From Rhizobium etli 8C-3 (GTDB taxonomy: Bacteria > Pseudomonadota > Alphaproteobacteria > Rhizobiales > Rhizobiaceae): DNA of 64,000 bases. The stretch's first letter is position 1. Each line of letters begins with the position of its first letter. Below the pieces are notes generated by a model. That model worked only from the letters and a program-made list of their open reading frames with translations, searched no databases and was not told the origin of the DNA. The position numbers were made by a program, and so were the translations under genes. Location of the stretch: NCBI RefSeq assembly GCF_001908375.1, contig NZ_CP017241.1:1925001-1989000 (forward strand). The letters are read 5' to 3'. Positions 1-64,000 of this stretch are shown in pieces.

Positions 1-1164
1 GGGGGCGTCGAGGTCGAGGCACACTTGCAAAAGGAGCGCCTCGGAACTGGACATGCAGTTCTTGCAGCACGCGAAGCGATTAGCCGCGGCTATGACGATA
101 TCCTGGTAACCTATGGGGATGTCCCGTTGCAGACCGAGGGGCCGCTGAAGGCGGCGCGCCAGAAACTGGCGGAGGGCAGCGACATCGTCGTCATCGGCTT
201 CCATACGAGCAAGCCCACAGGCTACGGCCGGTTGCTCGTCAAGGATGGCGAATTGTTTGCGATCCGCGAGGAGAAGGATGCGACCGATGCGGAGCGCGCC
301 GTCACATGGTGCAATAGCGGCCTGATGGCGATCAACGGCCGCAAGGCGCTCGATCTTCTTGCGCGCGTTGGAAACGGCAATGCCAAAGGCGAGTACTATC
401 TCACGGACCTCGTCGAGATTGCCCGCTCGCTCGGCGGTCGGGTAACGGCCGTCGATGCGCCGGAAGTGGAAATGACAGGCTGCAACAACAGGGCCGAGCT
501 CGCGGCGATCGAACGGTTCTGGCAGGAGCGCCGCCGCCACGAATTGATGATCTCCGGCGTAACGATGATCGCCCCCGAAACCGTTTTCCTGTCCCACGAC
601 ACGGTGATCGGCCAGGACGCGCTGATCGAGCCGAACGTCGTTTTCGGTCCGGGCGCGGTGATTGACGGCGGCGCGGTGATTCATGCTTTCTCCCATATTG
701 AAGGCGCGCATGTGAGTGCCGGTGCGACGGTCGGCCCCTTTGCACGCCTGCGGCCGGGCGCCGATCTCGGCGAGAGATCGAAGGTCGGCAACTTCTGCGA
801 AGTGAAGAACGGGCAGATCGGTGAGGGCGCCAAGGTCAATCATCTGACCTATATCGGTGATGCGGTCATCGGTGCCGGGGCCAATATCGGCGCGGGCACG
901 ATCACCTGCAATTATGACGGCGTGAACAAGCACGAGACCCGAATCGGCGCCAACGCCTTCATCGGCTCCAACAGCGCGCTGGTTGCTCCGGTCAGCATTG
1001 GTGACAGCGCCTATATTGCGTCGGGCAGCGTCATCACCCACAATGTTCCTGCCGAGGCGCTCGCTTTCGGCCGGGCGCGCCAGGAAATGAAACCGGGGCG
1101 CGCCACGTCGATCCGCGAGCGCGCACAGGCGATCAAGGCCGCAAAGCAAGCCAAGGCTGAGTAA
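1..1164 (+). CDS. glmU: Bifunctional UDP-GlcNAc pyrophosphorylase / glucosamine-1-phosphate acetyltransferase, 5' end missing
   Basis: Catalyses the last two steps to UDP-GlcNAc, precursor of peptidoglycan and LPS: acetylation of glucosamine-1-phosphate, then uridylylation. The reading frame is open from base 1 and the codons before residue 9 already encode GlmU-like sequence, so the start lies outside the window. Visible are the end of the nucleotidyltransferase domain ([10 protein letters not shown], the uridine-binding region) and, from about residue 200, the hexapeptide left-handed beta-helix of the acetyltransferase domain ([20 protein letters not shown]). 387 codons are present; the family is about 450 residues. 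glmS follows after about 95 bases in the same direction, so the two probably form a pathway pair. The frame is clear and uninterrupted. Confidence 0.97.
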
Positions 1165-1258
1165 CGGCCGGAAATCGAAAGTGACCGGCTGACCGATTGA
1201 GAAACAACAGAAAATCGCTAGGACTTGCTCGTTATTTTCGAAGCGTTGGGGATTGTTC

Positions 1259-3085
1259 ATGTGCGGTATTGTGGGGATCGTCGGCAGTCAGCCGGTCGCG
1301 GAACGTTTGGTCGATGCGCTGAAGCGGCTCGAGTATCGGGGTTACGATTCGGCGGGCGTCGCGACGATCCACGGTGGCGTGATGAGTCGCCGCCGCGCCA
1401 AGGGCAAGCTCTTCAATCTCGAGAAGTGCCTCGACCTCGAGCCGCTGCCCGGTACGACCGGCATCGCCCATACGCGCTGGGCAACGCACGGCGTTCCGAA
1501 CGAGACGAATGCGCATCCGCATTTCGTCGAGGGCGTGGCGGTCGTTCACAACGGCATCATCGAGAATTTCTCGGAGCTTCGTGACGAGCTCAACGCGGAT
1601 GGTGCCGTATTCGAAAGCCAGACCGACACCGAAGTCGTTGCCCACTTAATGGCGAGATACCTGCGCGAAGGACTTGAGCCCCGCGCTGCAATGCTGAGGA
1701 TGCTGAACCGCGTGACAGGCGCCTATGCGCTGGTCGTCATGCTGCAAAGCGATCCGGGCACGTTGCTGGCAGCGCGCTCCGGCCCGCCCCTTGCCATCGG
1801 TTTCGGCAATGGCGAAATGTTCTTGGGCTCGGATGCAATCGCTCTATCGCCCTTTACCAACGAAATCACCTATCTCGTGGACGGCGACTGCGCGGTCATC
1901 ACCCGCGACGGTGCGACCATCGTCGATTTCTCCGGAAACCCGCTAAACCGCCCGCGGCAGATATCGCAGGCGACGGCCTATGTCGTCGACAAGGGTAACC
2001 ATCGTCACTTCATGGAGAAGGAAATTTATGAGCAGCCGGAAGTTATCTCCCACGCGCTCAGCCACTATATGAACTTTGCCGAGAACACGATTGGGTCCAA
2101 TGCGTCGGAGATCGATTTCAAATCCATCAGCGGCCTCGCGATCTCGGCCTGCGGCACCGCCTATCTCGCCGGTCTGATCGGAAAATACTGGTTCGAGCGC
2201 TACGCTCGTCTGCCGGTCGAGATCGATGTCGCCTCGGAATTCCGCTATCGCGAAATGCCGCTGCAGCCGTCGCAGGCGGCACTTTTCATCTCGCAGTCCG
2301 GGGAAACTGCGGACACGCTGGCCTCGCTCCGCTACTGCAAGGACAACGGTCTGAAAATCGGCGCCGTGGTCAATGTGCAGGAATCGACGATCGCGCGCGA
2401 ATCCGATGCCGTCTTCCCGATCATGGCCGGTCCTGAAATCGGAGTTGCTTCGACGAAGGCGTTCACCTGCCAGCTGGCAGTCCTCGCGTCTCTGGCGATC
2501 GGCGCGGGCAAGGCGCGCGGCACCGTAAGCGCCGATGAGGAAAAGGGGCTCGTCCGGCAGCTTGCCGAAATGCCGCGCATCATGAGCCGCGTGCTGAACC
2601 TCGTCCAGCCGCAGATGGAAAGTCTCTCGCGCGAACTCTCCAAGTGCCGCGACGTGCTTTATCTCGGCCGCGGCACCAGCTTCCCCCTCGCGATGGAAGG
2701 TGCGCTGAAGCTCAAGGAAATTTCCTACATCCATGCGGAAGGGTATGCGGCGGGCGAATTGAAGCACGGCCCGATCGCGCTGATCGACGAGAACATGCCG
2801 GTCATCGTGATCGCGCCTTACGACCGGTTCTTCGAAAAGACCGTTTCGAATATGCAGGAAGTCGCAGCCCGCGGCGGCCGGATCATCTTCATCACCGACG
2901 AAGCAGGTGCTGCTGCCTCCAAGCTGCCGACATTGGCGACGATCGCGCTTCCGAACGTCCCTGAGATCATCGCGCCGATGATCTTCTCGCTGCCGATCCA
3001 ACTGCTCGCCTACCACACCGCCGTCTTCATGGGCACGGATGTCGACCAGCCACGAAACCTCGCAAAATCGGTCACGGTTGAGTGA
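1259..3085 (+). CDS. glmS: Glutamine-fructose-6-phosphate aminotransferase (isomerizing)
   Basis: Makes glucosamine-6-phosphate from fructose-6-phosphate and glutamine, the committed step to UDP-GlcNAc. The start is placed at the ATG at 1259, giving MCGIVGIVG, because the catalytic cysteine of the class II glutaminase domain must be residue 2; a TTG two codons upstream would bury it. Order: N-terminal nucleophile glutaminase (about 1-220, with HTRWATHG), then two SIS sugar-isomerase domains (about 280-420 and 455-600; SQSGETADT and the C-terminal AKSVTVE). 608 residues is the normal family length. No glmS ribozyme is seen upstream, as expected outside Gram-positives. glmU lies immediately before it. 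Confidence 0.97.
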   Translation: MCGIVGIVGSQPVAERLVDALKRLEYRGYDSAGVATIHGGVMSRRRAKGKLFNLEKCLDLEPLPGTTGIAHTRWATHGVPNETNAHPHFVEGVAVVHNGIIENFSELRDELNADGAVFESQTDTEVVAHLMARYLREGLEPRAAMLRMLNRVTGAYALVVMLQSDPGTLLAARSGPPLAIGFGNGEMFLGSDAIALSPFTNEITYLVDGDCAVITRDGATIVDFSGNPLNRPRQISQATAYVVDKGNHRHFMEKEIYEQPEVISHALSHYMNFAENTIGSNASEIDFKSISGLAISACGTAYLAGLIGKYWFERYARLPVEIDVASEFRYREMPLQPSQAALFISQSGETADTLASLRYCKDNGLKIGAVVNVQESTIARESDAVFPIMAGPEIGVASTKAFTCQLAVLASLAIGAGKARGTVSADEEKGLVRQLAEMPRIMSRVLNLVQPQMESLSRELSKCRDVLYLGRGTSFPLAMEGALKLKEISYIHAEGYAAGELKHGPIALIDENMPVIVIAPYDRFFEKTVSNMQEVAARGGRIIFITDEAGAAASKLPTLATIALPNVPEIIAPMIFSLPIQLLAYHTAVFMGTDVDQPRNLAKSVTVE

Positions 3086-3201
3086 ATCGGAAAGCCGCCT
3101 GAAGGCTTGTGAAAGGGGCCGAATTCTGGCAGCTTCGTTCCAGGTGCGGGGGTGCGCGTGATCACGACAGCCGGTAGATTCAAGGGAGTTCATCGCGAGC
3201 G

Positions 3202-3933
3202 ATGACGCACAAACTGCCCCGATTGCCGATAGCGACCCGCATGAGAAACAACTTCCTCGCGGGCCTCATCATCTGTGCTCCGATTGCGATCACGCTGTGG
3301 CTGACGTGGTCCGTCGTCCGGTGGGCCGACAGCTGGGTGAAACCCTACATTCCGGCGCGCTACGACCCGGACAGCTACCTGAACTTCGCAGTACCCGGCT
3401 CCGGCCTGGTGATCGCCATGATCTTCATCACCATCATCGGTTTTCTCGGCAAGAACCTTATCGGCCAGACAATCGTGCAGTTCGGCGAGTCGGTGGTACG
3501 GCGCGTGCCGCTGGTGCGCAGCATCTACAAGAGCGTGAAGCAGATATTCGAGACGGTGCTGGAGGAACGCAGCAATTCCTTCAAGAAGGTAGGCCTCATC
3601 GAGTATCCGAGCCCAGGCCTTTGGGCGCTGGTGTTCATCGCAACGGATGCAAAGGGCGAAATTGCTTCGAAGTTCAATGCGATGGGCCAGGATATGGTGA
3701 GCGTGTTTCTGCCGCCGACGCCAATACCGACCGCCGGCTTTTTGATCTTCGTGCCGCGCGAAAAGATCGTCGTGCTCGACATGAGTGCGGAGGACGGCGC
3801 CAAGCTGCTCGTCTCCGGCGGCCTCGTAGCGCCAGACTTTCCGGCCAAGCCGTCCAAGGAACCGGCGGTTCCGGGAAAACCGAGACTTTTAGCCCGCGCG
3901 AAGAAAGCGGATCGCTTCGTCGCGCCGGAATAA
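3202..3933 (+). CDS. DUF502 family membrane protein
   Basis: A 243-residue integral membrane protein of the DUF502 family, common beside recG or glmS in Rhizobiales; its molecular role is not established. Two hydrophobic segments are visible (about residues 18-40 and 68-90), followed by a conserved soluble region with RSIYKSVKQ and the block FLPPTPIPTAGF that marks the family. The C-terminus (about 210-243) is basic and low in hydrophobicity. The last 45 bases overlap the end of recG, which runs convergently. Start ATG at 3202 sits a short way after GGGAG-like bases. Family assignment is firm, function unknown. Confidence 0.85.
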   Translation: MTHKLPRLPIATRMRNNFLAGLIICAPIAITLWLTWSVVRWADSWVKPYIPARYDPDSYLNFAVPGSGLVIAMIFITIIGFLGKNLIGQTIVQFGESVVRRVPLVRSIYKSVKQIFETVLEERSNSFKKVGLIEYPSPGLWALVFIATDAKGEIASKFNAMGQDMVSVFLPPTPIPTAGFLIFVPREKIVVLDMSAEDGAKLLVSGGLVAPDFPAKPSKEPAVPGKPRLLARAKKADRFVAPE

Positions 3934-5994
3934 ATAGAGCAGGGTGCGGAACGCGAAACCGCGTTCGCTCGTGAGTTCCGGGTCGCGCTCGATCGCATAG
4001 GCGGCATCCCTTCGGGCGATCTCCAGAAGATCGGCGTGCGCTTCGAGGCTCGCGATCCGGAAACCGGGCGTGCCGGATTGGCGGGTGCCGAGCAGTTCGC
4101 CTTCGCCGCGCAGCTTCAAGTCTTCTTCTGCGATCCGGAAGCCGTCCTCCGTTTCCCGCATGATTGACAGACGCGCATGACCGGTCTCGCCGAGCGGACC
4201 TTTGTAGAGCAGGATGCAGGTCGATGCTTCGTCACCGCGTCCGACGCGGCCGCGAAGCTGATGGAGCTGCGCGAGACCGAAGCGTTCGGCATGCTCGATC
4301 ACCATGATCGTCGCATCCGGCACGTCGACGCCCACTTCGACGACAGTCGTCGCCACCAGCAGCCTGAGTTCGCCGTTCTTGAACGCCATCATCACGGCGT
4401 CTTTCTCCGCTCCGCTCATGCGGCCGTGGACGAGGCCGATGCCGGGACCGAGCGTCGAGACCAGCGTCGCATGCCGCTCTTCGGCTGACATGAGATCGAG
4501 CTCTTCGGATTCCTCGACCAGCGGGCAGATCCAATAGGCCTTCTTGCCTTCGGCAAGCGCGCTTTGCAGCCGCTCTATGATTTCCCCGGTCCGTTCGCTC
4601 GGTATCGTGATCGTCTGGATCGGTTTGCGGCCGGCAGGTTTCTCGGTGAGCTTGGAGACATCCATGTCGCCGAACGCGGCGAGCACCAGCGTGCGCGGAA
4701 TGGGAGTTGCCGTCATCACCAGCATGTGCGGGGAAATGCCCTTGGCCGTCAGCCGCAGCCGCTGGTGAACGCCGAAGCGATGCTGCTCGTCGACGACTGC
4801 CAGCATGAGCTTTTTGTAATTGACGCTCTCCTGGAAGAGCGCATGCGTGCCGATGATGACTTGGGCTTCGCCGGAAGCGATGCGTCCGAGGATATCGTCG
4901 CGCTCACGTCCCTTGGTGCGGCCCGTCAGTACCTCGATAGCGAGACCAACAGAAGCGGAGAATTTTGAGATCGTCGCATGGTGCTGACGGGCGAGAATCT
5001 CGGTGGGAGCCATCAGAACGGCCTGTCCGCCACACTCGATCACCGCGGCCATGGCCATCAGGGCCACCAGCGTCTTACCGGAGCCGACATCGCCCTGCAG
5101 CAGCCGCAGCATGCGGTCTTCGCCAGCCATGTCCTTCAGGATGTCGGCGATTGCTTCCATCTGGCTGCGCGTGGGCGAAAAGGGCAGCGTCTGCAGGATC
5201 CTGCCGCTGATTTCGCCGGTGGCATGGACCGGCTGCCCAGCGACCTTGGTAAGCCGTTGGCGTACCAGCGCCAGCGACAACTGTCCGGCGAGGAACTCGT
5301 CATAGGCAAGCCTTCGCCGGGCAGGGGCTTGCGGATCGACGTCTGTCGGATCGCGCGGTTCATGCAGCATACGGAAACTGTCGGCGATCGAAGGCAGCCC
5401 CTGTGCCTGCGCCAGTGAAAGATCGATCCATTCCGGCAGTTCCGGCATTCGCAGCACCGCCGCCTCGATGATCTTGTGCAGCGTCTTCGGTGAAAGCCCG
5501 GCGGTCAGCGGGTAGACCGGCTCGACGAGCGGCAGGCTCTCCGTATCGCCTGCCTTTACGATGTAGTCCGGATGCACGATCGTTGCCCGACCGTTAAACC
5601 AGTCGATCTTGCCGCTGACGGTGACCTCCTCGTCGATCGGAAGCTGTTTGTCCAGCCACGCGGCCTGTCCGCGGAAGAAGACGAGGCTGAGTTCGCCAGT
5701 CTCGTCGTGCAGGAAGACGCGGTAGGGAATATTGCTCTTGCCCCTCGGCGGGGGCTGGTGCCGGTCGACCCGCGCGGTGATCGTCACGATCGAACCTTGC
5801 GGCGCGCGCGCAATTTTCGGCTGGTTGCGCCGATCGATCAGCGAATGCGGCGCATGGAAGAGCAGGTCGATGATCCTTGTGTCGTCCGGTGTCTCGCGTC
5901 CAAGCAGCTTCACCAGCAGCTCGGCAATCTTCGGGCCGACGCCCGAAAGAGCCGAAACGGGGGAAAACAGCGGATCGAGGATGGTGGGGCGCAT
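3889..5994 (-). CDS. recG: ATP-dependent DNA helicase RecG
   Basis: RecG remodels stalled forks and Holliday junctions by fork regression in the cytoplasm. The 701-residue product has an N-terminal wedge/OB region (about 1-180, including ITARVDRH), helicase domain 1 with Walker A GDVGSGKT and a DEQHR box, and helicase domain 2 with VATTVVEVGVDVP and the QLRGRVGRG motif, then the RecG C-terminal TRG region (LRGEGELLGTRQSG). Length matches the family. The gene is convergent with the DUF502 gene and overlaps its last 45 bases, so the last 14 codons of each are read from the same DNA. Start ATG at 5994 aligns with family N-termini. Confidence 0.96.
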   Translation of the reverse strand: MRPTILDPLFSPVSALSGVGPKIAELLVKLLGRETPDDTRIIDLLFHAPHSLIDRRNQPKIARAPQGSIVTITARVDRHQPPPRGKSNIPYRVFLHDETGELSLVFFRGQAAWLDKQLPIDEEVTVSGKIDWFNGRATIVHPDYIVKAGDTESLPLVEPVYPLTAGLSPKTLHKIIEAAVLRMPELPEWIDLSLAQAQGLPSIADSFRMLHEPRDPTDVDPQAPARRRLAYDEFLAGQLSLALVRQRLTKVAGQPVHATGEISGRILQTLPFSPTRSQMEAIADILKDMAGEDRMLRLLQGDVGSGKTLVALMAMAAVIECGGQAVLMAPTEILARQHHATISKFSASVGLAIEVLTGRTKGRERDDILGRIASGEAQVIIGTHALFQESVNYKKLMLAVVDEQHRFGVHQRLRLTAKGISPHMLVMTATPIPRTLVLAAFGDMDVSKLTEKPAGRKPIQTITIPSERTGEIIERLQSALAEGKKAYWICPLVEESEELDLMSAEERHATLVSTLGPGIGLVHGRMSGAEKDAVMMAFKNGELRLLVATTVVEVGVDVPDATIMVIEHAERFGLAQLHQLRGRVGRGDEASTCILLYKGPLGETGHARLSIMRETEDGFRIAEEDLKLRGEGELLGTRQSGTPGFRIASLEAHADLLEIARRDAAYAIERDPELTSERGFAFRTLLYLFRRDEAIRFLRAG

Positions 5995-6085
5995 GCTGCA
6001 AAATGCGATGAAGAATAGGGCATTGGCAAGGCTGACAAGCCGCTTTCGAGGGGCTATAGAGGCGCATCAACAGGAAGGTGATGCC

Positions 6086-6403
6086 ATGACAGGTGTGACA
6101 CTCTCGAGTGCCGGTCTCGACCCGCGCCGCCGCCGCATATTGTTCCGCTGTTGGCATCGCGGGCTGCGCGAGATGGATCTGGTCTTCGGCCAGTTCGCCG
6201 AAGCCGAGGTGGCGACGCTGTCGGAAGCTGAGCTCGATGAGCTCGAAACCATAATGGGCGAGGAAGACAACGACCTTCTGCGCTGGGTTATGGGCACGTG
6301 GCCCATCCCGGAGCGCTTTCAAACGCCAATGTTCCAACGCCTCGCAGCCTTCAAGCCGGATTTCGAATACCCGGCCGACCCCGCATCCAGGAAGCCGGAA
6401 TGA
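6086..6403 (+). CDS. sdhE: Succinate dehydrogenase flavinylation factor SdhE
   Basis: A 105-residue member of the SdhE/YgfY (DUF339) family, which promotes covalent FAD attachment to the succinate dehydrogenase flavoprotein. The diagnostic RG-x2-E motif is present as RGLREMD near residue 27, followed by the acidic helical bundle region and WVMGTWPIP. The start chosen is the ATG at 6086, preceded by AGGAAGG at good spacing; the same frame is open further upstream but that part lies antisense to recG and resembles nothing. Its stop overlaps the start of mfd in an ATGA, so the two are probably co-translated. Confidence 0.9.
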   Translation: MTGVTLSSAGLDPRRRRILFRCWHRGLREMDLVFGQFAEAEVATLSEAELDELETIMGEEDNDLLRWVMGTWPIPERFQTPMFQRLAAFKPDFEYPADPASRKPE

Positions 6404-9400
6404 TCCCAGGATTTGATGCAAGCAAGCTTGCCGCCGTTGCCGAGCCTCTGACGATCGGCAATGTGCCGTCCGGCCTGGAACCGCTCCTGCTCGCCGAATT
6501 GGCACGCGCTGGCGGACCGGTCGCCTACGTGCTTTCCGACGGGCAGCGCATGGCCGACCTGGAGCAGATGCTCGGCTTTGTAGCTCCCGACATTCCGGTT
6601 CTTACGCTGCCCGCCTGGGACTGCCTGCCCTACGACCGCGTTTCGCCCAGCGCCGACACCTCGGCCCGCCGCCTGGCGGCACTGAGCGGCCTGATCGCCC
6701 ATCGAAAGAAGCCGCATGCGGCAATCGTGCTCGTTACCGTCAACGCAATGCTGCAGAAGGTGGCGCCCCAAAATGTGATCGAGAGCCTGGCATTTTCGGC
6801 CCGTCCAGGCAACCAGGTGCGCATGGACGACCTCGCCGGGCGGCTGGAACGCAATGGTTTCGACCGGGTCGCGACGGTGCGCGAGGTGGGCGAATATGCG
6901 GTGCGCGGTGGCATCCTCGACGTTTTCGTTCCGGGCTCCGAAGAGCCGGTCCGCCTCGATTTCTTTGGCGATACTCTGGAGAGCATCCGCAGCTTTGATC
7001 CGGCAAGCCAGCGTACGACCGGGCAGGTGCGTTCTCTCGATCTCAATCCGATGAGCGAAGTGACGCTGACGCCGGATACAATCAGCCGCTTCCGCAAGAA
7101 TTATCTCTCGGCCTTTGGCGCGGCGACCCGCGACGATGCGCTTTATCTCGCCGTTTCCGAAGGGCGTCGCTATCCCGGCATGGAGCACTGGCTGCCGCTC
7201 TTTTACGAGAATCTGGAGACTGTGTTTGATTACCTGAAGGGTTTTCGGCTGGTCGCGGATCATACCGTGCGTGAGGCCGCAGAAGAGCGCTCCAAGCTCG
7301 TGCTCGACTATTTCGACGCCCGCCTGAACTCAGGCCGGCAGGTCAAGGGCCAGATGGCCCAGGGAACGCCCTACAAGCCTGTGACGCCGGGTCAACTTTA
7401 TCTCGACAGCCAATCCTTTGCGAAGGTTCTGGATGCGTTGAACACCATGCGGATTTCACCCTTCAACGAGCACGAGGGCGAGGCCAGGCGCGTCGTCAAT
7501 ATCGGTGCGCGCCAGGGCGAGCGTTGGGCGCGGGCGAATGTTGAAGGCGGCGGCAATACCGAGCGCGTCAACATCTTTGATGTCGTCGTCAAGCATATCG
7601 CCGAAAGGCGCGCAGGCGGCGCGAAGGTTCTCATTACCGCCTGGACGGAGGGTTCGCTTGAACGCCTGCTGCAGGTGCTGAACGAACATGGCCTAGAGCG
7701 CGTCAAGCCGGTCGAAACATTGAAGGCCGTCGATCAGCTGGACAGGGGCGAGGCGGCAGCAGCCGTGCTCAGCCTCGAGTCGGGCTTCGAGACCGGTGAC
7801 CTCATCGTCATCGGCGAGCAGGACATTCTCGGCGACCGCATGGTTCGCCGCACCAAGCGCCGCAAGCGCGCTGCCGACTTCATTTCGGAAGTTGCAGGTC
7901 TCGACGAGGGTTCGGTCGTCGTTCACGCCGAACACGGCATCGGCCGTTTCGTCGGCCTGAAGACAATCGAGGCGGCCGGCGCCCCGCATGCGTGCCTGGA
8001 GCTGCAATATGCCGATGACGCCAAGCTTTTCCTGCCGGTCGAAAACATCGATCTGCTGTCACGCTATGGCGGTGAGGGAACCGAAGCTCAGTTGGACAGG
8101 CTCGGCGGCGGCGCATGGCAGATGCGCAAGGCGAAACTCAAGAAGCGCCTGCTCGACATGGCTGACGCTCTGATCCGGATTGCGGCCGAGCGTTTGACCC
8201 GGCACGCGCCGGCGCTGACGACACAGGAAGGGCTCTACGACGAGTTTGCGGCGCGCTTCCCTTACGATGAGACGGAAGATCAGGACAATGCCATTGAGGC
8301 GGTGCGCGGCGACCTTGCCGCCGGGCGCCCGATGGATCGCCTCGTCTGCGGCGACGTCGGGTTCGGCAAGACGGAAGTTGCGCTGCGGGCCGCCTTCATC
8401 GCGGCGATGAATGGCATTCAAGTTGCCGTCGTCGTACCGACAACGCTGCTTGCCCGCCAGCATTTCAAGACCTTTATGGAGCGCTTCCGTGGCCTGCCGG
8501 TGCGTATACAGCAGGCCTCGCGCCTTGTCGGTGCCAAGGAACTCGCCCTTACGAAGAAGGAGGTAGCCGAGGGCAAGACCGATATCGTCGTCGGAACGCA
8601 CGCGCTGCTCGGTGCCGGCATTAAATTCGCCAATCTCGGCCTCCTTATCATCGACGAGGAGCAACATTTCGGCGTGAAGCACAAGGAACGCCTGAAGGAG
8701 CTGAAGAGTGACGTCCACGTGCTGACACTTTCGGCAACGCCGATCCCGCGCACACTGCAGCTCGCGATGACCGGCGTCCGTGAGCTGTCGCTGATCACTA
8801 CACCGCCGGTCGACCGCATGGCGGTGCGCACATTTATTTCGCCTTTCGACAGCCTCGTTATCCGCGAGACGCTGATGCGCGAGCATTATCGCGGCGGCCA
8901 GAGCTTCTACGTCTGTCCTCGCTTGGCGGACCTCGAGGACGTGCATGCCTTTCTGCGGTCGGATGTTCCCGAGTTGAAGGTTGCAGTCGCCCATGGCCAG
9001 ATGCCGGCGGGCGAACTCGAAGACGTCATGAATGCCTTCTACGAGGGCCGCTACGACGTCTTGCTTTCGACGACGATCGTCGAATCCGGCCTCGATGTCC
9101 CGACAGCCAACACGCTGATCGTCCACCGCGCCGACATGTTCGGTCTGGCGCAACTCTATCAGCTGCGCGGCCGCGTCGGCCGCTCGAAGGTCCGCGCTTT
9201 CGCGCTGTTCACGCTGCCGGTCAACAAGGTGCTGACGGCAACCGCCGAGCGTCGCCTCAAGGTGTTGCAGTCGCTGGATACGCTCGGCGCCGGCTTCCAG
9301 CTCGCCAGCCACGACCTCGATATCCGCGGGGCTGGTAACCTTCTCGGCGAGGAACAATCGGGCCATATCAAGGAAGTCGGCTTCGAGCTTTACCAGCAGA

Positions 9401-9906
9401 TGCTTGAAGAGGCGGTCGCTGAGGTGAAGGGCGTGGACGAAATTCAAGATACCGGCTGGTCGCCGCAGATTTCGGTTGGGACGCCTGTGATGATCCCGGA
9501 CGGCTATGTGCCGGACCTCCATCTGCGCATGGCGCTCTATCGTCGCCTCGGCGAGATCACCGAGCTCAAGGAAATAGATGCCTTCGGCGCCGAAATGATC
9601 GACCGATTCGGTCCGATGCCGATCGAGGTGCAGCACCTTTTGAAGATCGTCTACATCAAATCGCTTTGCCGCGTCGCCAATGTTGAAAAGCTGGACGCCG
9701 GCCCGAAGGGCGTGGTCGTCCAGTTCCGAAACAAGGAATTCCCGAACCCGGCAAACCTGGTCGGGTATATCGCCAAGCAGGGCACGATGGCGAAGATCCG
9801 TCCGGACCACAGCGTGTTTTTGACCCGCGACCTGCCGACGCCGGAAAAGCGGCTGCAGGGCGCGGCCGTCGTCATGACGCAGCTGGCCGAATTGGCAAAG
9901 CCGTAG
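6400..9906 (+). CDS. mfd: Transcription-repair coupling factor Mfd
   Basis: Mfd pushes stalled RNA polymerase off lesions and recruits UvrA. The 1168-residue product shows the UvrB-like N-terminal module (about 1-330), the RNA polymerase interaction/CarD-like domain around residues 470-550 (VVHAEHGIGRFVG), a RecG-like translocase with Walker A GDVGFGKT, DEEQHFG and STTIVESGLDVP plus RGRVGRS, and the TRCF C-terminal domain (ISVGTPVMIPDGYVPDLHLR). The ATG at 6400 overlaps the sdhE stop (ATGA); an upstream in-frame extension runs inside sdhE and is rejected. uvrA, its functional partner, lies 9 kb downstream. Confidence 0.97.
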   Translation: MIPGFDASKLAAVAEPLTIGNVPSGLEPLLLAELARAGGPVAYVLSDGQRMADLEQMLGFVAPDIPVLTLPAWDCLPYDRVSPSADTSARRLAALSGLIAHRKKPHAAIVLVTVNAMLQKVAPQNVIESLAFSARPGNQVRMDDLAGRLERNGFDRVATVREVGEYAVRGGILDVFVPGSEEPVRLDFFGDTLESIRSFDPASQRTTGQVRSLDLNPMSEVTLTPDTISRFRKNYLSAFGAATRDDALYLAVSEGRRYPGMEHWLPLFYENLETVFDYLKGFRLVADHTVREAAEERSKLVLDYFDARLNSGRQVKGQMAQGTPYKPVTPGQLYLDSQSFAKVLDALNTMRISPFNEHEGEARRVVNIGARQGERWARANVEGGGNTERVNIFDVVVKHIAERRAGGAKVLITAWTEGSLERLLQVLNEHGLERVKPVETLKAVDQLDRGEAAAAVLSLESGFETGDLIVIGEQDILGDRMVRRTKRRKRAADFISEVAGLDEGSVVVHAEHGIGRFVGLKTIEAAGAPHACLELQYADDAKLFLPVENIDLLSRYGGEGTEAQLDRLGGGAWQMRKAKLKKRLLDMADALIRIAAERLTRHAPALTTQEGLYDEFAARFPYDETEDQDNAIEAVRGDLAAGRPMDRLVCGDVGFGKTEVALRAAFIAAMNGIQVAVVVPTTLLARQHFKTFMERFRGLPVRIQQASRLVGAKELALTKKEVAEGKTDIVVGTHALLGAGIKFANLGLLIIDEEQHFGVKHKERLKELKSDVHVLTLSATPIPRTLQLAMTGVRELSLITTPPVDRMAVRTFISPFDSLVIRETLMREHYRGGQSFYVCPRLADLEDVHAFLRSDVPELKVAVAHGQMPAGELEDVMNAFYEGRYDVLLSTTIVESGLDVPTANTLIVHRADMFGLAQLYQLRGRVGRSKVRAFALFTLPVNKVLTATAERRLKVLQSLDTLGAGFQLASHDLDIRGAGNLLGEEQSGHIKEVGFELYQQMLEEAVAEVKGVDEIQDTGWSPQISVGTPVMIPDGYVPDLHLRMALYRRLGEITELKEIDAFGAEMIDRFGPMPIEVQHLLKIVYIKSLCRVANVEKLDAGPKGVVVQFRNKEFPNPANLVGYIAKQGTMAKIRPDHSVFLTRDLPTPEKRLQGAAVVMTQLAELAKP

Positions 9907-9912
9907 GGCCGG

Positions 9913-10584
9913 TCAGTTCAGCCCGGCGCGCGCTTCAGACTTCGTCTTGGCGATGTCGCGAAGCGCACCTGCCAGCACGTCCGGCGTCTGGGCACCGCTG
10001 ACAGCGTATTGCTGATCGAAGATGAAGAAGGGGACGCCGGTGACACCCATCTTCTTGGCCGCCTCGATCTCGGCAATCACCAGCTCACGGTCGGCATCCG
10101 AAGCAAGCAGGGAGGAAATCACAGCGCGGTTTAGACCGGCTTGCTCGGCGATGTTGAGCAATACTGCATGGTCTCCGACATTTCTGCCTTCCTCGAAGTT
10201 CGCCTTGAAGAGGGCGTTGACGACACGGTCCTGTTTCTCGCGGTCCTCGACCATCGCCCAATGGATCACGCGGTGCGCATCGAGCGTATTCGGCCCGATC
10301 TTGATCGCTTCGAAGTCGAAATTGATGCCGACCTCGCGGCCGAAGTCGACCAGCATCTTGTGAGCCTGCGCGACGCGCCCGCTGCCGCCGAGCTTCTGCT
10401 CCAGCGCTTTCTTCTGATCGACGCCCTCGGACGGATAGTCGGGATTGAGGCGGTAGGGCCTCCAGTTGACGTCGACGCCCACTTCGTCCTGCACTTCGGC
10501 TATTGCGAGCTCAAGCCGTGCCTTGCCGAGGTAGCACCAAGGGCAGACGACGTCCGATACGACGTCGATGGTTATGCGTTCCAC
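9913..10584 (-). CDS. DsbA-family oxidoreductase (FrnE-like)
   Basis: A cytosolic DsbA-like thioredoxin-fold protein of the FrnE / 2-hydroxychromene-2-carboxylate isomerase group. The active-site motif CPWC lies at residues 14-17 just after strand 1 (IDVVSDVV), the DsbA helical insert follows, and GVTGVPFFIFD supplies the cis-proline loop. No signal peptide is visible, so it probably acts on cytoplasmic thiols. I place the start at a GTG at 10584 because AAAGGAA lies about six bases before it; ATGs in frame at 10599 and 10617 are alternatives with weaker ribosome sites. It is convergent with mfd, 6 bases away. Confidence 0.85.
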   Translation of the reverse strand: MERITIDVVSDVVCPWCYLGKARLELAIAEVQDEVGVDVNWRPYRLNPDYPSEGVDQKKALEQKLGGSGRVAQAHKMLVDFGREVGINFDFEAIKIGPNTLDAHRVIHWAMVEDREKQDRVVNALFKANFEEGRNVGDHAVLLNIAEQAGLNRAVISSLLASDADRELVIAEIEAAKKMGVTGVPFFIFDQQYAVSGAQTPDVLAGALRDIAKTKSEARAGLN

Positions 10585-10681
10585 GGTGGTTCCTTTCATC
10601 GGTCCGAGGCTTTCCACGCCATCTATGCCCTGAGGCGTTCGACTTCAACCAGGCAGGAAAAAGGAACCGGCTCCTGCACGC

Positions 10682-12484
10682 TTATTGCACGCTCTGATCC
10701 CACCAGGTCGGAAGCTGGTAACCGTAAAGCGGCACAACATCCGGACGGCCGAGCCGCTTGTTGCGTGCGACCCATTGCTGGTCGATGTGATAGAGGGGCA
10801 ACACATAATGGCCAGAAAGCAGCAATCGGTCATACGACCTGACGGCAGCGGTGAAATCCTCGTCGGAGCGCGCCGTGAGAATATGCTTGATCGAAGCATC
10901 GACATTTGGGTCGGCAACGCCGGCGAAATTTGAACTGCCCTCGCGGTCGCGCGCAGCCGAGGACCAATAGGAAAGCTGCTCATTGCCAGGCGAGAGCGAC
11001 GACACATAAGATTTAAGTATAACATCATAGTCGAAACTATTGGTGCGGTTCTGATATTGCGAATCATCCACCGTGCGGATCGAAGCGGCAATGCCCAGCG
11101 TCTGGAGCGAACGCTGAAAGGCGATCGCAAGTTTCTCCTGATCGGCATTCTGAGTCATGATCTCGAAGGAAAGCGGCTTGCCATTGGCATCCGCCATCTT
11201 GCCGCCCTGGATCGAATAGCCGCCTTCTTTCAGCACCTGCACTGCCTTTTTCAGCACGATGCGGTCGCGTCCGGAACCATCGGTCACAGGCATCTTATAG
11301 GTCCCTTCGAGGATGGCAGGCTCGATCTTGTCCTTGATCGGGCCGAGCATGTCGAGTTCGCGCGCGTCGGCCGGAACGCCTAAACTCGAAAGCTTGGAAT
11401 TCTGCCAGAAGCTCTGCGTACGCTTGTAGGCACCGGAATAAAGCGTCTTGTTCGCCCATTCGAAGTCGAAGATCAGCGACAGTCCCTCGCGGACCTTGAT
11501 GTTGGCGAAAACCGGCCGTCGCGTGTTGAAGACAAAGCCGAACATGCCACTCGGCAGCTTCGACGGGAATGCATCCTTGATCACGGTACCGGAAGAAACC
11601 GCCGGAAAATTATAGGCCGTCGCCCAATGGCCGGGGCTGCCGTCGGGATAGACGTCGATATCGCCCTTCTTGAAGGCTTCGAAGAGCGTCGTGTCCTGAA
11701 GAAAATACTGAACGGTGATCTGGTCGTAATTGTCCATGCCGACCTTGGAGGGAATATCCTTGCCCCAATAGTCTGGGTCCCGCTCATAGGTGATACTCTC
11801 GCCGGGCCTCACCGTCTTGATCTTGTAAGGGCCGGAGCCGAGCGGCGGCACGAGAGACGTTCGATCGAAGGTTTCTGGATCGATGGCGTGCTTGGGCAGG
11901 ACTGGAAAAAGCCCAAAGATCATCGGAGTTTCGCGGTCTGCCTTATCGTTGAAAGTGAAGCGCACGCTTCGCTCTCCGACCTTTTCCATCTTGGAGACAA
12001 GGCTGAGACGATTCGCAAACGGCACGCGTCCCTTGTCGCGCAGCAACTCAAAGGAGAATATGACGTCGTCGGCCGTCACCGGCTGTCCGTCGGACCACTT
12101 GGCTTTCGGGTTGAGATTGAACTGGATGAACGTGCGGTCCTCGTCCCATTCGACCGTTTCCGCAAGCAGTCCATAGAGAGTGAAAGGCTCGTCCCGGGAG
12201 CGCAACAGCAGCGATTCGTAGACGAGGTTACCATAGTCCGGATCCCACATGCCGCGCGCTGTCGTTCTCATGCTTTTCAAGATGAAGGGGTTAAGATTGT
12301 CGAAGGTGCCGACGACGCCATAGGTGATCCTGCCGCCTTTTTTCACGTCCGGGTTGACGTAGGGAAAATGCTTGTAATCCGGCGCCAGGGCGGGTTCCCC
12401 GTGCATGGCGATTCCATGCAGCGGGCTGGCAGCAACGGTGCCGCAGAACAGCGTAAAGGCAAGGGGGAGAACAACCCGGAGCAT
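10682..12484 (-). CDS. ABC transporter periplasmic solute-binding protein, family 5 (peptide type)
   Basis: A 600-residue extracellular solute-binding protein of family 5, the class feeding Opp/Dpp/Yej-type importers. Start at ATG 12484 is chosen because it gives a signal peptide (MLRVVLPLAFTLFCGTVAAS) and has AAAGGA upstream; a longer in-frame extension has no signal features. Hallmarks include the N-terminal lobe ALAPDYKHFPYVNP, WSDGQPVTADDVIFS and PLYHIDQQWV near the C-terminus, closest in style to the YejA/microcin-C branch. No permease or ATPase genes are adjacent, so its transporter is elsewhere or it is an orphan. Substrate cannot be told from sequence. Confidence 0.88.
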   Translation of the reverse strand: MLRVVLPLAFTLFCGTVAASPLHGIAMHGEPALAPDYKHFPYVNPDVKKGGRITYGVVGTFDNLNPFILKSMRTTARGMWDPDYGNLVYESLLLRSRDEPFTLYGLLAETVEWDEDRTFIQFNLNPKAKWSDGQPVTADDVIFSFELLRDKGRVPFANRLSLVSKMEKVGERSVRFTFNDKADRETPMIFGLFPVLPKHAIDPETFDRTSLVPPLGSGPYKIKTVRPGESITYERDPDYWGKDIPSKVGMDNYDQITVQYFLQDTTLFEAFKKGDIDVYPDGSPGHWATAYNFPAVSSGTVIKDAFPSKLPSGMFGFVFNTRRPVFANIKVREGLSLIFDFEWANKTLYSGAYKRTQSFWQNSKLSSLGVPADARELDMLGPIKDKIEPAILEGTYKMPVTDGSGRDRIVLKKAVQVLKEGGYSIQGGKMADANGKPLSFEIMTQNADQEKLAIAFQRSLQTLGIAASIRTVDDSQYQNRTNSFDYDVILKSYVSSLSPGNEQLSYWSSAARDREGSSNFAGVADPNVDASIKHILTARSDEDFTAAVRSYDRLLLSGHYVLPLYHIDQQWVARNKRLGRPDVVPLYGYQLPTWWDQSVQ

Positions 12485-12754
12485 GCTTAAATCCTTTCCG
12501 GCAAAAGGCACGATTCGGCCGAAGACTATCATGCACGGCGCCAAATCGAACATTGCACGCCGAAATCTTTCGACCCATCCAGAAATTGCCAAAGAAATAC
12601 TGGATATCTGGATCACCTCAATGTAACAGGTGGTCCCGGGTTTTGGGGGACATGCATTTGCCTTAATGTTCTTGGAGGTGGAATGCCGAATGACCCCGGT
12701 TGGAGAGGACGGCAGATCGCGGTCCCGAATGGGTATCAGGAGACAGAATCCGTT

Positions 12755-13405
12755 ATGATGTTCAAGTCTGATAAGAAAATGCGGGCAGCTCTGTCCGTAC
12801 TGGCAGTAGCTTTCGGCGCCGCCTCGGCCCCGGTATCTTCTTTCGCGCAGGAAGGTGCAAACGCACCCGCCCAAGCTGCCGGCGCGCCGCGTCTTGGCTG
12901 GTACAAGACCTGCAGCAAGCAGGAAGACAACGATATCTGTGTCGTTCAGAACTTGATCCTCGCCAACGGCGGCCAGCTCGTCACGGCTGTCGGCCTCATC
13001 AGTATCTCGGGCAAGGTCAACCGCAAGATTCTGCAGGTTTCGGTGCCGACCGCCCGCCTGATTCCGCCCGGCATCATGATGCAGGTCGATAACAACAAGG
13101 GCCAGAAGCTCGATTATGCCGTCTGCCTGCCGGACAAGTGCACCGCCGAAATCCCGTTGACAGATGCGATGATCGCCGGCCTCAAGAAGGGAAGCGATGT
13201 GATCTTCACGTCAATCAACTTCCGCCGCGCGCCGAACCCGATCAAGATTTCGCTCGAAGGCTTTACCGGCGCCTATGATGGCGAAGCCGTTTCGCCAAAC
13301 AAGCTCGCCGAAAGCCAAAAGAGCCTGCAGGACAGCATGCAGAAGAAAGCTGAAGAAGCCCGCAAGAAGCTCGAAGACGCACAGAACGCCGCCAAGGCGC
13401 AGTAA
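12755..13405 (+). CDS. Invasion-associated locus B (IalB) family protein
   Basis: A 216-residue exported protein of the IalB family, widespread in Rhizobiales and first linked to erythrocyte invasion in Bartonella; in free-living relatives the role is unknown. A signal peptide is seen at residues 1-34 (cleavage after SSFAQ), then the IalB core with paired cysteines (WYKTCSKQEDNDIC; VCLPDKC), and a charged, alanine/lysine-rich C-terminal helix (about 180-216) that may form a coiled coil. The start is the ATG at 12755, with AGGAGA twelve bases upstream; a second ATG follows immediately. A strong terminator pair lies just after it. Confidence 0.88.
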   Translation: MMFKSDKKMRAALSVLAVAFGAASAPVSSFAQEGANAPAQAAGAPRLGWYKTCSKQEDNDICVVQNLILANGGQLVTAVGLISISGKVNRKILQVSVPTARLIPPGIMMQVDNNKGQKLDYAVCLPDKCTAEIPLTDAMIAGLKKGSDVIFTSINFRRAPNPIKISLEGFTGAYDGEAVSPNKLAESQKSLQDSMQKKAEEARKKLEDAQNAAKAQ

Positions 13406-13436
13406 TCGTGCCAGCGCGCAAGAGAATGGACAAGGA

Positions 13437-13458
13437 CCCGGCCACCGCGCCGGGTTTT
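13437..13458 (+). terminator. Rho-independent terminator after ialB-like gene
   Basis: Stem CCCGGC (13437-13442) pairs with GCCGGG (13449-13454) around a six-base loop and is followed by TTTT. It lies 32 bases past the ialB-like stop. Confidence 0.7.
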
Positions 13459-13476
13459 GTCATTACGGCAAACGAA

Positions 13477-13497
13477 AACCCCGCCGGAGCGGGGTTT
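13477..13497. terminator. Bidirectional terminator between ialB-like gene and hspQ
   Basis: AACCCCGC (13477-13484) pairs with GCGGGGTT (13489-13496) around CGGA, with A-rich bases on the left and T on the right, so it can stop transcripts from either side. It sits between two convergent genes. Confidence 0.65.
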
Positions 13498-13520
13498 GAA
13501 ATCATAATCGATTCTGCGTC

Positions 13521-13850
13521 TTAGTGGGCAAAGCTCATCTTGGGTTTGAGCTGGCCGGACGGCGCTTGATCGAAAATCTGATAAACCTGCTGATTGCGAA
13601 GCGGAATGCCGCTTTCGTCATTCACCAAGTTCTGCTCGGAGACGTAAGCGACATATTCGTTTTCGTCATTTTCCGCGAGCAGGTGGTAGAAGGGCTGGTC
13701 CTTGTCAGGGCGGACGTCGGGAGGGATCGAATTCCACCACTCTTCGGTATTCGCGAATTCCGGATCGACATCGAAGATGACGCCGCGAAACGGAAAAACC
13801 TTGTGCCGGACCACTTCACCGATACTGAACTTTGCTACTCTTTCTTTCAT
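13521..13850 (-). CDS. hspQ: Heat shock protein HspQ / hemimethylated-DNA-binding-like protein
   Basis: A 109-residue protein of the HspQ/YccV family. In enterics HspQ modulates DnaA stability and acts as a Lon specificity enhancer; the role in rhizobia is inferred only. The family core is clear: FSIGEVVRHKVFPFRGVIFDVD, then WWNSIP and the conserved PFYHLLAEN...YVAYVSEQNL. The start is the ATG at 13850, preceded by AAAGGAAG at eight bases; a more upstream in-frame ATG overlaps this ribosome site and is rejected. It converges with the ialB-like gene across a two-hairpin terminator region. Confidence 0.9.
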   Translation of the reverse strand: MKERVAKFSIGEVVRHKVFPFRGVIFDVDPEFANTEEWWNSIPPDVRPDKDQPFYHLLAENDENEYVAYVSEQNLVNDESGIPLRNQQVYQIFDQAPSGQLKPKMSFAH

Positions 13851-13965
13851 GGTACGACTTCCTTTCATCACCTGATTTGGTGATTGGACCCGCCCAAATC
13901 AAGATTCTTGCGGGTCTTCGTCACATGAGTGTCATGCCGCCATCAGCCTCAGTGACAAGGAAGGA

Positions 13966-13987
13966 AGGCTCCGGCTAACCGGAGCCT
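13966..13987 (-). terminator. Terminator of the glnB-glnA unit
   Basis: AGGCTCCGG and CCGGAGCCT form a perfect nine-pair stem with a four-base loop, 13 bases past the glnA stop; on the minus strand the stem is followed by TTCCTT. Confidence 0.6.
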
Positions 13988-13999
13988 CCCGCTGAGCAA

Positions 14000-15409
14000 T
14001 CAAGCCGAATAGTACATATCGTATTCGACCGGATGGGGGGTCATCTCGAAGCGCATCACCTCTGCCATCTTCAGCTCGATGAAGGCGTCGATCTGATCGT
14101 CGTCGAAGACACCGCCGGCCGTCAGGAACTTGCGGTCCTTGTCGAGGCTTTCGAGGGCTTCACGCAGCGAACCGCAAACAGTCGGGATCTTCTTCAATTC
14201 CTTCGGCGGCAGATCGTAGAGATCCTTGTCCATGGCCTTGCCGGGATGGATCTTGTTCTTGATGCCGTCAAGACCGGCCATCAGCATGGCGGCGAAAGCG
14301 AGATACGGGTTTGCGGTCGGATCGGGGAAGCGCACTTCGACGCGCTTAGCCTTCGGGTTGGAGCCGAACGGAATGCGGCAGGAGGCCGAGCGGTTGCGGG
14401 CCGAATAGGCAAGCAGCACCGGTGCTTCGTAACCCGGAACGAGACGCTTGTAAGAATTGGTCGATGGATTGGTGAAGGCGTTGATAGCCTTGGCATGCTT
14501 GATGATGCCGCCGATGTAGTAAAGGCAGGTTTCGGAAAGGCCGGCATATTCGTCACCGGCAAAAGTCGGCTTGCCGCCCTTCCAGATCGACTGGTGCACG
14601 TGCATCCCCGAGCCATTGTCGCCGAAGATCGGCTTCGGCATGAAGGTTGCCGTCTTGCCGTAGGCATTGGCGACCTGGTGCACGACGTACTTGTAGATCT
14701 GCATCTTGTCTGCATTGCGGACGAGCGTGTCGAACTTGATGCCCAGTTCGTGTTGGGCGGCGGCCACTTCATGGTGGTGCTTCTCGACGACGACACCCAT
14801 TTCGGCAAGCACCGTCAGCATTTCCGAGCGCATGTCCTGGGCGCTGTCGACCGGCGGAACAGGGAAATAACCGCCCTTGACGCGCGGACGGTGGCCAAGG
14901 TTGCCTGTCTCGTAGTCGGTATCGTCGTTCGACGGCAGTTCGCTGCTGTCGAGCTTGAAGCCGGTATTGTAAGGATCGGCCTTGTACTTCACATCGTCGA
15001 AAACGAAGAATTCAGCTTCCGGACCAACGAAGATCGTGTCGCCGATGCCGGATGCCTTGAGGTAGGCCTCGGCCTTCTTTGCCGTGCCGCGCGGATCGCG
15101 GTTATAGGCTTCGCCTGAAACCGGATCGAGAATATCGCAGACGATGACCATGGTGGACTGGGCGAAGAACGGGTCCATGTGAACCGTTTCAGTGTCCGGC
15201 ATCAGCACCATGTCGGACTCGTTGATCGCCTTCCAGCCGCCGATCGAGGAACCGTCGAACATGACGCCGTCCGCGAACATATCCTCATCTACGCACGAAA
15301 CGTCCATCGTGACGTGCTGCAGCTTGCCCTTGGGGTCGGTAAAGCGCAGATCAACGAACTTGACGTCGTTTTCTTTGATCTGCTTAAGAATTTCGTTCGC
15401 GGTCGCCAT
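14000..15409 (-). CDS. glnA: Glutamine synthetase, type I (GSI)
   Basis: Forms glutamine from glutamate, ammonia and ATP; dodecameric cytosolic enzyme. 469 residues, the standard GSI-beta length. Visible are the beta-grasp domain ([12 protein letters not shown]), the catalytic domain with [10 protein letters not shown], the PEAEFFVFD metal site, [10 protein letters not shown] and NRSASCRIP, and the adenylylation loop DLYDLPP with the target tyrosine near residue 397. It lies 60 bases after glnB on the same strand; this pair is a classic alphaproteobacterial nitrogen operon in which PII controls the adenylyltransferase that modifies GlnA. A hairpin terminator follows. Confidence 0.98.
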
Positions 15410-15469
15410 GAAATCTCCCTTTCATTTGCAATGACGATGAATAAATTTCGCCGCGTCGGGCGAGCCGCC

Positions 15470-15997
<528 letters not shown>

Positions 15998-16153
15998 TCA
16001 AAAATCGCGCAAAATCAGGAAAAATCCCGCGAGCGTCTTATAGCTTCCGCCCAAGCTGAAATGCCCCGATATTAGGCAAACGACTAAATTTTAATCTGCA
16101 AATGGGATCTTGAATCAGGTTGTTTTTTAGGCGTTTTTTGACTTGAATGGCGC

Positions 16154-17629
16154 ATGGCAGAAAAACTGGGTGACCTACTCCTGACGCCTGCAGAAATGGC
16201 TGCCGTCGATGCGGCCGCGGCCGCGTCGGGCATCGCCTCTTTCGGGCTGATGTGGAGCGCTGGGGCGGCCGTCGCGGGTGCCGCGCTTCGGCTGTATCCC
16301 GGCGCACTGCGCTTCGCTGTTCTTTGCGGCCCCGGCAACAATGGCGGCGACGGCTATGTCGCGGCCCGTCGGCTTGTGGAAAGCGGCGCCGAGGTTGCCG
16401 TCTTCCATTTCGGCGATCCGGCCAGGCTTCGCGGCGACGCCGCGCGGGCAAGGGCCGAATGCGCGCTCGCCTCGCAGCCGCTCAATGTTTATGTTTCGAG
16501 GCCGGGCGATGTTGTCGTTGATGCGATCTTCGGGGCGGGTCTCGGACGGGATGTTCCGCTGCAGGTGCGTTCCGTCATAGAGAAGGTGACAGACGCTGCA
16601 GTTCCCGTCATTTCCGTCGACTTGCCATCCGGGCTCGACGGCCGCAGCGGCGAGGTGCTGGGTACGGCATTCAAAGCGGCTCACACCGTTACGTTCATGA
16701 CGCGTAAACCCGGTCACTTGCTGATGCCGGGCAGGGAGCTTTGCGGCAGAGTCGAGGTTGCCGACATCGGCATTCCGGGCCGTATCATCAAGTTTTGTTC
16801 GTCCGGAATGATTGCCGAAAACACTCCGGAAAAATGGGCGCACCTGCTGGCCCCTGCGAAACTGGAGACGCACAAATACAAGCGCGGACACCTTGCTGTT
16901 TTCTCAGGCGGAGCCGGTAGAACAGGTGCTGCGCGGATGTCTGCGATGGCTGGGCTGAAAGCGGGGGCCGGTCTCGTAACCATCGTCACGCCAGGGGATG
17001 CAATGGCCGAAAACAGCGCCCATTTGACCGCCGTCATGCTGCATGTCGTCGATGACGCGATGGCGTTGCGCGACTGGCTGGCCGACAAGCGCCTGCAGAC
17101 TTTCGTCCTCGGACCAGGCTTCGGGATTGGTGCAAGAACAAGAGACTTCATCGCCGCGCTCAAAGACCGTCATCTCGTGCTCGACGCAGACGCCATCACG
17201 TCGTTCAAGGAGGATCCACGAGAGCTTTTCAAGCTCTTTGCGGAAGACGAGCCGCATGTGGTACTGACGCCGCATGAAGGCGAGTTCGCACGCCTCTTTC
17301 CCGATATTGCGGCAGACAAAAGACTGAGCAAAGTCGAAAAGGCGCAGGCGTCTGCACAGCGCGCCAATGCAGCGATCGTCTACAAGGGCGCCGATACCGT
17401 TATCGCGTCGCCGGATGGACGGGTTCTGATCAACACGAACGCACCGGTCTGGCTCGCGACGGCTGGCTCAGGTGATGTCCTTTCCGGCATGATCGGGGCG
17501 CTTCTGGCGCAGGGTTTGCCCGCATTCGAGGCTGCTGCATGCGGCGTCTACCTGCATGGTGAAGCCGGGCAGCGCGTCGGCAAGGGCCTGACGGCCGAAG
17601 ATCTCGTGGCCCATGTGCGACCGCTCTAG
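16154..17629 (+). CDS. nnrD: Bifunctional NAD(P)HX epimerase / ADP-dependent dehydratase
   Basis: Repairs hydrated NAD(P)H. The 491-residue fusion has an N-terminal YjeF_N epimerase domain (about 1-215; GPGNNGGDGYVAARRL and VDLPSGLDGRSGEVLG) and a C-terminal ribokinase-like dehydratase domain (about 225-491; HKYKRGHLAVFSGG, LTPHEGEFARLFP, GSGDVLSGMIGALLAQG). Both halves keep their signature motifs. Start ATG at 16154; it diverges from glnB across about 345 bases. The stop is 8 bases from the end of the convergent DUF72 gene. Confidence 0.94.
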   Translation: MAEKLGDLLLTPAEMAAVDAAAAASGIASFGLMWSAGAAVAGAALRLYPGALRFAVLCGPGNNGGDGYVAARRLVESGAEVAVFHFGDPARLRGDAARARAECALASQPLNVYVSRPGDVVVDAIFGAGLGRDVPLQVRSVIEKVTDAAVPVISVDLPSGLDGRSGEVLGTAFKAAHTVTFMTRKPGHLLMPGRELCGRVEVADIGIPGRIIKFCSSGMIAENTPEKWAHLLAPAKLETHKYKRGHLAVFSGGAGRTGAARMSAMAGLKAGAGLVTIVTPGDAMAENSAHLTAVMLHVVDDAMALRDWLADKRLQTFVLGPGFGIGARTRDFIAALKDRHLVLDADAITSFKEDPRELFKLFAEDEPHVVLTPHEGEFARLFPDIAADKRLSKVEKAQASAQRANAAIVYKGADTVIASPDGRVLINTNAPVWLATAGSGDVLSGMIGALLAQGLPAFEAAACGVYLHGEAGQRVGKGLTAEDLVAHVRPL

Positions 17630-17637
17630 GCGGGCTG

Positions 17638-18444
17638 CTACTTCCCGACCTCTTCCTGAAGCGCGATCGCGCCGAACGGCGCATTGACCTTGCCCTCGTG
17701 GATCATGAAGGCAAAAACGTCGCGGGGCTCGCTCTTGACCTTCCGTTCCTTGTTGATCAGCGGCAGATCATCCGGAACTTTTCCTTCGGCCCATGTCTCC
17801 AGGCGCTTGGCCCAGGCCTTCAGATCCTTGGGAGCGTAGCAGGTCTTGATGTCGTCCGAACCTTTCTGCAGCCGGGCATAGACAAAGTCCGCCGTGACGT
17901 CGGCGATCATCGGATATTCGTAGTGCTCGGCGCAGACCGGCGCTACGCCGTATTTCGCCAGCAGCGAGATGAATTCAGGCACCTTGAAGGAATCGTGGCG
18001 CACCTCGACGACATGTCGCAAAGGCAGGCCGTCCTGCGTGTCCGGCAAGAGCTTCAGGAAGGCTTCGAAATCCTCGGCATCGAACTTCTTCGTCGGCGCG
18101 AGTTGCCAGAGGATCGGGCCGAGCTTGCCGCCGAGTTCGGTCAGCCCCTGCGTGAGGAAACGTTTCATGGATTCTCCGGCCTCGCCGAGCACGCGCCGGT
18201 TCGTCACGAAGCGGCTGGCCTTTAACGAAAATATAAAACCATCCGGCACGTCGGATGCCCATTTGGCGAATGTCTCCGGCTTCTGCGAACTGTAATAGGT
18301 GCCGTTAACCTCGATGACCTTCAACTGCCGGCTGGCATAATGCAGCTCGTCCTTCTGCTTGAGATCTGATGGGTAGAAGTGGTCGCGCCAGGGCTCGAAA
18401 GTCCAGCCGCCGACGCCGACGCGGATGCTGCCGGATTTGCTCAT
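17638..18444 (-). CDS. DUF72 domain protein
   Basis: A 268-residue DUF72 (YecE-like) protein, a TIM-barrel family of unknown function. The hallmark start RVGVGGWTFEPWRDHFYP is followed by VIEVNGTYYSSQKPETF and, near the centre, VVEVRHDSF. Start ATG at 18444 is supported by GGGAGGAA upstream (15 residues shorter than the maximal frame). It lies 47 bases after uvrA on the same strand, so the two may be co-transcribed. It ends 8 bases from the convergent nnrD gene. Confidence 0.88.
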   Translation of the reverse strand: MSKSGSIRVGVGGWTFEPWRDHFYPSDLKQKDELHYASRQLKVIEVNGTYYSSQKPETFAKWASDVPDGFIFSLKASRFVTNRRVLGEAGESMKRFLTQGLTELGGKLGPILWQLAPTKKFDAEDFEAFLKLLPDTQDGLPLRHVVEVRHDSFKVPEFISLLAKYGVAPVCAEHYEYPMIADVTADFVYARLQKGSDDIKTCYAPKDLKAWAKRLETWAEGKVPDDLPLINKERKVKSEPRDVFAFMIHEGKVNAPFGAIALQEEVGK

Positions 18445-18491
18445 GTGTTCCTCCCGTTGTTCCGCCGTCGCCAGAGCCCTTCGCGACACGC

Positions 18492-21416
18492 CTATTCCGC
18501 CGCCACAAACGTCTTCTTCACCGGCCGGCGCTCCAGCAGTTCCTTCAGGAACTGCCCTGTATAGGACCGCGGTTCCTTGACGATCGCCTCGGGCGTGCCG
18601 GTCGCAACGATCTCGCCGCCGCCGTCGCCGCCTTCCGGGCCGAAATCGAGCACCCAGTCGGCCGTCTTGATGACCTCCAGATTATGCTCGATCACCACGA
18701 CCGAATTGCCCTGGTTCACCAGCTCGTGCAGCATTTCAAGCAGCTTGGCGACGTCATGGAAGTGCAGGCCGGTCGTCGGCTCGTCGAGGATGTAGAGAGT
18801 CCGGCCCGTCGAGCGTTTCGACAGTTCCTTGGCCAGCTTGACGCGCTGGGCTTCGCCACCTGAAAGCGTGTTTGCCTGCTGGCCGACCTTGATATAGCCG
18901 AGTCCGACATCAAATAGCGACTGCAGCTTGTCGCGAACCGCCGGCACGGCGCTGAAGAACTCCACACCTTCCTCGACCGTCATATCGAGCACGTCCGAAA
19001 TCGACTTGCCCTTGAAGGTCACGTCCAGCGTTTCACGATTGTAGCGCTTGCCATGGCAGACATCGCAGGTGACGTAGACGTCAGGCAGGAAGTGCATTTC
19101 AATCTTGATGACGCCGTCCCCCTGGCAAGCCTCACAGCGCCCGCCTTTGACGTTGAAGGAGAACCGACCCGGCTGGTAGCCACGTGCTTTGGCTTCCGGC
19201 AGACCGGCGAACCAATCGCGGATTGGCGTAAACGCGCCGGTGTACGTTGCCGGGTTCGAACGCGGCGTACGCCCGATCGGCGATTGGTCGATGTCGATTA
19301 CCTTGTCGATGTGCTCGAAGCCATCGATGCGGTCATGATCGGCCGGAATTTCGCGCGCGCCCATTACGCGACGTGCGGCCGATTTGTAGAGCGTCTCCAC
19401 TAGGAAGGTAGATTTGCCACCCCCCGAAACCCCCGTCACCGCCGTGAAAACGCCCAGTGGGATGGAGGCGGTGATGTTCTTCAGATTGTTGCCTCGCGCG
19501 CCCACCACCTTGATCTCTCGACCTTTTTTCGGCTTGCGCCGCTCGTCGGGCACCGGCACGCCGAGTTCGCCAGACAGATACTTGCCGGTCAACGATCTGG
19601 GGTTCGCCATGATGTCCTGCGGCGTGCCGTGCGCAACGATCTGACCGCCATGCACACCGGCTGCCGGACCGATGTCGACCACGTCGTCGGCCGTCAGGAT
19701 GGCATCCTCGTCATGCTCGACGACGATGACCGTATTGCCGATATCGCGCAGGTGCTTCAGCGTGTCGAGCAACCGGGCATTATCACGTTGGTGCAGTCCG
19801 ATCGACGGCTCGTCGAGAACGTAGAGCACGCCCGTCAGGCCTGAGCCGATCTGCGAGGCAAGTCGAATGCGCTGGCTTTCGCCGCCCGACAATGTGCCGG
19901 AATTCCGCGACAGGCTGAGATAGTCGAGGCCGACGTCGTTGAGGAAGCGCAGGCGGTCGCGGATTTCCTTCAGGATGCGGACTGCGATCTCATTCTGCTT
20001 GGCAGAGAAGGTCGCGGGAAGCGCCTCGAACCAGTCGCGTGCCACACGGATCGACATATCGGTGACCTGGCCGATATGCAGCTTGTTGATCTTCACTGCC
20101 AGCGTTTCCGGCTTCAGGCGAAAGCCGTTGCAGGCGGGGCAGGGGGCCGCGGACATGAATCGCTCGATCTCTTCGCGCGCCCAGGCCGAATCGGTTTCCT
20201 TCCAGCGGCGTTCGAGATTGGTGATGATGCCTTCGAAGCTCTTATGCGTGGTGTAGGAGCGTGCGCCGTCGGCATAGTGGAACTCGATCTTCTCGTCCGT
20301 GCCGTTCAAGATGACGTCCTGCGCTTTTTCGGACAAATCGCTCCAGCGGTTTCCGAGCTTGAATCCGTAATGTTTGCCGAGTGCTTCCAGCGTCTGATTG
20401 TAGTAAGGGGAACTCGACTTTGCCCACGGTGCGATGGCGCCATCGCGCAGCGTTCGCTCCGCTTCGGGTATGATCAGCGCCGCGTCGATCTTTTGCTGTG
20501 CGCCAAGGCCGTCACAGGTCGGGCAGGCGCCGGCCGGATTGTTGAACGAGAAGAGCCGCGGCTCGATCTCCGGAATTGTGAAACCGGAAACGGGGCAGGC
20601 GAATTTTTCTGAGAACAGCACGCGCTCATGCGTCTCGTTGAGCGACTTGTTGGCCGACCCACCCGCAGATGTTTCCTCCGGGGGCAGCGGCTTGTCGGCA
20701 AACTCGGCGATGGCAAGCCCTTCGGCGAGCTTCAGCGAGGTTTCGAAGCTGTCGGCAAGCCTGGACGCCATGTCGGGACGCACGACGATGCGATCCACGA
20801 CGACGTCGATGTCATGCTTGTATTTCTTGTCGAGCACCGGCGCATCGGCGATCTCGTAGAACTGGCCGTCGACCTTGACGCGCTGGAAGCCCTTTTTCAT
20901 GAGCTCTGCCAGTTCCTTCTTGTATTCGCCCTTACGGCCGCGCACGATCGGCGCCAGAATATAAAGACGCGTGCCTTCCTCGAATTCGAGCACACGGTCG
21001 ACCATCTGGCTTACAGTCTGGCTCTCGATCGGCAGGCCGGTTGCCGGCGAATAGGGGACGCCGACGCGCGCAAAGAGCAGGCGCATGTAGTCATAGATTT
21101 CGGTGACTGTGCCGACCGTCGAGCGAGGATTGCGCGAAGTCGTCTTCTGCTCGATCGAAATGGCCGGCGACAAGCCGTCGATCTGATCGACATCCGGCTT
21201 CTGCATCATCTCGAGGAACTGGCGGGCGTAGGCCGAAAGGCTTTCGACATAACGGCGCTGGCCTTCCGCATAGATCGTGTCGAAGGCGAGCGAGGACTTG
21301 CCGGACCCGGAAAGGCCGGTCATGACGATGAGTTTGTTGCGCGGCAGGTCGAGGTCGATACCCTTGAGGTTATGCTCGCGCGCGCCGCGGATGGAAATCG
21401 TCTTGAGTTCACTCAT
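18492..21416 (-). CDS. uvrA: UvrABC excinuclease subunit A
   Basis: Damage-recognition ATPase of nucleotide excision repair. 974 residues, normal length. Two ABC modules are visible: Walker A GLSGSGKS near residue 35 with its signature in [17 protein letters not shown], and a second Walker A GVSGGGKS with [15 protein letters not shown]; zinc-finger cysteines are seen as CPACNGF and CEACQGDG...CDVCHGKRY. It is divergent from ssb, and a GAAC-N7-GAAC SOS box lies in the shared 250-base intergenic region, so both are probably LexA controlled. mfd, which recruits UvrA, is also in the window. Confidence 0.98.
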
Positions 21417-21539
21417 CGTAATTTTGCTTCTGTGCTGGAGTAAGCCCCTTATTTAGTGATGCCGCCGGGCGAGTCGAGGCTGAATATCCATCTGTTGCGA
21501 GGTTTTCGATTCTGTTGACAGGATCATAAGCATTAACTA

Positions 21540-21554
21540 GAACAAATAAAGAAC
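21540..21554. promoter_or_regulatory. SOS (LexA) box shared by uvrA and ssb
   Basis: The sequence GAACAAATAAAGAAC is a perfect GAAC-N7-GAAC direct repeat, the LexA site known for Rhizobium and other alphaproteobacteria. It sits 124 bases before the uvrA start and 113 before the ssb start, within the divergent promoter region. Confidence 0.85.
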
Positions 21555-21666
21555 AAATTTCTTTGTGGATGAACGGGCGATGGACGCGCATGCCCGGGGC
21601 TCTATAGTTTAAGGTAGAGCGATTGTTTCAAGCGCCGCCGGGCAGGGCGGCAGTAAGGTGAGAAGT

Positions 21667-22182
21667 ATGGCTGGCAGCGTGAACAAGGTAATCCTGATCG
21701 GAAACGTAGGTGCAGACCCCGAAATCCGCAGGACGCAGGATGGCCGCCCGATTGCCAATCTTCGCATCGCGACGTCCGAGACGTGGCGTGACCGCAATTC
21801 AGGGGAGCGCCGCGAAAAGACCGAGTGGCACACCGTCGTCGTTTTCAACGAAGGTCTTTGCAAGGTTGTCGAGCAATATGTGAAGAAGGGCGCCAAGCTC
21901 TATATCGAAGGCCAGCTCCAGACCCGCAAATGGCAGGACCAGAGCGGCAACGACCGCTATTCTACGGAGGTTGTGCTGCAGGGGTTCAATTCGACGCTGA
22001 CGATGCTCGACGGCCGCGGCGAAGGCGGCGGCGCGAGCCCCGGCGGCGGACGCAGCAGCAACGACTTCGGTGGTGGCGGCAATTACGGAGACGATTACGG
22101 CGCTCCGTCGCAGCCGTCTGGTCGAAGCAGCGGTGGCGGCGGGAATTTCTCGCGCGATCTCGATGACGACATCCCGTTCTGA
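21667..22182 (+). CDS. ssb: Single-stranded DNA-binding protein
   Basis: 171-residue SSB that coats single-stranded DNA in replication, repair and recombination. OB fold at residues 1-112 ([39 protein letters not shown]), then a flexible Gly/Ser-rich linker and the acidic C-terminal tip DLDDDIPF that binds partner proteins. The start MAGSVNKV at 21667 is preferred over a codon three residues upstream because AAGGTGAG lies at better spacing. Divergent from uvrA; a hairpin with T-run follows. Confidence 0.97.
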
Positions 22183-22216
22183 CAGGATGGAGTGTTCCTC
22201 GTATTGATAAACCATA

Positions 22217-22261
22217 GCGCCGCGAGCCGTTGTTTCAAAAACGAATTCGCGGTGCTTTTTA
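22217..22261 (+). terminator. Probable ssb terminator
   Basis: GCGCCGCGA (22217-22225) pairs with TCGCGGTGC (22247-22255), eight of nine positions matching, and is followed by five T. The loop is long (21 bases), which lowers confidence. The rest of the 22183-22495 interval shows no gene; it ends in AGGAGG before the cupin gene. Confidence 0.5.
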
Positions 22262-22495
22262 TCACCTGGGTTCGTTACGACGACTTGTCGGCAATGCGCG
22301 CGCAGGTTTATCGGACAACCGCCTCTCACTTGCGCCAAGTTGCCAAGTGGATCATAGTTTGAGCCGTGAGATTGGCGGTGAATAGGCGGTGGTTGCGGCT
22401 CACAACCCGCCCGATCGAAAGCTGACACCCGCGGTTCATCCCAACCGCCGCCCAACCACAATCGGGGACAGGTCGCATCGATAGGAGGAGCAACC

Positions 22496-23113
22496 ATGAC
22501 TCCGCGATTCCTCAGCGCGCGCTGTATCGGCGTGCTTATGTTCTCACTGTGTGCTTTCGGGCTGATGACGTCAGCATCGATGCCGGCAGAAAACAAGTTC
22601 GTCGTCGAGCCGGTGGTTGAGAAAAAGGTGAAGGAACTGCCTTCCGGACAGTTGTACTGGCGGCTGGAGAACTTCCCAACACTGACGCAGGCTGAGGGCG
22701 CTGCGGGTCCGACCTCGCTGGCGGCGGACGTCGCAGGCAAGGTGTGGCTGTTCACGCTTGGACAGAAGGATGGCTCTACGCCCGGCGGAACCAAGGTCGT
22801 CGAGATCGGACCCATCCCGCCGATCAGCGCAAGCGAGTATTTGCTGCGCGTCAACCGCGGCGGTGGAGCGCCCGGCGTCAAGTCGGCGATCCATACGCAT
22901 CCGGGATCGGAGGTCTTCTACGTGCTAGCGGGCAAGGTCGGCCAGAGAACACCCCACGGGGTGAGCTATGCCGAGGCCGGCACGACCATGATCGGACACG
23001 GGGCCGATACGCCGATGCAGGTGTTCAGCGCCGGCACAGCCGCTCTAGATCAGTTGGCCATCTTCGTGGTGGACGCCGATCGGCCGTTCTCGTCGCCTGC
23101 CAGCCTCGACTGA
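22496..23113 (+). CDS. Exported cupin-domain protein
   Basis: A 205-residue protein with a signal peptide or N-terminal anchor (about residues 8-28) and a single cupin_2 domain near residues 110-195. The metal-binding motif is visible as IHTHPGSEVFYVLAGKV followed by a glycine-rich second half (GTTMIGHGADTP). Substrate is unknown; exported cupins of this kind are often annotated only as cupin. The start at 22496 has an excellent AGGAGG seven bases before. It lies alone between the ssb terminator and a gene-free stretch before chrA. Confidence 0.75.
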   Translation: MTPRFLSARCIGVLMFSLCAFGLMTSASMPAENKFVVEPVVEKKVKELPSGQLYWRLENFPTLTQAEGAAGPTSLAADVAGKVWLFTLGQKDGSTPGGTKVVEIGPIPPISASEYLLRVNRGGGAPGVKSAIHTHPGSEVFYVLAGKVGQRTPHGVSYAEAGTTMIGHGADTPMQVFSAGTAALDQLAIFVVDADRPFSSPASLD

Positions 23114-23441
23114 GGCTTTGTTTCGCGAGACACGCATGTATGGTTCAAACTAAGGCGGCAAGACTCCAGAAGCTTGGATTTCGCCGATGCTCAATCATGG
23201 TCGCGCTCGATGAGATTTAGGGAGTGGAAATCGGTCCGGCAACTTGCCTAAGGGGCCTACTTGCGCCAGTGAAGAATGACTCCGCATGGTTGGTGCCGGC
23301 GCTGTCGTGACTGTGGGCCGCCTGGTGGCTCATCCGCTTGACGTCGAGGCGCTCCACATGAAGAAGCACCTCCTTAAGGACCGCTGCTTGTCAGCGGCGG
23401 ATTCTGCACAGAAGCATTCGGCGCGAACGATGTTTTAGTGG
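23114..23441. other. Intergenic stretch with no recognised gene
   Basis: 328 bases between the cupin gene and the end of chrA. A small hairpin (CCGCTG at 23381-23386 with CAGCGG at 23392-23397) could be a weak terminator for chrA on the minus strand, but no T-run follows. No open frame here resembles a known protein. Confidence 0.4.
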
Positions 23442-24857
23442 TTACGGCGCCATTGCGCCGGAACCTGTTAGAATGGTCCACGCAACGCCGATTGCAGCGC
23501 AAATCGCCAGCGTTATAATCACCGAAAGCTTGAGGTGAAAGATCGCCAAGGCGGCGAGGGCCGTTAGTAACAGCGACGGCCAGATGAGCGAAGCTGGAAC
23601 CGGGAGATCAATTGAAACCGGTCCCCATGAGGCGGTGTGCACATCGGCAAAAAGCACATGGACGCCGAACCAGATCGCAAGGTTCAGGATCACGCCGACG
23701 ACGGCTGCCGTGATGGCTGACATCGCTCCTGTCAGCGCAGCCTCGCCACGCAGCCTTTCGACAAACGGCGCTCCGAGGAAAATCCAGAGGAAGCTCGGAA
23801 TGAAGGTCACCCAAGTCGTCAGGACCGCGGCAAGTGTGGTAGCGAGCATTGGTTCCAGCGATCCGGGGTTCCGATAGGCGGCCATGAAGCCGACGAACTG
23901 GACGACGCTGATCAACGGTCCCGGGGTTGTCTCGGCCATACCCAGGCCATCCAGCATTTCCCCCGGCTTCAGCCATCCGAAATGCTGGACCGCTTCTTGA
24001 GCGACATAGGCAAGGACAGCGTAAGCGCCGCCGCACGTCACGACAGCCATTTGGCTGAAGAACAACCCGACCTGCGAAAAGACACTGCTGGACCCCATCG
24101 TCACCAGTAATAATGCGACTGGCAGGAGCCACGCAGCCGCAAGACTGCCGGACAACCGCAGCGACCAGGCGAGGTTCGGCCGGGCATGGAGCGGTGTATC
24201 TTCTCCGAGGATGGAATCCCGATCTTCGAGGATTTGGCCCGAACCGCTTTTGTGTCCGCCGCCCACCTCGAACAAGGCAGAACCCACGCGCCCGCCGAGG
24301 AAGCCAACAATCCCTGCTGCGACGATGATCAGCGGGAACGGGACGTGGAGGAAGAAGATCGCTATGAAGGCGGCGGTGGCGATGGCTATCATCACGTTGT
24401 GTTTGAGGGCTCGGCTTCCGATCCTAAACACCGCGTGCAGCACGACCGCCAGCACCGCCGCCTTCAAGCCGAAGAACAGGCCGGCGACAAGGCTCACGTT
24501 CCCGTAGGCGGCATAGACGTAGCTCAGCCCAAGGATGGAGATGAAGCCTGGTAGCACGAACAAAGCTCCGGCGATCAGGCCGCCGATCGTCCTGTTGAGC
24601 AGCCAGCCGATATAGATCGCCAACTGATGGGCCTCTGGCCCCGGAAGCAGCATGCAGTAATTGAGCGCATCCAGGAAGCGACGTTCGCCGATCCATCGTT
24701 TCTCATCGACAACGATGCGGTGCATGACGGCGATCTGTCCCGCCGGTCCGCCGAAGCTGAGCGCCGCAACCCGTGCCCACACTTTCGCCGCCTCACCAAG
24801 TGGGACGATATTGCCGCTCTGCCGGTCGTTCCGTTCCACATCCACTATTTCGGCCAC
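23442..24857 (-). CDS. chrA: Chromate transporter ChrA
   Basis: Inner-membrane chromate efflux protein of the long-chain CHR family, 471 residues. Two homologous CHR domains are visible, each opening with the family pattern: ALSFGGPAGQIAVMHR (residue about 27) and, in the second half, FSQMAVVTCGGAYAVLAYV; many hydrophobic segments occur throughout. I place the start at a GTG at 24857, five bases from the stop of the upstream gene and with GAGGAGG before it; the longer open frame overlaps the upstream gene and is not CHR-like. It forms an operon with the rhodanese-ChrB gene. Confidence 0.93.
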   Translation of the reverse strand: MAEIVDVERNDRQSGNIVPLGEAAKVWARVAALSFGGPAGQIAVMHRIVVDEKRWIGERRFLDALNYCMLLPGPEAHQLAIYIGWLLNRTIGGLIAGALFVLPGFISILGLSYVYAAYGNVSLVAGLFFGLKAAVLAVVLHAVFRIGSRALKHNVMIAIATAAFIAIFFLHVPFPLIIVAAGIVGFLGGRVGSALFEVGGGHKSGSGQILEDRDSILGEDTPLHARPNLAWSLRLSGSLAAAWLLPVALLLVTMGSSSVFSQVGLFFSQMAVVTCGGAYAVLAYVAQEAVQHFGWLKPGEMLDGLGMAETTPGPLISVVQFVGFMAAYRNPGSLEPMLATTLAAVLTTWVTFIPSFLWIFLGAPFVERLRGEAALTGAMSAITAAVVGVILNLAIWFGVHVLFADVHTASWGPVSIDLPVPASLIWPSLLLTALAALAIFHLKLSVIITLAICAAIGVAWTILTGSGAMAP

Positions 24858-24861
24858 ATCA

Positions 24862-25674
24862 CTACGCCCTCCTCGGGTTGGGCCAATTATGGGTTTCGTC
24901 GGTGGCGTCGCGGCACCATCGGTAAAACGCATCATAGAGCGTGAGACCGGCATCGAGCTGCTGCAGGTCATCTGTGAACATCCGCGAAAGCCCGAGCGAG
25001 GCGGCGAGCAGACCGGCAGCTTCTGGCGCGAGATCGAGCCTTGCCGTATCAGCGCCGCGAACAATGATGGCGAGATGCTGCAATGGTTTGGAAGTGAGAT
25101 TGAATTCCTCGATCATCACATCGAAGGTGCAGCGCTCGCCGCGATGGCTCCAGAAAACGTCTTCGATGTCGAAAGGCGTCGCGCCGAAACGGTCAGCGAC
25201 GGCGGGCACTTCCGATGCGGGAACGAAAAGGAACACGGCATTGGGATCCACGAAACGTTTGATCAGCCAGGGGCAGGCGATCCGGTCGATCTTGGGACGG
25301 GCCCGCGTCACCCAGACCGTACGGCCTTGCGGGTCGCACGCCGGCAGCTTGACATAGGGCACTGCCTGGCCGCCGGCCTGCAGCCACGCCTCGAATCCTC
25401 CCTCGAGAACTTCCGCGCTCTTTCGCAAATGGCGAAGATAGGCGGCCACGCCATGACTGAGCTTTTGCCCCCTCTGGCACACGATGACCGCCGAGCCAGC
25501 AACCTCGCGGCTCCATTCGCTGACATCAGTGTGGCTGCGTCGGATCGACCCCGGGACGAGCCGTGGGTCGGCTGCAAAATCCTCTGCCGTGCGGACGTCG
25601 ATGATAATTGGCGCATTCGGCGTTCCGATAATGCGGTTGAGCTTGTCGGATGAAATTTCCAGAAATGACGGCAT
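24862..25674 (-). CDS. Rhodanese / ChrB-type chromate resistance fusion protein
   Basis: A 270-residue two-domain protein. Residues 1-105 form a rhodanese domain with the active-site loop CQRGQKLS (Cys66); residues about 110-270 match the ChrB C-terminal (chromate resistance) domain, with VWVTRARPKIDRIACPWLI, RFGATPFDIEDVFWSH and a helical tail. ChrB proteins assist or regulate ChrA; the rhodanese part suggests a sulfur or redox role. There is no signal peptide. Start ATG at 25674 has CGGAGG upstream. The stop is 4 bases from the chrA start, a tight operon. It carries no visible metal-responsive promoter. Confidence 0.88.
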   Translation of the reverse strand: MPSFLEISSDKLNRIIGTPNAPIIIDVRTAEDFAADPRLVPGSIRRSHTDVSEWSREVAGSAVIVCQRGQKLSHGVAAYLRHLRKSAEVLEGGFEAWLQAGGQAVPYVKLPACDPQGRTVWVTRARPKIDRIACPWLIKRFVDPNAVFLFVPASEVPAVADRFGATPFDIEDVFWSHRGERCTFDVMIEEFNLTSKPLQHLAIIVRGADTARLDLAPEAAGLLAASLGLSRMFTDDLQQLDAGLTLYDAFYRWCRDATDETHNWPNPRRA

Positions 25675-25816
25675 GACGCGTCCTCCGTTGTGCGGGTTAT
25701 GGACGCGATACTTCAGCTGTCGCCTCGTGGGGTGATCGCGACCCCAGACCCAATCATGTGCTGCAGGCCTGCGGGAAGTCAAGCGCTGTTGGTGTGCCTT
25801 ACGGCAGCGCACCTTT

Positions 25817-26449
25817 TCAACTGACGGCCATCGCCGCCTTCATGCCGTCAACGACGAACTGTACTGCAAGTGCTGCCAGGATGACGCCGAGCAGGCGGGT
25901 GAGGATCGCCCGGCCGGTCACGCCGAGAAAGCGGTCGAGGCGGTCGGCGATGAGCAACGCCGCCAGCATCAAGCCAAGATTGCCGGCAATGACGATGAGA
26001 AGCTGTGCCCGCTCGACAGAGGTCGGCAGCGAACCCGCAAGCAGGATTGTCGCCGAGATTGCGCCCGGACCGGCAATGAGAGGAAGGGCGAGCGGAAAGA
26101 CCGCGACATTCTGGATGTGATCCTTGGTGATCGCCACTTCGCTGGTCTTTTCCTTGCGGTCCTGCCGTCTCTCGAACACCATTTCGAAGGCGATCCAGAA
26201 AAGCAGCAGACCGCCGGCGATGCGGAAGGCGCCGATGGAAATACCGAGCACGCCGAGCACGCTTGCGCCGAAGAGCGCAAAGACGGCGAGGATGGTGAAA
26301 GCGATGACGGAGCTGCGCAGCGCCACCTGCTTGCGCTGGCTGCGGCTCATCCCGCTGGTCAGTCCCAGAAAGATCGGCACAAGTCCGGGAGGATCGATCG
26401 TGACGAGCAGCGTCGTGAAAGCATTGATCAACTGGTCGGCGCTTGCCAT
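25817..26449 (-). CDS. MarC family integral membrane protein
   Basis: A 210-residue six-helix membrane protein of the MarC (UPF0056) family; despite its name, no antibiotic-resistance role is established. Hydrophobic segments are evenly spaced, with the family blocks VTIDPPGLVPIFLGLT near the N-terminus and PLALPLIAGPGAISATILL in the middle. Start ATG at 26449 follows GGAGAGAT at close spacing. It is divergent from gyrA across about 225 bases that must hold both promoters. Confidence 0.88.
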   Translation of the reverse strand: MASADQLINAFTTLLVTIDPPGLVPIFLGLTSGMSRSQRKQVALRSSVIAFTILAVFALFGASVLGVLGISIGAFRIAGGLLLFWIAFEMVFERRQDRKEKTSEVAITKDHIQNVAVFPLALPLIAGPGAISATILLAGSLPTSVERAQLLIVIAGNLGLMLAALLIADRLDRFLGVTGRAILTRLLGVILAALAVQFVVDGMKAAMAVS

Positions 26450-26674
26450 TATCTCTCCGGAACGCCATATGAAGGCTCGATTATTCGCGATTGTGAAGCG
26501 AGGTTTTCCATTTGGCAAATGACGGGCGGCGGGCCGGCGCTAAAAGCGGTCGAAATCGCTTGATTGCCGCCCTTCCGCCGCAAAGTCTGTTCAAAACCAC
26601 GCCTCAAATTGGCGCCGGGCAAGCCTTTCGGCTATAAATCTTTCAGTGATTCTACAAAGAGATCGTGATCTGTT

Positions 26675-29461
26675 TTGACTGAACAAACACCCCCAGGTGG
26701 CGGGAAGCTCCCGCCAGGCATCGAGCCCATCTCCATCATGGAGGAAATGCAGCGGTCCTATCTCGATTACGCGATGAGCGTCATCGTCAGCCGCGCGCTT
26801 CCGGACGTGCGCGACGGCCTCAAGCCCGTGCACCGGCGCATCCTCTATGGGATGTCCGAGCTCGGCATCGACTGGAACAAGAAGTACGTCAAATGCGCCC
26901 GCGTCACCGGTGACGTGATGGGTAAATACCATCCGCACGGCAATGCCGCGATCTATGACGCGCTCGCCCGTATGGCGCAGGATTGGTCACTCCGCCTGCC
27001 GCTGATCGACGGCCAGGGCAACTTCGGCTCCGTCGACGGCGACCCGCCGGCGGCCGAACGTTACACGGAATGCCGTCTGCAAAGGGCGGCCCATTCCCTG
27101 CTTGACGACCTCGACAAGGAAACCGTCGACTTCCGCGACAACTACGACGGCACGCTCTCCGAGCCCGTCGTGGTGCCGGCGAAATTCCCGAACCTTTTGG
27201 TCAACGGGGCAGGCGGCATTGCCGTCGGTATGGCGACCAATATTCCGCCTCACAACCTGACCGAAGTCATCAATGGCTGCATTGCGCTTATCGATGATCC
27301 GGCGATCGAACTGCCGGAGCTCATGCAGATCATACCCGGTCCGGATTTTCCGACTGGTGCAAAAATCCTTGGCCGCGCGGGCATCCGCTCGGCTTATGAG
27401 ACCGGCCGCGGCTCCGTGATCATGCGCGGCGTTGCCGCGATCGAGCCGATGCGTGGCGACCGCGAGCAGATCATCATCACCGAGATCCCGTATCAGGTGA
27501 ACAAGGCGACGATGATCGAGAAGATGGCCGAGCTGGTGCGCGAAAAGCGCATCGAGGGCATCTCCGACCTCCGCGACGAATCTGACCGCCAGGGCTATCG
27601 CGTCGTCATCGAGCTAAAACGCGATGCCAATGCCGAAGTCATCCTGAACCAGCTTTATCGCTACACGCCGCTGCAGACCTCCTTCGGCTGCAACATGGTG
27701 GCGCTGAACGGCGGCAAGCCGGAACAGATGAACCTGCTCGATATGCTCCGCGCTTTCGTCTTCTTCCGCGAGGAGGTCGTTAGCCGGAGAACGAAATTCC
27801 TGCTTCGCAAGGCGCGCGAACGTGCGCATGTCTTGGTGGGTCTCGCGATTGCGGTCGCCAATATCGATGAAGTGATCCGCGTCATCCGCCAGGCGCCCGA
27901 TCCGCAGTCCGCGCGCGAAGAGCTGATGACGCGCCGCTGGCCTGCGGAAGACGTTGAAAGCCTGATCCGCCTCATCGACGATCCGCGCCACCGTATCAAT
28001 GAGGATATGACCTACAACCTCTCGGAAGAGCAGGCGCGGGCAATTCTCGAACTCCGTCTTGCCCGCCTGACAGCGCTCGGCCGAGATGAAATCGGCGACG
28101 AACTCAATAAGATTGGCGACGAGATCAAGGATTATCTCGATATCCTGTCGTCCCGTGTCCGCATCCAGACCATCGTCAAAGACGAGCTGACATCGGTTCG
28201 CGACGAATTCGGCACGCCGCGTCGCACCGAGATCGTCGACGGCGGCCTCGAAATGGACGACGAGGATCTTATTGCCCGCGAGGATATGGTCGTGACCGTT
28301 TCCCACCTCGGCTATATCAAGCGCGTGCCGCTGACGACCTATCGCGCGCAGCGCCGCGGTGGCAAGGGCCGTTCCGGGATGACGACGCGCGACGAGGATT
28401 TTGTTAGCCGGCTATTTGTCGTGAACACGCACACACCGGTCCTCTTCTTCTCCTCGCGGGGCATCGTCTACAAGGAAAAGGTCTGGCGCCTACCGATCGG
28501 CACCCCGACCTCCCGGGGCAAGGCGCTGATCAACATGCTGCCGCTCGCACCTGGCGAACGCATCACCACGATCCTGCCGTTGCCGGAGGATGAGGAGAGC
28601 TGGGAAAGCCTCGACGTGATGTTCTCCACGACACGGGGTACGGTTCGCCGCAACAAGCTGTCAGATTTCGTCCAGGTGAACCGCAACGGTAAGATCGCCA
28701 TGAAGCTCGAGGAGGAGGGCGACGAAATCCTCTCCGTCGAGACCTGCACCGAACATGACGACGTTCTGTTGACGACGGCGCTAGGCCAGTGCATCCGCTT
28801 CCAGGTCGATGATGTCCGAGTCTTTGCGGGCCGCAATTCCATCGGCGTGCGCGGCATCAACCTCGGAAACGGCGACCGCATCATCTCGATGACCATTGTC
28901 GGCCATGTCGATGCCGAACCGTGGGAGCGTGCTGCCTACCTCAAGCGTTCCGCTGTCGAACGCCGCGCCACGGGCGTCGACGAGGAGGATATCGCCCTGG
29001 TCGGCGAGGAAGTCACGGAAGAGGGACTGCTGACAGACGAGCGCTACGAAGAACTGAAGGCACGCGAACAATTCGTGCTGACAGTGTCGCAGAAGGGCTT
29101 CGGCAAGCGGTCGTCCTCCTACGACTTCCGCATCTCAGGCCGCGGTGGTAAGGGCATTCGCGCCACCGATACCTCCAAGACGAGCGAGATCGGAGAGCTC
29201 GTCGCCGCATTCCCGGTCGATGAAGGCGACCAGATCATGTTGGTCTCCGATGGTGGGCAGCTGATCCGCGTCCCGGTCGGCGGCATCCGCATCGCCAGCC
29301 GCGCAACCAAGGGGGTAACGATCTTCTCGACCGCTAAGGATGAAAAGGTCGTCTCCGTCGAACGCATCAGCGAGCCGGAAGATGACGGCGAGGAGGTTGG
29401 CGAGATCGTCAACGAAACGCCGATCGAAAGCGGCGAGGCGCCATCAGCAGCGGAAGATTAA
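26675..29461 (+). CDS. gyrA: DNA gyrase subunit A
   Basis: Breakage-reunion subunit of gyrase, 928 residues. Visible: winged-helix/tower region with the catalytic tyrosine in AAERYTECR, and the C-terminal pinwheel with the GyrA box QRRGGKG (near residue 560) and repeated blades (SVERISEPE). The start appears to be a TTG (TTGACTGAACAA), giving [17 protein letters not shown] as in rhizobial GyrA; its ribosome site is weak. The quinolone region reads [10 protein letters not shown], so the position equal to E. coli Ser83 is Ala91 and Asp87 is kept as Asp95. A strong terminator follows 25 bases after the stop. Confidence 0.97.
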
Positions 29462-29485
29462 TACAATCAGTCTTTGGTTGAGAAC

Positions 29486-29512
29486 CGGGCGGCCTCTGCC
29501 GCCCGTTTTTTT
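29486..29512 (+). terminator. gyrA terminator
   Basis: CGGGCGGC and GCCGCCCG form a perfect eight-pair stem with a CTCT loop, followed by seven T. Confidence 0.9.
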
Positions 29513-29550
29513 GCGCTTATCCGCCCCGCCGGCCGGAAATCATGCAACGA

Positions 29551-29584
29551 AAAAGCCGGACGCGGGGACGGCGTCCGGCTTTTT
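29551..29584. terminator. Second, bidirectional terminator
   Basis: AAAAGCCGGACGC (29551-29563) pairs perfectly with GCGTCCGGCTTTT (29571-29583) around seven bases. A on the left and T on the right allow stopping of gyrA read-through and of the minus-strand small genes. Confidence 0.85.
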
Positions 29585-29636
29585 GAATGGCCCCTGGCGC
29601 TGGAGGGGAAGGCGCCCAAGGGCAGGGGAACTCAAC

Positions 29637-29774
29637 TCAGAAAATGCTGTGTTTCTTTTCGTCGAACGCCTTCACTTCTTCGCTTTCGCGGCGAAGCGCT
29701 GAAACGGTTGACACCACAGACACGATGAACATGACGCTGATGAGAGCGGTGAGAACAGTCAAGATCGTGAACAT
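29637..29774 (-). CDS. Small single-pass membrane protein, 45 residues
   Basis: An ATG at 29774 with GAAAGGA nine bases upstream opens a 45-codon frame beginning MFTILTVLTALISV, a hydrophobic segment of about 23 residues, then a charged tail (LRRESEEVKAFDEKKHSIF). The layout, ribosome site and terminator on the downstream side make it a credible small inner-membrane protein. I do not recognise a named family; similar tiny proteins near gyrA-coaD are typical of Rhizobium genomes, but that is from memory. Function unknown. Confidence 0.65.
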   Translation of the reverse strand: MFTILTVLTALISVMFIVSVVSTVSALRRESEEVKAFDEKKHSIF

Positions 29775-29807
29775 GGGCAATCCTTTCCGAAGTTGCGTTC
29801 ACGTTCC

Positions 29808-29963
29808 TCAGTACTGGCTTATGATGGCAGTGCGAGCCGACGCATAAGGACCATATACCTTGGACGTATCAGTCTTCTGGTCATAGAGTGCGACAGTTGC
29901 GGTAAGCATTCCCGTGATCATTGCCATCCAGAATACATTGATGATGGTAATCTTGTCGGGCAT
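29808..29963 (-). CDS. Small membrane protein, 51 residues
   Basis: Start ATG at 29963, with GAGGGA before it, gives a protein opening MPDKITIINVFWMAMITG: one hydrophobic segment (about 6-26) followed by a polar tail ending TAIISQY. An in-frame ATG ten codons upstream has no better ribosome site. It lies 33 bases before the 45-residue gene on the same strand, so the two could be one transcript. No family recognised. Confidence 0.6.
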   Translation of the reverse strand: MPDKITIINVFWMAMITGMLTATVALYDQKTDTSKVYGPYASARTAIISQY

Positions 29964-30124
29964 CTTGTTTTCCCTCTGTGCAGCGTATCGCATCTACGCT
30001 TCGGTTAAGTGAACGTATCCGTCTGAAAATGGTTCCGGCGGATGTTGGCGTGTCGTTTAGCAAGCCCGGTCTGAAGCGACCTTGAATGCCCTGTTCATCT
30101 GGCGTTCAGATTCGGCAGAAGGTT

Positions 30125-30278
30125 TCAACGCGCCCTTCCGATCCGGCGCATGATGGCGTGATGCTCGATGACTTCGGCGCGCACCCACCGCATCGTGTAG
30201 CGGTCCTGCAGGTAGCCCATATGCCAGCTCCGCAAGTAGGGAGAGGACGACGGCAAGTGCGAGAACAAGGATCAGCAT
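30125..30278 (-). pseudogene. Possible frameshifted small membrane protein
   Basis: From ATG 30278 the frame gives a clean hydrophobic start ([15 protein letters not shown]). The neighbouring +1 frame then encodes a protein-like tail (YLRSWHMGYLQDRYTMRW, then VRAEVIEHHAIMRRIGRAR) and stops at 30125. The original frame instead runs on in arginine/histidine-rich, shadow-like sequence to 30057. Joining the two frames near 30237 gives a plausible 50-residue single-pass protein like its two neighbours. It could be a real frameshift, a sequence error, or two unrelated frames; a separate 31-codon frame from ATG 30220 is the fallback. Confidence 0.4.
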
Positions 30279-30461
30279 GTCGATGTCTTTCGGAATGGTC
30301 GGATGCGGATGGCATCGGCTGCGTTGATGTTTCCGATTATGCGCATCGCATCTGAAACCGCGTTGAACGCGGCATTCATCCACCGTTCAGCGAGGCGGCA
30401 AATGACTTGCGGGATGCGGGTATCCATGACAAAAGGCATCGAACAAAAACGGCCGGGTCTT

Positions 30462-30956
30462 ATGACAACTGCTTTTTATCCGGGGTCCTTCGACCCGCTC
30501 ACCAACGGACATCTGGACGTGCTCCTCCAGGCGCTGAACATCGCCGAAAGAGTGATCGTCGCGATCGGCATCCATCCCGGCAAGGCGCCGCTGTTTTCCT
30601 TCGAGGAGAGGGCGGAGCTGATCCGAAACGCGCTTGCCGAGGCCATGCCGCAGAAAAGCGGCAGCATCTCCGTCGTTTCCTTCGACAACCTGGTTGTGGA
30701 TGCAGCGCGCATGCATGGTGCGGCGCTGCTCATCCGCGGCCTTCGTGATGGCACCGACCTCGACTACGAAATGCAGATGGCGGGCATGAATCGTCAGATG
30801 GCACCGGATGTCCAGACTATCTTTTTGCCGGCAGGGACGGCCTCGCGGCCCATTACCGCCACATTGGTCCGTCAAATCGCGGCCATGGGCGGCGACGTCA
30901 GCGCCTTCGTGCCGGCAGCCGTTTTGAAGGCCCTTCGATCCAAGCGCAAATCTTGA
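30462..30956 (+). CDS. coaD: Phosphopantetheine adenylyltransferase
   Basis: Penultimate enzyme of coenzyme A synthesis, forming dephospho-CoA. 164 residues, normal length. The nucleotidyltransferase motif [14 protein letters not shown] is at residues 8-21, [15 protein letters not shown] in the middle and [20 protein letters not shown] near the end. Start ATG 30462 gives MTTAFYPG, the usual N-terminus; an ATG at 30426 is in frame but not family-like, and neither has a strong ribosome site. Two cyclophilin genes follow in the same direction, then queA-tgt. Confidence 0.95.
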
Positions 30957-30983
30957 GGCGTTTTCCGCCGCAACGGAGCTCAC

Positions 30984-31550
30984 ATGAAACTGTTCTATAT
31001 TGCATTTGCCGGCGTGCTTTACCTCGCCTCCTTCGCTGGCGACGTGTTTGCCCAGGCCGATCACATGCTGACGATCCAGCTCAAGGATGGTCCCGTCGTG
31101 ATCCAGCTGATGCCGGAAGTGGCTCCCAAGCACGTTGCGCAGATAGAGGCGCTAGCGCAGAAGGGGGCCTATGACAACGTGGCCTTCCACCGCGTCATCG
31201 ACGGCTTCATGGCCCAGACCGGGGACGTGCAGTACGGCAATATGTCAAAGGGCTACGATCCAAGCCTTGCTGGCACCGGCGGCTCCGATCTGCCGAACAT
31301 TCCGGCCGAATTCTCCAAGAAGCCCTTCGTGCGCGGCACGGTGGGCATGGCGCGCGCCCAGGATCCAAATTCCGCAAACTCGCAGTTCTTCATCATGTTC
31401 GCGGACGGCTCATTCCTGAACGGCCAGTACACGGTGGTCGGCAGTGTAGTCTCCGGCATGGAAAACGTCGACAAGATCAAGCGCGGAGCCGGGCAGAACG
31501 GCGAAGTAAGCGATCCAGACCGCATGATCAAAGTCACCGCGGGTAAGTAA
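30984..31550 (+). CDS. ppiA: Periplasmic peptidyl-prolyl cis-trans isomerase, cyclophilin type
   Basis: A 188-residue cyclophilin with a signal peptide (residues 1-24, ending FAQA), so it acts in the periplasm on folding proteins. The cyclophilin core shows VAFHRVIDGFMAQTGD, FVRGTVGMARAQDPNSANSQFFIM and GQYTVVGSVVSGMENVDKI, with catalytic Arg and Phe kept. It lies 27 bases after coaD and 24 before a cytosolic paralogue, a common rhizobial pairing. Confidence 0.93.
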   Translation: MKLFYIAFAGVLYLASFAGDVFAQADHMLTIQLKDGPVVIQLMPEVAPKHVAQIEALAQKGAYDNVAFHRVIDGFMAQTGDVQYGNMSKGYDPSLAGTGGSDLPNIPAEFSKKPFVRGTVGMARAQDPNSANSQFFIMFADGSFLNGQYTVVGSVVSGMENVDKIKRGAGQNGEVSDPDRMIKVTAGK

Positions 31551-31574
31551 TTTCGTGAAACGAGGAGAATGAAA

Positions 31575-32084
31575 ATGGCCGAGATCAAGGATCCGGAGAA
31601 CACCGTTATCCTGGAAACCACCAAGGGCAAGGTTGTCATCCAGCTGTTGCCGCAGGTAGCCCCCGAGCATGTCGCCCGGATCAAGGAGCTCTCTCGCGAG
31701 AAGGCCTATGACGGTGTCGTCTTTCACCGCGTCATCCCCGACTTCATGGCGCAGACAGGCGATGTCCAGTTTGGCAAGAAGGGCGGCGATAACTTCAACC
31801 CTGGCCGCGCTGGCATGGGCGGTTCGTCGAAGCCTGACCTGAAGGCCGAATTTTCCGCAACGCCGCATGTCCGCGGCACCTGCTCGATGGCGCGCTCGCA
31901 AAGTCCGAATTCGGCAAACAGCCAGTTCTTCATCTGCTTCACCGATGCGCCGTGGCTGAACAAGCAATACTCGGTCTGGGGGCAGGTCATAGAAGGCATG
32001 GATGTGGTCGACACGATCAAGAAGGGCGAACCGGTCAGTGATCCAGACTCCATCGTCTCGATGCGGGTTGCCGCCGACGCCTGA
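31575..32084 (+). CDS. ppiB: Cytoplasmic peptidyl-prolyl cis-trans isomerase, cyclophilin type
   Basis: A 169-residue cyclophilin without a signal peptide. Conserved VVFHRVIPDFMAQTGDVQFG, RGTCSMARSQSPNSANSQ and KQYSVWGQVIEGMDVVDTIK are all present. Start at the second ATG (31575, MAEIKDPENT) because GAGGAG is then seven bases away; for the ATG at 31569 it would be too close. Tandem to ppiA and clearly homologous to it, probably one transcript ending at the terminator at 32101. Confidence 0.93.
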   Translation: MAEIKDPENTVILETTKGKVVIQLLPQVAPEHVARIKELSREKAYDGVVFHRVIPDFMAQTGDVQFGKKGGDNFNPGRAGMGGSSKPDLKAEFSATPHVRGTCSMARSQSPNSANSQFFICFTDAPWLNKQYSVWGQVIEGMDVVDTIKKGEPVSDPDSIVSMRVAADA

Positions 32085-32100
32085 TTGTGATTTCTGCTGA

Positions 32101-32139
32101 ACCCGCCCATGCGCGAAGGCGCTGGGCGGGTTTCGCTTT
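32101..32139 (+). terminator. Terminator between ppiB and queA
   Basis: ACCCGCCC (32101-32108) pairs perfectly with GGGCGGGT (32124-32131), with an inner GCGC stem, and is followed by TTCGCTTT. It separates the coaD-ppi-ppi group from queA-tgt. Confidence 0.75.
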
Positions 32140-32154
32140 GTCTGAAAGTGCCCA

Positions 32155-33240
32155 ATGCGCGTAGACCTTTTCGATTTCGACCTTCCGGATGAACGGATCG
32201 CCTTGCGGCCCGCCGAGCCACGCGATAGCGCGCGCCTTCTCGTCGTCGATCCGCATGCCCAACCGGCTCTCGGCGACTATGTCGTAAGCGAGCTGCCGTC
32301 GTTCCTGCGGGCGGGGGATGCGCTTGTCTTCAACGACACGAAGGTCATTCCCGCGCAGCTCGAAGGCGTGCGCCATCGTGCGGGAGCGGGCGGCCAACGG
32401 GTCTCGGCGACACTCCATATGCGCGTCGGCGCCAGCCGATGGAAGGCTTTCTCCAAGCCGGGCAAACGCATTAAGATCGGCGATCGTATCGCCTTCGGCC
32501 ACGACGGTGAAAGCTGCTTGCTCGGCCAGCTTGATTGCACCGTCGAGGAGAAAGGCGAGGGCGGTGAAGTCACTCTTGCCTTCGATCTTTCCGGCCCGGC
32601 GCTGGACGAGGCAATCGCCTCCGTTGGTCATATTCCGCTGCCGCCCTACATCGCCGCTAAACGTTCGGACGACGAGCGCGACCGCACCGATTACCAGACG
32701 ATCTATGCCCGCGAGGAAGGCGCAGTCGCAGCACCCACCGCCGGCTTGCATTTCACGCCACGTCTTTTCGCGGCAATCGACAAGGCCGGCGTTGAGCGCC
32801 ATTTCGTGACGCTGCATGTCGGCGCCGGTACCTTCCTCCCGGTCAAGGCCGATGATACCGACGATCACAAGATGCATTTGGAAAGCGGTTTTGTCAGCGC
32901 CGAGACGGCGGCAAGGCTGAATGCCGTCAAGGCGAGGGGCGGGCGCATCATTTGTGTCGGCACGACGTCGCTGCGGCTGATCGAAAGCGCGACTGCGGAC
33001 GATGGAGGCATCCGCGCCTGGGCCGGCGCCACCGGCATCTTCATCACGCCCGGCTACCGCTTCAAGGCAGTCGATATCCTGATGACCAATTTCCACCTGC
33101 CTCGCTCGACGCTCTTCATGCTGGTTTCGGCCTTTGCAGGCTTCGAAACCATGCAGTCAGCATACAAACACGCCATTTCGACAGGTTACCGCTTCTATTC
33201 ATACGGGGATGCGAGCCTTCTTTTCCGGAAAGACAGATGA
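32155..33240 (+). CDS. queA: S-adenosylmethionine:tRNA ribosyltransferase-isomerase
   Basis: Transfers and isomerises the ribosyl part of SAM onto 7-aminomethyl-deazaguanine in tRNA, giving epoxyqueuosine. 361 residues, full length. Typical motifs: [19 protein letters not shown] at the start, [31 protein letters not shown] and [23 protein letters not shown]. Its TGA overlaps the tgt start in an ATGA, coupling the two queuosine enzymes. Confidence 0.96.
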
Positions 33241-34367
33241 CCGAGAATTTCCAGTTCACGCTCAGGAGGACTGATGCAGGCGCCCGCCTCGGCGAAATCT
33301 CCATGCCTCGCGGCATCATCCGCACGCCGGCCTTCATGCCGGTCGGCACGGTTGGCACCGTCAAGGCCATGTACCTCGACCAAGTTCGCGAAACGGGCGC
33401 CGACATCATTCTTGGCAACACCTACCACCTGATGCTGCGCCCGACGGCAGAGCGCGTTGCGCGCCTCGGCGGCCTGCACAGCCTCATCCGCTGGGAACAT
33501 CCGATCCTGACCGATTCCGGCGGCTTCCAGGTCATGTCACTTTCAGGTCTTCGCAAACTTGACGAGCAGGGCGTCACGTTCAAGTCGCATGTCGATGGCA
33601 GCCTGCATCACATGTCCCCGGAGCGCTCGATCGAGATCCAGGGGCTGCTCGGCTCCGATATCCAGATGCAGCTTGACGAATGCGTAGCGCTTCCGGCTGA
33701 ACCGCGCGAAATTGAACGCGCGATGGAGCTATCGCTGCGCTGGGCTGAACGATGCAAGGTCGCCTTCGGCAACCAAACGGGCAAGGCGATGTTCGGCATC
33801 GTTCAGGGCGGTGACATTCCCGCACTTCGCATCCGTTCGGCCGAAGAGCTGAAACAGCTTGACCTCAAGGGCTATGCGGTGGGCGGTCTTGCGGTTGGCG
33901 AGCCGCAGGACGTCATGCTTAAGATGCTCGAGGAAACACTGCCCGTACTGCCCGGCGAAAAGCCGCGCTACCTCATGGGCGTCGGCACGCCCGACGATAT
34001 CCTTAAATCGGTTGCCCGTGGCATCGACATGTTCGACTGCGTGATGCCAACCCGCTCGGGCCGCCACGGTCTGGCCTTTACCCGCCGCGGCAGGGTCAAT
34101 ATCCGCAACGCTCGTCACGCGGAGGATCTGCGTCCGCTCGACGAGCAGTCGAATTGCCCGGCATCGCGTGATTATTCTCGCGCCTACCTGCACCATCTCG
34201 TCCGTGCCAACGAGGCGCTCGGCGGCATGCTGCTCTCGTGGCACAATCTAAGCTACTATCAGGAATTGATGCAGGGCATCCGCACGGCAATTGCCGAGGG
34301 TCGCTTCGCCGATTTCATGGCGGAAACGCTGGAAGAATGGGCGAAGGGCGATCTTGAGCGCGCTTGA
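33237..34367 (+). CDS. tgt: tRNA-guanine transglycosylase
   Basis: Exchanges guanine-34 for preQ1 in tRNAs with GUN anticodons. 376 residues from ATG 33237; the longer open frame overlaps queA and is rejected. The TIM barrel shows the catalytic region [12 protein letters not shown] (Asp nucleophile) and [17 protein letters not shown]. The usual CxCxxC zinc ligands are replaced: the segment reads [12 protein letters not shown], so only Cys307 remains while 305 and 310 are serine; the later histidine (SWHN) is kept. This may be a lineage trait rather than a defect. Confidence 0.95.
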
Positions 34368-34632
34368 GTTGCCGTCAGCCTGCCGCGAACTTGTCATAAG
34401 CGCGAAGCCCGCAGGTCTTTCAAGCCTGGTGCGTGGAAGCCGATGAAGCCGTCGCAACGCTGCGTCGCACTGATGGAAGGACGATCAGCTCTTTCGACTT
34501 CTCGTTCAGCGCACCATGGGCCTTCCCGCCTCGGCCAGCGCGTAGAAACCTACGTCGGATGAATTCGCAGTGCCTGGTGCGTGGCGATCCAACTTTACCA
34601 ATTGCCTTGGAACAGGATCGACTGAACCGCCG
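34368..34632. other. Intergenic region with a short direct repeat
   Basis: 265 bases between convergent tgt and the DUF4864 gene. The 13-mer GCCTGGTGCGTGG occurs twice, at 34424-34436 and 34572-34584. No gene, clear terminator or att site could be recognised; it marks the edge where core synteny gives way to accessory genes. Confidence 0.4.
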
Positions 34633-35061
34633 TCAAATGCCCTTGCTGTCGGTGTCCGGCACGATCTGCACGCCATTGATCTTGTAGCCGCCGTCTGGCT
34701 GCCGCATCATTTGGTAGATCGCCGTCCAGTCCTTGCCATCCCGCCCGGATATCAGGACTTCGTGATAAATCATCGCGCCGTTATCGACGGAGCGGCTGCG
34801 GCCGAAAGCATAGTTGCCGGGATGATAGACGGGCTCGTAGCTCTTCTTCACCATCGCAAAGAAAACACCTTTGTCCGGATACATCGCCTTAATGCCGGGC
34901 GCTGCAAAGGAATAGGCCTTCTCCGCATCATCCTTCAGGAAGGCCGTAATCTGATCCTCGATGATATGGCGCGTCGTCTCGACCGGATCTTCGGCCCGCG
35001 CCGGTATCGTCAAGAAAATCAAAGCAGCACACAGCGCAGACACCGAGGATGAGGCGCGCAT
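34633..35061 (-). CDS. Exported DUF4864 protein
   Basis: A 142-residue secreted protein with a signal peptide at 1-23 (IFLTIPARA), then a compact domain resembling DUF4864: ITAFLKDDAEKAYSFAAPG, YEPVYHPGNYAFG and YHEVLISGRDG. The fold is probably of the NTF2-like kind but that is inference. Start ATG at 35061 has GAGAGGA before it. Function unknown. Confidence 0.75.
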   Translation of the reverse strand: MRASSSVSALCAALIFLTIPARAEDPVETTRHIIEDQITAFLKDDAEKAYSFAAPGIKAMYPDKGVFFAMVKKSYEPVYHPGNYAFGRSRSVDNGAMIYHEVLISGRDGKDWTAIYQMMRQPDGGYKINGVQIVPDTDSKGI

Positions 35062-35342
35062 GGATTCCTCTCCAGCGAAAAAATGGAGTGTAGATCACTT
35101 TGGAGATTTGGAAAATGGGTTCAGTTGCTACGATCAGCTCGCACGCCGTCCCGGCAATCCTCGCGCTTTCAAACTTGCACCTGTTTGGAAGGCCCGCAAG
35201 TGTCATTCGTCCTCTGGCTGCAGCGGCGAGTTGCCGCCAGCAACGGCGGTCCCGATCGACGCAAGCGGGCGCACGTCTTTTGAATTGTAGATCTTCGGTG
35301 GTTATGCTGGCTCCCTTGGCGGACGCGGCACGAGACGGTCAC

Positions 35343-36554
35343 TCAGTCGCCCCGCCGTCTTTCCGCCATCAGAAACACTGCCTGTATAAGGCACATGAGG
35401 CCAAGGAACGAAGGCAGCCCTTGATGTCCGATCAGTTGCATCGCCAGTCCTGTCGCGGGCGAGCCCACGATGCCGCCGATACCCCATACGAACGCGAAGG
35501 CCGCGTTTCCGGCGATCAAGGCTTGACCGGTGAAACGCTCGCCGAGCTGGATCAGCGACATGGTGTAAATCCCAAACGAGACCCCGCCCCAGACGAAAAC
35601 GAGCGGCCAGATGAGCCACGCGTCAAAGAGCGACAGCAGCAGCAGGCAGCCGCTCAGCGAAGCCAGGGCACAGAATAACATGGTCCGAGTTGAGCCAAAT
35701 CGTTCGGCCACGCGCCCGAGCAAAATCTGCAGTACGGCATTGCCTGCGGTGAAACAGGCGATGAGCGAAGCGATGCGTGTTTCGGCGCTGCCAAGGGCGG
35801 CACCATAGACCGTGAACAAGGATATCACCGCCTGCTCGAAGGCGGCAGCAGTGAAAACCGCGAACAACAGGAGCGGTGCCCGTGCGAAGAATCCGCCGAC
35901 CGATGTTACCTCGCCCTCATGCGGCATCTTCGGCAGGCGTGGCACGACCGCAAGCACGATCAGCCCGCAGAGGGGAAATGCCACGATGCCGATCATGAAG
36001 GGCGGCCAGCCCTGCGTGCCGACCAGGCCGAGCGACAGCGGGCCGATGGCAAAGCCACCCGAAGCGATCGATGAATAGAGGCCCATGAGGCGGCCCCGGC
36101 GTGGCGCGGGCGTAATCGTGATCAGCCAGGTTTCGCTGATCACGTAAAGCGGATTGGCGAAGAAGCCGAGGAGGAAGCGCAGCGGCATCCAGGCCCAGAC
36201 ATCTTGTGTATAGGCAATCGCGAGCAGCGTAAGCGCGGCGAGGGTGCAACACAGGATCGAAAGTCGCGCCCCTCCCACGCGCCGCGCCAGCGTCGGAATG
36301 AAGGGTGCTGATACAACGAAGCCAAGCGGCGTCATCGCCGCCGACAAGCCGATCAGGCCGGGGGTCGTTCCCTGCCGCTCCAAGATGAAGCTGAGCAGCG
36401 GATAGGTCAGCCCCTGTGCCACCGCAAACACCGTGACGGTAGCGATGATGCCCGCCATCGCGGCCCATCGGATTTGATCCTCTCGGGGGCATCCCGTGTT
36501 GTGCAAGTGCCGGCTAACCGTTGCGGCATCCGGAAACTGGCGATTTGGTGTCAT
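35343..36554 (-). CDS. MFS transporter (YfcJ/YhhS-like)
   Basis: About 403 residues with twelve hydrophobic segments of the major facilitator type. Visible are the A-motif-like FIPTLARRVGGARLS after helix 2, TWLITITPAPRRGRLMGLYS between helices, and a second-half repeat (LLGRVAERFGSTRTML). Substrate cannot be told. The start is uncertain: the frame is open up to 36866 but the extra 104 residues look non-coding; ATG 36554 is the best guess and ATG 36458 is possible. It faces a divergent winged-helix/TPR regulator, which may control it. 281 bases downstream, before the DUF4864 gene, hold nothing recognisable. Confidence 0.8.
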   Translation of the reverse strand: MTPNRQFPDAATVSRHLHNTGCPREDQIRWAAMAGIIATVTVFAVAQGLTYPLLSFILERQGTTPGLIGLSAAMTPLGFVVSAPFIPTLARRVGGARLSILCCTLAALTLLAIAYTQDVWAWMPLRFLLGFFANPLYVISETWLITITPAPRRGRLMGLYSSIASGGFAIGPLSLGLVGTQGWPPFMIGIVAFPLCGLIVLAVVPRLPKMPHEGEVTSVGGFFARAPLLLFAVFTAAAFEQAVISLFTVYGAALGSAETRIASLIACFTAGNAVLQILLGRVAERFGSTRTMLFCALASLSGCLLLLSLFDAWLIWPLVFVWGGVSFGIYTMSLIQLGERFTGQALIAGNAAFAFVWGIGGIVGSPATGLAMQLIGHQGLPSFLGLMCLIQAVFLMAERRRGD

Positions 36555-36897
36555 TGCTGCATTCGCCTTATCGTTGCAAGAAGGGCTTGTCGATCTTTGC
36601 TTGGTGCATCTCGTCAGTCCGATATTGGTCGATGAAATGGGAAGCACCCATCGACCTCTGCCGAGCTTCCCAGCAAAAGCGCTTCCGCTCGTCCCAGATC
36701 GCGATAAACCTTCCGTAGGGTCGCAAGGCTGTGGAGCCGACGCGACACTTCCGCCAGCCGGACGGGGGAAATCGTTCATGACAACCTCCATATGGTTGGC
36801 GGTCCAGGACGCTCGACCTGTGAATTTTGGCAGGATGAGAACGGCGCTGTAATTAAGCTGTCCCAAATAGTTCCAAAAAAATCCAAACGGGCTATAG
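36555..36897. other. Divergent promoter region, no gene seen
   Basis: 343 bases between the MFS gene and the TPR regulator. An open minus-strand frame crosses it but lacks hydrophobic or domain-like content and continues into the transporter; I read it as non-coding promoter DNA. Confidence 0.4.
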
Positions 36898-38415
36898 ATG
36901 CGCCTTATGGAAGGATCGCGCTTTGCCTTTGGTCCGTTCGTGCTTGATCCGGATGCGGGAACGCTCCTTCGGAACGATGATCCCGTTGCCGTGGGTTACC
37001 GTGGACTAAAGCTGCTTGCGGCGCTCGTCACACGGCCTGGCGAAATCCTGGGCAAAGCCGAGTTAATGGATGCGGCGTGGCCGGGCACGGCCGTCGAGGA
37101 AGGCAACCTTACCGTACAGATCGCGCAGCTCAGGAAGCTGCTTGGTCCGGCCGCCGATGGCGGGGAATGGATTGCCACGATTCCGCGCGTCGGCTACCGC
37201 TTCACGGGGACCATTGAATACCTCCATCCTGCGAAGCGAAAGCCTTTGCCGCTGCCCGACAAGCCATCGATAGCCGTGCTGCCCTTCGTGAATGTCAGCA
37301 ACGAGCCCGAGCAGGAGTCCTTCGCGGATGGGTTGACCGAAGACTTGATTACCGACCTGTCCAGAATGTCTGGCCTGTTCGTCATCGCACGCAACTCGAC
37401 CTTTGCATACAAGGGAAAGCCGATGGATGTGCGCGCGATTGCTGGGGATCTCGGCGTGCGGTACCTGCTGGAGGGGAGCGCAAGACGTGTCGCCGGGCGC
37501 GTACGCGTCAACGTCCAACTGGTAGACGCGGTGAGTGGCGATCATCTATGGGCGGAACGCTTCGATCGCAGCTTGGACGATATCTTTGCCGTTCAGGACG
37601 AGGTCACTGGCAAGATCGTGGAGGCACTGCTCGGCCGGCTGCGCGCGCCACCTCCGCGCAATCGGCCTAAAAATCTCGAGGCTTACGATCTCTGCGTGCG
37701 GGCGCGCAAGATCATGGATGACTCGCCGCAGCTGGCGCGGGAAGCGCATCTGATGCTGACGCGCGCGGTTTCGCTCGATCCGGGATATGCCGAGGCCCAT
37801 CGCTGGCTTGCCGTGAACCACTGGATGGGATGGGTACATAGCGGCGGACCAACGGAGGCTGCCCGCAGAGACGCTTTGGAGCTGGCGCGCAAAGCTGTAG
37901 CACTCGATCCCAATGATGCTGGCTGTCATTGGATCCTGGCTTACTTGCTTGCCTATGAGCGCAGCTTCGCCGAGGCGGACGCGGAATTCGCCAAGGCGAT
38001 CGAACTCGACCCGAACGAAGCCGACACCTGGGCGGCGTTGTCCGACATTACGGTCCTGGCCGGGCGGGTCGAGGAAGGCCTTGAACACATCCGCAAGGCG
38101 TTCCGGCTGAACCCGCTTCCGGCAAGCTGGTACTATCTTACACTGGGCCAGGCCCAATATGCGGCCGGCGAATACCAAGCCGCTGTCGAGACACTTCGAC
38201 GGGAAGAGACCTACCGAACAAGCTCACGCCGGTTTCTGGCGGCAAGCCTTGCCCAACTGGGTCGGCTCGACGAAGCGCGCGCAGAGGTCGAACTTTTCCT
38301 CGTCGGCAACCCGGATTTCACGATCCGCCACTGGGCCACGACCGAGCCATTCCGCGATGCCGCAACGCTTGAGCATTTCGTTGATGGCTACCGCAAGGCC
38401 GGTCTTCCGGAATGA
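36898..38415 (+). CDS. Winged-helix transcriptional regulator with adenylate-cyclase-associated and TPR domains
   Basis: A 505-residue regulator. Residues 5-105 form an OmpR/PhoB-type winged helix (FGPFVLDPDAGTLLRN; LRKLLG; IATIPRVGYRFTG). Residues 120-260 match the CadC/TolB-like segment often seen in such proteins (KPSIAVLPFVNVS, FADGLTEDLITDLSRM, LWAERFDRSLDDIFAVQDE). The last 230 residues are TPR-like helices (AVALDPNDAGCHW, AIELDPNEADTWAALS). No membrane helix is evident, so it may be a cytosolic one-component regulator. It is divergent from the MFS gene. Start could also be the ATG at 36907. Confidence 0.85.
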   Translation: MRLMEGSRFAFGPFVLDPDAGTLLRNDDPVAVGYRGLKLLAALVTRPGEILGKAELMDAAWPGTAVEEGNLTVQIAQLRKLLGPAADGGEWIATIPRVGYRFTGTIEYLHPAKRKPLPLPDKPSIAVLPFVNVSNEPEQESFADGLTEDLITDLSRMSGLFVIARNSTFAYKGKPMDVRAIAGDLGVRYLLEGSARRVAGRVRVNVQLVDAVSGDHLWAERFDRSLDDIFAVQDEVTGKIVEALLGRLRAPPPRNRPKNLEAYDLCVRARKIMDDSPQLAREAHLMLTRAVSLDPGYAEAHRWLAVNHWMGWVHSGGPTEAARRDALELARKAVALDPNDAGCHWILAYLLAYERSFAEADAEFAKAIELDPNEADTWAALSDITVLAGRVEEGLEHIRKAFRLNPLPASWYYLTLGQAQYAAGEYQAAVETLRREETYRTSSRRFLAASLAQLGRLDEARAEVELFLVGNPDFTIRHWATTEPFRDAATLEHFVDGYRKAGLPE

Positions 38416-38478
38416 TCCTCCCAAATGGCATCCAATCCGAAAGCTGCTGTGACCGCGCCTTCGCACCGATCGCGCGAT

Positions 38479-38870
38479 CTACTCCTCAAAGCGGCTCGTG
38501 GGATCACGATCGCGATCGTATCGTCTGGTGAACGGAAACGGCGGCAACCAGGATTCGCGACGGACGATCCAGCTTTCGTAGGTTGGCATCAACTGGTCAG
38601 GCGCATCCAGGGATCCCAGGTTCACTTCAATCTCGTCTGCGGTGCGTGCGAAAACAGGCGAGCCGCAGCGGGGACAAAAAAACGCCCGGCGTAGTCGCGT
38701 GCTTCACCATCGATCGTCACCGCATCCTGAGGGAAGATCGCGGAAGCGTGAAAAAGAGCCCCATGATGCTTGCGGCAGTCGAGACAATGACAAAGGCCGA
38801 CGCGGTATGGGAGTCCCGACGCCGAAATTCGGACGTTGCCGCACAGGCAACCGCCGGTGAATCTGTCCAT
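38479..38870 (-). pseudogene. GFA-family (glutathione-dependent formaldehyde-activating-like) gene with frameshift
   Basis: From ATG 38870 the frame encodes a GFA domain start (FTGGCLCGNVRISASG; CHCLDCRKHHG) and runs to residue 64, where it enters seven T bases (38678-38684 region, seven A on the plus strand). In the +1 frame after this run the family continues perfectly: FFCPRCGSPVFARTADEI, LGSLDAPDQLMPTYESW, ending at the stop 38479. One additional T would restore a 130-residue protein with the zinc cysteines CxC, CxxC and CPRC. It is therefore either a homopolymer sequencing error, a true mutation or a slippage site. Next to an intact paralogue. Confidence 0.75.
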
Positions 38871-38976
38871 GATGCGTCTCCTTTACACTCAAGCGACCGT
38901 GCCAGGTCGATCTGAGCGGCTGGTCCGGGTTGCAAGGAAAATCTGGGCGGGTGCATCACCGCCCATGGCTTTACAT

Positions 38977-39399
38977 TTATCCAAGTGGCATTCGCTCGAA
39001 TTTCTGCAACGAGGAATCAATCGTGTCCCACCCAAGGCCGCGGATGGTGTATGTGACCGCCTGCGGGTTGAATTGGCCAGGATCGTCAAGGCTGGTCGCG
39101 GGCACCGCAATCAGTTCCGGCATTGCGACGAATGTTAAAAAGACAGGCGTTCCACAGGTCGGACAGAACGCGTGTAGCTTTTCGTTCCCACTGTCGCCCG
39201 CTACCCGCCAGGTCTTCGGTTCGCCGGTAATTGTCACATCGGCTCGCTGTGGAAAAGTCAAATAGGATCCATGCCCCGTGCCGCTTCGTTTCTGGCAATC
39301 GCGACATTGGCAGTGGTTCTCGAAGATGGGGTCGCTGCTCGTTTCATAGCGGATTGCGCCGCACGCGCATCCGCCGATATAGGTCTTGGTCAATATCAT
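38977..39399 (-). CDS. GFA family zinc protein
   Basis: A 140-residue GFA-family protein. Zinc ligands are visible as GGCACGAIRYE, CQCRDCQKRSGTGH and FCPTCGTPVF. The family is named for glutathione-dependent formaldehyde-activating enzyme, but most members have no proven activity. The start at 39399 (MILTKTYIGGC) is close to GGGAG; a TTG two codons further would have better spacing. It belongs to an apparent set on the minus strand: arsR, SRPBCC, GFA, GFA. Confidence 0.85.
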   Translation of the reverse strand: MILTKTYIGGCACGAIRYETSSDPIFENHCQCRDCQKRSGTGHGSYLTFPQRADVTITGEPKTWRVAGDSGNEKLHAFCPTCGTPVFLTFVAMPELIAVPATSLDDPGQFNPQAVTYTIRGLGWDTIDSSLQKFERMPLG

Positions 39400-39440
39400 T
39401 CTCCCGCTGGCAGAGTTTGTTGATTGGCACTGGGAAGGGA

Positions 39441-39905
39441 TCACGCGGATTTTGGCTTGGCGAAAAGGTCAATGCCGCGGCCGGTTTCCAGGAAGGATTT
39501 TAGGCTGGACAGGACAGCCGGCCAACCTTGGCGGATGCCTTTTTCCATCCCACTACCAGCTTCGAGTTCATCATGCGTGACGGTAAGCCGAACCATGTTG
39601 TCGTATTCATCGATCGCGAACGTGACCCGGCTGTAGCTTGCAGGGTCGGAGGCCCGCGAAGCATTCGCCCAGGTGATGACGAGACGGGTCGGCGGCAAGA
39701 TCTCAATGACCTTGCCAACGAGTTCGACAGTCCGCTCGTCGTTGGCACGAACGTGTTCCCATTTCGACCCCGGTTTCCAATCGGAAACGTTCTCGTGGCC
39801 CCAATAGCGCCTTGCGAGGTCCGGTTTGGTTATGGCCTCGAATACCTTTTCCGGGGTCGAAATAATATAAGTCACGTATACAAAGCTGGTCATCTCTGTG
39901 GTCAT
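39441..39905 (-). CDS. SRPBCC (AHSA1-like) domain protein
   Basis: A 154-residue START-like protein of the AHSA1/Aha1 C-terminal type. Typical signatures: YIISTPEKVFEAITKPDLARRYWG at the N-terminus is the hydrophobic-pocket start, then GSKWEH, ILPPTRLVITW and a C-terminal GWPAVLSSLKSFLETG. The start is the ATG at 39905 with GAAGGAGAG upstream. It begins two bases after the arsR stop, a tight pair known widely (ArsR plus SRPBCC). Ligand unknown. Confidence 0.9.
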   Translation of the reverse strand: MTTEMTSFVYVTYIISTPEKVFEAITKPDLARRYWGHENVSDWKPGSKWEHVRANDERTVELVGKVIEILPPTRLVITWANASRASDPASYSRVTFAIDEYDNMVRLTVTHDELEAGSGMEKGIRQGWPAVLSSLKSFLETGRGIDLFAKPKSA

Positions 39906-39907
39906 TG

Positions 39908-40231
39908 TCACTCTCCTTCGAGTTCCTTCTTCAGATCGTGCAACAGGCTGAGCCGCTGCTGTTCGAATTTCCGCACCCACCGTTCGTAGACCTCGTGGAG
40001 CGGTACGGGGTTGATGAAATGCAGCTTTTCGCGACCACGCCGAACCGTGCTCACTAGATTGGCTGCCTCCAATATTTCGAGGTGCTGCGTGACGGATTGC
40101 CGGGCCATATCAAGATTGTCGCAAAGCTGACTGAGCGTCTGCCCGTTCTTCTCACAAAGAAGGTCAAGCAGCTTTCTGCGAGTCGGGTCGCCCAGCGCTC
40201 TGAAAACCTTGTCGGCGTCCATCGGACTCAC
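39908..40231 (-). CDS. ArsR family transcriptional regulator
   Basis: A 107-residue winged-helix repressor: VFRALGDPTRRKLLDLLCE, recognition helix MARQSVTQHLEILEAANLV and wing RRGREKLHFINP. The arsenic-type cysteine motif (ELCVCDL) is missing, so it belongs to the SRPBCC-linked branch rather than the metal sensors. First gene of a set with SRPBCC and two GFA genes. A palindrome 20 bases upstream is a likely operator, indicating autoregulation. Confidence 0.9.
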   Translation of the reverse strand: MSPMDADKVFRALGDPTRRKLLDLLCEKNGQTLSQLCDNLDMARQSVTQHLEILEAANLVSTVRRGREKLHFINPVPLHEVYERWVRKFEQQRLSLLHDLKKELEGE

Positions 40232-40250
40232 TCAATGTGGAAAACATAAT

Positions 40251-40295
40251 ATGCAGGTAAATACCTGCATATAAAGAGCAGTTATTTACCTGCAT
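40251..40295. promoter_or_regulatory. Palindromic operator upstream of arsR
   Basis: ATGCAGGTAAATACCTGCAT (40251-40270) has perfect eight-base arms around AAAT. The half TATTTACCTGCAT recurs at 40283-40295. Their place just before the arsR start suggests ArsR binding and autoregulation. Confidence 0.65.
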
Positions 40296-40547
40296 GTCAA
40301 GTGCCGACGGTCGAAGGTGATCGAGCCGCGAGCGGGCAGGGCAACACCTGAAGGCTTGAGTGCATTATGGGGCGCAGATCTGCGGTGGTTACTGGTGTGA
40401 GTTCACGGCATCACCACGATCTTCGAACATGGAGTAATCGCGGCGCGACCGTTTCTGGCTTTTGGGCTGGTGAGGGTGGTTGCCCCCGATAGGATGGAAA
40501 AACGGGCTCTCGATTGGAACCGGGCCTAACATCGGATGGAGGCAACC

Positions 40548-41579
40548 ATGAACCAATATATTGGCCTTGATGTTTCATTGAAAGATACCGCAATTTCGAT
40601 CCGGGAAGACGGGAAGCGGATCTGGCGAGGGAAATGTCCTTCGGATCCCAAGCTTCTCGCACAGGTGATCCGCAAAAACGCCCCCCGCGCGCGGCGCGTC
40701 GTATTCGAAACGGGACCGCTGTCGACGTGGTTCTATCACGCGCTGACGAGCGAGGGGGTGCCGGCGATCTGCATTGAAGCACGGCATGCGCAAAAGGTAT
40801 TGAACGAGACGCTCAACAAAACCGATGCCAATGACGCGGATGGTTTAGCGCAACTCGCCGAAGCAGGCTTTTACAAAGCGGTTCGCGTCAAGTCGTTTGA
40901 CGCTATGATGACCCGCACATTGGTGGCTGCCCGGGAACAGCTCCTGAACATGCCAACGCAACTTGGCAATCAAATCCGCGGCCTGATGAAGACCTTCGGT
41001 CTGATCATCCCGAAAGGGAAGGGGCGAGTGTTTGATGGCGATGTGCGGAAGCTTTTGGATGGAAACACCGAGCTTGCGAAGATTATCTTGCCTCTTTTGG
41101 AGGCGTGGCACGATATCCGCAAGCGCGCAGCCGATCTTGGTCGCCAGTTGCTGATAGTGGCACGTGCGAGCCAAGCCACGAAGCTATTGATGACAATTCC
41201 GGGGATCGGCGCGGTCACAGCGGTGTCCTACGTTACGGCAATTGAAAATCCAGAAAACTTTCGAACGTCGCGCTCGGTTGGCGCCTGGCTTGGGCTAACA
41301 ACGCGGCGTTATCAGTCAGGCGAGGTCGACTATGACGGCCATATCTCGCGAAGGGGTGACAATCGTTTACGTGGGCTGCTTTATGAAGCGGCGACAGCGC
41401 TGCTGACGAGAACCAGTGCCAGGATCGAGAGCAGTCTCAAGAGTTGGGGACTTAAGCTGCGCGAGCGACTTGGCTTCAAGCGGGCCGCTGTGGCCGTCGC
41501 CCGGAAACTCGCGGTCATCATGCACAGCATGCTCAAGACGGGAGAAGTGTTCAACGCATCGGCTGGCGCGACCATATAG
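40548..41579 (+). CDS. IS110 family transposase
   Basis: A 343-residue DEDD/RuvC-like transposase with C-terminal Transposase_20 domain. N-terminal RuvC motifs: IGLDVSLKDTAISIRE and VFETGPLSTWFYHAL, then NKTDANDADGLAQLA; C-terminal serine region: LLMTIPGIGAVTAVSYVTAI and VGAWLGLTTRRYQSGE. Start ATG at 40548 with GGAGG spaced by five bases. All motifs are intact, so it could be active. IS110 enzymes are guided by a bridge RNA made from the element's own non-coding DNA. Confidence 0.93.
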   Translation: MNQYIGLDVSLKDTAISIREDGKRIWRGKCPSDPKLLAQVIRKNAPRARRVVFETGPLSTWFYHALTSEGVPAICIEARHAQKVLNETLNKTDANDADGLAQLAEAGFYKAVRVKSFDAMMTRTLVAAREQLLNMPTQLGNQIRGLMKTFGLIIPKGKGRVFDGDVRKLLDGNTELAKIILPLLEAWHDIRKRAADLGRQLLIVARASQATKLLMTIPGIGAVTAVSYVTAIENPENFRTSRSVGAWLGLTTRRYQSGEVDYDGHISRRGDNRLRGLLYEAATALLTRTSARIESSLKSWGLKLRERLGFKRAAVAVARKLAVIMHSMLKTGEVFNASAGATI

Positions 41580-41906
41580 GCGACGCTCAGCCTTCGTCCC
41601 TCAGCGCGCCATCTAACTTTGGGTGCTGAGCGTCCCTGCTGCGGACGTGGGTTGGATCATTCCGCTATCGCTGGCTGCAGCTCGTTGAGACTGCGTTTCG
41701 AACATCAGGAAGATCCCACCTGCGAAGACCATTGTGCGGCGACATTTGTCGACCGCGGAGACAACCCTGCTCCCAGCACTGGACAGCTCTGAAGGACCCG
41801 GCCGGTGAGGGCAGATCCATTCAATCAGTTCAGCCGTGTTGCCTCTCTCGCAAGCCGGCAAGGGCCATCGAATGCTCAAACCAGCTTGACGGATGGAATG
41901 CGATTA
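41580..41906 (+). ncRNA. Candidate bridge-RNA region of IS110 no. 1
   Basis: About 325 gene-free bases follow the transposase stop. Two bases after the stop, GACGCTCAGC (41582-41591) can pair perfectly with GCTGAGCGTC (41625-41634). In IS110-family elements the non-coding end encodes the bridge RNA; placement after the gene fits the IS1111 branch. RNA ends and guide loops cannot be set by eye. Confidence 0.4.
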
Positions 41907-42366
41907 GACAACCAGCGATGCTCGGAGCCGTCGATCTGCACCAGCTCACCATAAGCCTCGCGCCGCAATCGTGGCGATGGAAGCTGCGACGCTGCTGGCG
42001 CGATCGCCAGATACCGGCCGCCGTCATCCTATGCCGCAGCGTCTCGCGCGACACACACAATCCATCGCGTCCGGCAAGCTTCTCGGCCGCCAGCGTCGGC
42101 CCGAAATCCCAATAGCGCTCGCGAATGAGCGTCAAAGCATAATCGCGAAGCCCATCGTTGATCCGGTTGTTCGACGGCCGGCCGATCGCCTTGTGCCGGA
42201 TCGACGCCGCGCCACCCGTTCTGATCCGCTCCAGCAGCCGGCGCACCTGGCGCTCGCTCAGCGCCAGAACATGCGCCGCCGACATCAACGTCATTCGACC
42301 GTCGATGACTTTCGACAAAACCTCGATCCGCTGCAGGTCACGCTCGCTCATCGCAATCAGTCCCAT
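41907..42366 (-). pseudogene. ISNCY-A transposase, N-terminal fragment
   Basis: From ATG 42366 the first about 130 residues are the same as the complete ISNCY-A transposase at 55580-56953 (SERDLQRIEVLSKVIDGRM; RQVRRLLERIR). After residue about 130 (QQRRSFH) the frame shifts and the ISNCY reading continues in another frame up to 41909, where the IS110 element begins. So it is both frameshifted and truncated. Its own upstream DNA includes the ISNCY right end to 42448. Confidence 0.85.
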
Positions 42367-42441
42367 CGGCAATCTCCCACGTCATCAAACGCGGGGAGTG
42401 TGACATTCTTACTTTGTAGGAACAGGACACTTCAACTTTGG

Positions 42442-42455
42442 GGCTACACAACTGT
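42442..42455. repeat. Abutting ISNCY right and left ends
   Basis: The right end of the ISNCY-A fragment (minus strand TGTAGCC, 42448-42442) is followed after four bases by TGTCAAAGC (from 42453), the left end of the cargo-carrying element. The same head-to-tail arrangement occurs at 57035/57040. Both ends are flanked inward by repeated motifs of the kind AGTTAGAAACGCGACA or AAGTAAGAATGTCAC. Confidence 0.65.
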
Positions 42456-42519
42456 CAAAGCTGATTACAGGCGCGACGTTGTCAGCCAGTTAGAAACGCG
42501 ACACTGGCTCCGTCGATCA

Positions 42520-42567
42520 GCCCCCGATCCGACCGGCTGGGCCGGGTTGAAAGGGAGGAGCGGGGGC
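42520..42567 (+). repeat. GC-rich stem-loop inside ISNCY left end (locus 1)
   Basis: GCCCCCG (42520-42526) pairs with CGGGGGC (42561-42567). The same sub-terminal position in the other two ISNCY left ends also carries a GC-rich inverted repeat. Confidence 0.55.
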
Positions 42568-42646
42568 GGGTGATGACGCTCCCCTTCGGCCTTAGCTTTC
42601 TCAGTAGCAATTATTCCGTTGCCGGTTGATACTCGCTTGCACCTGC

Positions 42647-43414
42647 ATGGGGCGGGGTAGGGATCAAAGCGGCACGATGCTTCCGAAAATCCACCTGCAA
42701 GGTGACGTCGATGTTGCCGCGCTGTCACCGCTTCTTCGCGGCATGCTTCTTTCGGTTGCCTATGCTGACGGTGAGGGTGGCATAGGATTGACGGCGACCG
42801 GCGCCATGAACCGCAAGTTCGTGCATTGGGCCGCTGTGCACTTCCTCTGGCCAGGGTTCACAGCCGAAGACCTCTACAGCATGAATAAGGTGCTCAATGA
42901 AAGCGACATGCCGCCGCTTTGGGTCGTGCGCGACATGGCCCGTCATCTGAAGCTTCTTCGGCGACGAAAGGATGTGCTGCTGCCAACCAGACGCGGCAGG
43001 GAGTTTCTGGCAAAACCGCAAGCCTTCTTCGATCTGATCGCCACGGATTATCTCTATTCGTGTGTCCACGCCACCGAGCGGGAAGAGGAGGTCCGAGCGC
43101 GGTTACGCTGGTGGCGCATGTTGCTCAATCTTCTCAATATCAAGGGCAGAGAAGGTTGCACGCCAATGGACGTTATGAAGATCCTCTATCCAGGCTTGGC
43201 GCCTCTGTCGGACACCGAAATGACCATAGAAGCCTGGGAGTTGAAATCCGGTCTTCAGTATGGCGTCTTCCAACGCTTATGCTGGCTCGGCTTGCTCTAT
43301 GAGGCACGAGAGGGGCTCACTCTTCTCCAGGACGGATCCTTCCACAAGACGCCGCTTTGGCCAGCTTGCCTGCAGTTGGAATCTGATACGCAGAGCGACA
43401 TCGGCGTGCATTGA
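42647..43414 (+). CDS. Unknown protein carried by ISNCY element, copy 1
   Basis: 255 residues from ATG 42647 (an alternative ATG at 42677 starts LPKIHLQGDVD). Near-identical to the protein at 54806-55573. No signal peptide or membrane segment; rich in Trp, Arg and Leu with predicted helices. Conserved-looking blocks include GGIGLTATGAMNRKFVHW, MNKVLNESDMPPLWVVRD, LPTRRGREFLAKP and RARLRWWRMLLNLLNI. The spacing resembles winged-helix segments but I recognise no named family. It lies between an ISNCY left end and the 3' end of a convergent transposase gene, which makes it a passenger gene rather than a host gene. Confidence 0.7.
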   Translation: MGRGRDQSGTMLPKIHLQGDVDVAALSPLLRGMLLSVAYADGEGGIGLTATGAMNRKFVHWAAVHFLWPGFTAEDLYSMNKVLNESDMPPLWVVRDMARHLKLLRRRKDVLLPTRRGREFLAKPQAFFDLIATDYLYSCVHATEREEEVRARLRWWRMLLNLLNIKGREGCTPMDVMKILYPGLAPLSDTEMTIEAWELKSGLQYGVFQRLCWLGLLYEAREGLTLLQDGSFHKTPLWPACLQLESDTQSDIGVH

Positions 43415-43419
43415 TGATC

Positions 43420-43735
43420 TTTATTCCGCCGCTGGCTGCCTCATTTACGCTTTCTCCGCTGCCCAATCACCGCCGGACCATTCATGAAATCCGTCCTCCG
43501 CCGGGCTTGCGACCCCGCTTCAGGCGCCGGTTGCTCGGCTGCGATCGCTTCTTCGAAACGGGCCTGCTGGACCATCCCGGTCATAGGTCTGCAACAGCCG
43601 ATGGACCTGACTTCGACTGAGGTCGAGCAGTTCGGCTGCCTCGACGACGCTCAGGCGTTCGTCACGAATCTTCTGGATGACTTCGAGGCGATGCAATTCT
43701 TTCTGCAACATGGTGATCATAAAGACATGAGATGA
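43420..43735 (-). pseudogene. Chimeric ISNCY transposase remnant (B-type N-terminus joined to A-type C-terminus)
   Basis: The segment 43527-43720 (minus) encodes KELHRLEVIQKI and DLSRSQVHRLLQTYDRDG, the N-terminal helix-turn-helix of the ISNCY-B type (compare 58500-58620). Directly after it, 43420-43515 matches the last codons of ISNCY-A (compare 55583-55680). The middle, including the DDE core, is absent. The join suggests recombination between the two transposase genes or a deletion across adjacent elements. Confidence 0.75.
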
Positions 43736-43802
43736 CCTCGACTACGATGGCGTCACGAAACGAAAGTGGTGAATCTGTCCGACTTTTTAGAACATACGGT
43801 GA

Positions 43803-44220
43803 TCACGCTACGAGGATAGATGTTTCTCGCCGCAGTGGCCCGAGATCGGCGCTGTCCGTCGGGGTCCAGATGTAATCGCCGGTGAGACTGATATGCTGCC
43901 ACCCGAGCGGGGTGATGTGTTTGATCACGGCGGGCGGCGTGGCGATGCCTTCCCGGCTGAGCTCGGCGAAGGCCGGATCGAGATAGAGAGTGTTCCAATA
44001 GACGATGGCGTTAATGAGCAGGTTCAGCCGGATGCCCGGTAGAACTGGCTCTCGAAGGTCCTGTCGCGCAGTTCTCCGAGGCGGTTGAAGAACAGTGCTC
44101 TCGCAAGGGTGTTCTGAGCCTCGCTCTTGTTGAGACCGGCGGTCGCGTTCCTGCGAATTTCGGGGTTCTGCCACCACTGGGGCCTGATCGGCCCGAAGCT
44201 GATGAGGTGGAACGGCCCTT
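43803..44220 (-). pseudogene. Tn3-family transposase, C-terminal fragment with frameshift
   Basis: The 3' part encodes NLLINAIVYWNTLYLDPAF and ITPLGWQHISLTGDYIW, the classic Tn3 TnpA C-terminus, ending near 43803. Upstream, in another frame, [35 protein letters not shown] and [17 protein letters not shown] continue the family; one missing base near 44034 separates the frames. Most of the about 980-residue protein is gone, so this is a dead remnant. Confidence 0.85.
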
Positions 44221-44284
44221 CTCAAACGGCATCAAGTGCCTAACGTGGTCGTGTTGAAACGCCACAAAGAGGAAGGACCGCTCC

Positions 44285-44360
44285 ATGAAGAAGATGACCA
44301 CAGTCGGGCTCGATCTGGCCAAATCCGTTTTTCAGGTTCATGGCATAGCCGAGGAAGGAG
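44285..44360 (+). pseudogene. IS110-like transposase, first codons only
   Basis: MKKMTTVGLDLAKSVFQVHG is the typical N-terminus of another IS110-group transposase; similarity stops after about 25 residues and the open frame that continues to 44479 is not IS110-like. A scar of an old insertion. Confidence 0.7.
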
Positions 44361-44511
44361 TCGTGATCGTAGCTGTCAAGATCGATCTGCCCGGCTGTAG
44401 CGAGCGTTTCGCTGGGCGTGACTGGCCAGTCGTAGAGCAGGAACTCTGTCGCGCTCCTACCCTCTCTCTTGTTTGGTAATGCCCAAGCCGCCGGCAACGT
44501 GAAATCGGCGC

Positions 44512-44658
44512 TTAGCCCGCCGGCATTGCTAATAATGCGGAAGCAATCGCCAGAAGGCTCGCGGCTAGCGCAGCAAGACTGGGGATCACGACGGCAACTC
44601 CGGAAAGCCACGCCAGCCCTGCCACCCAATCGAACGGTCTGTCAGCAGACATTGTCAT
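44512..44658 (-). CDS. Small membrane protein at the end of the cbb3 operon
   Basis: A 48-codon gene starting [18 protein letters not shown] and ending LLAIASALLAMPAG. Almost all of it after residue 10 is hydrophobic, enough for one or two passes. Its ATG overlaps the ccoS stop as ATGA, matching the other coupled joints in this operon, and the ccoS end GAAGGGAACC provides a ribosome-site-like stretch. No known family recognised; it may be an assembly or stability factor of the oxidase by position alone. Confidence 0.6.
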   Translation of the reverse strand: MTMSADRPFDWVAGLAWLSGVAVVIPSLAALAASLLAIASALLAMPAG

Positions 44659-44909
44659 GTCAGGTTCCCTTCTTCCTGGCCCTTGGACAAACGATGTCGA
44701 TCAGACGTATGTTCCATGTCGTGGTGGTCCTCATCGCCTTTCCACGTCTTGTCGTGAAGGGGAGCGTCCGCGGCGTTGGTTGGCAGCACCCTTTCGGCAG
44801 CCCCGTCGAGATCGTCGTACTGGCCGGTACGCATCGACCATAGGAACGCCATGAGGCCCACGCTACCCATTCCCAAGGCGATCGGCACAAGCCAAACGAC
44901 ATTTTTCAT
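44655..44909 (-). CDS. ccoS: cbb3-type cytochrome oxidase assembly protein CcoS/FixS
   Basis: 84 residues with one membrane segment at 4-24 ([19 protein letters not shown]), the conserved [16 protein letters not shown] after it, and a charged, His-rich tail. CcoS is needed for heme b and copper loading of CcoN. The start overlaps the ccoI stop by four bases and its stop overlaps the next small gene, so it is translationally coupled on both sides. Confidence 0.92.
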
Positions 44910-47164
44910 TGTGCACCCTCTTTGAGATAGAGCCTGCGTACAGTCTTAGAACGTGGGGACGAGGCCGTGGCGCGCGAAAGGCGCAAGGCATTGCCGACAA
45001 CGAGGATCGAAGACGTTGACATCGCAATCGCCGCCATGAGAGGCGTGACATGGCCTGTGACAGCGACAGGGACAATCAGAACATTGTAGGCGACGGCAAG
45101 AGCGAAGTTCTGTCGCGCCAGCCCCGCGGCGGCTCGCGCGACGCTCATCGCTTGCGGGACGGCCTCCAGGCTCTTGCCCAGGAACACGAGATCGGCAGCG
45201 TTCCTTCCGACGTCCGCGGCCGACGAAGGTGCCATCGAGACATGCGCAGCGGCAAGCGCCGGGGCATCGTTCAGCCCGTCGCCTACCATCAGGACGTGGC
45301 GTCCAGCCGCTGCCAACTCCGTCAGACGCTCGACCTTGTCTTCGGGAACGACGCCGTGGCGGTGTTCGGTGATGTTCAGCGCGGCGGCGACCTTGCCGAC
45401 CTCCGTGAGACGGTCGCCGGAAAGAACCTCGGTTGCCAGTCCGTGGGCTGCCAGCGTTTGCACTGCGGCCTTGGCACCGGGCCTCACCTCGTCGTCGATT
45501 GCGAACCAGCCGGCCGGCTGTCCGTCGCGCGAAAGCCACACGCCTGCTTGCGAGTTATCGAACGCGCCGCAGGAGACCCACTCCTTCCGTCCCAGCCTAT
45601 AGATCGTTCCGTCGATGCGGCCTTCGATTCCGTAGCCTGGAATCTCCCGAAAATCCTCGACTGCAACTTCGGCAGGCTGCAGCGCGGCGATAGCACGCGC
45701 TGCCGGATGCTTTGAAAGACCGGCCAGAGCTGTCGCGGCGGCCAGGTTCCGCGGCGCGACGGTGTGCTCGATCACGCGGACGACGCCGGTCGTGAGTGTC
45801 CCCGTCTTGTCGAAGACCACCGTGTCGGCCTCGGCGAGCCGCTCCAGCGCACTGCCGTCCTTGATGGTGATGCCGAGGTCGAACAACCGGCGAGCGGCCA
45901 TGACCTGGACCATCGGCACTGCCAGGCCCAGAGCACAGGGGCAGGTGATGATGAGGACCGAAATCGCCACTGTGATCGACCGATGCCAGTCGCCCGTCTG
46001 CAGCATCCAGGCGGCAAAGGCCGCCAGCGCGAGCAGGTGAACGACAGGGGAATAAAGTGCTGCCGCGCGATCGGCGATGCGGCGGTAGCGGGCACGGCCG
46101 TCCTCCACCGCCTCCATCAGCCTCACCATATCGGCAAGGAAGGAATCCTCTGCCCTCCTATCGGCCCGGACCGCCAGTGCGCCGTCGACGCTCATCGTCC
46201 CCGAAAGAACCATGCTTCCGGGGTGCGCACTTTCAGGCGCGGATTCGCCACTTACCACCGAAACGTCCAGATTCCCCGCACCCGAAACGACCGTTCCGTC
46301 GACGGGCATACGGTCGCCCGGCCCCACAAAGACGATGTCCCCCGGTTCGATCTTCGTCAATTCGCGGAACTCGCGGCTTCCGTCTGCTCCAATCACCATC
46401 GCGCCCCTCGGCAGCAAGCGGGCAAGTCCGGTGACGGCAGTCCGCGCCTTCTGCCGCATCGCATGATCCAGCGTGCGTCCTGCCAGGAGAAAGAAGATCA
46501 ACGACGTGACCGCGTCGAAATAGGCGTGCGGTCCTCTGGCAAAGGTGTCGTAGAGACTCAGTCCCAGCGCGAGCAGGATTCCCACGGAGATCGGAAGATC
46601 CATGCTGGCCGTCCGCTTCCTCACCGAATTCCATGCCGAAACGAAGAACACCCGTCCGGAATAAGCGACGGCGGGCACGGCGAGCAGCGCGGAGATCAGG
46701 TGGAAGGCGTTCCGCGTCCCGGCGTCGGCGCCCGACCAGATGGATACCGACAGGAGCATGATGTTCATGGCGGCGAAGCCCGCGACCGCCGTCGCCCGCA
46801 GGAGCCGGGACATTTCTGGATCGCGTCCACCATCGTCCGTCTCTGTAAGGCAGGCGTCGTATCCAAGGTCCCGCAATGCCTCGATCATCGGAGGCACATG
46901 GCTCCCGCTGCTCCACCTGACGGCGACGCGCCGGGAGGTCAGGTTCAATCGCGCCGCAATGACTCCGTCGAGGCGCTGTAGGGCGCCTTCGATCGCAGCA
47001 ATGCAGGCACCGCAACGCGCCTGCGGCACGGAGAGGTCCGTCTGGAACATACCATCGCCGAGGTCACGGCTCGCGAGCACGATCTCTCGTGCGGAGATCT
47101 CTCGGGCTTCCGGCTGCGGCGCCAGGAGCAACCCGGCTTCGGTTCCCATAGCACAGCAGCTCAT
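44906..47164 (-). CDS. ccoI: Copper-transporting P1B-type ATPase CcoI/FixI
   Basis: 752 residues; delivers copper for cbb3 oxidase maturation. N-terminal heavy-metal domain with C51-x2-C54 ([12 protein letters not shown]), membrane [11 protein letters not shown] (the CPC metal site), phosphorylation loop [17 protein letters not shown] (HP motif) and [10 protein letters not shown] hinge. The N-terminus has an additional CC pair (MSCCAMG). Start ATG 47164 overlaps the stop of the DUF2189 gene (ATGA) and has GAGGAAC upstream. A longer frame has no family similarity. Confidence 0.95.
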
Positions 47165-47988
47165 TGTCGCGGTTCCTCGGGACGAGCCATTGCCCTGTAG
47201 GCATGCCAAGTGGCGTGGCCCAGCAACGGAAAGATGACGATCATTCCAACGAGGCCCGTAGCAACGCAGACTCCAAAGAGCACGAGCAGCATCGCCCCCC
47301 AGGCGACCATCGGCGTGAGGTTGTTCCACACCAGCTTCATGCTCGAGCCCATGGCGGTCAGCGCATCGACACGCTGATCAAGCAGCATCGGCACCGAAAA
47401 GACGCTGACAGCAAAGGCAAAGGCCGCAAACAGGCCGCCAATTGCCGTCCCGACGACCAGCATCGTCCAGCCGTAGGCCGTACCGAAGAGCATGCCGGCG
47501 ATGTGATCAAGGCCGGGGAATGCTGCCACCCCGAAAAACAGGGCGTAGAGGAGCACGGCGGCCCGCATCCACAACAGCACCAGCATAAAGAGCAGCAGAC
47601 CGGCGAAGGTCACCTGCGCGCCGGCACGGGGACGCACGAAGAGCATGGAGCCAAAGCCGACCTGTGTGCCTTCTTCGATCGACCGGCTCTTCTCGTAGAG
47701 GCCGATCGCCAGGAACGGCGCAACGATCATGAAGGCGGCCAGGGCCGGAAACAGGATATAGTCGAGCCCGAAGGCGACGAGCATCCAGACGAACGCGACG
47801 GATAGAAGGAAGACGCCGATTCCGTATGCCATGCTCGAAGCCGGCCGCGTCCAGAAGTCCCGCCAGCCCGCTGAGAGCCAGCGGAACCCCTCAAAGACCG
47901 GCAGCCCTCGCTGAAGGCGCGGGTCCCGCGTTTCTCCGATGCCCGACGTCTCGCTAAGCAGCCAGTATGACTTGTCGGTCTCGCCCAT
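47161..47988 (-). CDS. DUF2189 membrane protein in the cbb3 operon
   Basis: A 275-residue polytopic membrane protein with about six hydrophobic segments, of the DUF2189 family; function unproven. Typical start of the domain: [19 protein letters not shown], then [15 protein letters not shown]. It occupies the place where ccoG and ccoH normally stand, between ccoP and ccoI. Its TGA overlaps the ccoI start. Whether it takes part in oxidase biogenesis is only suggested by the coupling. Confidence 0.85.
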
Positions 47989-48000
47989 CTCTTGTCTCCC

Positions 48001-48192
48001 TCAGCATTCCGGCTTGGCGGCGCGATAGCCATGACCGTCGCCCAACGAATTCGAGTGCTCGACGCAGTCCGGTTGCGACTGGACGGCGACGTAAACCAGG
48101 TGCACGTTCGCCCCGGCCACCAAAAGCAATCCCGCAGGGATCAGCGCCCAGAGGAGCCACTTGGTTCGGGATCTCTTCGCGCGCCGGGTCAT
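48001..48192 (-). CDS. Small membrane protein between ccoP and DUF2189 gene
   Basis: 63 residues from ATG 48192, which overlaps the ccoP stop (ATGA). One membrane segment (about 12-34, KWLLWALIPAGLLLVAGANV) follows a basic N-terminus (TRRAKRSR), and the outer tail carries two cysteines (QSQPDCVEHS and a final KPEC). A DUF-like 'FixH-position' protein by location but without FixH sequence. The two cysteines could bind metal or form a disulfide. Confidence 0.7.
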   Translation of the reverse strand: MTRRAKRSRTKWLLWALIPAGLLLVAGANVHLVYVAVQSQPDCVEHSNSLGDGHGYRAAKPEC

Positions 48193-49070
48193 GGCTGTTG
48201 CGTCCCGAGGTCGTGGACGTAGAGCGCGAGCGTCCGGATCTCGGCCGTCGTCAGCCTCTCGTCCCAGGTCGGCATATGGCCCTGGCGTCCGCCGTGCACG
48301 GAGGCGATGATCGTGTCCAGGTCGCCGCCGTAGATCCAGGAGGAGTCGGTGAGGTTCGGAGCGCCGACATCGCTTTTTCCCTTGGCGTCTTCGCCATGGC
48401 AGGCGGCGCAGGTGGTGACGAACACTTCGCGCCCTGCCTCCAAGCGATCGACGTTTTCCGGCGTCGAGTAGTCCGAGTGGGTCAGCGAATAGACGTAGGC
48501 GGCGACGCTCCGGACCTGCTCGCGGTCGAGCATCTGATCCCGCCCGAAGGCCGGCATCTGCCCGATCCGGCTTTCGGGGTGGCTTGTGTTGATGCCGACG
48601 CGCATCGTCTGCTCGATAAGCTGTGGACCTCCGCCCCATAGCCAGTCGTCATCGGTGAGGTCGGGGTAGTTCGCCCGACCCTTTCCGTCCCTGCCGTGGC
48701 AGGCGGCGCAATTGTCGCCAAAGAGCTGCCGTCCGGTACGGCGCACGGTCTGCATCAGTGCCTCGTCGGAGAGAATGGTGTCGTAGGGCTCTGTCGCAAT
48801 TCGGCTCATCCAGCCGGAACGGCCGCGCTCGGCCTCGACGACCTGAGCCTCGACCGTCGTCTTTTGGTCGATCCCGAAGAGCCCCTTGGTGTAGGTCGTT
48901 CCGAGCGGCCAGGCCGGCACGAAAAACCACCAGGCAATTGCCCAGATGTGGGTCACGATCAGGAATATGAGGACGCCGCGCGGCACGGGCGTGTCCAGCT
49001 CCTTGATGCCGTTCCACTCGTGGCCGGTCGTCTCGCGGCCGCTGACAGGATCGCGTTCACTCACTTCCAT
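48189..49070 (-). CDS. ccoP: cbb3 oxidase diheme cytochrome c subunit CcoP/FixP
   Basis: 293 residues. N-terminal cytosolic piece (HEWNGIKELDTPVPR, conserved in CcoP), one membrane anchor at about 31-55, then two cytochrome c domains with CAACH at 121-125 and 221-225, exactly 100 residues apart; methionine ligands fit MPAFG and MPTWDER. It passes electrons from cytochrome bc1 toward CcoO. The start overlaps the ccoQ end by ten bases. Confidence 0.95.
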   Translation of the reverse strand: MEVSERDPVSGRETTGHEWNGIKELDTPVPRGVLIFLIVTHIWAIAWWFFVPAWPLGTTYTKGLFGIDQKTTVEAQVVEAERGRSGWMSRIATEPYDTILSDEALMQTVRRTGRQLFGDNCAACHGRDGKGRANYPDLTDDDWLWGGGPQLIEQTMRVGINTSHPESRIGQMPAFGRDQMLDREQVRSVAAYVYSLTHSDYSTPENVDRLEAGREVFVTTCAACHGEDAKGKSDVGAPNLTDSSWIYGGDLDTIIASVHGGRQGHMPTWDERLTTAEIRTLALYVHDLGTQQP

Positions 49071-49231
49071 GGCGTGTCGTCCCGGTCGAGGATGCTGTGC
49101 TTGGCCCGGTCGAAGCGCGTCCGGTTCGACGGCCAGAAGGTGTAGACGAGCACCCCGAAGGCAAGGGCGATCAGATAGAACAGACCCCAGCTCTTGGAGA
49201 ATGCGACGATCGCGTCGTGGTCCAGGTCCAT
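49061..49231 (-). CDS. ccoQ: cbb3 oxidase subunit CcoQ/FixQ
   Basis: 56 residues: MDLDHDAIVAFSKSWGLFY, a single membrane helix, and WPSNRTRFDRAKHSIL, the usual CcoQ layout of a short helix followed by a basic tail. CcoQ stabilises the complex. Start ATG 49231 follows GGCGGAGGATTG; its end overlaps the ccoP start. Confidence 0.92.
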   Translation of the reverse strand: MDLDHDAIVAFSKSWGLFYLIALAFGVLVYTFWPSNRTRFDRAKHSILDRDDTPWK

Positions 49232-49248
49232 GTGACAATCCTCCGCCT

Positions 49249-50001
49249 TCAGTTTTCGGGATCCGGCTTCTTCTCGGGAGCTGCGGTATGTTCGTATGCT
49301 GCTCCCGTTAGCCTGCCGAGAACCTGGAGATAAGCGACGAGCGCGTCTATCTCGGTGACATGGGTGGTAACGCCGTCGAATGCGCTCACCTGCGTTTTCT
49401 CGCCGTAACGCTCGGTAACACCGGCGGCAAAGTCCGTGTCGGGAGTTGCCTGGCCGTAGGCGTCCCGCGCGGCGTTTTCCACCATCTCATCAGTATACGG
49501 AACGCCAAGGGCGCGTTGCGCCGCAAGGTGTTGCGGCAGGTCCTCCATCTTCAGACGGGTCCGCGCCAGCCAGCGATAGGCGGGCATGTTCGATTCCGGA
49601 ACGACATCCCGCGGGTTGGTGAGATGATCGACATGCCAGAGGTCGGAATACTTGCCGCCGATGCGCGCAAGATCCGGTCCTGTGCGCTTGGAACCCCAGA
49701 GCATCGGACGGTCGTACCGGGACTCGACGGCCAGCGAGTAAGGACCGTAACGTTCCACTTCGTCACGGAGCGTGCGGATCATCTGGCTGTGGCAAGCATA
49801 GCATCCCTCGCGGATGTAGATGTTGCGTCCGGCGAGCTCCAGCGGCGTGTACATCCGCATGTCCGGGGCCTCCTCGACCGTCTTGTCGATGGTGAAGAGA
49901 GGAGCGATCTCGACGATGCCGCCGACGCTTGCAGCCGCAATGATTGCGATCACGAAGCCGATCGCGGAACGCTCAAGCTTGCGATGGAAGAGTTCGGGCA
50001 T
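49249..50001 (-). CDS. ccoO: cbb3 oxidase monoheme cytochrome c subunit CcoO/FixO
   Basis: 250 residues, anchored by one helix (about 13-33), with the heme site CYACH at 67-71, and the family blocks GPYSLAVESRYDRPMLWGSKRTGPDLARIG and DPRDVVPESNMP-like segment (NPRDVVPESNMPAYRWL). Start ATG 50001 lies four bases after the ccoN stop; the longer open frame overlaps ccoN. Confidence 0.95.
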   Translation of the reverse strand: MPELFHRKLERSAIGFVIAIIAAASVGGIVEIAPLFTIDKTVEEAPDMRMYTPLELAGRNIYIREGCYACHSQMIRTLRDEVERYGPYSLAVESRYDRPMLWGSKRTGPDLARIGGKYSDLWHVDHLTNPRDVVPESNMPAYRWLARTRLKMEDLPQHLAAQRALGVPYTDEMVENAARDAYGQATPDTDFAAGVTERYGEKTQVSAFDGVTTHVTEIDALVAYLQVLGRLTGAAYEHTAAPEKKPDPEN

Positions 50002-50005
50002 ATCG

Positions 50006-51646
50006 TCATTCCCCCGGCATGACGGCGGGGACGACGGGCATATCGCCTTCACGCGCCACAGCAAGCGGCGCGGACCGAACTGTCATCCAGATGTTCCAGC
50101 ACCCGACGACGGCGCCCAGCAGAAAGAGCAGGCCCCCGAAAGCGCGGGCGATGTAGTATGGATACATCGCCACCAGAGAGTCGACAAACGAATAGGCAAG
50201 CGTGCCTTCCCCGGTATAGGTCCGCCACATCAGGCCCTGGATGAGGCCAGAGTTCCACATCGCGAAGACGTAGATCACAGTTCCGGCGATCGCCACCCAG
50301 AAATGCACCTCGACGAGAGCCGCAGAGTACATGCGCTCGCGCTTCCAGAGGCTGGGCACCAGTGTGTAGAGCGAGCCGAAGGTAATCAGCGCGACCCATC
50401 CGAGCGCTCCGGCGTGGACGTGACCGACCGTCCAGTCCGTATAGTGCGACAGCGAGTTCACCGGCCTGATGGCAAGAAACGATCCCTCGAAAGTCGAAAT
50501 CCCGTAAAAGACCGCGGCTGCCATCATAAAGCGCAACGTCGCGTCATCCCGAACCCGGTGCCACGCGCCGTTGAGCGTTAGCAGCGCGTTGCCGGCCGAC
50601 GCCCAGGAGGGCACCAGCAGCATCACCGAGAAGGTCATGCCGAGCGTCTGGACCCAGTGGGGAAGCGCGGTGTAGTGCAGGTGGTGGGAACCGGCCCACA
50701 TGTAAAAGAACGTGATGCCCCAGAAGCTCAGGATCGACAGCCGGTAGGAAAAGATCGGCCGCTGCGCCCGGACCGGCAGGTAGTAGTAGAGCATTCCTAG
50801 GAAACCGGCCGTCAGGAAGAAGGCGACCGCGTTGTGCCCGTACCACCACTGCACCATCGCGTCCTGGACGCCCGGCCATATCGTGTAGCTTTTGGCGTGC
50901 CCCCAGGAAACCGGAAGGGCGAGATTGTTGACGATGTGGAGGATTGCGACAACCAGGATGAACGCCATGAAGTACCAGTTGGCGACATAGATGTGCGGCT
51001 CCTTCCGGCGGGCTATCGTTCTGATGTAAAGGACGAAATAGGTGACCCAGACGATGACAAGCCAAATGTCGGCGTACCATTCGGCCTCCGCGTATTCCTT
51101 GGACTGGGTGATCCCCATCATGTAGCCCGACACGGCCAGCACGCAGAACAGATTGTAGCCGAAGAGCACGAACCAGGGACTGAGTTGGCCCGCCAGGCGC
51201 GTCCGCGAGGTGCGCTGGACGACGTGGAAGGAGGTCGCGATCAGCGCGTTGCCGCCGAAGCCGAAGATGACGCCTGTGGTGTGCGTGGGCCTCAGCCGCC
51301 CGAAACTGGACCAGCCGGCGTCGAATGCGAGATCCGGCCAGGCGAGCTGCGCCGCCACCCAAACGCCCATGAACATCCCGAACACAGCCCAGGCCATGGA
51401 AAGCACGATGCCCACCTTGATGGGATCGTCGTAATACGATGCCTCCCGGTCCTCCACTGCTTCAGGCTCGAAGAGCGAGGACATGACGAGGTAGAGGAGG
51501 CCTCCGGCGAACAGCATGACGATCACGCCGTGGACCCCGAGGGCGTCAGACCGGCCGGCCGCGGCCATCGTTGCGCCGGCTATCGCGACAGCGATCGCGA
51601 TCGCGAAGGCACCCTGGCGTTCCGAGGTCGTAAGCCGCGTGATCAT
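50006..51646 (-). CDS. ccoN: cbb3 oxidase catalytic subunit I CcoN/FixN
   Basis: 546 residues, about twelve membrane helices. Heme and copper histidines lie in RPTHTTGVIFGFGGNA, WWYGHNAVAFFLT, GSHHLHYTALPHW and WTVGHVHAGALGWV. Reduces oxygen with high affinity at low oxygen tension. Start ATG 51646 has GGAGGA at good spacing; the additional upstream frame has no CcoN character. First gene of the operon. Unlike typical fixN, no TTGAT-N4-ATCAA box was found in the about 250 bases before it, and an IS30 element begins at 51894-52979. Confidence 0.96.
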   Translation of the reverse strand: MITRLTTSERQGAFAIAIAVAIAGATMAAAGRSDALGVHGVIVMLFAGGLLYLVMSSLFEPEAVEDREASYYDDPIKVGIVLSMAWAVFGMFMGVWVAAQLAWPDLAFDAGWSSFGRLRPTHTTGVIFGFGGNALIATSFHVVQRTSRTRLAGQLSPWFVLFGYNLFCVLAVSGYMMGITQSKEYAEAEWYADIWLVIVWVTYFVLYIRTIARRKEPHIYVANWYFMAFILVVAILHIVNNLALPVSWGHAKSYTIWPGVQDAMVQWWYGHNAVAFFLTAGFLGMLYYYLPVRAQRPIFSYRLSILSFWGITFFYMWAGSHHLHYTALPHWVQTLGMTFSVMLLVPSWASAGNALLTLNGAWHRVRDDATLRFMMAAAVFYGISTFEGSFLAIRPVNSLSHYTDWTVGHVHAGALGWVALITFGSLYTLVPSLWKRERMYSAALVEVHFWVAIAGTVIYVFAMWNSGLIQGLMWRTYTGEGTLAYSFVDSLVAMYPYYIARAFGGLLFLLGAVVGCWNIWMTVRSAPLAVAREGDMPVVPAVMPGE

Positions 51647-51893
51647 TCTCTGTCCTCCCACGCCGCGGCAATTCATTACACTGTCCCCGCAACTGCCGCG
51701 GACATCAAGCAGATCCACAGAAAGTGCCTGTGCGTAAGATATTGGCAAGGTACATCCGTCGAAGACGTATAGCAACGCTTTGGGGTGTTCTTGGCAATCC
51801 CCTGTCAATCCATGAGGTGAAAGGATTGCGCGTTTACCTTGCATTGCCCGATTGGTGCGTTTAGGGATTCGGGCCACCGTGTGAGTTCAAGCC

Positions 51894-52979
51894 GAATTGC
51901 GACCTGCAGCTGTGACGCTAACCGACACGTCGCACTTGCGCGAGCAGTTTCTTGCGGAAGACTTCCGCGGGCGTTCGGTAGCCCAGGCACTTCCGCGGCG
52001 TCGAGTTGAGCCGGTCGCAGATGTCTCTCAGCTCGCCGTCGCTGATCGACAGGGGATCCACCTCTCGCGAAAGCCATTTGCGAACCCGGCCATTGGTGTT
52101 CTCGACCGTGCCTTTCTGCCAGGGCGACTGTGGGTCGCAGAACCATGTCTGCGTTCCGATGCCGGCTTGCAGATAGGGCCATTCGCTGAACTCAGTGCCC
52201 CGGTCGAAGGTGATCGAGCGTCGAGCAGCGTGGGGCAGGGGTTGGAGCACCTCAATCAGCCCGTCCATGATCGGTTTCGATTGCCGGTCGTTGTTGCGCA
52301 GGAAGACCGCAAAGCGGCTGACCCGCTCGACCAGTGAGGTCACGTTGGCCTTGCCGAACTTCTTGCGAAACTGAATGAGATCGCACTCCCAATGCCCGAA
52401 CTGCTTGCGTTCGGCGACCGTGTCAGGACGGTGAAGAATGTTGAGTTCCGGGCTGAAGCGGCGACCGTGACGGCGTCGGGCATGCCGCGGTCTCCGTCTC
52501 GCGCGACGCTTCGGCAGGTGCCGCCACAGCTTGATGGCCTGACCGTCTGCGGAATAGGCGAACTTATAGATCGTCTCGTAACTGACGCAAATCGGATGGC
52601 GCTCCAGCCGCATGCGACCGGCGATCTGCTGTGGCGACCAGCCATGCATGATCCGCTCGATCACCGATTGGCGCACATGGACGAAGCGGGCGAGCTTGCG
52701 CAGCCTGGCTCTGCGTTCACGTGCCATCTCGTTGGCGGTCACGCAATAGTAGCCGCTCAGATCCGGCATTTGCGGATCCTCAAACGCATTCCGCTTGAGC
52801 TCGCGGAAAACGTCGAGCGATGCCGTCCAAGCTTCTCGGCAATGACCGTGGCGCTCAGGCCGGCCGCTCGCCAGCGAGCGATCTTACGACGTTCATCCAT
52901 ATCGATCTGGGAGTAGGTGCGTGTCATGAGCATTCCTTGCGAGTGATAACCCATTGGTATCTATCGCAAGTCGCACTTC
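51894..52979 (-). mobile_element. IS30-family element
   Basis: Terminal inverted repeats are GAATTGCGACCTGC (51894-51907) and, on the other strand, GAAGTGCGACTTGC (52979-52966), matching at twelve of fourteen positions. The element holds one broken transposase gene and lies directly upstream of ccoN, with an ISNCY element 28 bases beyond its other end. Confidence 0.7.
51918..52927 (-). pseudogene. IS30 family transposase, frameshifted
   Basis: From ATG 52927 the helix-turn-helix part reads TRTYSQIDMDERRKIARWR and AEKLGRHRST; one base is missing near 52835, after which the second frame gives FRELKRNAFEDPQMPDLSG and runs through the DDE core (GHWECDLIQF; TFDRGTEFSEW; NGRVRKWL) to 51918. Restoring one base would give about 336 residues, the IS30 norm. 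The element may therefore be inactive unless frames are bridged. Confidence 0.85.
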
Positions 52980-53120
52980 ATCCTTGAACCCACCCCGCTA
53001 CACACACTGTGGCAGCCAAGTTGAAATGTCCGTTCTGGCGCAAAGTAGAAATGTCACTTTGGGCGCGTCGCCAGCCAGTTAGAAATGCGACACGCGACAT
53101 GTGCACTTGCACTGTGGCAA

Positions 53121-53168
53121 GCCCCCGACCGGACCGGCCGGGCCGGGTTGCAAGGGAAGGGAGGGGGC
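53121..53168 (+). repeat. GC-rich stem-loop inside ISNCY-A left end
   Basis: GCCCCC (53121-53126) pairs with GGGGGC (53163-53168), with further GC-rich bases inside; followed by CTTCGGCTTTAG, as in locus 1. Confidence 0.5.
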
Positions 53169-53274
53169 GGGTGAGGCACACCCCTTCGGCTTTAGATCCC
53201 ATGAGGAGTGAACAGCGGCCGACGCTCTGGCAGAGTGAGGCTGCATCAAAGCACTCGCTCAGAAGGAACAGGTT

Positions 53275-54447
53275 ATGGAAGCCACATCCGTTCAATCAAA
53301 GACGCCAACCGCTGTCCGCACTGATCTTGGCGCAATTTTTGTGTCGTTGGAACTTAGCCGATCGACCTGGTTGATCACTTCGTTGTCGCCGGGCAACGGC
53401 GAAAAGATGTCGAAGCATGTGGTGGACGGCGGCAATATAGCCGAGTTGCTCGCTCGGTTTGAGCAGCTCCAACTGGAGGCGCGGCTACGAACAGGGAAGT
53501 CGTTTCCCATCGTGACGATCCAAGAGGCTGGATTGGATGGCTTTTGGATCCATCGGGTTCTGGAAGCGAACGGGATTGAGAGTTACGTAGTTGATGCAGC
53601 TTCTATCGCGACCTCTCGTCGACGTCGGCGCGTTAAGACCGACAAGATTGATGGAGAGGCATTGACGCGGACACTGCTGGCATTCAAGCGTGGCGAGCCA
53701 CGTGTGTGCGCAATGGTCAGAGCGCCAGCTCCAGAGGACGAAGACCGGCGTCGAATCTGCCGGGAACGCAAAGTGTTGATTGCGGAGCGAGTAAGGCATG
53801 TTAATCGCGTCAAGGGTCTACTTTTCGCCCAGGGCGTCAGCGGCTATCAACCGCTTCGAAAAGATCGCCGCATACGGCTTGAGGAGCTTTGCACCGGAGA
53901 CGGCCGTGGCTTGCCGAAGTATCTCAAGGCTCAAATAAATCGAGAACTCGATCGTCTTGAGTTGCTGCTTGAGCAAATCGTCGAGGTGGAGAGCGAGCGT
54001 AATTCCCTGCTTTCCGTACATGAGCCGCTAGCGTCTGAGGCACCGGCGCCGGCAATGTTGCTTACTTTAAAAGGTGTCGGCGCTGAGTTTGCCGCCGTTC
54101 TTTGGACCGAAGCGCTGTGCCGACATTTTGATAATCGGCGGCAGATTGCCGCCTATGCAGGTTTGACACCGACCCCATGGATGAGCGGGACGATCGACCA
54201 CGAACAAGGAGTCTCAAAAGCAGGGAATCCCCGGTTGCGCACCACGATGATTCAATTGTCCTGGCTATGGCTACGCAATCAGCCAGCGTCAGCGCTCAGT
54301 CGTTGGTTTGTGGATCGGGTCCAATCGAATGGTGGTCGTTTAAAGAAAGCCGCGATAGTTGCCCTGGCGCGCAAGCTCCTTATCGCGCTGTGGAAGTTTG
54401 TCACTGCGGGTGTTGTCATCGAAGGGGCTGTTATGAAGACCGCCTGA
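53275..54447 (+). CDS. IS110 family transposase
   Basis: 390 residues from ATG 53275, with AAGGAA upstream. RuvC-like N-terminal domain with FVSLELSRSTWLITSLSPG and QEAGLDGFWIHRVL, RRVKTDKIDGEALTRTLL (the DEDD aspartates), a coiled linker, and the Transposase_20 domain with LTLKGVGAEFAAVLWTEAL and YAGLTPTPWMSGTIDHEQG. Intact. Different subgroup from no. 1 and no. 3 by sequence. Confidence 0.92.
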   Translation: MEATSVQSKTPTAVRTDLGAIFVSLELSRSTWLITSLSPGNGEKMSKHVVDGGNIAELLARFEQLQLEARLRTGKSFPIVTIQEAGLDGFWIHRVLEANGIESYVVDAASIATSRRRRRVKTDKIDGEALTRTLLAFKRGEPRVCAMVRAPAPEDEDRRRICRERKVLIAERVRHVNRVKGLLFAQGVSGYQPLRKDRRIRLEELCTGDGRGLPKYLKAQINRELDRLELLLEQIVEVESERNSLLSVHEPLASEAPAPAMLLTLKGVGAEFAAVLWTEALCRHFDNRRQIAAYAGLTPTPWMSGTIDHEQGVSKAGNPRLRTTMIQLSWLWLRNQPASALSRWFVDRVQSNGGRLKKAAIVALARKLLIALWKFVTAGVVIEGAVMKTA

Positions 54448-54754
54448 CGACCATAAAATGGCCGAACACACAAATCTTCCAGGACTGATCAATCCTGGCG
54501 GATCCAGGTGAACGAACCGCCGCTAAGTCGGGCTTCAAATGCCGCGCTTTAGATTGGTCCCGTTCTCCTGAGCCTTGCTGCTACGCAAGCGGGATAGTGG
54601 TGCTGCCGGACAAAACGGCGACCGTATGTGAGTTTGAACCGGCGACGGAAACGCGCCGCGTCATGCGAGGTGGCTCAGCCATGGATTCGATACAAATCGA
54701 AAGGAGCACGCTATGAAACAGTGATTGATCTTGACGGCAAAATCCTCATGTAAG
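54448..54754 (+). ncRNA. Candidate bridge-RNA region of IS110 no. 2
   Basis: 307 non-coding bases inside the right end of the element. A hairpin CCAGGA-n8-TCCTGG (54479-54498) starts 32 bases after the stop. Position fits IS1111-type bridge RNAs, which are made downstream of the transposase gene. Exact RNA not determinable here. Confidence 0.4.
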
Positions 54755-54805
54755 CTTTCTCACTGGCAATTGTTCTTTTGCCGCTCGATACTCTCTGTCA
54801 TATGC

Positions 54806-55573
54806 ATGGCGCAGGGTAGGGATCAAAGCCGCACGATGCTTCCGGAAATCAAACTGCAGAGTGACGTCGATGTCGCCGCGCTGTCACCACTTCTGCGCGG
54901 CATGCTTCTTTCGGTTGCCTATGCTGACGGTGAGGGTGGCATAGGATTGACAGCAACCGGCGCCATGAACCGCAAGTTCGTGCATTGGGCGGCGGTGCAC
55001 TTCCTCTGGCCAGGATTCACAGCCGAAGATCTCTACAGCATGAACAAGGTACTCAATGAAAGCGACATGCCACCGCTTTGGGTCGTGCGCGACATGATCC
55101 GTCATCTGAAGCTTCTTCGCAAAAACAAAGATGTGCTGCTGCCAACCAGACGCGGCCGAGAGTTTTTGGCAAAACCGCAAGCCTTCTTCGATCTGATCGC
55201 CACGGATTATCTCTATTCGTATGTCCACGACACCGAACGGGAACAGGAGGTGCGGGCGCGGTTACGCTGGTGGCGCATGTTGCTCAATCTTCTCAATATC
55301 AAGGCCAGAGAAGGGTGCAGGCCAATGGACGTTGTGAAGATCCTCTATCCAGACCTGGCGCCTCTGTCGGACACCGAAATGACCCTGGAAGCCTGGAAGT
55401 TGAGATCCGATCTCCAATATGGCGTCTTTCGGCGCTTATGCTGGCTCGGCTTGCTCTATGAAGCACGAGAGGGGCTCACGCTCCTTCAGGATGGAACCTT
55501 CCACAAGACGCCACTTTGGCCCGCTTGCCTGCAGTTGGAGTCGGATGCGCAAAGTGACATCGGCGTGCATTGA
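54806..55573 (+). CDS. Unknown protein carried by ISNCY-A, copy 2
   Basis: 255 residues, about 93-95% identical by eye to the copy at 42647-43414 and of equal length. Same blocks: GGIGLTATGAMNRKFVHW, NESDMPPLWVVRDM, LLPTRRGREFLAKP, LRWWRMLLNLLNIKARE. Most differences are conservative (RRR to KNK after LKLL). Stop TGA is 7 bases from the convergent transposase end, well inside the ISNCY ends, so it is a passenger gene. The IS110 insertion 50 bases upstream may have separated it from its promoter. No named family recognised. Confidence 0.7.
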   Translation: MAQGRDQSRTMLPEIKLQSDVDVAALSPLLRGMLLSVAYADGEGGIGLTATGAMNRKFVHWAAVHFLWPGFTAEDLYSMNKVLNESDMPPLWVVRDMIRHLKLLRKNKDVLLPTRRGREFLAKPQAFFDLIATDYLYSYVHDTEREQEVRARLRWWRMLLNLLNIKAREGCRPMDVVKILYPDLAPLSDTEMTLEAWKLRSDLQYGVFRRLCWLGLLYEAREGLTLLQDGTFHKTPLWPACLQLESDAQSDIGVH

Positions 55574-55579
55574 CGATCT

Positions 55580-56953
55580 TTATTCCGCAGCTGGCTGCCT
55601 CAATAACGCTTTCTCTCGCCGCGCAATCACCGCCGGATCGTTCATGAAATCCGTCTGCTTGCCCGGCTTGCGGCCCCGCGGTGTGTAACCGTTCTTCTCG
55701 CTGTTGGTCTTCACCTTCGGCGGCAATCGCTGATCCTGCTGTTCCTTGATGTAGGCCAGCACGTCGGAAAGCCGCTTGTTCTCGGTGATCGCCGCGTGCG
55801 TCACCCGCTGGTCCTTGTCGAACACCCGATACGGCAGCGAATGGCCTTTCCAGCGCACGTCCAACCGGCCATCGGCAAAGGCATAGGTCTCGACATAGCG
55901 GCCGACCAGCCCACGCGTGATATCGGTCTCTTCCAGCATGATCCGCTGGCGCTCGAACGAGAACGTCAGCTGCGCCCCGACATACCGCTGCTCACGCTTG
56001 CACAGAATGTCCTTGAGCCGGTCCGACGCCAGGTTCACCGGCCGATGCAGATTGTCAGATCGGGCAGGGGCAACTGCAAACCGCGCGTTGTAGCCTTCCA
56101 TAAAATTGGGCAGAAAGGCATTGCCCGCCTGCATGTCGCAGATCCCTGCCAATCGCATATCCTTGATCAATCGGTCCTGCAATGTCTGGTTCATGCGCTC
56201 GACGCGGCCCTTGGCCTGGCTTGAATTTGCGCAAAGAATCTCGATGTTTAGCTCGCAAAGCGCCCGGCCGAACTGGGTCATGCCCTGGCCGCCCTTGGCG
56301 TCCTTCTTCGCCACCCGGAACACCGAATGCTTGTCGGAATAAAACGCCACCGGCGCCCCGTGATCCTGCAGATAGAGTTCCAGCGCCGCGAAATAGCTGA
56401 AGGCGCTTTCCGAGCCCACAAAGCGCAACTGCATCAGCTTGCCCGTCGCATCGTCGATGAACACCAAAAGCGTACATGGTGGTCCACGATCTTCGAACCA
56501 GCGATGCTCGGAGCCGTCGATCTGCGCCAGCTCACCATAAGCCTCGCGCCGCAATCGTGGCTGATGGAAGCTGCGACGCTGCTGGCGCGATCGCCAGATA
56601 CCGGCCGCCGTCATCCTATGCCGCAGCGTCTCGCGCGACACACACAATCCATCGCGTCCGGCAAGCTTCTCGGCCGCCAGCGTCGGCCCGAAATCCCAAT
56701 AGCGCTCGCGAATGAGCGTCAAAGCATAATCGCGAAGCCCATCGTTGATCCGGTTGTTCGACGGCCGGCCGATCGCCTTGTGCCGGATCGACGCCGCGCC
56801 ACCCGTTCTGATCCGCTCCAGCAGCCGGCGCACCTGGCGCTCGCTCAGCGCCAGAACATGCGCCGCCGACATCAACGTCATTCGACCGTCGATGACTTTC
56901 GACAAAACCTCGATCCGCTGCAGGTCACGCTCGCTCATCGCAATCAGTCCCAT
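55580..56953 (-). CDS. ISNCY (IS1202-like) family transposase, type A
   Basis: 457 residues from ATG 56953 with GGGAG upstream. N-terminal helix-turn-helix pair (SAAHVLALSERQVRRLLERI; GRPSNNRINDGLRDYALTLI), rve-type DDE core with LAQIDGSEHRWFEDRG, LLVFIDDATGKLMQLRF, FYSDKHSVF and AKGRVERMNQTLQDRL, and a basic C-terminus with RGRKPGKQTDFMNDPA. Complete. A truncated near-identical copy lies at 41907-42366. Confidence 0.92.
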   Translation of the reverse strand: MGLIAMSERDLQRIEVLSKVIDGRMTLMSAAHVLALSERQVRRLLERIRTGGAASIRHKAIGRPSNNRINDGLRDYALTLIRERYWDFGPTLAAEKLAGRDGLCVSRETLRHRMTAAGIWRSRQQRRSFHQPRLRREAYGELAQIDGSEHRWFEDRGPPCTLLVFIDDATGKLMQLRFVGSESAFSYFAALELYLQDHGAPVAFYSDKHSVFRVAKKDAKGGQGMTQFGRALCELNIEILCANSSQAKGRVERMNQTLQDRLIKDMRLAGICDMQAGNAFLPNFMEGYNARFAVAPARSDNLHRPVNLASDRLKDILCKREQRYVGAQLTFSFERQRIMLEETDITRGLVGRYVETYAFADGRLDVRWKGHSLPYRVFDKDQRVTHAAITENKRLSDVLAYIKEQQDQRLPPKVKTNSEKNGYTPRGRKPGKQTDFMNDPAVIARREKALLRQPAAE

Positions 56954-57151
56954 CGGCAATCTCCCACGTCATCAAACGCGGGGAGTGTGACATTCTTACT
57001 TTGCAGAAACAGGACACTTTAACTTTGCGGCTACAAACATGTCACAGCTATTTAAAGATGAGACAAAGTAATCAATTTAGAAACGCGACATGATTCTATT
57101 CGTTATTGCTGATTTTGCAAGATTCTATATTTTCCGATACACAGACGGTAA

Positions 57152-57200
57152 GCCGCCGCCCGGGTGGAGCTGGTCGGGGTTGCGCAGCCCGGGCGGCGGC
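57152..57200 (+). repeat. Perfect 13-pair stem-loop in ISNCY-B left end
   Basis: GCCGCCGCCCGGG (57152-57164) pairs perfectly with CCCGGGCGGCGGC (57188-57200) around 23 bases. It lies after the transposase stop on the minus strand and in the same sub-terminal place as stem-loops in the other ISNCY left ends. Confidence 0.75.
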
Positions 57201-57245
57201 GGATGGCTCCAGCTGAAAAAGTAAACTTTAGCTTTGACACCCCGA

Positions 57246-58637
57246 TCACTCCGCCGCTTTCAACTGCGCAACGGCACGCTCGCGCCGGGCGATTACCACT
57301 GGATCATTGGTAAAATCCGTCCGCCTGCCAGGCTTGGTGCCGCGCTTTTGGTAGCCATTGCTTTGGCTGCCGTCGCGAATGCCGAACATATGGTCCGTCT
57401 GGCCGGTGCGGCGCGGTCCGGCCTTGCTGCGCTGTTGCTCTCGTCCGGCCTGCATCTCGGCCACCAATGCCAGCATGTCATCGAGGCGCTTGTTCTCAAC
57501 CACCTCGGAGCGGTGCACCGAGCGCAGCGTGTCGAAGGTTCTGTAGGGCAGGGACGTCCCCTCGTGGGTGATTTCGAGGCGACCATCGGGATAGTCGCAG
57601 ACAACGACCTTGTTGCCGGCGATCGTCTGGGCGAGATCCGTCGGATCGAGGATGAACAGCACCTTGTCATAGCGCAGCGTCAGGGCCTGCGACAGCTTGC
57701 GGATCTCCTTGCGGCACATGGCGCCATCGAGGTTCTCATGCGCGGCAAACGGCCGATGCATGTCCTTCGGATTGCGCGGCTCCTTGCCAAAGCGGCGATT
57801 GAAGTCGGCCATGAACTCCGACGCATAGGCATTGGCCGCCGCGATCGTGTCGATGCCACGCAGCCGTAACTCCTTGACCAGGCGATCCTGCAGCGTCTGG
57901 TTGGCGCGCTCGACGCGCCCTTTGGCCTGCGGGGTATTGGCGCAGATGATGTCGATGTTGAGCTCATAAAGCGCCCGCCCGAACTGCGTCAGTCCACTGG
58001 TTCTGTCCTTCTGCGAAGCATGGGTGGTGCGGAAAACGCCATGCTTGTCGCTGTAGAACGCGATCGGCTTGCCCCATTGCTGCAAGTAAGCCTTCGTCGC
58101 GTGCAGATAGTCGAAGGTGTTCTCCGAGCCGGCAAAGCGCAGATGCAACAGCTTGCCGGTGGCATCGTCGATATAGACGAGCAGGGCGCATTTGGGACCG
58201 CGGTTCTCGAACATGGAGTAATCGCGCCGGCCGCGCGGCTGGAAAACCCGCTTCTTGCGTTCGCGTCGCGACACCCAGATGCCGGCTTCCATCATCCACT
58301 GACGCAGCGTCTCCTTGCTGACGGCAATCCGGTGGCGTTCGATCAGCTTCTCGGCGGCCAGGGTCGGTCCAAAATCCACGTAATGCTCACGCACCAAGTC
58401 GAGCACCAGATTGCGGAAGTCCTCGCTGTGACGCCGGTTGCTCGCACGGCCGCGCTTCTTCGAGATAAGACCATCGGCGCCGGCCAGGTCATAGGCTTGC
58501 AACAGCCGGTGGACCTGACTGCGGCTGAGACCGAGCAACGCAGCCGCCTCGACGACAGTCAGGCTCCGGCCGCAAATCTGCTGGATCAGTTCAAGACGAT
58601 GCAATTCTTTCTGCGACATGGTGATCAAACAAGACAT
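57246..58637 (-). CDS. ISNCY (IS1202-like) family transposase, type B
   Basis: 463 residues. Helix-turn-helix part KELHRLELIQQICGRSLTVV and LGLSRSQVHRLLQAYDLAG, DDE core with DYSMFENRGPKCALLVYID, FYSDKHGVFRTTH and AKGRVERANQTLQDRLVKE, basic end RGTKPGRRTDFTNDPVVIA. Related to but clearly distinct from type A. Start ATG 58637 after CGGAG; an ATG at 58619 is also possible. Intact, while its right terminal region is split by IS110 no. 3. Confidence 0.92.
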   Translation of the reverse strand: MSCLITMSQKELHRLELIQQICGRSLTVVEAAALLGLSRSQVHRLLQAYDLAGADGLISKKRGRASNRRHSEDFRNLVLDLVREHYVDFGPTLAAEKLIERHRIAVSKETLRQWMMEAGIWVSRRERKKRVFQPRGRRDYSMFENRGPKCALLVYIDDATGKLLHLRFAGSENTFDYLHATKAYLQQWGKPIAFYSDKHGVFRTTHASQKDRTSGLTQFGRALYELNIDIICANTPQAKGRVERANQTLQDRLVKELRLRGIDTIAAANAYASEFMADFNRRFGKEPRNPKDMHRPFAAHENLDGAMCRKEIRKLSQALTLRYDKVLFILDPTDLAQTIAGNKVVVCDYPDGRLEITHEGTSLPYRTFDTLRSVHRSEVVENKRLDDMLALVAEMQAGREQQRSKAGPRRTGQTDHMFGIRDGSQSNGYQKRGTKPGRRTDFTNDPVVIARRERAVAQLKAAE

Positions 58638-58743
58638 GACGACTCCGAACGCTCATGGTCCACGTCGCCAATCTTCCTTCCAAACGTTGACGCTTGACCA
58701 GCATCCCAAGAGGCGACCACTGTCGCATCTCTCTTATGTTCGT

Positions 58744-59045
58744 ATGCAAGCTCTTTGGTCATGATTTTTTCCTTCCGGCTTTGACGACGAAAGCACATGC
58801 GTGAAGCTGTTGAACAAAGGAGGAGACAGGGCATTTTGACGACGGCTGGCATACTCTTATGCGCGGGCTGGGTACCGCATTTCCGTATGTTCGTCTGGGG
58901 CTGCCTCTATCTAACATCGGGCATGGATTTTATCCGCCACATAGAGATGACGAGGGTTCCCCACCGGAACCCTGCCTCCATCTTTGTTCAACAGCAGATG
59001 TTTGCCTCTCGACTGGTTTGTCGCGCCTTGCACCGACGATAGGCT
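58744..59045 (-). ncRNA. Candidate bridge-RNA region of IS110 no. 3
   Basis: About 300 gene-free bases after the transposase stop. Structures: a perfect hairpin GGGTTCC-n5-GGAACCC (58954-58972), and a larger inverted repeat TTGAACAAAG (58810-58819) with CTTTGTTCAA (58982-58991), extended by partly matching GGAG/CAGGG bases. This is the likely source of the guide RNA for an IS1111-like element, by position only. Confidence 0.4.
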
Positions 59046-60164
59046 TTAGATTTTTGCTGTGGGAGCGACTTCCTGTCCAATCGCCCAAAGAAAAGCTGCC
59101 ATCTCCCGGGCAATGGCGGTGACCGCGACGACCTTCGGCTTGCCTGCCGCCATCAGCTTGCGGTAGCGCGCGCAAAGCCTCACCTGGCCTTTCCAGGCAA
59201 TTTCTCGAACGCTCCTTGGTAGTCCCTCCAGCCGCGCCTGGATCGTCGGGCTTACACGTGCAGGGAAGCGATACGTCCAGGCGCCTTCGATGAGGACCCG
59301 ACGCGCCCTTGTGTTGCCTGCCTTGGTGATCCCACTACGCTTGACCCGTTCGCCCGTCGAGCTTTCCGACGGCACAAGACCAAGATACGCCATCAACTGA
59401 CGAGGATTATCAAAGCGCCTGACGTCGCCGATTTCGACCACAAAGGTGACCGCTGTCATGAATGCAACACCGCGCATCGCTTGGTAGGCGGCCACAACCG
59501 GGGCCATCGACCAGGATGCTGCAGTCTCCACCACCAGCTCGGTCAGTCGGCCCAGGCGCACGTCTGCATCCTCGATGGCCTGGCAATATTCCGCCAACAG
59601 GATGTGGTGGGCGGGATGATCGAAGGCCTGGCACGTCAGCCATCTTGTATGGGCGCGCGTCCATGGTTTGCGGCCGGTATAGATCCGGCCATGACGCAAC
59701 AAGAAAGACTGAAGTTGCTGGCGTGCCTGTTTCAGCGCATCGCTGGCCGCCTCGCGAGCCCGCACCAGGTCGCGGATCGCCTCATGAGCTTCATCCGGAA
59801 TCCAGACCGCGGTCAGCTCGCCGGCGCGGTGCAGGCGCGCCAGGCTTACGGCATCCCGGCGGTTGGTCTTCACCCGGTCGCCCGCTCGCTTAGGCACCAG
59901 CGACGGCGCCACCACCACGCAGTCATGCCCCAGCTCGACAATTTGACGGTAAAGGCCGTAACCGGTGGGACCCGCCTCATAGCAAAAGTGAAGCTTGGCT
60001 CCACGCTTGGAAAGCTTGTTGACCAGCGATGCCACAGACGCCGGCTCGGAAGAGATGTCGCCGAAAAACCGGATCTCGCCGTTGCGTTCTCCTTCGGCAA
60101 CGGCCACTGAAATCTTCAACTTGGACGTATCCAAGCCGATGAAAATTACGCTATCTTCTTTCAT
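59046..60164 (-). CDS. IS110 family transposase
   Basis: 372 residues. RuvC-like domain with FIGLDTSKLKISVAVAE, CYEAGPTGYGLYRQIVELG and KTNRRDAVSLARL; coiled middle; Transposase_20 with YQAMRGVAFMTAVTFVVEI and YLGLVPSESSTGERVKRSG, then RRVLIEGAWTYRFPARVSP. Start ATG 60164. A type very common in rhizobia. Complete. Confidence 0.93.
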   Translation of the reverse strand: MKEDSVIFIGLDTSKLKISVAVAEGERNGEIRFFGDISSEPASVASLVNKLSKRGAKLHFCYEAGPTGYGLYRQIVELGHDCVVVAPSLVPKRAGDRVKTNRRDAVSLARLHRAGELTAVWIPDEAHEAIRDLVRAREAASDALKQARQQLQSFLLRHGRIYTGRKPWTRAHTRWLTCQAFDHPAHHILLAEYCQAIEDADVRLGRLTELVVETAASWSMAPVVAAYQAMRGVAFMTAVTFVVEIGDVRRFDNPRQLMAYLGLVPSESSTGERVKRSGITKAGNTRARRVLIEGAWTYRFPARVSPTIQARLEGLPRSVREIAWKGQVRLCARYRKLMAAGKPKVVAVTAIAREMAAFLWAIGQEVAPTAKI

Positions 60165-60309
60165 GGTTCGCCCTCGTTAAACTATGGGGCTCGGCTTTGG
60201 CTCTATCCAGAGCAACCCCCGAATTTAGTTTACCGCGGGGGCGGGCCACCGCCCACGAACATACGGTCTAACTGGCTCATATGTCGCATCTCTAAACTGC
60301 CGCCACACA

Positions 60310-60543
60310 AACACTGTCACATAAGATAGATTATGGAACTACCGGAGGCCACTAATCCGGATCAGCTCAGTCTGGAAAGCGGCCGGCCCTACTAGGTCTT
60401 TTTGGCTAGTTGCCTTGGCTGTTGTGTGTGACACTTTAAATGGAACAAGAAACTTTCGAGACGCTGCTCTGCGTTGCCTCGTGCGTCCATGGTAGATTGC
60501 TCGCTCGGAGCAATACGTCGGCACGGCAAGGAGAAGAAGACAA
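60310..60543. other. Intergenic region after the IS nest
   Basis: 234 bases between the ISNCY-B right end and the methyltransferase. No remnant of coding sequence recognised; the last 15 bases carry the GGAGAAGAAG ribosome site. Confidence 0.4.
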
Positions 60544-61353
60544 ATGACCGTATCCGACGCGCATTTCCAGGGAGATATTCCCGCGATCTACGAGCAGTTC
60601 CTAGTGCCGATCCTGTTCGAGGGATACGCCTCGGATCTGGCGTCGCGCGTCGCGGACTGCCATCCAGGAAGCATTCTCGAAGTCGCCGCAGGATCGGGTG
60701 TGCTGACACGGGCTATGGCGGCCAGGCTTGCGCCGGAGGTTAAAATTGTCGCTACCGATCTAAACCAGGCGATGCTCGATATCGCAGCGAAGAAAGGCGT
60801 TGGCCGTCAGGTCGAGTGGAAGCAGGCCGACGCACTCGATCTGCCCTTTGAAAGCGCAAGTTTCGATGTTGTCGCCTGCCAGTTCGGCGTCATGTTCTTT
60901 TTGGACAAACAGCGCGGTTATTGCGAGATACTGAGGGTGCTGAAGCCCGGCGGGACATTTCTCTTCAACACTTGGGCCTCGCTTGCCGAAAACGAAATTG
61001 CCCGTACGGTTTCCGAGGCAATGGTCGCGGCTTTTCCCGATGACCCCACGCGCTTTCTCGAACGAACGCCGCATGGTTATTACGAGCGAGAGTTGATCGA
61101 GTCCGATCTCAGGCACGCGGGATTCCGGAAGGTGACGATCGAAACAATAGACATGACCGCGCATGCGCCCTCGCCGCGCGACGTCGCCATAGCATTCTGT
61201 CGGGGTACCCCGTTGAAAATGGAGATCGCCGCGCGCTGTGCCGATGACGAAAGGGCCGTTCAAGCGGTCGCAGCAGCGTTCGAAAAGCGCTTTGGCAGTG
61301 GACGGATTCGTGGAAATCTACGTGCTCATGTCGTTATGGCTGAAGTTCGCTAG
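60544..61353 (+). CDS. Class I SAM-dependent methyltransferase
   Basis: 269 residues, Methyltransf_11-type. SAM motif I is SILEVAAGSGVLT (about 44-56), then IVATDLNQAMLDIA (acidic residue after strand 2), QADALDLPFESASFDVVAC and LRVLKPGGTFLFNTW. The C-terminal part (FRKVTIETIDMTAHAPSP) follows the UbiE/BioC-like small-molecule group. Substrate unknown. GGAGAAGAAG lies upstream. It is the last accessory gene before the core MBL-tatD-metG block, and convergent with MBL. Confidence 0.85.
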   Translation: MTVSDAHFQGDIPAIYEQFLVPILFEGYASDLASRVADCHPGSILEVAAGSGVLTRAMAARLAPEVKIVATDLNQAMLDIAAKKGVGRQVEWKQADALDLPFESASFDVVACQFGVMFFLDKQRGYCEILRVLKPGGTFLFNTWASLAENEIARTVSEAMVAAFPDDPTRFLERTPHGYYERELIESDLRHAGFRKVTIETIDMTAHAPSPRDVAIAFCRGTPLKMEIAARCADDERAVQAVAAAFEKRFGSGRIRGNLRAHVVMAEVR

Positions 61354-61387
61354 CCGCTGCCGGTCGATATCCAGTTCCTAGGTCGTG

Positions 61388-62215
61388 CTAGATCGCGCGG
61401 AGTTCATCGATTTTCACCTCGAACTGCATCTGATCATAGGCGGGTTCGACGTGTTCGGGCGTCTCGGCCATCACGGTGTCGTAGTCGAGCGGCGTATGCA
61501 TATGCGTAAGGATCGCCCGCTTCGGTTTCAGCCGTCCGATCCAGTCGAGTGATTGCTCAAGCGACAGGTGGCTCGGATGATAGCGGTATTGCAGTGCGTC
61601 GATAATAAGGATGTCGAGGTCCTGAAGCTTTGCGACAGTCTCCGGCGGAAAGTCGCTGATATCGCTGCAATAAGCGACGTCACCGATTCTAAAGCCAAGT
61701 GAATGAATATCACCGTGCTGCTGCAAATGCGGCCGGAATGAGATCGTGCCTCCAGCGCCGCTGATGGCGATAGGCGTCATATCGTCGATCAGGATCGGTT
61801 CGACGATCGGTGGGTAATTGCTGCCGGGCGGCGTTTCGATGCAATAACTGAAGCCCTGGCGGATGCGGTCCATCGTGAAGGGATTAGCATAGATCGGCAC
61901 ACGCTGCTGTGCATTGTGAAAATAGCCGCGCAGATCGTCGATGCCGTGAATGTGGTCGGCATGCGGATGCGTGTAAAGCACCGCATCGATGTGCTGCACC
62001 TTGGCGGCAATCATCTGCTCGCGGAAATCCGATCCGGTGTCGATGACGACAGTCGTGACCCCGCCGTTGTCGTCATATTGCTGCACCATGAAGGCTGCGC
62101 GCGTACGGCGGTTCTTAGGGTTAGCCGGATTGCAGGCGCCCCAATCGCCCGTAATGCGCGGCACGCCGGGCGACGACGCGCAGCCGAGAATGGTGAAGCG
62201 CCGCCGGTAGCTCAC
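61388..62215 (-). CDS. MBL-fold metallohydrolase (PhnP-like)
   Basis: 275 residues. The metal site is TILGCASSPGVPRI at the start, YTHPHADHIHGIDDLRG (HxHxDH), FRIGDVAYCSDISDFP and ILTHMHTPLDYD near the end. The PhnP/lipoate-octanoyltransferase-linked type is common next to tatD in rhizobia; activity here is inferred, probably cyclic phosphodiesterase-like. I use GTG 62215 as start: it lies four bases after the tatD stop and the family begins with SYRRRFTILG. The maximal frame overlaps tatD. Confidence 0.85.
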   Translation of the reverse strand: MSYRRRFTILGCASSPGVPRITGDWGACNPANPKNRRTRAAFMVQQYDDNGGVTTVVIDTGSDFREQMIAAKVQHIDAVLYTHPHADHIHGIDDLRGYFHNAQQRVPIYANPFTMDRIRQGFSYCIETPPGSNYPPIVEPILIDDMTPIAISGAGGTISFRPHLQQHGDIHSLGFRIGDVAYCSDISDFPPETVAKLQDLDILIIDALQYRYHPSHLSLEQSLDWIGRLKPKRAILTHMHTPLDYDTVMAETPEHVEPAYDQMQFEVKIDELRAI

Positions 62216-62219
62216 GCGG

Positions 62220-63002
62220 CTAGACCTTTGGCATCTTAGAGAAGAGCCGGAAAGCATTCTCGGTGGTGATCCGCGCCATCTCGGCGTAATTGACACCGAG
62301 CGTCTCAGCCAGAACCTCGGCAGTGTTCACGACATAGGACGGCTCATTGCGCTTTCCGCGCCAGCGTTTGGGCGCAAGGTAAGGCGCGTCGGTTTCCACG
62401 AGCAGCCGGTCGAGCGGGACTGTCTTTGCGATCGCCCGCAACTCCTCGGACTTCGGAAAGGTGAGGATGCCAGAGAAGGAAATGTAGCCGCCGAGGTCGA
62501 CGCCGGTTCGGGCAAGGGCGGGGCCAGCCGAAAAGCAATGGAGGATGAAGGGGAAGGCCCCCTTCCCCGTTTCTGCTGTCAGGATTGCCGCCATGTCCTC
62601 GTCGGCACTGCGGCTATGGATCACTAGCGGCAACCGTGTTTCGCGCGCGGCAGCGATATGGCGCAAAAGGCCAGTCTTCTGGTTCTCCGGCTTCTGCGTG
62701 TCGTAGAAGTAATCGAGCCCGGCTTCACCGATCGCGACGACCTTCTCATGCTCGTTGGCGAGGCGCACGAGATCTTCGGTCTGAATGTCGAGTTCCTCAT
62801 CCGCATTGTTCGGATGTGTGCCGACGGAGCAGAAGACTGAGGGATATTTCTCGGTGATCGCAAGCAGCTTTTCGAGTTTCCGTACCCGCGTCGAGATCGT
62901 CACCATCTGTTTCACACCTGCCTGGTGAGCGCGTGAGACGATATCGTCTAGCTCCTCCTCGAAATCGGCGAAATCAAGATGGCAATGGGTATCGATCAGC
63001 AT
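62220..63002 (-). CDS. tatD: TatD family deoxyribonuclease / metal-dependent hydrolase
   Basis: 260 residues, full length for the TatD family of two-metal TIM-barrel nucleases, cytosolic. Metal ligands: DTHCHLDF (HxH, residues 4-9), IGEAGLDYFYD, LVIHSRSADED and FILHCFSAG, with a final LLVETDAPYLAP. It follows metG by nine bases on the same strand and leads into the MBL gene, the usual metG-tatD-MBL order of Rhizobiales. Confidence 0.94.
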   Translation of the reverse strand: MLIDTHCHLDFADFEEELDDIVSRAHQAGVKQMVTISTRVRKLEKLLAITEKYPSVFCSVGTHPNNADEELDIQTEDLVRLANEHEKVVAIGEAGLDYFYDTQKPENQKTGLLRHIAAARETRLPLVIHSRSADEDMAAILTAETGKGAFPFILHCFSAGPALARTGVDLGGYISFSGILTFPKSEELRAIAKTVPLDRLLVETDAPYLAPKRWRGKRNEPSYVVNTAEVLAETLGVNYAEMARITTENAFRLFSKMPKV

Positions 63003-63011
63003 GGCAGACCC

Positions 63012-64000
63012 TCAGGTTTCCGGCGCCACATACCGCGGGAAGACTGGCTTCGGGGCCTCCAGCGGCGTTCCGGGAACAAGGCGTCCGGCTTCGCCCGATT
63101 CCGAGAAATCGCGCTTGTCGACTGGCGCGGCAACGAGGTCGAGCAGCTTACCCGCCGATTCAGGCATGAACGGCTGCAGCAGGATCGCGATCTGGCGGAC
63201 GACTTCAGCGGTGACATAAAGCACGGTGCCCATCCGCGCCGGATCGGTCTTCTTCAGCGCCCACGGCTCCTGGCTTGCGAAATAGCGGTCAGTCTCCGAA
63301 ACGACGGCGATGATGGAAGCGAGCGCCCTGTGGATCATCTGCTTGTCCATGTCCTCGCGCGTGGACGCAAGCAGCGCATCGGCCTGCGCCAGCATCGCCC
63401 TGTCCTCGTCTGTCAGCGGTCCGCATTCCGGTATCTTGCCGTCGCAATTCTTGACGATCATAGACAGCGAGCGGCTCGCGAGATTGCCGATGCCGTTTGC
63501 AAGATCGGAATTGATGCGCGTGCCGATCGCTTCTTCGCTGTAGCTGCCGTCCTGGCCGAAGGAAACTTCGCGCAGGAAGAAATATCGCACCTGGTCGAGA
63601 CCGAAATGGTTCACCAGATTGACGGGATCAACGACATTGCCGAGCGACTTCGACATCTTCTCGCCCTTGTTGAGCAGGAAGCCATGGGCAAAGACCCGCT
63701 TCGGCAGCGGCAGCCTGGCCGACATCAGGAAGGCGGGCCAATAGACTGCATGAAATCGGATGATGTCCTTGCCGATGACGTGAATGTCAGCCGGCCAGTA
63801 CTTCGCCCTCGGGCCGTTCGGATCCTGGAGATAGCCGGTCGCTGTGATGTAGTTGGTGAGCGCGTCGACCCAGACATACATGACATGCGACGGATCGTTG
63901 GGCACCTTGATGCCCCAGTCGAAGGTCGTGCGCGAAATCGAAAGGTCCTTCAAGCCGGACTTGACGAAGGAAACCACTTCGTTGCGCCGTTCGGCAGGAC
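63012..64000 (-). CDS. metG: Methionyl-tRNA synthetase, 5' part beyond the window
   Basis: About 329 C-terminal residues are present; the frame is open to base 64000 ([15 protein letters not shown]). Class I features: [31 protein letters not shown] and KMSKS as [14 protein letters not shown], then the anticodon-binding helical domain ending [11 protein letters not shown]. The end lacks the tRNA-binding OB domain found in some MetG. Stop 9 bases before tatD. Confidence 0.96.

Follow-up and report, generated by a model that had tools for sequence, protein, structure and literature searches.

We analysed a 64,000-nucleotide stretch of the Rhizobium etli 8C-3 genome (NZ_CP017241.1, positions 1,925,001 to 1,989,000; hereafter the window) that holds two copies of a passenger gene in a pile-up of insertion sequences (ISs) beside a dif site (Table 1). 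The initial annotation had placed two genes of 255 residues and about 95% identity here. Both are indeed open and homologous, but their likely starts, ATG 42677 and ATG 54836, give proteins of 245 aa. These starts are supported by the opening MLPEI that relatives have in common; the longer start is not conserved among relatives, and the RefSeq annotation of the gene is 738 bp, stop included. The window copies agree at 225 of 245 residues (92%; 232 of 255 for the longer reading) and are 91.3% identical at the DNA level. The gene was said to be carried twice, which holds for the window, but a third copy lies on another replicon (C3:277503).

Each gene converges on an ISNCY transposase, as first described, with its stop 6 bp from the transposase 3' end, which for copy 1 is the end of a remnant. 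Both genes also lie inside an IS end, although in copy 2 that end is at 53008 and an insertion, which we take from its translation to be IS110-type, separates leader and gene. At another locus (L227) the same right-hand junction adjoins an element that RefSeq names ISRel9. The reported decay of the transposases applies to the partner of copy 1 but not to that of copy 2, which is open. Both window copies are rearranged and have no matching flanks, and neither sits inside an intact element.

Table 1. Features of the window around the two passenger gene copies (window positions)
Feature	Position	Strand	Remark
Truncated type A transposase, upstream, and tnp-side end GGGGCTACA	41830-42448	-	End finishes at 42448; head-to-tail with copy 1
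Leader of copy 1 and its type B cargo-side IS end TGTCAAAGCTG	42453-42676	+	GC-rich hairpin about 42519-42573
Copy 1, 245-aa passenger gene	42677-43414	+	Tandem winged helix predicted
Decayed IS1202-family transposase remnant	43421-43735	-	N-terminal part type B; converges on copy 1
Type A cargo-side IS end TGTGGCAGCC of copy 2, with the opening part of its leader	53008-53196	+	Hairpin about 53120-53174
Element inserted in copy 2 leader	about 53197-54750	+	390-aa ORF 53275-54447
Copy 2, 245-aa passenger gene	54836-55573	+	
Open 459-aa IS1202-family (ISNCY) transposase, type A	55580-56959	-	Copy 2 partner; NF033594, 480 bits
Tnp-side end of copy 2 element, ...GCGGCTACA	57021-57035		
Adjacent type B element without passenger, end TGTCACAGC	57040-58637	-	Hairpin about 57151-57206; 463-aa transposase 57246-58637
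dif site of the 4.19-Mb replicon	60314-60341	+	Exact core match; 6 bp from IS1202-type end remnant

Judged by sequence, the window genes are passengers of ISRel10-type elements of the IS1202 family (ISNCY). The ISNCY_2 DDE transposase model NF033594 matches with 480 and 440 bits against a cut-off of 250, and the ends TGT...ACA, with an extra ORF inside them, are present in IS1202-type elements. Relatives were gathered by genome, plasmid and contig searches in a census that is not exhaustive; 80 of 88 were kept, and the set of at least 235 aa comprised 67 of 79 loci. In this close set (67 loci with at least 235 aa matched and at least 48% identity), a transposase adjoins the gene at 65 loci. 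The end of a convergent IS1202-type transposase lies within 100 bp at 53 of them; 12 have an IS30 transposase as neighbour, 11 of these about 103 bp off and the other (L064) apparently a separate insertion, and two have neither. Types A and B denote the best tblastn match (L040 is called IS30 in the tree below and type B in this neighbour count), and a 'full-length' transposase is one with at least 440 aa aligned, stops not considered. The R. altiplani loci, six contig ends with three left and three right flanks, represent at least three insertions, not six.

That the gene moves with its element is borne out by 25 elements, spanning 2421-2556 bp, for which both ends were found: identical 5-bp flanks surround 18 of them, and not all 25 are independent (L019-L022, for example, have one target in common). 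Homologues do not always stand beside ISNCY transposases, as the 12 close loci with an IS30 neighbour and 19 distant loci make clear. At the latter, where relatives are below 45% identity, no IS1202-type transposase was found. Presumably, to judge from translations, a recD2-like helicase adjoins two of these stand-alone relatives (L133, L134), and serine recombinase or DUF2924-type genes lie near three (L121, L133, L138). As they have no consistent partner, we draw no function from them.

The leader and gene also travel as one cassette in a multicopy IS30-family element, a new observation. Its 331-aa transposase, named IS30 by RefSeq, matches HTH_38 and, just under the cut-off, an integrase core; across copies the left end repeatedly reads TGTGACTTCTAATGTAAATGCAACA and the right end GTTGCAGTTCGAGATAGAATGT.CC, which by eye are only imperfect repeats. 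In other IS30 copies the slot contains a GNAT protein (PF13302, L220), a NIPSNAP protein (PF07978, L229) or an unassigned 260-aa protein (L230), and plasmid-borne IS30 relatives of 57-66% identity (ten fetched, nine annotated) have no obvious slot passenger by annotation. A tree of the cassette (47 rows; L226 left out for its stops) requires seven changes of vehicle label, with the label of L040 doubtful, and places L007 and L008 (type A) with L004 and L083 (type B) in one starred clade. Additionally, a covarying hairpin, a new observation, precedes the passenger slot; in its test two of five measures are weak, their values being reached by 68 and by 35 of 500 shuffles. An Rfam search gave no match within 40000-59000.

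The initial annotation took the open state of both copies as a sign of selection, and over the gene family this is upheld: sequence divergence points to purifying selection, with dN/dS about 0.13. The median for the passenger is 0.128 (215 pairs), beside 0.129 (44 pairs) and 0.076 (32 pairs) for the transposases, from which L058 was excluded because it failed the open-frame check. Between the window copies, the comparison proposed earlier, dN/dS is 0.16; this value mostly predates insertion and gives no sign of selection in place. A neutral hitchhiker, captured by chance and open only through the youth of its copies, would fit the interchangeable passengers and the many elements that have none. 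The low median dN/dS, the ORF of at least 240 aa retained at 59 of 67 loci (script count) and the roughly 50% identity preserved between rhizobia and Rhodobacterales all argue against this, and we consider it very unlikely.

The absence of a recognisable family was confirmed, in that no Pfam or PADLOC family matched at the thresholds used. The best NCBIfam and PHROG models were at chance level (E 0.11 in one copy, and E 0.043 in 1 of 31 family members), and a sequence search of solved structures had no match. PADLOC models gave no family at E <= 0.01 for eight proteins (the passenger gene, five relatives and two other passengers), on which basis we rejected an anti-phage defence gene. The winged-helix layout suspected at first agrees with the predicted structure (pLDDT 90.1), which resembles a tandem winged helix with middling fold scores. 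Among the chains listed, those aligned best include many MarR/PadR-type regulators, and TFIIH p52 aligned over 137-142 residues; Foldseek gave no match at E <= 0.001 against the PDB and viral models. As many unrelated winged-helix proteins tie in the structure table, we claim no specific functional relative, and no sequence relationship is detectable to the tandem winged-helix proteins compared (the N-terminal half of TFIIH p52, PadR/MarR regulators and the retron Ec86 effector domain).

Both window copies lie in the IS pile-up beside the only exact dif match on their replicon, and the IS targets match the published rhizobial dif, the chromosomal dif of Agrobacterium. From their sequences, IS1202-type elements stand at a nearly fixed distance from such sites, a new observation: the gap is 5 bp at 29 of 31 distinct sites and 6 bp at two (0-12 bp scan, L001-L107). 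A wider IS1202 census (L170-L189) has four sites at 5 bp, two at 6, one at 7 and two at 12. The IS30 clade, also newly, keeps a spacing of its own with or without the gene: 13-15 bp is the distance in every one of the 45 distinct pairs of end and dif located within 60 bp. A loose dif pattern occurs at 6 of 20 loci in the IS1202 census and its reversed control at 4 of 20, so only the position-specific reading counts there.

Two further explanations draw on this proximity to dif. Were the protein a transposition accessory factor that aids dif choice or regulates transposition, its placement on one side of the transposase and in one orientation to it throughout three vehicles, conservation about equal to that of the type A transposase, a possible DNA-binding fold in the predicted model, and, at 44 of 79 loci, a same-orientation dif at most 7 kb downstream of the gene (reversed pattern, 0 of 79) would all be expected. 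However, elements without the gene adjoin dif in both families. At 5 of 20 loci in the IS1202 census (L171-L174 and L179), inspection by eye places the cargo-side end near the stop of the transposase and the opposite end 5-6 bp from dif, and L174 comes from a genome (G073) without a match to the gene at E <= 0.001. Among 30 loci of IS30 relatives, the distance from transposase start to dif is 79-83 bp at 16, and those of them inspected by eye have their cargo-side end near the stop; 12 have no dif within 400 bp of that start, some being at contig ends or broken. Thus, the gene is not needed for target choice, and the suggested target-choice factor is contradicted as a necessary role. The vehicles also represent different IS families, and the IS30 vehicle takes unrelated passengers too. 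An accessory factor is unlikely.

The same downstream dif, carriage by two dif-homing vehicle families, and IS ends at three of the four dif sites of the R. etli 8C-3 genome, one beside the third gene copy, could alternatively reflect a factor acting on Xer recombination or terminus DNA, for example by enabling dimers to be resolved again where dif is occupied. Against it, none of the 19 stand-alone relative loci has a dif-like site, the GNAT and NIPSNAP proteins occupy the same slot without an obvious Xer role, and passenger-less elements persist at dif. We regard such a factor as distinctly improbable.

We therefore favour, with a probability of about 0.6, an exchangeable passenger that encodes a predicted DNA-binding regulator under purifying selection; among the three options first offered (transposition regulator, target-choice factor or host-benefit cargo), a passenger with possible host benefit is the best. 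The gene and its structured leader occupy the slot that separates the cargo-side end from the stop codon of the transposase, and the transposase would move the element to a point 5 bp (IS1202) or, for the IS30 clade, 13-15 bp off the XerC arm of dif. The protein would most likely be a sequence-specific DNA-binding regulator of the host or replicon, or of its own leader, and not of transposition. Because both IS families stack or nest at one spot, the cassette may swap between them via recombination. Cargo in two kinds of dif-homing element would account for several copies in one genome and for spread among rhizobia. More tentatively, and at somewhat less than even odds, the dif sites of rhizobia and related bacteria may be docking points of a loose integron-like shuffling, where IS1202 and IS30 elements home at fixed spacings, nest and exchange leader-preceded cassettes; no other cassette found here is as widespread as that of the 245-aa protein. 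With the two fixed spacings, whether XerC guides target choice can be tested directly in two independent transposase families, and a genome with one dif site per replicon, such as R. etli 8C-3, offers a natural experiment.

Among known systems, members of the ISAjo2/ISAba32 group, dif hunters of Acinetobacter in the IS1202 family with a transposase of 441-457 aa and ends TGT/ACA, likewise leave 5 bp between element and XerC arm of dif, but they are 1.5 kb long and have no passenger mentioned in the abstract (PMC10132070). Set against the IS30 family, the present clade differs in standing 13-15 bp from dif and in close members with a passenger slot and structured leader; the literature listings searched showed no report of IS30 dif targeting. 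Our data point to a second dif-homing IS family, and show a passenger gene common to different transposase families. The closest counterpart is tISRel10 of Rhizobium etli (ISNCY/IS1202), a 'transporter IS' of 2528 bp with a 5-bp duplication ACACC beside AAATAGCATAA..TTATGGAACTT and one additional ORF to which Pfam gives no known function (PMC10132070). L047 is likewise 2528 bp long, lies at the same target and is flanked on either side by ACACC, and L025 is 2530 bp; this agreement in length, target and duplication applies to L047, not to the window copies. In its available part that paper likens the site no more than loosely to dif and leaves the extra protein undescribed (PMC10132070). Here, rhizobial targets of this kind agree with the rhizobial dif as published, and the gene could be followed into other vehicles. 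The extra ORF of a catalogued transporter IS can now be placed in a family, with a fold predicted for it and its history traced.

The sequence dif, the Xer site for unlinking chromosomes, was sought in this genome from the chromosomal site of Agrobacterium C58, given as TAATCGCATAAGATATATTATGGAACTT in the available text of PMC2731167. All four contigs contain the core CATAA-N6-TTATGGAAC as a single exact match each, and the reversed control matches nowhere. As the single match of the 4,186,145-bp contig (at 1,985,320, 47% along) falls within the window, the pile-up of insertion sequences (IS) there borders on the dif of this replicon, with the remnant of an IS1202-type end 6 bp away. Another IS1202-type end lies 5 bp from the dif of contig C3, and an IS30 end lies 13 bp from that of C4; no clear IS end was seen beside the C2 site.

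Both copies of the passenger gene, predicted to encode a tandem winged helix, were confirmed to be open and to converge with a transposase, each gene stop lying 6 bp from the transposase 3' end. The initial annotation had given 255 residues and about 95% identity by eye. However, the upstream ATG is not conserved, relatives open with MLPEI and RefSeq records 738 bp including the stop on related plasmids, and we therefore chose the conserved start, which yields 245 residues, 225 of them identical between copies (91.3% at the base level). Across the 31-member passenger family, Pfam gave no match at E ≤ 0.1, PHROGs a single one (E 0.043, one member) and NCBIfam a single one (E 0.11, copy 2). The simplest reading is that the gene is under purifying selection, and its product is probably DNA-binding and regulatory.

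The two long transposases of the window (about 45% identical, types A and B) belong to the ISNCY_2/IS1202 family (480 and 440 bits; cut-off 250). Neither copy lies in an intact element: copy 1 retains a remnant of its own transposase, and the leader of copy 2 is split ahead of the gene by an element of about 1.55 kb that we take to be IS110-type. Its right-hand junction, before AGCTTTCTC in the passenger leader, is shared with an ISRel9-named element in locus L227, although the vehicles differ, which suggests a site-specific target. Between both IS stacks near dif lie genes that we take, from their translations, to be fixGHIS- and fixNOQP-like; they may have been brought in or reorganised together with the IS arrays.

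Features of the window and related loci (window positions unless a contig or locus is named)
Feature	Position	Remark
Copy 1 cargo-side end (next to passenger)	42453	head-to-tail with tnp-side end (next to transposase start) of truncated type A element, ending 42448
Copy 1 gene	42677-43414	
Copy 2 cargo-side end	53008	
Copy 2 gene	54836-55573	
Copy 2 tnp-side end	57035	transposase open
Transposases	55580-56959; 57246-58637	
GC-rich hairpin	42519-42573; 53120-53174; 57151-57206	also L220, L197, L213
Presumed IS110-type element	53197-54750	
Presumed fix-like genes	44906-51877	
dif	60314-60341	
Third gene copy	C3:277503	
Longer stand-alone relatives	L133:881-1750; L134:4846-5718	

From one-per-species genomes, 79 loci were fetched, 67 of them with a match of at least 235 residues. 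That homologues always lie beside ISNCY transposases held for 53 of the 67, where a convergent IS1202-type transposase ends within 100 bp of the gene (33 aligned over at least 440 aa); it failed for 12 with an IS30 neighbour (about 103 bp off in 11) and for two with neither, L062 (broken) and L070 (stand-alone). Where a script located both ends (25 loci), elements measured 2421-2556 bp, and 18 had identical 5-bp flanks, not all independent. A same-orientation dif lies within 7 kb downstream of the gene at 44 of the 79 loci, the reversed pattern at none, and scanning gaps of 0-12 bp in L001-L107 placed the tnp-side end 5 bp from dif at 29 of 31 distinct sites and 6 bp at two. At L032, L008, L055, L068 and L036, IS1202-family elements stand head-to-tail with 5 bp between them, and in the first four one element is flanked on both sides by the same 5 bp. 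Repeated insertion at one dif would be expected to leave such arrays.

This leader-gene pair also occupies an IS30 element (starting TGTGACTTCTAATGTAAATGCAACA; transposase 331 aa) at 11 of the 67 loci, together with the 3'-terminal 23-29 codons of a type A transposase where these were detected. R. altiplani contig ends make up six of the 11 (three left and three right flanks) and represent at least three insertions there, and 29 of 215 matching plasmid records contain at least 80% of this vehicle. Vehicles of this kind have other passengers too: a GNAT acetyltransferase (PF13302) in Roseibium (L220) and, with broken transposase genes, a NIPSNAP protein (PF07978; L229) and an unannotated 260-aa protein (L230). 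A cassette tree of 47 rows, with one doubtful vehicle label (L040), needs seven label changes against a shuffled mean of 20.2; its starred branches force at least three (B), two (A) and two (IS30) changes of single labels, and one starred clade unites L007/L008 (type A) with L004/L083 (type B). Thus the gene accompanies transposases of different families, in a slot that takes enzymes too, and is most simply read as an exchangeable passenger.

A hairpin with the conserved loop GCTGGNC.GGGTTG lies between cargo-side end and gene, and recurs in type B elements without passenger and in the GNAT-bearing IS30 element; the IS1202-type elements and the IS30 vehicle share it regardless of passenger. 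In a small, hand-trimmed alignment of 13 distinct sequences, pairing (90.1% of 141 cells), cells changed on both sides (23) and covariation score (0.393 against 0.139 shuffled) were equalled in none of 500 shuffles. Weaker measures were double-change pairs (5/11; 68/500 shuffles as high) and pair types (13; 35/500), and slid alignments scored at most 0.083. Rfam has no match within 40000-59000, and a new structured leader or insulator is possible.

Relatives without the gene bear on the proposal that its product chooses the target. Among 20 census regions around ISNCY_2 transposases, seven (L171-L176, L179) have, by eye, a tnp-side end separated from dif by 5-7 bp; the gap scan gave four at 5 bp, two at 6, one at 7 and two at 12. 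In five of the seven (L171-L174, L179) the cargo-side end, read by eye, is near the stop, leaving them without passenger, and the gene had no match at E ≤ 0.001 in the genome of L174 (G073). The loose dif pattern (6/20 against 4/20 in the control) is uninformative alone.

For IS30-type ends with a dif-like site within 60 bp (L004-L082 and L190-L240), all 45 distinct sequences show a spacing of 13 (20 cases), 14 (23) or 15 bp (2). Many of these ends sit nested within the terminal bases of an IS1202-type end (GCTACA plus 5 bp), which by itself yields about 13 bp; this remnant is absent from others, including Rhodobacterales sites with TTATGTTAA(A/T)T (L231, L233, L236, L240). Of 30 loci of IS30 relatives, mostly 50-55% identical, 16 have dif at 79-83 bp from the start of the transposase; in those of the 16 read by eye, the cargo-side end near the stop leaves no space for a passenger. 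Dif-like sites occur in 21/30 and 7/10 such loci, the reversed pattern in 1/30 and 0/10. The dif-side IS30 clade (L190-L240) spans Rhizobiales and Rhodobacterales.

Since passenger-less members of both IS families show similar dif spacings, dif targeting can proceed without the protein, and target choice falls as a necessary role. The protein may still have a dif-related or transposition-modulating role, though this is the less likely reading. The longer stand-alone relatives in L133 and L134, from two genomes of different families, lie directly downstream of what we take to be a RecD2-like helicase gene.

Searches of open-licence literature, with the available text of PMC12907356, brought up no account of an IS30 element targeting dif, an absence that is not proof. 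For the IS1202-type vehicle, the available text of PMC10132070 describes ISRel10 of R. etli as a transporter IS with an extra ORF without Pfam match of known function, at a site termed only loosely dif-like. Our element at L047 (2528 bp, ACACC flanks, target AAATAGCATAATCAACGTTATGGAACTT) agrees in length, flanks and target with those stated there for ISRel10.
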